This document shows, in pieces, positions 1 through 22,418 of a stretch of 22,418 bases of DNA (the stretch's first letter is position 1; every line of letters starts with the position of its first letter). Source of the DNA: an uncultured Dorea sp. (GTDB lineage: Bacteria > Bacillota > Clostridia > Lachnospirales > Lachnospiraceae); the NCBI GenBank assembly GCA_934307335.1, contig CAKRCL010000024.1:1-22418 (forward strand), read 5' to 3'. The notes under the pieces were generated by a model. The model did not search any database and was not told the DNA's origin. It saw only the letters and a program-made list of their open reading frames with translations. Position numbers and translations under genes: made by a program.

Positions 1-277
1 AATTCCAAAAGGAGAAGATAAAAATACATTTTCATATGATTCTATGAAGAATGTTGATTACTCTAAACTAGAAAAATTTGAAAAATTTATTCCGGCACTT
101 TATCATGAAAAGGACGGAATCTGGGAGGGAGGTAGCACAAGCCAGTTCTCTCCGGTAATGACATTCAAACTTTGGGAAAAGTTTTCCGACAATTTTCTGG
201 AAGTATCAGAAAGCATGGAAGTTAATGGAAAGAGAACTTTTGGATATAATGAACCAATAATTTATAAGCGTGTATAA
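1..277 (+). CDS. C-terminal part of an unrecognised protein (5' end outside window)
   Basis: The reading frame is open from the left edge of the window (first full codon at base 2) to a TAA at 275-277, giving about 91 residues. An internal ATG at 44 exists but has no convincing ribosome site, and the codons before it continue the same frame, so this is read as the end of a longer gene. The product is hydrophilic and rich in Lys, Glu, Phe and Trp, with no membrane segment and no motif I recognise. It is followed by a strong hairpin and converges with the histidine kinase gene on the other strand. No function is proposed. Confidence 0.55.
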   Translation, partial: IPKGEDKNTFSYDSMKNVDYSKLEKFEKFIPALYHEKDGIWEGGSTSQFSPVMTFKLWEKFSDNFLEVSESMEVNGKRTFGYNEPIIYKRV

Positions 278-321
278 TCAAAAGTCAGATAACTTTTCAA
301 ATCGTTCTATATATAAAGCAA

Positions 322-353
322 GGGCTGAATGCTCATTTGAGAGCCTTCAGCCC
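322..353. terminator. Hairpin between convergent genes, possible terminator
   Basis: GGGCTGAA (322-329) pairs with TTCAGCCC (346-353). Inside it GCTC (331-334) pairs with GAGC (341-344), separated from the outer stem by one T/C mismatch. The hairpin sits between the end of the partial left gene and the end of the leftward kinase gene, where a bidirectional terminator is expected. Neither flank has a strong T run, so intrinsic termination is not certain. The remaining bases to 473 hold nothing else I can identify. Confidence 0.5.
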
Positions 354-473
354 AATCATTATCATAGAAGATCACATTTACAGACTTTTTCTCACAGTCT
401 CATTTTTAATAATTCATTCCCCATGTGGACAGTGTTATTGCTGCCGCATGGGAAATCATTTTTGCTTGCTTAT

Positions 474-1628
474 TCATAATGAAGGAAATATTACTTCAAA
501 TGTTGTGCCATTAGAGGCGTTATCTTTGACAAGGATATGGCCATTATGCACTCGCACAATTTCATGGACAAGTGCAAGCCCAAGTCCTACACCGCCAAGT
601 GCACGGCTTCGAGATTTGTCCAAACGGAAAAATGGCTCAAAGATTCGTTCCTTAAGTTCTTCAGGAATACCGTTCCCAGTATCTTCAACTGTGAGATGAA
701 TATGTTTGTCTTGTTGTGTTGTTGTGACTGTAACTGTGCCATCAGGAGTGTTATATTTTATAGCATTTTCCACAAGATTATATACAAGCCGGTAGATAAG
801 AATGTCGCTTCCGGTCAAAGTTACTTTATCACATTTATCGATAAGTTTTATATTTTTTTCCTGTGCGAGAGGTGACAAATCAGCCAGAACTTCTTCCACA
901 AGCTCATTTACTGCGATTTTTTCATCGCGTGCGACTGTCTGAAGTTCACTCATATCCAGAAGTGTCTTGACCATTTTGCTGAGCCGTTCATTTTGTTCTG
1001 TTACCATTTTGATAGTTTGTTCGGCACACTTATCATTGCCGGGATGAGTTGTAGAATTGTACAGATCAATCTGAAGCTGCATGACAGCAAGTGGTGTGCG
1101 AAGTTCATGAGCAGCATTTGCGGTAAATTGTCTTTGAACTTCAAATGCTTCGGATAGTCGTTCAAGCATTTTGTTATATGAAATACTAAGCTGGTTCAGT
1201 TCTGTAATTTTATTTTCTTCGATTCGAGAATCTGACAGGTTTTGTGCTTCTACTTCTTCTATTTTATTTGAAAAATCACAAAGAGGTTTCAGTGCACGTC
1301 CGCTTATAAAATATGTAATCACACCTCCAAGAAGCGATAACAAAGTTGAAAATGCAAGGCTTCTTTTTTTGTAATCAGCCTTATTGTTGTAGACCTGGAC
1401 TGAAAAATTATTTGCAAAATCATCCCAATCTTCATCAGGAATAGTAATGTAGATTTCATCTGGATTTTTCACAGTGTTGTCATCGCTTTTTGCATCTACT
1501 GCATTTTGTAAGGAATCTATATAGTAGACTCCGTTCTTGTAGATAAATAAAGTCAGACTTCCACATATTATTGCGATAAGTACAGTTGTTATAATGGTAA
1601 GCCTCCATTGAAGTGACATTTTTTTCAT
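474..1628 (-). CDS. Membrane-bound sensor histidine kinase
   Basis: This 384-residue protein is the sensor half of a two-component system. It has a first membrane segment at about residues 9-29, a short extracytoplasmic loop of about 60 residues rich in Asp and Asn, and a second membrane segment at about 91-112. A HAMP-like linker follows, then the dimerisation and phosphoacceptor helix with His174 in the AAHELRTPL motif. The ATP-binding domain has an N box (LVYNLVENAIKYN), a G1 box (DTGNGIP) and a G2 box (GVGLGLALV). The start codon overlaps the stop of the regulator gene by one base (TAATG), so the two are translationally coupled. The loop is too small to suggest a known ligand domain. The divergent redox operon suggests it senses envelope redox or thiol stress, but that is inference. 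Confidence 0.93.
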   Translation of the reverse strand: MKKMSLQWRLTIITTVLIAIICGSLTLFIYKNGVYYIDSLQNAVDAKSDDNTVKNPDEIYITIPDEDWDDFANNFSVQVYNNKADYKKRSLAFSTLLSLLGGVITYFISGRALKPLCDFSNKIEEVEAQNLSDSRIEENKITELNQLSISYNKMLERLSEAFEVQRQFTANAAHELRTPLAVMQLQIDLYNSTTHPGNDKCAEQTIKMVTEQNERLSKMVKTLLDMSELQTVARDEKIAVNELVEEVLADLSPLAQEKNIKLIDKCDKVTLTGSDILIYRLVYNLVENAIKYNTPDGTVTVTTTQQDKHIHLTVEDTGNGIPEELKERIFEPFFRLDKSRSRALGGVGLGLALVHEIVRVHNGHILVKDNASNGTTFEVIFPSL

Positions 1629-2302
1629 TATACAGCCTCCACAATTTTGTAACCTTCACCAATTTTATTCCTAATTGGATCATATCCAAGTACAGCTTTG
1701 AGTTTTTTTCGGAGTGACGACATATGAACACGGATGGATCCGCTAAAACTGTCTACAGATGCATCCCAAACATGTTCGATAAGTTCTTCCTGGCTTACAG
1801 GTCTTCCTTGATTGAGAAGTAGATATTCTAAAATACCATTTTCCTTTCTGGTTAAGGATACAAAAGTCCCTTTGGCATATGCTTCACGTTTTTTGGTATC
1901 AAATTTTATCTCTCCGCAATTGAGGCAGATATCTTTTTGTACAAATTTACGTCTTGTCAGGCTTCGGATACGCGCTTCGAGCTCCTGCAGATGAAAAGGC
2001 TTTTCCATATAATCATTTGCACCGGCATCTAAGCCTTCAACTTTATCTGCAATCTGGCTTCTGGCAGATAAGATGAGAACTTTCGTTTCTTCGTTTTTTT
2101 GTCTGAGCTCCCTTAAAATATCCATTCCATCTATGCCGGGCAGATTAAGGTCAAGTACAATTAGATCATAGTCCTCGGTCAGAATATAATCAAATGCGTC
2201 ATTGCCATCATAGCAGGTATCTACTTCATAGCCTATATGATACAGACTTTTAGCAATTGTATCACATAATTCTTTTTCATCTTCAACAATTAATAATCTC
2301 AA
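1628..2302 (-). CDS. OmpR/PhoB-family response regulator
   Basis: This 224-residue protein has an N-terminal receiver domain with acidic pocket Glu7-Asp8, phosphoacceptor Asp51 (in VLDLNLPG), Ser79 and the conserved Lys101-Pro102. A C-terminal winged-helix DNA-binding domain of OmpR type covers about residues 125-222, with a typical SFSGSIRVHMSSLRKKL recognition-helix region. It is the first gene of a leftward two-gene operon with the kinase. A good promoter lies just upstream, overlapping the promoter of the divergent redox operon. That geometry and an OmpR-type direct repeat in the spacer suggest it controls both units; the target assignment is inference. Confidence 0.94.
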   Translation of the reverse strand: MRLLIVEDEKELCDTIAKSLYHIGYEVDTCYDGNDAFDYILTEDYDLIVLDLNLPGIDGMDILRELRQKNEETKVLILSARSQIADKVEGLDAGANDYMEKPFHLQELEARIRSLTRRKFVQKDICLNCGEIKFDTKKREAYAKGTFVSLTRKENGILEYLLLNQGRPVSQEELIEHVWDASVDSFSGSIRVHMSSLRKKLKAVLGYDPIRNKIGEGYKIVEAV

Positions 2303-2320
2303 AATAATCTCTCCATTTGC

Positions 2321-2353
2321 TTAACAGAAATTTTACACCATTTATTGTATAAT
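2321..2353 (+). promoter_or_regulatory. Activator-type promoter with OmpR-family direct repeat
   Basis: A perfect TATAAT lies at 2348-2353, but no -35 box is found 16-18 bases upstream. Instead TTAACA (2321-2326) and TTTACA (2332-2337) form a direct repeat with 11-base periodicity, the format bound by PhoB/PhoP-type dimers, at the position of the missing -35. The simplest reading is that the adjacent regulator, when phosphorylated, recruits polymerase to transcribe the redox operon. The repeat and spacing are seen; the binding is inferred. Confidence 0.45.
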
Positions 2354-2372
2354 ATGAAAGTCAACAGGTCAA
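2344..2372 (-). promoter_or_regulatory. Sigma-A promoter of the two-component operon
   Basis: On the minus strand TTGACC (plus positions 2367-2372) and TACAAT (2344-2349) are separated by 17 bases, each matching the consensus at five of six positions. The regulator start codon lies about 40 bases downstream. Its -10 overlaps the plus-strand -10 at 2348-2353, so the two transcription directions probably compete. Confidence 0.6.
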
Positions 2373-2411
2373 TAAAGACAATTATAACAAATGAAGGGAG
2401 AAATAAATATC

Positions 2412-2552
2412 TTGAAATGTAGGAACATATCACAGATTATCTTGCTGATCATCGGTGTGCTTATGATTAGTTATGGGGTGCTCAGAGGAGAAACAGCCGT
2501 TGTGCTTAGCAAAGCAATAAAATTATGTCTGGAGTGTGTAGGAATTGGATAA
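2412..2552 (+). CDS. Small CxxC membrane peptide, CD1871A-like
   Basis: This 46-residue product has one hydrophobic segment (about residues 7-19) and ends in CLECVGIG, with a CxxC pair near the C terminus. The order of hydrophobic helix, YGVxRGE, VLSKAI and CLEC matches what I recall of the CD1871A family of CxxC-containing clostridial small proteins. The chosen start is TTG at 2412, preceded by a GGGAG ribosome site about 11 bases upstream. An in-frame ATG at 2391 would give 53 residues but has no ribosome site. The stop overlaps the next gene by eight bases, so the two are coupled. A role as a small redox or electron-transfer partner of the 4Fe-4S and thioredoxin neighbours is inferred. Confidence 0.75.
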   Translation: MKCRNISQIILLIIGVLMISYGVLRGETAVVLSKAIKLCLECVGIG

Positions 2553-3441
2553 AAGAACGAATATCATATCAAAAAAAATAGCAAAGATGCGAGGCAAAAT
2601 ACAGGCAGCTGCTACATTACTTACCAATATCCATATTCCAAATCTGTTTAAAGGAAGAATATATCAGGGTAATGCCAAGACGGTATGTGTACCGGGATTG
2701 AATTGTTATTCCTGTCCTGCGGCAACAGGAGCCTGCCCGATTGGAGCTTTTCAGGCGGTAGTTGGTTCATCAAAATTTAAATTCACATATTATATAACCG
2801 GATTTTTTATTTTGCTTGGTGTGGTACTTGGAAGATTTATATGTGGCTTTCTCTGTCCGTTTGGGTGGTTTCAAGATTTACTGCACAAGATTCCTGGAAA
2901 AAAGCTGTCCACAGCGAAACTAAAACCGCTAAGATATTTGAAATATGTGATTCTTTTAGTTTTCGTTATATTACTTCCAATGCTTGTGACGAATTCAATT
3001 GGAATGGGAGATCCTTATTTCTGTAAATACATTTGTCCGCAGGGAGTTTTGGAAGGAGCAATACCGCTGTCGCTGGGGGATCCTGCAATCCGGTCTGCAC
3101 TTGGAAATCTGTTTACTTTTAAGAGTGTCGTTTTGATTATCGTGGTTGTTTTAAGCATTTTGTTTTACAGACCATTTTGCAAATGGATTTGCCCACTCGG
3201 TGCTATTTATTCTTTATTTAATAAAGTTTCTTTCCTCAGTATAAAAGTGGAAAGTGATAAATGTATCGGATGTAATCAGTGTGTGAAAGCTTGTAAAATG
3301 GATGTAAATGTCCTTGAGGCACCAAATCATCCAGAATGTATACGCTGTGGTGCATGCATGAAAGTATGTCCCAAAGATGCACTGCATTATCAATTTATGG
3401 GGAAATGTATGTGTAATAGCAAAGATCATACAAATAATTAA
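2545..3441 (+). CDS. Polytopic 4Fe-4S membrane protein (NapH/YccM-like)
   Basis: This 298-residue protein begins at a TTG with GGAG ten bases upstream. It has an unusual N-terminal Cys cluster (Cys48, 54, 57, 64) and membrane segments near residues 80-98, 132-150 and 192-209. Each segment is followed by a CxxxCP pair (Cys100/104, 160/164, 212/216). The C terminus carries two classical ferredoxin motifs, CxxCxxCxxxC at 240-250 and at 265-275. This is the layout of NapH/CcoG/YccM-type membrane electron-transfer proteins. It overlaps the preceding CxxC peptide and is followed by a thioredoxin lipoprotein, so it probably moves electrons across the membrane to an extracytoplasmic thiol system. The partner is inferred. 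Confidence 0.88.
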   Translation: MDKRTNIISKKIAKMRGKIQAAATLLTNIHIPNLFKGRIYQGNAKTVCVPGLNCYSCPAATGACPIGAFQAVVGSSKFKFTYYITGFFILLGVVLGRFICGFLCPFGWFQDLLHKIPGKKLSTAKLKPLRYLKYVILLVFVILLPMLVTNSIGMGDPYFCKYICPQGVLEGAIPLSLGDPAIRSALGNLFTFKSVVLIIVVVLSILFYRPFCKWICPLGAIYSLFNKVSFLSIKVESDKCIGCNQCVKACKMDVNVLEAPNHPECIRCGACMKVCPKDALHYQFMGKCMCNSKDHTNN

Positions 3442-3476
3442 AAAAAATAATATTAAAAGACAAGGAGATTTTTATT

Positions 3477-4388
3477 ATGAAAACAAGAAAAAACATGATT
3501 GCAATTCTTACACTTTGCGCTGCTTTATCTTTTACCGCATGTGCAGGAAAGGATAATTCTGAAAGTAAAGGTACGCAGAATACGACTTCTGCATCGGATA
3601 AAAAAACTTCAGATGAAGATTTGAATGCAAAGCTCGATGAGTTATATCAGCAGGAAAATCAGCTTTTTGCAGACCATAAAGATGCATGGGATAAAGCATT
3701 TCTTATGATGAGTAAAGGTTCTGCCGATCAAAGTGGCGAGTATGCAGACTTTCTTTCATCTACAATTGAATCAAACAAAGATTCCTTCACGGAAGATGAG
3801 CTTAAGACACTTAGAGAAGATATCGAAAAAATCCGTGAGATTGAAAAACAGATTACAGAAATTGAAAATAAGTTAGACAGTTCCAGCACTTCAGATACAG
3901 GAAGTTCTTCGGATGAGACAATACCTTTTAGTAATTTTGCGGCAAAAGATTTTGATGGAAATGATGTCGATGAAAGCCTTTTTTCTAAAAATGCTGTAAC
4001 AGTTGTGAATTTTTGGTTCACGGGATGTAAACCTTGTGTTGCAGAATTGTCAAAATTGAATGAATTAAATGATACATTAAAATCAATGGGTGGCGAAGTT
4101 GTAGGCATTAACACGGAGACTTTTGATGAAAATGAAGCTTCAATTAAAGAGGCAAAGGATATTCTTAAAAGCCAGGGCGCAAAATACCGTAGCCTCTCCG
4201 TAGCATCTGATTCAGCGGCAGGTAAGTATGCTTCTAGTATCCAGGCATTTCCTGCAACAATTCTTGTAGACAGAAATGGAAATATTGTAGGAGAACCAAT
4301 GTATGGCGGAATTGATGAGCAGAAAAATTATGATGCTCTTATGAAGCAGATTCAATCTGTAATAGATGCTGATAGTGCTAATAAATAA
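3477..4388 (+). CDS. TlpA-like thioredoxin-fold lipoprotein
   Basis: This 303-residue protein follows an AGGAG ribosome site. Residues 1-21 are a lipoprotein signal peptide, with lipidation predicted at Cys22 (FTAC, slightly off the consensus at -3). Residues 40-135 are charged and helical, rich in Glu and Lys, a likely coiled spacer. A Ser/Thr linker follows, then a thioredoxin fold from about 150. Its active site is CKPC (Cys184 and Cys187, in NFWFTGCKPC) and its cis-proline is Pro259 (AFPATILVD). TlpA/ResA proteins reduce disulfides outside the membrane, for example in cytochrome c maturation. No cytochrome genes are nearby, so its clients are unknown. It is the last gene of the redox operon. 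Confidence 0.9.
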   Translation: MKTRKNMIAILTLCAALSFTACAGKDNSESKGTQNTTSASDKKTSDEDLNAKLDELYQQENQLFADHKDAWDKAFLMMSKGSADQSGEYADFLSSTIESNKDSFTEDELKTLREDIEKIREIEKQITEIENKLDSSSTSDTGSSSDETIPFSNFAAKDFDGNDVDESLFSKNAVTVVNFWFTGCKPCVAELSKLNELNDTLKSMGGEVVGINTETFDENEASIKEAKDILKSQGAKYRSLSVASDSAAGKYASSIQAFPATILVDRNGNIVGEPMYGGIDEQKNYDALMKQIQSVIDADSANK

Positions 4389-4444
4389 TAAAAAACAGAT
4401 ATAGCTAAAAACAATAACTGGATATAAGAATAGTAAATATCTAT

Positions 4445-4473
4445 TTGCATTTATCAGGATTTTTCGTTATATT
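4445..4473 (+). promoter_or_regulatory. Probable promoter of the riboswitch transcript
   Basis: TTGCAT (4445-4450), a 17-base spacer and TATATT (4468-4473) place a transcription start near 4480, just before the first riboswitch stem at 4486. The -35 is weak (three of six) and the -10 good (five of six). Confidence 0.45.
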
Positions 4474-4485
4474 TATTTCAGAAGA

Positions 4486-4666
4486 CTATATAGTGATGAC
4501 TTGTCATTGAAAAGGGAATCTGGTGGAAATCCAGAGCAGCCTATTCTACTGTAAGATGGACGAAGCGAAAGAAAGGTCACTGGCAGATAAGTTTACGATA
4601 AAAAGTAACTAATGTTGGGAAGACGAAAGCGGAGGATGAAATCAAGTCAGGAAACCTGCTATATAG
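4486..4666 (+). ncRNA. Cobalamin riboswitch
   Basis: The segment contains hallmark cobalamin-aptamer blocks in order: GAAAAGGGAATCTGGTG, AAATCCAGAGCAGCC, a CTGTAA block, TGGGAAGAC, and the B12 box AGTCAGGAAACCTGC at 4645-4659. CTATATAG at 4486-4493 pairs with CTATATAG at 4659-4666 to close the outer P1 stem, which fixes the ends. An intrinsic terminator lies 13 bases downstream. By family knowledge such RNAs usually switch expression off when adenosyl- or methylcobalamin binds. The downstream genes are CobW-like and corrinoid-enzyme genes, consistent with cobalamin-linked control. Confidence 0.93.
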
Positions 4667-4679
4667 GTACAGACTTTTC

Positions 4680-4725
4680 GGTAGGGAAAAGAACGGATAC
4701 TTCGTTTATTTTCCCTACCTTTTTT
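4680..4725 (+). terminator. Riboswitch expression-platform terminator
   Basis: GGTAGGGAAAA (4680-4690) pairs perfectly with TTTTCCCTACC (4709-4719) and is followed by six T residues (4720-4725). It is a textbook intrinsic terminator placed immediately after the cobalamin aptamer, so it is the likely OFF structure. I did not identify a clear antiterminator by eye. Confidence 0.9.
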
Positions 4726-4749
4726 CGTGTATAAGATTTAGGGAAGATA

Positions 4750-4778
4750 TTGAGAAACTTATTGGCTGTATGTATAAT
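4750..4778 (+). promoter_or_regulatory. Near-consensus promoter after the riboswitch terminator
   Basis: TTGAGA (4750-4755, five of six) and TATAAT (4773-4778, perfect) are separated by exactly 17 bases, about 70 bases before the CobW-like start codon. It would give a transcript starting near 4785 that does not contain the riboswitch. Confidence 0.6.
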
Positions 4779-4791
4779 AAAGGGGATGATT

Positions 4792-4821
4792 ATGCACGAA
4801 TTTGATTCGAAAAAATTTTAA
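4792..4821 (+). other. Possible nine-codon upstream ORF
   Basis: An ATG at 4792 with an AAAGGGG ribosome-like site seven bases upstream opens a nine-residue frame (MHEFDSKKF) ending in TAA at 4819-4821. It could be a leader peptide or the stub of a lost gene. Transcripts from the promoter at 4750-4778 would start at about the ribosome site, so it would mainly be translated on read-through riboswitch transcripts. Support is weak. Confidence 0.25.
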
Positions 4822-4850
4822 ATAGTCTGATGGAGGCGTTAGGATAATAT

Positions 4851-6605
4851 ATGGTTGTTCAGATCATATCCGGATTTCGGGGATCCGGGAAGACAACATT
4901 TTTAAACCAGTGTATAGAACAGACAGAGGGGAAGATTGCGGTTATCCAGAATGATTTTGGAGCGCAATCAGTCGAACGAGATGAAATCAGCGAGCGATTG
5001 ACTTATGTGGAAATCAGTGAAGGCTGCATCTGTTGTGGTATGGCATTGGAATTTGAAGAAAAGATGCGTCGGATTGTGACAGAGGAATGTCCGGATCGGA
5101 TATTTATAGAGGCTTCTGGTTTTGGAAAACTATCAGATGTTGTAAAAGTGTGCCTGCAGTTAAAAGAGCAGGAGAATCTGGATATGAGAATTGGACCGAA
5201 TGTAACAGTTGTAGACATTCCGATGGTGGAGGCTTATGCATCAGGGCTTGGAGAGTTTTATACAGATCAGATCGCTTGTGCAGATGCGATTCTGATTAAC
5301 AATATAGATCCGGAGGATGTGACGCCGGAGGAAATCCAAGAGGGACAGAAGATGCTGGAAAAGCTGGCACCGAGTGCATTAAAAGAAGAAAATGCACAGA
5401 CAATCTTGCAATATATACTGAGTTTAGAAAGTGAGTGTAAAACGGAGCAAGAGCAGGATTTTAAAATCCAGTCTGATGAAAGATTTCTTATAGAAGAACA
5501 AGTACTGAAAAAGTATTTGGGAACAGAAGAGATGGTAGATATTCCGTCTGGTATTCGGGAAATTGGAGACAGCGCGTTTGAATATTGTATGGAAGTAAAG
5601 CTTGTGCATTTGCCGGAGACTCTGGAAAGAATTGGAAAACATGCCTTTCAGGGAAGTGGGATTCGAAGCATAGACCTTCCAGAGAAGTTAAAGGTAATAG
5701 AAGTCTATGCATTTAGTGGTACGCCATTGGAAGAAGTAAAGCTTCCGGAGCAGCTGGAAGAACTGGGACATAGTGCATTTCGATATTGTAGGATGTTGAA
5801 AAGAGTAAAGTTTCCGGAACATTTAGCGAAAATTCCACATGACATATTTAATGATTGTGGAAAGCTGCGAGAAGCAGAGCTGCCAAAGGATGTAGAAGTG
5901 ATTGGAGCACATGCATTTTCCGGGTGTGCAGCACTTGAACGGATAGAACTTCCGGAGGGAGTCCGGGAGATTGAGGAAGGGGCTTTTGTGACATGTGTGA
6001 GTCTGGAGCAGATTCATTTGCCAGAAAGCTTGAAAGCAGTAGCGCGTAAAGTATTCTACCGTTGTACGAATTTAAAAGAACTCCATTTTCCGGGTCAGGT
6101 GACAGAGTACGGGAAAGGGATTTTTTCACAGTGTTCTGCGTTGAAACGGGTGTATATTGAGGGATGTCCAGTGGATCAAGAGGTTTTTAAGGACTGGGAT
6201 ATGTGGACAACTTGTTACGATATGGAAGAAATCATAGCGCCCAATATGGAGATTACAAGATTTGCGAAAGAATGGAGAATGTGGGCAGCGGCAGGATTGG
6301 CAGATTACCTGGTCGAACATGGGAATGTGCGAAGTGAGATTCTGGATTCTTATATTGAAGATTTAAAAGAAAACCGTAGTGCATATGAGACACTTTTGCT
6401 TGAGAACAAAAAATTATTGCAATTCTTCATTCAGTATCGATTATTGAATGGACAGGCAGTAGGCAGACTTTTGAATCAATCCTTGGAAAAATCGGATATG
6501 GAGATTCGAGGTATGTTGTTGAATTATCAGAATGAAATTCAAGATGAGGATAAAAAGGAGGAGACGGGCAGTCAGCTAGACCAGCTTTTGGCAGCGCTGT
6601 CATAG
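4851..6605 (+). CDS. CobW-type GTPase fused to BspA-type leucine-rich repeats
   Basis: This 584-residue protein starts at an ATG with AGGA six bases upstream. Residues 1 to about 195 are a COG0523/CobW-like P-loop GTPase. The Walker A is GFRGSGKTT (8-16) and the metal-binding CxCC motif is Cys59-Ile-Cys61-Cys62. EASG follows at 88-91, and the guanine-specificity motif is altered to NNID (150-153). The usual CobW C-terminal domain is absent. Instead residues 225-440 form about nine BspA-type repeats of the LPxxLxxIGxxAFxxC kind, and a helical tail (470-560) follows. CobW-family proteins deliver metals such as cobalt or zinc to client proteins. The riboswitch upstream and corrinoid genes downstream point to cobalt or corrinoid handling. 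The repeats are probably a protein-docking surface; the client is unknown. Confidence 0.85.
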   Translation: MVVQIISGFRGSGKTTFLNQCIEQTEGKIAVIQNDFGAQSVERDEISERLTYVEISEGCICCGMALEFEEKMRRIVTEECPDRIFIEASGFGKLSDVVKVCLQLKEQENLDMRIGPNVTVVDIPMVEAYASGLGEFYTDQIACADAILINNIDPEDVTPEEIQEGQKMLEKLAPSALKEENAQTILQYILSLESECKTEQEQDFKIQSDERFLIEEQVLKKYLGTEEMVDIPSGIREIGDSAFEYCMEVKLVHLPETLERIGKHAFQGSGIRSIDLPEKLKVIEVYAFSGTPLEEVKLPEQLEELGHSAFRYCRMLKRVKFPEHLAKIPHDIFNDCGKLREAELPKDVEVIGAHAFSGCAALERIELPEGVREIEEGAFVTCVSLEQIHLPESLKAVARKVFYRCTNLKELHFPGQVTEYGKGIFSQCSALKRVYIEGCPVDQEVFKDWDMWTTCYDMEEIIAPNMEITRFAKEWRMWAAAGLADYLVEHGNVRSEILDSYIEDLKENRSAYETLLLENKKLLQFFIQYRLLNGQAVGRLLNQSLEKSDMEIRGMLLNYQNEIQDEDKKEETGSQLDQLLAALS

Positions 6606-6610
6606 GGGTT

Positions 6611-8122
6611 ATGAATATCAGGGAAGCAAAAGAACAGATTGAATATGCAGTGGGGTTATATCTGGAGAAGGATGAAAAAGGCAGATATGTGATTCCAATA
6701 GAAAAGCAACGCCCGGTATTTTTAATGGGTGCGCCCGGTATTGGAAAGACGGCAATTATGGAGCAGATTGCCCAGGAGCTTGGAGTTGCGCTTGTCTCTT
6801 ATACGATGACACATCATACAAGACAAAGTGCATTAGGACTTCCTTACATTGTGAATAAGCAATATGGGGGACAAAACTTTCAGGTATCGGAGTACACGAT
6901 GAGCGAGATTATTGCATCCGTGTATGAAGTGATGGAAGATACCGGAATTCAAGAAGGAATTTTATTTTTGGACGAGATTAATTGCGTATCTGAGACGCTC
7001 GCACCGGCAATGCTTCAATTTTTACAATACAAGACTTTCGGACAGCATAAAGTTCCGGAAGGCTGGGTGATTGTAACTGCTGGAAATCCACCGGAATATA
7101 ATCATTCTGTGAGAGAGTTTGACATTGCTTCCTGGGATCGTGTGAAGCGGATCAATGTTGAGCCGGATTATAGTGTTTGGAAAACATATGCATATGAGCA
7201 GGGAATACATCCGGCAATTCTGACTTATCTGGATTTGAAGAAAGATGCATTTTATTCGGTAGAGAACACGGTGGATGGAAAATATTTCGTGACGGCCAGA
7301 GGCTGGGAGGATTTGAGTCAGGTCATGTGCCTGAGTGAAAAGAAGAATTTTCCGGTAGATATGAATCTGATCAGTCAGTATGTGCAGGATGAGCAGATTG
7401 CCAGAGATTTTACAATTTATTATGATTTGTTCCGTAAGTATAAAAATGATTATCAGGTAGACCGTATTTTGTTCGGTATTCCGTCAGAAAATGTAAGACA
7501 GAGAGTCATGAAAGCATCTTTTGATGAACGAATCTCATTCCTTGGCCTTTTGATGGACGGGATTACAGATACAGTAAAAGAGGCAATAGAACAGCAAAAT
7601 GCGTTACTTGTATTTGGTGAGTGTCTGAAAAAGATAAAAGAAGAGACAGAAAAGGGACGTGACCTTATTTCATGTGTAGAAGTACAGACTACACGTCTGG
7701 CTGATAAGGAAAAGCAGAAGAAGCGTGCTGGAAATCTTTCTAGAAATCAGATACAGGAAGACGACAAGGTACTTGTCTATTTGGAAGCATGCCTTCAGAA
7801 GCTGGGCATTATGAGTCCAGATGAGAGAAACTTTGTCCTGCTTCGAGATTATTTTGCAGAGCTTACACAGAATTTTCAGGAACAGACAAGGAAGGCATCC
7901 GGTGCTCTTTCAAATGCATTTTATTTTTGTGAAGATGTCTTTGAGGAAGGGCAGGAGATTCTGATATTTGTAACAGCACTTACAGAGAATAAATATACAG
8001 CTAAGTTCATTGGACAGTATGGATGCCGGGAGTATTTTAAACACAATAAAAATCTAATGTTTTTCGAAAGGCAGCAGGATCTTATGGAGCAGATAAAAGC
8101 TCTTGGCCTTGATCAGGTATAA
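6611..8122 (+). CDS. MoxR-type AAA+ ATPase
   Basis: This 503-residue protein begins five bases after the CobW-LRR stop, so the two are in one operon. The AAA+ module shows Walker A GAPGIGKT (40-47), Walker B ILFLDEIN (117-124) and a sensor-1 Asn in TAGNPPEYN (about 157-164). The remaining 300 residues are helical without a motif I recognise. MoxR ATPases act with VWA-domain partners as chaperones that insert metals or cofactors or remodel complexes. The chelatase subunits CobS and BchI are relatives. The next gene is such a VWA partner, five bases downstream. A role in loading or remodelling corrinoid enzymes is inferred from the neighbours only. Confidence 0.9.
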   Translation: MNIREAKEQIEYAVGLYLEKDEKGRYVIPIEKQRPVFLMGAPGIGKTAIMEQIAQELGVALVSYTMTHHTRQSALGLPYIVNKQYGGQNFQVSEYTMSEIIASVYEVMEDTGIQEGILFLDEINCVSETLAPAMLQFLQYKTFGQHKVPEGWVIVTAGNPPEYNHSVREFDIASWDRVKRINVEPDYSVWKTYAYEQGIHPAILTYLDLKKDAFYSVENTVDGKYFVTARGWEDLSQVMCLSEKKNFPVDMNLISQYVQDEQIARDFTIYYDLFRKYKNDYQVDRILFGIPSENVRQRVMKASFDERISFLGLLMDGITDTVKEAIEQQNALLVFGECLKKIKEETEKGRDLISCVEVQTTRLADKEKQKKRAGNLSRNQIQEDDKVLVYLEACLQKLGIMSPDERNFVLLRDYFAELTQNFQEQTRKASGALSNAFYFCEDVFEEGQEILIFVTALTENKYTAKFIGQYGCREYFKHNKNLMFFERQQDLMEQIKALGLDQV

Positions 8123-8127
8123 AAGCT

Positions 8128-9501
8128 ATGGATGAGATTCGCAGAGAAAAAATCCAGATACTTGCGCAAGAAATTCTGAATTTCAGCAGACAGAGGATTT
8201 TGGTAAATATGCGTTTTTTGGAACCGGCATTGAACACATTTGAAGAGAAACCGGTGGAATATTTTGAGGAAGACAGGTGTGCTGACGATAAGATGTCAAC
8301 ATACGAAGAAAAGCCCGGTATGGGTACCGATGGCAGATTCCTTTATTATGATCCGATGTATGTATTGAAAGTATATCAGAAAGAAAAGGAAACTGTCAGT
8401 AGAGTATATCTGCATCTGATACTTCATGGTATATTTCGACATTTTTATGTCAGTCCGGTTGTGGAACATGACAGATGGGATCTCGCCTGTGATATGGCAG
8501 CAGAATACTTGATTGAAAGCTGGAAACTGGATTTTGCAAAATCTTCACGTGAACTGGAAGAAAAAAGAGAATTAGAACGTATTAGGAAGCTGACAGGCTT
8601 TATGAATGCGGAACGAATCTACAGATATCTGAAGGAACAGGATACATCAGAGATAAAGAGACTGGAAAAGATCTTTCGAATAGATGATCACAGTGGCTGG
8701 TATCCTAAAAAACAAAATATAAAAATGGTTCAAAGCTATGATATGAAAAACGGGCAGAATATTTGCTGTCAGGAACTAGAGGAAATGTGGAAGCAGATCT
8801 CGCAGAAGATTCAAGTAGATCTTGAGACTTTTATGAGGAGTCGAAGCAGTGAGGCAGGAGATTTCCTGATGAATCTGAAGTTGTCAAACCGAAAAAAGCA
8901 GGATTACAGTGCATTTCTTAGAAAATTTTCAAAACTGGGTGAATGCATGAAGATCAATGATGAAGAGTTTGATTATAATTTCTATACCTATGGTTTAAAA
9001 CTATATGGTAATATGCCATTGATTGAGCCATTGGAATATAAGGATATTCGCATTGTTAAGAACTTTGTGGTTGTGATTGATACTTCGGGATCAGTAGAAG
9101 AGGAACAACTTCGAAAATTTTTGGAAAAAACCTATCAAATTTTGAGCAGCCAGCAGGATAATCGAATTCGCGTGAATTTTCATTTGATTCAATGTGATGC
9201 AAAAGTACAACAAGATGTTGAAATCACAACTTTGGATGAACTGGAGCAATTTATGGATGAACTGGTGCTGTGGGGACGCGGCGGCACAGATTTCAGACCG
9301 GCATTTGAATATATAGAAGAACTTAGAAGAAAAGGCGGACTTTCGAATCTGAACGGAGTAATTTATTTTACAGATGGAATGGGTGTATATCCGGTAAAAA
9401 AACCAGATTATCCGGTGGCGTTTGTTTTTGACAGTGTGACTTTGGATGATATACCGAAAGTACCTGCATGGGCAATTCGATATCTGCTGGATGCAATATA
9501 G
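8128..9501 (+). CDS. VWA-domain protein, COG3864-like with degenerate metallopeptidase site
   Basis: This 457-residue protein is the VWA partner of the upstream MoxR ATPase. The N-terminal region resembles the DUF2201 predicted-metallopeptidase domain, including the following RWDLACDMAAEYLI stretch. The expected HExxH is HLILH (residues 96-100), so the catalytic Glu is lost although flanking His residues remain. The C-terminal VWA domain has the MIDAS motif DTSGS (Asp318, Ser320, Ser322), the GGTDFRPAF threonine loop and the YFTDG aspartate. The protein is therefore expected to bind a divalent cation and a partner protein but not to be a peptidase. It ends the first block of the operon; a 139-base spacer with a possible promoter follows. 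Confidence 0.88.
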   Translation: MDEIRREKIQILAQEILNFSRQRILVNMRFLEPALNTFEEKPVEYFEEDRCADDKMSTYEEKPGMGTDGRFLYYDPMYVLKVYQKEKETVSRVYLHLILHGIFRHFYVSPVVEHDRWDLACDMAAEYLIESWKLDFAKSSRELEEKRELERIRKLTGFMNAERIYRYLKEQDTSEIKRLEKIFRIDDHSGWYPKKQNIKMVQSYDMKNGQNICCQELEEMWKQISQKIQVDLETFMRSRSSEAGDFLMNLKLSNRKKQDYSAFLRKFSKLGECMKINDEEFDYNFYTYGLKLYGNMPLIEPLEYKDIRIVKNFVVVIDTSGSVEEEQLRKFLEKTYQILSSQQDNRIRVNFHLIQCDAKVQQDVEITTLDELEQFMDELVLWGRGGTDFRPAFEYIEELRRKGGLSNLNGVIYFTDGMGVYPVKKPDYPVAFVFDSVTLDDIPKVPAWAIRYLLDAI

Positions 9502-9541
9502 ACACTGTAAATGATAAATAAAATATATAGATGTAGCCAAT

Positions 9542-9570
9542 TTGAAGAAATAAGTAACTGATGTTAAAAT
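9542..9570 (+). promoter_or_regulatory. Possible internal promoter for the corrinoid block
   Basis: TTGAAG (9542-9547), a 17-base spacer and TAAAAT (9565-9570, five of six) lie in the 139-base AT-rich gap before the corrinoid protein gene. If used, the methyl-transfer genes can be expressed independently of the riboswitch. Confidence 0.4.
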
Positions 9571-9640
9571 GAATCAGTATAAAAAGGCTAGAAAATATAA
9601 AAATTAAATAGAAAATAATATGTCTAGGAGGAAATGGATT

Positions 9641-10291
9641 ATGGCAACGAAAGAGGAATTGTTAGCAAAATTATCAGAGTGTGTATTGGAGATGGAAGAT
9701 GAGGATGTTGTAGATGTAGCGGAGGAATATATCGAAGCAGGCTATCCGGCTCTTGATGGAATTATGGAGGGGCTTGTAGATGGTATGAACAAAGCCAGCG
9801 TTCTCTATGATGAAGAGGAATATTTTGTAACAGACCTTCTTCTTTGTTCCGATGCAATGTATGCAGGACTGGATGTCTTAAAACCACATTTGGAGAGCAA
9901 TGATAGTCAGGACAAGAAAAAAGCGGTAATTGGTGTTGTAGAAGGGGATACACATGATATCGGAAAGAATCTTGTGAAGATTATGTTAGAGACTGCTGGA
10001 TTTGAGATGTATGATCTTGGACGTGATGTTCCGCTTGATCAGTTTATTGAAAAGGCAAAAGAAGTTGATGCAGATTTGATCTGTATGTCTACACTTATGA
10101 CAACAACTATGGGCGGTATGCAGACTGTTATTGAGAAACTGAAAGAGCAGGGAATTCGTGATAAATTCAAAGTTATGGTTGGAGGAAGTCCGATTTCCAA
10201 AAAATTTGCAGATGATATCGGAGCTGAGGGATATTCTGTAAATGCAGTAGAAGCTGTGAAAGTTGCAAAAGAACTGACAGGAATTGCATAA
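9641..10291 (+). CDS. Corrinoid-binding methyl carrier protein (MtaC/MtbC-like)
   Basis: This 216-residue protein starts at ATG 9641, with AGGAGG (9626-9631) nine bases upstream; an earlier in-frame ATG at 9620 overlaps that site and is rejected. Residues 1-85 are the helical cap domain (B12-binding-2 type). Residues 93-216 are the Rossmann-like cobalamin domain with Asp103-x-His105-x-x-Gly108, where His105 is the lower axial cobalt ligand. The STL (after about residue 145) and VGGSP loops are also present. Such proteins carry a methyl group on cobalt between two methyltransferases. Two UroD-family genes and a RACo-like activator follow directly, which supports this role. The methyl donor cannot be read from the sequence. 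Confidence 0.95.
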   Translation: MATKEELLAKLSECVLEMEDEDVVDVAEEYIEAGYPALDGIMEGLVDGMNKASVLYDEEEYFVTDLLLCSDAMYAGLDVLKPHLESNDSQDKKKAVIGVVEGDTHDIGKNLVKIMLETAGFEMYDLGRDVPLDQFIEKAKEVDADLICMSTLMTTTMGGMQTVIEKLKEQGIRDKFKVMVGGSPISKKFADDIGAEGYSVNAVEAVKVAKELTGIA

Positions 10292-10302
10292 GTAAAATAA
10301 CG

Positions 10303-10321
10303 GCCCGGGATTTTACCGGGC
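10303..10321 (+). terminator. Hairpin between corrinoid and methyltransferase genes
   Basis: GCCCGG (10303-10308) and CCGGGC (10316-10321) form a perfect six-pair GC stem with a seven-base loop. Only TTAAT follows, so this is a weak terminator or an mRNA 3'-end stabiliser rather than a complete stop. It may let the corrinoid carrier be made in excess over the downstream enzymes. Confidence 0.5.
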
Positions 10322-10352
10322 TTAATCAGAATGTGGAAAGGAATAAGAATTC

Positions 10353-11387
10353 ATGGATGCAAAAGAGCGAATTATAAAAGCAATGCATCAAGAACCGACT
10401 GACAGACCTCCATGTATCTGTCCCGGCGGTATGATGAATATGATTACAACAGACTTGATGGATGAAGTGAATGTGAGCTGGCCGGAGGCGCATTTGAATG
10501 CAAGAATGATGGCAGATCTCGCAGAAGCGAATTATGAAAAAGGTTGTTTTGAAAATGTTGGAGTTCCATTTTGTATGACAATAGAGGCCGAAGCTATGGG
10601 TGCTCAGGTGACGATGGGAAGTAAAGTGTATGAGCCGCATGTTACAGGTTATGCTATAAATTCTGTGACAGAATGGAAGACAATCACGCCGATGAGTATG
10701 GAAGAAGGAAGAGCGAAGGTCGTACTGGATGCAATCCGCATATTGAAATCGAGAAATTTGGAAGTTCCGATCATTGGTAATATTACCGGACCGGTCAGCA
10801 CAGCAAGTTCTGTTATGGAGCCGGTTATTTTTTACAAGGAGCTTCGTAAAAAGAAAGAAGAAGCACATCAGTATATGCAGTTCGTGACAGATGAGATCAT
10901 CAAGTTCGCAAGAGCTCAGATTGATGCAGGTGCAGATATTATTGCAATTTCCGATCCAAGCGGAACAGGAGAAATCTTAGGACCGAAGCTTTTTGAGGAA
11001 TATACGGTAAAATACAATAATATGATCTGGGATGCTCTTCAGGAAGAGACAATGGGGAAAATCATGCATATTTGTGGACAGATGAAGAATGTATATCCGC
11101 AGGCTGAGCTGATCCATTCGGATGTATTGAGTTTTGATTCCTGTGTTGCAATGAAAGATGCAAGAGAGCACTTAAAGAATCATGCTTTAATGGGAAATGT
11201 CAGTACATGGACACTCGAGTTTGGACAGCCGGATAAGGTAGAACAGCTTGCTGTAAAGTGCTGGAAGGACGGTTCCAATATCATTTCCCCTGCGTGTGGA
11301 CTTGGAACAAAATCTCCACTTACGAATATTCAGGCAATCCGTCATGGAATTATGGAGGAAGCTAAAGGAGTAGAAGCAAATGTATAA
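10353..11387 (+). CDS. UroD-family corrinoid methyltransferase with zinc site
   Basis: This 344-residue protein has the uroporphyrinogen decarboxylase (MtaA/MtbA/CmuA-type) barrel fold signature. The zinc ligands of that methyltransferase branch are visible: His239-x-Cys241 (MHICGQ) and Cys315 (SPACGLG). In relatives, zinc activates a thiol or holds a methyl donor or acceptor near the cobalt. An AAAGGA ribosome site precedes the ATG, and the gene ends overlapping the activator gene by eight bases. It is either the substrate:corrinoid or the corrinoid:acceptor methyltransferase of the module. The family does not reveal the substrate, and no MtaB- or MttB-type gene is present in the window. True uroporphyrinogen decarboxylation is unlikely because of the zinc motif and context. 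Confidence 0.88.
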   Translation: MDAKERIIKAMHQEPTDRPPCICPGGMMNMITTDLMDEVNVSWPEAHLNARMMADLAEANYEKGCFENVGVPFCMTIEAEAMGAQVTMGSKVYEPHVTGYAINSVTEWKTITPMSMEEGRAKVVLDAIRILKSRNLEVPIIGNITGPVSTASSVMEPVIFYKELRKKKEEAHQYMQFVTDEIIKFARAQIDAGADIIAISDPSGTGEILGPKLFEEYTVKYNNMIWDALQEETMGKIMHICGQMKNVYPQAELIHSDVLSFDSCVAMKDAREHLKNHALMGNVSTWTLEFGQPDKVEQLAVKCWKDGSNIISPACGLGTKSPLTNIQAIRHGIMEEAKGVEANV

Positions 11388-13182
11388 GATACGTGTTGTG
11401 CAGTCGGATAAGGAATTTGAATATGAATCAGGAGCAAGCCTTCTGGAAATTTTGCTGGCGCAGAATATATTTATTGATAATCCGTGTAATGGAAAAGGTG
11501 TCTGCGGAAAATGTAAAGTACGAATTGTATCAGGTGATGTAGGTGAAGTTTCTCCGACAGAACTTAGATTTTTAAAACCAGAGGAAATAGAGAGTGGAGT
11601 ACGCCTTTCATGTTTGGTTCATCCAACGTGTAATCTTGAAGTAGAACTGATGCAGAAAGAGCGTAAACATGAAGTGTTATCCAAAGGTTATGTACCGAAG
11701 TTTGAAAAAGACCTGGATATTATCAAACAGACAGTGACTGTTCATAAGCCATTACTGACAGATCAGACTCCGTTTGAAGATCAGATAAAAAATCAGCTTT
11801 CAGATGTGGTATTTCCATTTTCTGTACTTCAGAGATTCAGTTTTAAAGAAGGCAATTATACAGCGGTTATTCATCGCCATGAGAACGGTAAAAAGGTTCT
11901 GATGGATCTGGAAGAGGGAGATACAACCAAAGCTATGTATGGTATTGCAATCGATATTGGAACTACGACGGTTGTTACCGCCTTGATTGACATGCTTACA
12001 GGAAAAGAGATGGCAAATTCCTCTATGATCAATGCACAGAAACATTTTGGACTGGATGTGCTGACCCGTATTACTTATGAGATGGAGCATCCGGAAGATG
12101 GAATTCAGGCACTTCAGGATGCAATTGTTGCATCTATCAATGAGATGATCGCCGACGTGTGCGGTCAGACAGGGGTGAAAAAAGAGCAGATTTATGAAGT
12201 GGCAATAGGAGCGAACTGTACAATGATGCATATGCTTCTTGGAGTGGATGCATTGTCTATCGGCAAATCTCCATATGCGCCTATGTTTGTAAAAGCAAAA
12301 GATATCGAGGCAGAAGAGATCGGTATTCATGCATCAAAAGGAGCAAGACTTTATTGTCTGCCTTCTGTATCGTCTTACATTGGAGCTGATATAGTAGCTG
12401 GTGCATATGTATGTGAACTTCACAAAGCGGATGAAAATGTTTTATTTATTGATATTGGAACTAACGGTGAGATTGTGTTCTCGGATCATGGTAGATTATT
12501 ATCCTGCTCTTGTGCAGCAGGTCCGGCACTGGAAGGTATGAATATCAGCTCTGGTATGCGTGCGGCAGAAGGGGCAATCGAAGATGTCGAGATTACCGAA
12601 GATGGCGTAAAATTGAAAATCATTGGAAATACGGAACCAATCGGTGTCTGCGGAAGTGGAATCCTGGCGGTCGTAAAAGAACTTGTCAGAAGTGGACTTG
12701 TCAGAAAAGATGGTGCATTTATCAAATTAAAGAAACTGGATGAGACGGATTATCGTTATCCGATGATTGAGATGGACGGGGTCAAACGTCAGTTTAAGAT
12801 GACGGAAGAACTGAAGATCACACAAGGAGATGTTCGTCAGGTTCAGCTTGCAAAAGGTGCGATTTTATCTGGATTTTATGCGCTTCTTAAAAAAGCAGGA
12901 AAAGAGATGAGTGAGCTTGATAAAGTCATGATTGCGGGACAGTTCGGAGCACATCTTCCAGCGGAAAGCTTGATCGGAACAGGAATACTTCCGGCAGAAG
13001 TCAAAGAAAAATTAGTCTATGTCGGAAATTCTTCCAAGACAGGAGCTTATATGGCGCTTTTATCTGGTCAGGCAAAGCGTGAGATGGAAGAACTTGCTCA
13101 TCATATGGATTACATGGAACTCGGGGCAACCGAAGGATATGAAAGATTATTTGCAGATTGTCTGATGTTCCCAGAGGTGTAG
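11380..13182 (+). CDS. RACo-like corrinoid activation protein (2Fe-2S plus ASKHA domain)
   Basis: This 600-residue protein overlaps the previous gene by eight bases, with AAGGAG upstream. An N-terminal plant-type 2Fe-2S ferredoxin domain has Cys36, Cys42, Cys45 and Cys78. After a linker, a large DUF4445/ASKHA ATPase region shows phosphate-binding loops AIDIGTTT (about 190-197) and DIGTNGE (about 357-363), and a glycine motif GVCGSG (422-427). Proteins of this build use ATP and a low-potential electron to reduce accidentally oxidised Co(II) back to Co(I), and are required for corrinoid methyltransferases in acetogens. Its place between the two UroD genes and after the corrinoid gene fits that role. 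Length and motifs are complete. Confidence 0.95.
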   Translation: MYKIRVVQSDKEFEYESGASLLEILLAQNIFIDNPCNGKGVCGKCKVRIVSGDVGEVSPTELRFLKPEEIESGVRLSCLVHPTCNLEVELMQKERKHEVLSKGYVPKFEKDLDIIKQTVTVHKPLLTDQTPFEDQIKNQLSDVVFPFSVLQRFSFKEGNYTAVIHRHENGKKVLMDLEEGDTTKAMYGIAIDIGTTTVVTALIDMLTGKEMANSSMINAQKHFGLDVLTRITYEMEHPEDGIQALQDAIVASINEMIADVCGQTGVKKEQIYEVAIGANCTMMHMLLGVDALSIGKSPYAPMFVKAKDIEAEEIGIHASKGARLYCLPSVSSYIGADIVAGAYVCELHKADENVLFIDIGTNGEIVFSDHGRLLSCSCAAGPALEGMNISSGMRAAEGAIEDVEITEDGVKLKIIGNTEPIGVCGSGILAVVKELVRSGLVRKDGAFIKLKKLDETDYRYPMIEMDGVKRQFKMTEELKITQGDVRQVQLAKGAILSGFYALLKKAGKEMSELDKVMIAGQFGAHLPAESLIGTGILPAEVKEKLVYVGNSSKTGAYMALLSGQAKREMEELAHHMDYMELGATEGYERLFADCLMFPEV

Positions 13183-13184
13183 AT

Positions 13185-14054
13185 ATGGGAGATATTAAAG
13201 ATTTTAAATGTACGTATGATAATTCAGCAGGAATTCGTTCAGAAATTACAGAAGGACTTGGACTTACATTTCCTGATGCATATATGCACTGTGACACAAT
13301 GGTTACGCTTGCAAAAGCGATGAGGCAGGCAGATGGGGCACTGATCTGTGAATTACCATTCTGTCATACAGTTGAAGCTGAAGCGATGGGCGGAATTGTT
13401 AATATGGGAAATGAAATCGCAGGTCCAAGAGCAGGCGGATATGTCTGCACAGACATTGAACAGATATTGGATCTTCCGGAGATTGATTTCTCAAAAGGCA
13501 GAATTCATGAAGTGCTTATGGCTTGTAAGAAACTTCGTGAACAAGGAGAACATGTTGTGTTCGAGGTTTCTGGTCCATTTACGATTTTAAATGTACTGAT
13601 CGATGCCAGATATGTGTTCAAAGGAATGCGTAAGAAACCAGAAGTTGTTGAAAAAGTATTTTGGAAGCTGGGTGATCAGATTTTGAAATACATGGAATTA
13701 GTGAAGGAATATGGTGGAGATCTTATCAGTTATGCAGATTCTTCAGGAGGATTAAATATTCTCGGGCCGAAGATGTTGGAAGATGTCACATTGAATTTCA
13801 CATATCCATTCTTGAAAAAAGCAGAAAAAATTGCAGATGAAAAGACAATGATACTGCTTTGTCCAAAGACAACACTTGCTCTTCTGGGAACAGGAAAAGC
13901 GAAATTCGTAGATCATAAGCTGGAAGAACCAGTGGGATATGCACAGGCCTGCATTGATATGGTCGGTAAAGTAAATATTGCCGGACAGATGTGTATTAAG
14001 AATGTGGGATATCAGTTAAATAATGGAATGTTCAAAGAAGTGAAATTACTTTAA
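13185..14054 (+). CDS. Second, divergent UroD-family protein
   Basis: This 289-residue protein starts at ATG 13185, two bases after the activator stop, with AGAGG upstream; a TTG at 13158 lies inside the preceding gene and is not favoured. It is a paralogue of the upstream methyltransferase: PFCHTVEAEAMGG corresponds to PFCMTIEAEAMGA. It is about 55 residues shorter, and the zinc motif His-x-Cys is changed to ILLC (Cys226), so the His ligand is missing. A Cys270 in GQMCIKN is present. The C terminus reads as a natural end, so it is probably a specialised family branch rather than a broken copy. It may be the second methyltransferase or a substrate-binding partner; this cannot be settled here. 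Confidence 0.8.
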   Translation: MGDIKDFKCTYDNSAGIRSEITEGLGLTFPDAYMHCDTMVTLAKAMRQADGALICELPFCHTVEAEAMGGIVNMGNEIAGPRAGGYVCTDIEQILDLPEIDFSKGRIHEVLMACKKLREQGEHVVFEVSGPFTILNVLIDARYVFKGMRKKPEVVEKVFWKLGDQILKYMELVKEYGGDLISYADSSGGLNILGPKMLEDVTLNFTYPFLKKAEKIADEKTMILLCPKTTLALLGTGKAKFVDHKLEEPVGYAQACIDMVGKVNIAGQMCIKNVGYQLNNGMFKEVKLL

Positions 14055-14116
14055 TACTCAAAATGGGAAGCGGTCAATGCCAACACCACATAAGGATGTT
14101 TTAGTTTAATGCCTAT

Positions 14117-14146
14117 ACGGTGCAACTCAGAAATGGGTTGCACCGT
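14117..14146. terminator. Hairpin between the corrinoid operon and the mobile element
   Basis: ACGGTGCAAC (14117-14126) pairs perfectly with GTTGCACCGT (14137-14146) around a ten-base loop. It lies just beyond the stop of the leftward recombinase gene, between convergent units. T runs on either side are poor. It may be a terminator or a structured element end; bases 14055-14116 hold no other clear feature. Confidence 0.55.
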
Positions 14147-14154
14147 TTGTCTGA

Positions 14155-15852
14155 TTATGCGATAAAACGAAACTGCTGAGGATTTTTTTGCATTTCTTCC
14201 ATTATTGCAAGAATTTCTTGCTCAGTTGGAATATCAATCATTCCAACAGCAGTGAAATACACATCAACTTTTACATAACAGTGACCGCTTGATTTATCGT
14301 TATTGTGAACTTCAATTCGTTCAATAAGTGTGTTCACAAGCGTTGGCGTAAGTTCTTTAATTTCTGTAATTTCACGGAGAGTACGGAGTAATAATCTGAG
14401 GTCGGTAACTTTCTGACCGGCATCATCTAATGCCGCTTTCCATTCTTCTATTTCTGTCTGTAACCTCTTTTGCTCACACTCATAATTTTGAAGCAATTTG
14501 GAAAATCGTTCGTCCGAAAGTATTCCGGCAGCGTTTTGCTCAAACACTTTCTCAATCAGCTTGTCAATTTCCGATATTCTTTTTTCTCCTCGCTCAACTG
14601 ATAGTCTGAACTTTTTATTCTCCGTTTGACTTACAAGATTTGTTTTCTTGGCAAGCATATAGAGAAAAGCTGGTTCATAGCATCTCACAAAATCTGCTAA
14701 ACTTCTTATAGCTTCAAGCACAATCTGCTCCAAAACTACATCACGGATATAATGAATTTGGCAATTACCTCTGCCGTTTTTATAATTGGAACATCGCCAA
14801 AATTCTTGAGTTCTCTTAAGACTTTTCGCCGCACAAAAGTGTAATTTAGCTCCGCAATCAGGACAATAAACCAATCCTGAAAACAAACTCTGCCTACCCG
14901 TTGCAGTAGGACGGCGACGATGTTTGCGGAGTTCTTGAACTCTCAGCCATTCTTCCTCAGATATAATTGGCTCTTGCATATTCGGAATAATTTGATATTC
15001 TTCGATAGGATTATGAATTACCTTATGAACCTTGTAGCTGACAGTCGTGCTTTTGAAGTTTACCGCACAGCCGGTGTATTGTCTGTTTTCAAGAATATTT
15101 ACAACAGTTTTCTTGTCCCATTTACAAGAATCGCAAGGCACTTTCTGTGCGTGTTTTCTTCCGATACTTTCATAATATGCCGATGGAATAAGTATATTTT
15201 CCTTTTCTAACTGCGTTGCAATTTGTAGCGGTCCTCGACCTGCAAGACATAAAGAATAGATTTTGCGTACAATATTGGCAGCGGGTTCATCAATTATCCA
15301 TTGTTCTTTGTTATCTGGGCTTTTCATATATCCGAACGGAACTGTTGCAGAAACACGCTTACCATGCTCCGCTTTGGATTGCCATACAGCACGGATTTTC
15401 TTAGAGGTTTGTGCAGCATACCATTCATTAAAAATGTTATAAAACGGAAGCATTTCCATACCATTACCGGTTGTGCTGTTTACATTTTCCTGAATGGAAA
15501 TGAATGTAATGCCTAAGGAAGGATATACAATTTGTGTAAGTCTCCCGGCTTCAACCTGTTCTCTGCCGAAGCGGGAAAGGTCTTTTACAATAATCCTACA
15601 AATCTTACCTTCTTCAGCCATTCTTTGCATACGCTGGAAGTCACTTCGTTCAAAACTTGTACCAGAAATCCCGTCATCTACAAAGAACATTGTATTTTTG
15701 TAGCCGTACTTTTTACAATAATCAAGCAAAATTTGTTTCTGATTTCTTATACTGTTTGATTCATCACCGGATATCCTTTTATCTTTTTCGTATTCAACAG
15801 ATAATCTGCAATAAAGAGCAGTGATGAGCTCATCGTTTGTTTCTGTTGTCAT
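14155..15852 (-). CDS. Large serine recombinase (TnpX/TndX group)
   Basis: This 565-residue protein starts at plus position 15852, with AAGGAG nine to ten bases upstream; an upstream in-frame start at 15888 precedes that ribosome site and is rejected. The catalytic domain has Ser18 in ALYCRLS, then the DGISGTSFERSDFQRM and DLSRFGRE motifs of resolvase-type serine recombinases. A recombinase domain follows, then a zinc-ribbon (CPDCG with later Cys residues), a coiled-coil stretch and a C-terminal DUF4368-like segment. This matches the TndX/TnpX group, which excise and integrate clostridial transposons through circular intermediates without phosphorylated tyrosine chemistry. The adjacent TnpW gene supports the assignment. 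It is the last gene of the leftward element operon. Confidence 0.93.
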   Translation of the reverse strand: MTTETNDELITALYCRLSVEYEKDKRISGDESNSIRNQKQILLDYCKKYGYKNTMFFVDDGISGTSFERSDFQRMQRMAEEGKICRIIVKDLSRFGREQVEAGRLTQIVYPSLGITFISIQENVNSTTGNGMEMLPFYNIFNEWYAAQTSKKIRAVWQSKAEHGKRVSATVPFGYMKSPDNKEQWIIDEPAANIVRKIYSLCLAGRGPLQIATQLEKENILIPSAYYESIGRKHAQKVPCDSCKWDKKTVVNILENRQYTGCAVNFKSTTVSYKVHKVIHNPIEEYQIIPNMQEPIISEEEWLRVQELRKHRRRPTATGRQSLFSGLVYCPDCGAKLHFCAAKSLKRTQEFWRCSNYKNGRGNCQIHYIRDVVLEQIVLEAIRSLADFVRCYEPAFLYMLAKKTNLVSQTENKKFRLSVERGEKRISEIDKLIEKVFEQNAAGILSDERFSKLLQNYECEQKRLQTEIEEWKAALDDAGQKVTDLRLLLRTLREITEIKELTPTLVNTLIERIEVHNNDKSSGHCYVKVDVYFTAVGMIDIPTEQEILAIMEEMQKNPQQFRFIA

Positions 15853-15938
15853 AATTTTACGCTCCTTTCCGACAACAGGGCATAACAAAGATATATTTAT
15901 ATTATTACGCCCTGTGTCTTTTGGCTATTGTATGAATA

Positions 15939-16112
15939 TCAAATTGGCTTTTCAGGCAATATCAGTTTCTGAAATTGCTGAAGCACATTTTCTCTGCCAT
16001 TGGGATTAAAATGTGTGCTGACTTCGTAAGTTGTGTTGCCTATTTTCATAAAGAACGGTTCATCATTCTTTTCAAAATACGGTGCATATATTGAATTGTT
16101 TTTTTCTGTCAT
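15939..16112 (-). CDS. tnpW: TnpW-family small transposon protein
   Basis: A 57-residue frame too short for many ORF cut-offs, with start ATG at plus 16112 and TGA at 15939-15941. The start overlaps the ParB-like gene's stop in an ATGA arrangement, so it is translationally coupled. Its core, KIGNTTYEVSTHFNPNGRENV, matches by memory the conserved core of the TnpW family that accompanies TnpX recombinases in Tn4451-like elements; that stretch begins near residue 23. The function of TnpW is not established. The 86-base gap to the recombinase gene holds only its ribosome site. Confidence 0.8.
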   Translation of the reverse strand: MTEKNNSIYAPYFEKNDEPFFMKIGNTTYEVSTHFNPNGRENVLQQFQKLILPEKPI

Positions 16113-16930
16113 CGTTCATCCCTCATGTTTCTTTCTCTTTGCTTCTTCCATTTTTCGAGCAGAGATATTATTGTTTTCTGCATATCGGATTTGGTGTAGT
16201 TTTTCGGAAAATATTTGCGTATATCTTCTTCTATAAAACGAACCTGTTCTTTTTGATTGGGCTTTTCTTCGCACAAAACTGCAAACACAACATCGGTTGA
16301 ATATTTGCCTTGTTCACTGAATTTTCTTAATCGCTGTGCCTGTGATAATGACGGCGTAGCGTCTGTAAATTCGATTTGGTCAAGCAATGTTCTTTGCTCA
16401 TATTCCGACAGATATGAAATCTCAACCGCAGGAGTAAAGGCTATCCGTTCCTCGTCTACAAGTTTTAAGAGCTCAAATATCAAGTATGTCAGACGGATAT
16501 ATCGTTGAACATTTCTGCCGCTTTCGGTGTCGGATATGTTATCTCTTGACTTGTGGACAACTTGTCCATAAGTTTTGCCTTGATGCTTTAAGGCTTCTAA
16601 TTTCATTTTGTATGCGAAGGCTTTTTCGCTTGGCAAGATATGTTCACGGTGTATGTTTGAATCCACCATTTGCACAATCGCCTCATCTTTTGTAAGTTCT
16701 TTTATTGTCACGGGTATGCTTGTTATCCCTAACGCTTTGCAAGCTTTAACTCGTCTGTGTCCGCTGATAATTTCATATTTACCTGCCGGAAAAGGACGAA
16801 CAATTATCGGTTCAAGCAATCCGTTTTCTTTTATGCTCTCTGTAAATTCTTGTTGCTCAATTCCGCTTCTTTCCTTAAACGGATGATTTTCAAAAGGAAT
16901 GAGCAACTCTATATCTATTATCTGTATCAT
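16109..16930 (-). CDS. ParB/Spo0J-like nuclease-domain protein
   Basis: This 273-residue protein has an N-terminal ParB domain with the diagnostic GHRRVKA motif (a variant of GERRxxA) near residues 57-63, followed by DSNIHREHILPSEKAFAYKM typical of the domain's second half. A helix-turn-helix region and a charged helical C terminus follow. AGGAGA precedes the ATG by about eight bases. In mobile elements such proteins accompany a replication initiator and assist maintenance of the circular form, though no ParA partner is present here. It is followed by TnpW through a four-base overlap. The assignment to family is firm; a partition role is inferred. Confidence 0.88.
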   Translation of the reverse strand: MIQIIDIELLIPFENHPFKERSGIEQQEFTESIKENGLLEPIIVRPFPAGKYEIISGHRRVKACKALGITSIPVTIKELTKDEAIVQMVDSNIHREHILPSEKAFAYKMKLEALKHQGKTYGQVVHKSRDNISDTESGRNVQRYIRLTYLIFELLKLVDEERIAFTPAVEISYLSEYEQRTLLDQIEFTDATPSLSQAQRLRKFSEQGKYSTDVVFAVLCEEKPNQKEQVRFIEEDIRKYFPKNYTKSDMQKTIISLLEKWKKQRERNMRDER

Positions 16931-17026
16931 TTAGTTATCTCCTATATGTTTTTCTTTTCGGCAGGTATTGTCTTACTCTATAAGTCTTAATACCTTCTGT
17001 TATTCGGAAATCAAGAAAGGCGAAAA

Positions 17027-17455
17027 TCAGAATTGTCTTAGATAGATAATGCTTGGCTTTCCCTGACCTTGTCTCTTGCGCAATATTAAATCCGCTGTTT
17101 CGAGTTCTGAAAATAACTTGCATATTTTTTCGTGACCGAAATGCAGTTTTTCCTGAGTGGATTTAATCGTAAAATATTGATATACTCTGCCTTGTTTATC
17201 TATCCAGCGATTTTTGACGGACAAATACATTCGGTCAAGCAAAAGCCCGTACAGCATTTTTGCGTCGGTTGAAACTGACTTGTATTTTTCTTCAAACAAC
17301 GCTTTCGGTACTTTGTAGAATGCAAAGTTTTTGGCATCGGTTATTTTGAAATATCTGTTCACTGTGTCGCCTCCGTTTCTGTATTGATTTGGTACCGAAA
17401 TCGGCAATTTTTTGCTTGTATCGGCTTGAAATTTTTTGTAAGTGTTATTTATCAT
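17027..17455 (-). CDS. repA: RepA-type replication initiator, N-terminal portion only
   Basis: This 142-residue protein has the replication initiator protein A N-terminal domain: YFKITDAKNFAFYKVPKALF, then STDAKMLYGLLLDRM, with the winged-helix part reading TQEKLHFGHEKICKLFSEL. Relatives in similar elements usually carry a longer tail, so this may be a short form. The start overlaps the preceding Cys-rich gene by 11 bases; the nearest AAAGGAG is about 14 bases upstream, a long spacing. After the stop, another frame continues with FRITEGIKTYR-like residues, which hints at a frameshifted tail. It would initiate replication of the excised circular element; whether it is functional is unclear. 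Confidence 0.78.
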   Translation of the reverse strand: MINNTYKKFQADTSKKLPISVPNQYRNGGDTVNRYFKITDAKNFAFYKVPKALFEEKYKSVSTDAKMLYGLLLDRMYLSVKNRWIDKQGRVYQYFTIKSTQEKLHFGHEKICKLFSELETADLILRKRQGQGKPSIIYLRQF

Positions 17456-17633
17456 CTTTTGTAATTATGCTCCTTTTTGCTTTGAATTTTCGGCAGTAAA
17501 CAATAATGACACGATAGCTTTGTTTGCAATCGTTATGACATTTTCTGCAAAACTTATTACATGTTCTTCTGCCTGTATTGGGATTCATGAAAAAATTCCA
17601 TTCTTGTTTTAATTTCTTTGATAATCTTGGCAT
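17445..17633 (-). CDS. Small Cys-rich basic protein of the mobile element
   Basis: This 62-residue protein is strongly basic, with Cys residues in a CNKFCRKCHNDC cluster and another in VYCRKF, suggesting a small zinc-binding fold. AAAGGAG lies about nine bases before the ATG. It is the first gene of the leftward operon and overlaps the RepA start by 11 bases. I recall similar small Cys-rich proteins beginning PRLSKK next to RepA genes in clostridial elements, but cannot confirm this without a search. A DNA-binding or regulatory role is only a guess. Confidence 0.65.
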   Translation of the reverse strand: MPRLSKKLKQEWNFFMNPNTGRRTCNKFCRKCHNDCKQSYRVIIVYCRKFKAKRSIITKDDK

Positions 17634-17665
17634 TGTAAAAAACTCCTTTCACTCATTTGGACAAA

Positions 17666-17685
17666 GGGTGCCAAAATGCACACCC
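17666..17685. repeat. Short inverted repeat upstream of the replication operon
   Basis: GGGTG (17666-17670) and CACCC (17681-17685) flank a ten-base centre, 33 bases before the Cys-rich gene start. It could be an operator or an initiator-binding site for the element. Position and symmetry are all that supports it. Confidence 0.35.
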
Positions 17686-17701
17686 AAATCGAATAACTGA
17701 G

Positions 17702-17721
17702 AAGAAAAAATATTTTTTCTT
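17702..17721. repeat. Perfect 20-bp AT palindrome
   Basis: AAGAAAAAAT is followed directly by its exact reverse complement. It lies in the divergent control region of the element and could be an operator or a bidirectional terminator-like site; it is not inside any gene. Confidence 0.5.
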
Positions 17722-17747
17722 TAGCGAGCAGACCTTTTTACTCCTAT

Positions 17748-17794
17748 ATTGCCAAAAAAGAAAAACCGCCTGTCAAAAATAAATTTGATAGACG
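17748..17794 (-). terminator. Leftward terminator or attenuator
   Basis: On the minus strand CGTCTATCAAA pairs with TTTGACAGGCG (plus 17767-17794), with one G-U pair and one mismatch, followed by GGTTTTTCTTTTTT. This reads as an intrinsic terminator for leftward transcription, placed upstream of the leftward operon. It may insulate that operon or act as an attenuator in its leader. Confidence 0.55.
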
Positions 17795-17861
17795 ATTATT
17801 TCACTTGATGTCGTGCAATTCGGACAATAAAATTTTATTTATTTAATTTTGCTCTTGAATA

Positions 17862-17870
17862 TGCTATAAT
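17862..17870 (+). promoter_or_regulatory. Extended -10 promoter for the restriction-modification operon
   Basis: TG at 17862-17863, one base, then a perfect TATAAT (17865-17870) forms an extended -10 promoter; the -35 region is poor, as such promoters allow. The start would be near 17877, giving a leader of about 90 bases before hsdR. Confidence 0.6.
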
Positions 17871-17969
17871 AACATTGGATTTTTATGCGATGTGACAAAT
17901 TGTACTGTTCAATTTAACTTCCGATAATTTTAACTATCAGGAAGCAAAAATATCAAAGGGGTTAATGAT

Positions 17970-20723
17970 ATGTTACCTGAAGAAAAAGCAAGAGTAAAAA
18001 TAGATAAACAACTTATGGATTCTGGTTGGAATATTGTCTCACGAGATGAATATATTCCTAATCTTTCTTTGGCAGTCAAAGAAGCACTTATGCAGGGTGG
18101 CAAAGAAAGTGATTATCTTCTTTTTATTGATAATAAAGCAATTGCAGTTATAGAAGCAAAGAAAGAAGAAAATTCTCTTGGAATAGAAGTAGCTAAACAA
18201 GCAGAAAATTATGCTGTGACTCCGGAGAATTGGTACGGTACTTGGTTTGATAATTTGATTCCTCTTGTTTATCTTGCAAATGGCAAAAAAATTCTATTTA
18301 AAAATATGTTAACTGATCCCGACGGAGATTATATTGAACTTACAGAGATACATTCGCCTAAAAAAATGTTGCAGCTTATAGACAAGAAATCCGAATATGG
18401 TGCATTGCCTCGAATTGAAGAAAAGGGGCTTCGCAATTGTCAATATGAAGCAGAAGTTAATTTTGAAAATTCAATTAGAAAAGGTCGAAAAAAAGCACTT
18501 GCTGTACTTGCTACCGGTTCGGGAAAAACATATCTTGCTTGCCTTGCGGCATATAGACAATTGAATTATACACAAACTGGAAGAGTTTTGTTTTTGGCTG
18601 ACAGAAACAACCTTGCTCGTCAAGCAGAAACAGAATTTAAATTATTTGACAGAACAGAGAAGCAACAACCGCTAAATGATTTATATACAATAAACAGACT
18701 AACTAAACCGGATAAGATTAACAGTGATATAGTTATATCGACTATTCAAAAGTTGTTTGCGGTTTTAACAGGTCAAAAGATAGATGATATTGATGAAGAT
18801 GAAGAGGATGACAAATCTTTTATTTCTGACGAAAAAAATGAACCTGAAGTTAAATTAGGTAATAATCTCAAATTGTCTCCAGACCATTTTCAATTTATTA
18901 TTGTTGACGAATGTCATCGCTCCATTTATGGAAAGTGGCAATCTGTCCTTAAATATTTTAATGGGGCAAAAATACTTGGATTGACAGCAACACCAACACC
19001 GGAAGCATATGCATTTTTTAATGACAATATCATTGAAGAATACACTTATGAAGATTCTATTGTTGATGGCGTTAATGTTCCAAATCGTGTTTATAGAATA
19101 AAGACTGAACAGACGGAGCACGGCGGTGCTATTGAAAAAGGAGCCACTGTTATTGAAACCACTCGTAACGGTAAAAAAGTGGACTTTTATATTTCAAATA
19201 AACGTATCGATTACACTGAAGCACAACTTGACCGTTCAATTGTAAGTCCGGAACAAATTCGATTAAATTTAGAAGAATTTAAAAAATCTATTTATACCGA
19301 TTTATTCCCGGAGCGTAAGGTGTCTTGGAATTACATACCGAAAACCCTTATTTTTGCAAAAGATGACCATCACGCTACTGAAATAGTGAATATTGTAAAA
19401 GAAGTATTTGCCGAAAATTTTGATGATAGTATCGTTCCCGAAAAATTTGTGCAGAAAATAACATATTCTGCCGGAGACACTGATGCACTTATTAGAGAAT
19501 TCCGAACAAATAAAGAGTTTAGAATTGCCGTTACTGTAACTTTAGTAGCAACCGGTACAGATGTTAAACCTTTGGAAGTTGTTTTCTTTATGAGAGATGT
19601 CAATTCCGATGTTCTTTATACTCAGATGAAAGGCAGAGGCTGCCGTGTTATAAGTGATGATAAGTTGAGAGAAGTTACTCCAAATGCGACAACAAAAGAT
19701 TGTTTTTATATTGTTGATGCCATTGGTGTAACCGAACACGATAAACAAATTCCAAAAGCAGGAAACGGAAAGGGTGGACAGAAGAATAAAACTCCCAAAT
19801 TAGAACAACTTCTGGAATATCTTTCTCATGGTTATGTTAGCGATGATAATTTGGCATTATTGCGTGATTATTGCGCAACTATAAATCATAGATACGAAGA
19901 AAATGCTTTATTTGGATATCATTTAAAGACATTTATTTCAAATTACAATTTTTCGCCAAAGGAACTTGCATTCAATATAAATGAGGCATTATCAAAAAAT
20001 ATGTTGCCGCCATTTGAAAGTGTATCAAGCAAAAACAGTGCAAGAAATAATCTCGTTTCTTGTTTGATTACCAATCTTGGTGCAAGAAAAAAATTGCTTG
20101 AATTACATAGAGGATATTATGCAGTTTCACCGGATGAGGATAAGTTAATTGAAAAAGGCTTTTCAAAAGAACAAGCACTTTCGTTTATTGAAAATTTTGA
20201 AAAATATATTACTGAAAACGCCGATAGCATAGAAGCACTTCGTATCATTTATAATTCTGAAGATACTGTTATTACCCATTCAATGCTTTCGGAACTTCAA
20301 GAAAGATTACTGTCTGAAAATCGTTCATTTACCCCGGCAAAAATATGGGGTAACTATAAGCTCTTGGATACAGACAGTAATGTTGATGAATTGGATATTA
20401 GCCAAAATGCAAACGCATTAACGAACTTAATTCAGATTGTTCGCTATGCATATAAAAAGAATCCTAAACTCATCAGCTTGCTTAAAGGATATTCACAAAG
20501 ATTTACTCTTTATTGCGGGCAAGCTCAGCGTACTCTTACAGAAGACCAGAAAGATATTATGAAGCATATTGCGGATTATGTAATAAATGATGGTTATATC
20601 AGTATCAATGAATTGAATGAAATTGATACTGATTTATGGAGAAAAGCAATAAAAACTTTTGGAGCTCCGTCGCTTAAAACGGAACTTGTTACTTTATCTA
20701 AATTTTTATTAAAGGCGGCTTAA
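17970..20723 (+). CDS. hsdR: Type I restriction enzyme, restriction/translocase subunit HsdR
   Basis: This 917-residue protein follows an AAAGGGG ribosome site. The N-terminal nuclease domain shows the PD-(D/E)xK residues Asp48 and Glu62-x-Lys64 (VIEAKK). The helicase-type motor has Walker A ATGSGKT (181-187), a DECH box (313-316), LTATPTP motif III, and motif VI-like QMKGRGCR. The C-terminal region binds the methylase complex in known enzymes. HsdR translocates DNA and cuts unmethylated targets recognised by HsdS. An acidic insert (about residues 270-285) lies between motifs Ia and II. HsdM follows three bases after the stop, confirming a type I operon carried as element cargo. Confidence 0.96.
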   Translation: MLPEEKARVKIDKQLMDSGWNIVSRDEYIPNLSLAVKEALMQGGKESDYLLFIDNKAIAVIEAKKEENSLGIEVAKQAENYAVTPENWYGTWFDNLIPLVYLANGKKILFKNMLTDPDGDYIELTEIHSPKKMLQLIDKKSEYGALPRIEEKGLRNCQYEAEVNFENSIRKGRKKALAVLATGSGKTYLACLAAYRQLNYTQTGRVLFLADRNNLARQAETEFKLFDRTEKQQPLNDLYTINRLTKPDKINSDIVISTIQKLFAVLTGQKIDDIDEDEEDDKSFISDEKNEPEVKLGNNLKLSPDHFQFIIVDECHRSIYGKWQSVLKYFNGAKILGLTATPTPEAYAFFNDNIIEEYTYEDSIVDGVNVPNRVYRIKTEQTEHGGAIEKGATVIETTRNGKKVDFYISNKRIDYTEAQLDRSIVSPEQIRLNLEEFKKSIYTDLFPERKVSWNYIPKTLIFAKDDHHATEIVNIVKEVFAENFDDSIVPEKFVQKITYSAGDTDALIREFRTNKEFRIAVTVTLVATGTDVKPLEVVFFMRDVNSDVLYTQMKGRGCRVISDDKLREVTPNATTKDCFYIVDAIGVTEHDKQIPKAGNGKGGQKNKTPKLEQLLEYLSHGYVSDDNLALLRDYCATINHRYEENALFGYHLKTFISNYNFSPKELAFNINEALSKNMLPPFESVSSKNSARNNLVSCLITNLGARKKLLELHRGYYAVSPDEDKLIEKGFSKEQALSFIENFEKYITENADSIEALRIIYNSEDTVITHSMLSELQERLLSENRSFTPAKIWGNYKLLDTDSNVDELDISQNANALTNLIQIVRYAYKKNPKLISLLKGYSQRFTLYCGQAQRTLTEDQKDIMKHIADYVINDGYISINELNEIDTDLWRKAIKTFGAPSLKTELVTLSKFLLKAA

Positions 20724-22153
<1,430 letters not shown>

Positions 22154-22154
<1 letters not shown>

Positions 22155-22418
22155 TGGATACCAAAGTATTAAGACAAAAAATCTTGGATTTGGCTATCCG
22201 TGGTAAACTTGTGCCGCAAGATCCGAATGACGAGCCGGCGTCTGTTCTCCTTGAACGTATCCGTGCTGAAAAGCAGAAAATGGTCAAGGACGGAAAGTTG
22301 AAACCTAAAGACATTAAAAACGATACAGTTATCTTCAAAGGTGATGATAATTTACATTATGAGAAATTCTCCGATGGAACGGTAAAATGTATAGAGGATG
22401 AAATACCATTTGATGTGC
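22154..22418 (+). CDS. hsdS: Type I restriction specificity subunit HsdS, 5' part
   Basis: The frame opens at ATG 22154, overlapping the hsdM stop by one base, and runs off the right edge after about 88 residues. The N terminus (MDTKVLRQKILDLAIRGKL, then PNDEPASVLLERIRAEK) is a familiar opening for HsdS proteins of Clostridia and Bacteroidetes type I systems. The part seen precedes the first target-recognition domain, so the DNA sequence specificity cannot be read. Whether additional hsdS copies or an inverting recombinase follow is outside the window. Confidence 0.93.

Follow-up and report, generated by a model that had tools for sequence, protein, structure and literature searches.

A CobW-LRR fusion joins a corrinoid methyl-transfer operon to a clostridial LRR-VWA-MoxR triad

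The window analysed here, a stretch of 22,418 bp from an uncultured Dorea sp., carries seven co-directional open reading frames (ORFs) on its plus strand (4851-14054), downstream of a cobalamin riboswitch. In order, they encode a CobW-LRR protein, a MoxR ATPase, a VWA protein, a corrinoid protein, the MtaA-like methyltransferase UroD1, a RACo activase and UroD2. This arrangement had been described in an initial annotation of the sequence, and it was confirmed by ORF and domain scans, by the match to RF00174 and by its conservation in a diverged genome (G193). CobW-LRR and MoxR are separated by 5 bp, as are MoxR and VWA; 118 bp lie between VWA and the corrinoid protein, and RACo starts inside UroD1. 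We infer that the seven genes form one transcript. Mobile-looking genes (serine recombinase, ParB, RepA_N) flank the operon in the window, and in G193 a transposase-like gene, judged by eye, lies near it (L035, 4039-5028).

The riboswitch aptamer (RF00174, 4474-4677, plus strand) scored 86 bits in Rfam cmscan against a gathering score of 31.5 (E = 2.9e-20). Directly 3' of it lies an intrinsic terminator (4680-4725, plus strand), a 40-nt hairpin of -21.1 kcal/mol followed by TTTTTT, which was missed by a stricter pattern scan and is kept in G193; it would act as the expression platform of what is presumably an OFF-type riboswitch. Between this terminator and CobW-LRR a promoter-like site is predicted (TTGAGA-17-TATAAT, 4750-4778, plus strand, 11/12 consensus; kept in G193 by pairwise alignment), so it is not certain that the riboswitch governs the whole set of seven genes. 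Promoter-like matches numbered 31 in the region versus 26.6 in shuffled sequence. Next comes a 10-codon remnant of a deleted UroD3 gene (4792-4821, plus strand), the start of which aligns with that of UroD3 in G193, where the intact gene (364 aa) sits between riboswitch and CobW-LRR.

The corrinoid methyl-transfer module begins with the methyltransferase corrinoid protein (9620-10291, plus strand; PF02310/PF02607), which reached 205 bits with TIGR02370, under the cut-off of 215. UroD1 (10353-11387, plus strand) is an MtaA/Mlp-like zinc-type corrinoid methyltransferase with a His-x-Cys...Cys motif (PRK06252, 417 bits versus a cut-off of 244), and in an alignment with PDB 4ay7 it retains the three ligand positions of MtaA. 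A RACo/RACE-type (RACo/AcsV-like) corrinoid reductive activase follows (11380-13182, plus strand; PF14574, PF17651, PF00111), and then UroD2, a short divergent UroD paralogue (13185-14054, plus strand, with an alternative TTG start upstream at 13158; PF01208, 5.3e-19). The module had been called complete, which overstates it: UroD3 is lost, the window ORFs scanned include no H4folate methyltransferase, and in UroD2 the His of the zinc type is missing. His-Cys-Cys is present in UroD1, present by motif in UroD3 of G193, and absent in UroD2. The module is probably a methyl-sulfur or methyl-selenium demethylation cluster.

The first gene of the operon (4851-6605, plus strand) encodes a COG0523 GTPase (PF02492, 5.5e-33), a linker, an LRR_5 solenoid (PF13306, 1.3e-55) and a helical C-terminal tail, with a structure-model pLDDT of 80.4. 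It displays the P-loop GFRGSGKT and a CxCC motif (CICC), and the domain scan found no CobW_C domain in it. In a 45-row CobW tree, the CobW domains of the window and G193 fall within a clade (support 99/95) whose 11 rows without exception come from corrinoid operons, and which stands apart from 33 other rows. The tree should be read with some caution: 33 of 36 other CobW-type regions entered it (L139, L169 and L170 failed the motif filter), the tree program gave a long-branch warning, the window-G193 stem is long (1.62), the joining of this pair with L090, whose CobW has only 227 aa, may be spurious, and the grouping is established with the corrinoid-operon CobWs of the genomes compared. CobW adjoins the corrinoid module in 10/21 genomes, G193 included, and the two of these CobWs that were scanned carry CobW_C; this domain may have been lost before the LRR fusion. 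The protein does not qualify as a true CobW of cobalamin biosynthesis, with TIGR02475 at 65.5 bits versus a cut-off of 332, no 4-His run, and a cobN gene missing from the ORFs scanned in the window.

MoxR (6611-8122, plus strand; PF07728, 8e-9) is an AAA+ ATPase with the Walker motifs GAPGIGKT and FLDE, and its only match in a PDB sequence search was midasin (2.1e-6). The adjoining gene (8128-9501, plus strand) encodes a VWA co-chaperone (DUF2201; PF09967, 3.6e-14; PF13203, 5.5e-5) with a metallopeptidase-like N-terminal domain. Its MIDAS is intact, with D318, S320, S322, T387 and D416 invariant in 26 sequences, in which His/Glu residues of the N-terminal domain are also conserved. The PDB sequence search returned nothing convincing for VWA; in a Foldseek search with its structure model (pLDDT 77.3), nearly all of the best 50 matches listed were VWA/integrin I-domain folds. 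An AAA+ ATPase with Walker motifs beside a VWA protein with a MIDAS would, by analogy, constitute an ATP-driven pair for client insertion or remodelling. CbbQ-CbbO is such a combination, a MoxR AAA+ with a VWA partner that acts on a blocked enzyme.

An LRR gene adjoins VWA-MoxR in all 16 loci (15 genomes) picked from the top MoxR matches and in 19/20 stand-alone loci, one of them judged by eye, and LRR, VWA and MoxR form a widespread clostridial triad. Elsewhere the triad has varied, unrelated-looking neighbours, and corrinoid genes are near it in 1/20 longer loci, which is G193. A profile of the triad LRR tail, built from 34 LRR proteins (L035 and L053 excluded; L193, L194 and L198 not added), matches CobW-LRR at E = 1.4e-6 (21.1 bits). 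At E < 1e-5 it also picks up 4/93 LRR proteins of a control set, each with a higher score than CobW-LRR (21.8-28.4 bits), the controls being the best-scoring LRR proteins among the matches listed and not a random set. Among the matches listed, at least 20 protein clusters combine the two domains of CobW-LRR. Two pairs of protein clusters, P0136 with P0243 (26,317-bp contig, a candidate for a further CobW-LRR/MoxR/VWA locus) and P0146 with P0245, each appear to share one contig, since within each pair the longest contigs are equal in length.

The initial annotation took CobW-LRR, MoxR and VWA (the trio) for one dedicated corrinoid system, and this was rejected: the triad is widespread and mostly away from corrinoid genes, and the corrinoid module has MoxR/VWA nearby in 1/21 genomes. 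None of 24 other corrinoid loci has MoxR/VWA nearby, although several stop at short contig ends so that more distant neighbours could be missed; elsewhere the module often comes with a plain CobW and a riboswitch. The triad is thus not essential for corrinoid chemistry in general. At the genome level, co-occurrence of VWA and corrinoid module was not significant (10/13 versus 126/237, Fisher p = 0.15, assuming that the 250 genomes of the VWA count fall within the 397 of the module count). Counts from the protein and genome searches refer to the matches listed, and are to be read as at least the values given.

Such separation had been set in advance as the sign of chance adjacency, and mobile-looking flanks would also suit a triad that merely hitch-hiked beside a corrinoid cluster. 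Nevertheless, we regard this explanation as largely refuted and very improbable. Although the full operon was found only in the window and G193, G193 has the identical seven-gene order, with the extra UroD3 ahead of CobW-LRR, at near-saturated synonymous divergence (dS 1.16-1.79 in six genes, VWA saturated) and low dN (0.03-0.23; MoxR, 86% identity), and retention of the order under these conditions indicates linkage beyond chance. The fused CobW half, moreover, groups with CobWs of corrinoid operons. The functional coupling of the trio to this operon is supported by gene order, CobW phylogeny and the fusion itself, even though the trio cannot count as a corrinoid system of general use. Two older modules, the corrinoid module and the LRR-VWA-MoxR triad, are joined here in one operon.

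With moderate confidence, we favor the view that the operon encodes a client-specialised activation or metallation machine in a type-1-mlp-like cluster, with CobW fused to the triad LRR and zinc as the likely metal. The corrinoid operon's own CobW-family metallochaperone would have been joined to the LRR protein of a triad that existed already, the MoxR and VWA genes being brought along with the LRR. Precedents for this view are metal insertion by NorQ/NorD (PMC13036017), the zinc-dependent neighbours of COG0523 subfamily 13 (PMC2770081) and the probable role of CxCC as a metal site in CobW (PMC7895991). We infer complex formation, client identity and the metal delivered as follows. The LRR and C-terminal tail would tether CobW to VWA-MoxR, and VWA would grip a client encoded in the operon. 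This client would most probably be a UroD methyltransferase, or perhaps the corrinoid protein. MoxR would spend ATP to open it, and CobW, on hydrolysing GTP, would let go of its metal, most probably zinc destined for the His-Cys-Cys site. Against zinc, the riboswitch upstream points to cobalamin.

The trio was originally suggested to load, exchange or repair the cobamide on the corrinoid protein. CobW-LRR would then act like MeaB, and MoxR-VWA would pry out damaged cofactor. The cobalamin riboswitch upstream of this operon and those at 7/21 corrinoid-module loci (G193 included), and at L166, agree with this, as does the fact that MeaB, a cobalamin-handling GTPase, is a G3E relative (PMC7895991, PMC2770081). 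We nonetheless consider it unlikely, since RACo, the usual reactivator, is already present, the 24 other corrinoid loci manage with no MoxR-VWA nearby, CxCC is described as the likely metal site of CobW (PMC7895991), and genes of COG0523 subfamily 13 were described next to UroD-type enzymes that require zinc (zinc-dependent mtaA/mtaB; Haas 2009, PMC2770081). Zinc delivery to the UroD enzymes would be at least as good a fit as the loading of cobamide.

It could also be hypothesized that the triad keeps a general task of its own (quality control, stress or conflict), and that the CobW fusion provides B12 control or a scaffold and no corrinoid-enzyme maturation. The varied neighbours of the triad and the description of MoxR-vWA ternary systems as conflict systems (Kaur 2020, PMC7159879) fit such a task; fusion to a corrinoid CobW and an operon order retained in two diverged lineages speak against it, as do PADLOC matches of at most 21 bits, on which anti-phage defence was rejected, and we judge it decidedly unlikely. 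More tentatively than the zinc-delivery reading, the triad at large might be a general clostridial metallocentre-insertion machine in which the LRR chooses the client and a GTP-driven metallochaperone is a natural partner, here physically joined.

COG0523 proteins have been known beside corrinoid methyltransferases since 2009 (PMC2770081), and our literature searches found no description of a CobW-LRR fusion, of the LRR-VWA-MoxR triad or of a triad function. The link between CobW and corrinoid methyltransferases had already been published by Haas (2009, PMC2770081). One fused protein ties a B12-type methyl-transfer operon of gut Clostridia to a common, little-studied three-part remodelling machine. 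Such a fusion strongly suggests that the partners interact physically. It offers a testable clue to triad function, and the roles of both CobW and triad could be addressed with one purified protein set. If the proposed mechanism is true, this would be, to our knowledge, the first case in which an insertion machine of the AAA+/VWA type includes a metallochaperone GTPase as an integral part.

Among known systems, the cobalt chelatase CobN-CobS-CobT has AAA+ and VWA subunits and shares a cobalt/corrin theme with the operon, but CobN is missing among the window ORFs scanned and neither MoxR nor VWA gave a match to CobS or CobT models, and a chelatase of this type was rejected. NorQ-NorD (PMC9976466), which act on a metalloenzyme and drive metal insertion (PMC13036017), and CbbQ-CbbO (PMC4660213) likewise pair a MoxR AAA+ with a VWA partner; an LRR subunit and a GTPase fusion were not found in the descriptions consulted. 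MoxR-vWA ternary conflict systems also combine MoxR, VWA and a third component, which is VMAP, iSTAND, FtsH or a beta-propeller as described in PMC7159879, whereas here it is LRR_5. With the bpMoxR model (cut-off 27), the window MoxR scored 21.6 bits and the MoxR of the L045 triad 28.9 bits, and no effector genes were noticed among the triad neighbours inspected.

The corrinoid genes resemble type 1 mlp clusters (Kountz and Balskus 2023, PMC10418091) in what appear to be several SCMT-like UroDs, in the corrinoid protein and Ram/RACE activase, in that no H4folate methyltransferase was seen, in the His-Cys-Cys of UroD1 (exceptions being allowed in several Mlps1), and in double-cubane genes, here near the related locus L094. 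UroD1 is SCMT-like by its PRK06252 score, and the definition in that paper also calls for Mlp2 and Mlp3. Unlike those clusters, the window is devoid of UroD3 and contains the trio; a term search of the paper's main text returned no CobW, COG0523, MoxR or riboswitch. With COG0523 subfamily 13 (PMC2770081), CobW-LRR has in common that it is a G3E GTPase with CxCC adjoining corrinoid methyltransferase genes, and it differs in that LRR and tail replace CobW_C and that MoxR and VWA follow.

Our ORF, domain and Rfam scans bear out the initial reading of seven co-directional genes behind a cobalamin riboswitch, with slightly shifted coordinates. The seven genes (4851-14054, forward strand) encode a CobW GTPase-LRR_5 fusion (CobW-LRR), a MoxR-type AAA+ ATPase, a DUF2201 VWA protein and a corrinoid protein, followed by an MtaA-like UroD (UroD1), a RACo-type activase and a short second UroD (UroD2); an H4folate methyltransferase was absent among the window ORFs scanned. 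The riboswitch (RF00174, 4474-4677, forward strand) lies 5' of these genes, and its aptamer is directly abutted by an intrinsic terminator (4680-4725, same strand), as at 8 of the 10 riboswitches examined, which suggests the usual OFF arrangement. Upstream of the riboswitch (474-4388), a two-component system adjoins a NapH-like ferredoxin membrane protein and a TlpA/ResA-like thioredoxin-type protein. An element-like block directly 3' of the operon (14155-22154) contains genes for a large serine recombinase, ParB_N and RepA_N, together with HsdR- and HsdM-like genes of type I restriction.

Among the genomes examined there are two full-type operons in total, that of the window and that of G193, a genome from the family-level set of a Candidatus Mediterraneibacter genome, taken as Lachnospiraceae. 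G193 has the identical set and order of the seven genes, with protein identities from 67% (VWA) up to 96% (UroD1). Because dS is 1.16 to 1.79 in six genes (VWA dS being beyond calculation) and dN is 0.03 to 0.23, the operon is old and looks to be under purifying selection. G193 carries an extra gene, UroD3 (364 aa), immediately 5' of CobW-LRR. The two leaders align from the riboswitch and its terminator across a promoter-like TTGAGA/TATAAT into the first UroD3 codons, which persist in the window (4792-4821, forward strand) while the rest of UroD3 is missing. The G193 locus (L035, 3699-20000) holds three cobalamin riboswitches within 20 kb, two of which precede a 981-aa secreted-looking protein and a DUF1638 gene; in the available text of PMC5764234, mutant fitness in another bacterium grouped DUF1638 with B12 reactivation, without a specific role.

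The initial annotation had proposed that the trio of CobW-LRR, MoxR and VWA loads, exchanges or repairs the cobamide on the corrinoid carrier protein. In the loci read, the co-occurrence of trio and corrinoid genes did not extend beyond the window and G193. Relatives of UroD1 with at least 57% identity were present in 19 of 397 family genomes among the matches listed (the G248 match being in two pieces), and an order-level search (392 genomes, overlapping the family set) added two genomes, with UroD1 at 66% and 54%, again among the matches listed. In the resulting 21 genomes, G193 included, approximately 10-20 kb was read around each corrinoid module, some stretches being ended by contig edges. 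Window-type MoxR/VWA stood near the module in one genome, G193, and MoxR/VWA in none of 24 loci (the 20 other genomes plus L102, L103, L166 and L175) within the stretches read. Corrinoid genes were found at 1 of 20 longer VWA loci, also that of G193. Tested genome by genome, the association of VWA with the module was not significant (10/13 vs 126/237, p 0.15). A CobW gene adjoins the module in 10 of the 21 genomes, and a cobalamin riboswitch is found there in 7, with an eighth at a second G319 locus. In G248 (L104, 11058-15866), a different MoxR starts exactly where the RACo gene ends, followed by putative DUF58 and transglutaminase genes (by eye).

Among the matches listed, 136 of 250 family genomes carry a VWA relative. 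MoxR matches at E<=0.001 came from 176 of 392 genomes at order level and from 73 of 391 at class level, again among the matches listed; the weak MoxR matches are probably other AAA+ proteins. Only G193 was close to the window among the matches listed (MoxR 86%, next best 59%). Loci L036-L054 and L187-L202 display a widespread clostridial three-gene cluster, or triad, of an LRR protein (approximately 275-955 aa), VWA (DUF2201) and MoxR, with varying gene order and varied neighbours. The LRR gene lies beside VWA-MoxR in 19 of 20 other loci, G193 excluded (18 by BLASTP, L038 by eye), the exception (L053) having a candidate LRR gene on the opposite strand. Another 16 loci, chosen in 15 genomes by way of the top-ranking MoxR matches, all have the LRR gene adjoining both, and the up to four genes displayed per side there gave no corrinoid-type match. 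An RNA scan of six triad loci (L036-L041) returned no cobalamin riboswitch. At L001 (15634-18694), larE-, larB- and larC-like genes (by eye; nickel-pincer cofactor) lie approximately 3-4 kb downstream of a stand-alone triad.

We read the window trio as this triad, with its LRR subunit fused to a corrinoid CobW. CobW-LRR is matched (E 1.4e-6, 21.1 bits) by a profile built on C-terminal tails from 34 triad LRR proteins; of 93 control LRR proteins, most gave no match, and four, at E<1e-5, each outscored the window protein. Among the matches listed, P0146 is a 375-aa LRR protein without CobW that shares 53% identity with the LRR part of CobW-LRR. P0245 is a MoxR 71% identical to that of the window, and the contigs of the two are equal in size (4133); together they look like an unfused relative. 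P0143 and P0145, which join the LRR part to unrelated N-termini, are probably metagenome assembly chimaeras.

A tree built from 45 COG0523-type GTPase domains places the CobW of the window and of G193 in a clade (support 99/95) whose 11 rows all come from corrinoid operons and which stands separate from the other 33 rows. We conclude that the CobW part is a member of the corrinoid module. The label "corrinoid" (12 rows) needed one change vs a shuffle mean of 10.7, with weaker support for all 12 rows together (89/46). The position within the clade, beside L090, should be interpreted with caution because long branches were flagged, including the window-G193 stem (1.62). CobW-LRR keeps the P-loop and CxCC and has LRR in place of an absent CobW_C, a domain present in both corrinoid-operon CobW proteins scanned (n=2); a further two, from L085 and L090, are short proteins of 202 and 227 aa. 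The structure model (mean pLDDT 80.4) comprises a G domain (1-193), a low-confidence linker (194-209) whose length differs among relatives, an LRR region (212-436) and a helical tail (473-583).

Window MoxR keeps Walker A and B, and the MIDAS residues are invariant across 26 VWA sequences, as are H96, H100, H105 and E126 of the VWA N-terminal domain, labelled a putative metallopeptidase in Pfam. The Glu of HExxH is absent in 21 of 22 VWA rows compared, and the domain may form a metal-binding, non-peptidase site. In UroD1 the three positions aligning with methylcobalamin:CoM methyltransferase 4ay7 are still His, Cys and Cys, residues that we take to bind zinc. This assumption agrees with PMC10418091. 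Window UroD2 is without the zinc-type His; its relatives have no HxC motif in their second half (0/20 related loci, the window likewise), and 18 of the 20 show a GQxC motif near the C-terminus.

In 2009, COG0523 subfamily 13 genes were described as adjoining zinc-dependent mtaA and mtaB (PMC2770081), and the MoxR-VWA pair NorQ-NorD drives insertion of metal (PMC13036017). Taken together, these reports lead us to propose that VWA would grip a client, MoxR would open it and CobW would supply the metal, the LRR with its tail joining the CobW half to the VWA-MoxR half. Our first choice of cargo is zinc for UroD1. Cobamide for the corrinoid protein, our second choice, is favored by the cobalamin riboswitch, whereas zinc is favored by CxCC, by the enzymes being of zinc type and by RACo being present.

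In conclusion, the corrinoid cluster and its CobW are already known, as are MoxR-VWA machines; in the open-access literature searched, judged by titles and abstract starts, we found no description of the triad or the CobW-LRR fusion. The interest of the operon lies in its fusion, which opens to testing what a machine that is common but little studied does. By analogy, methyl-sulfur or methyl-selenium metabolism is the probable pathway, since the operon resembles type 1 mlp clusters as far as described in the available text of PMC10418091. Two double-cubane-type genes, one above the family cut-off, lie near the CobW/UroD/corrinoid cluster of the related locus L094 (14925-17202), and PMC10418091 mentions genes of this kind at many type 1 mlp clusters.
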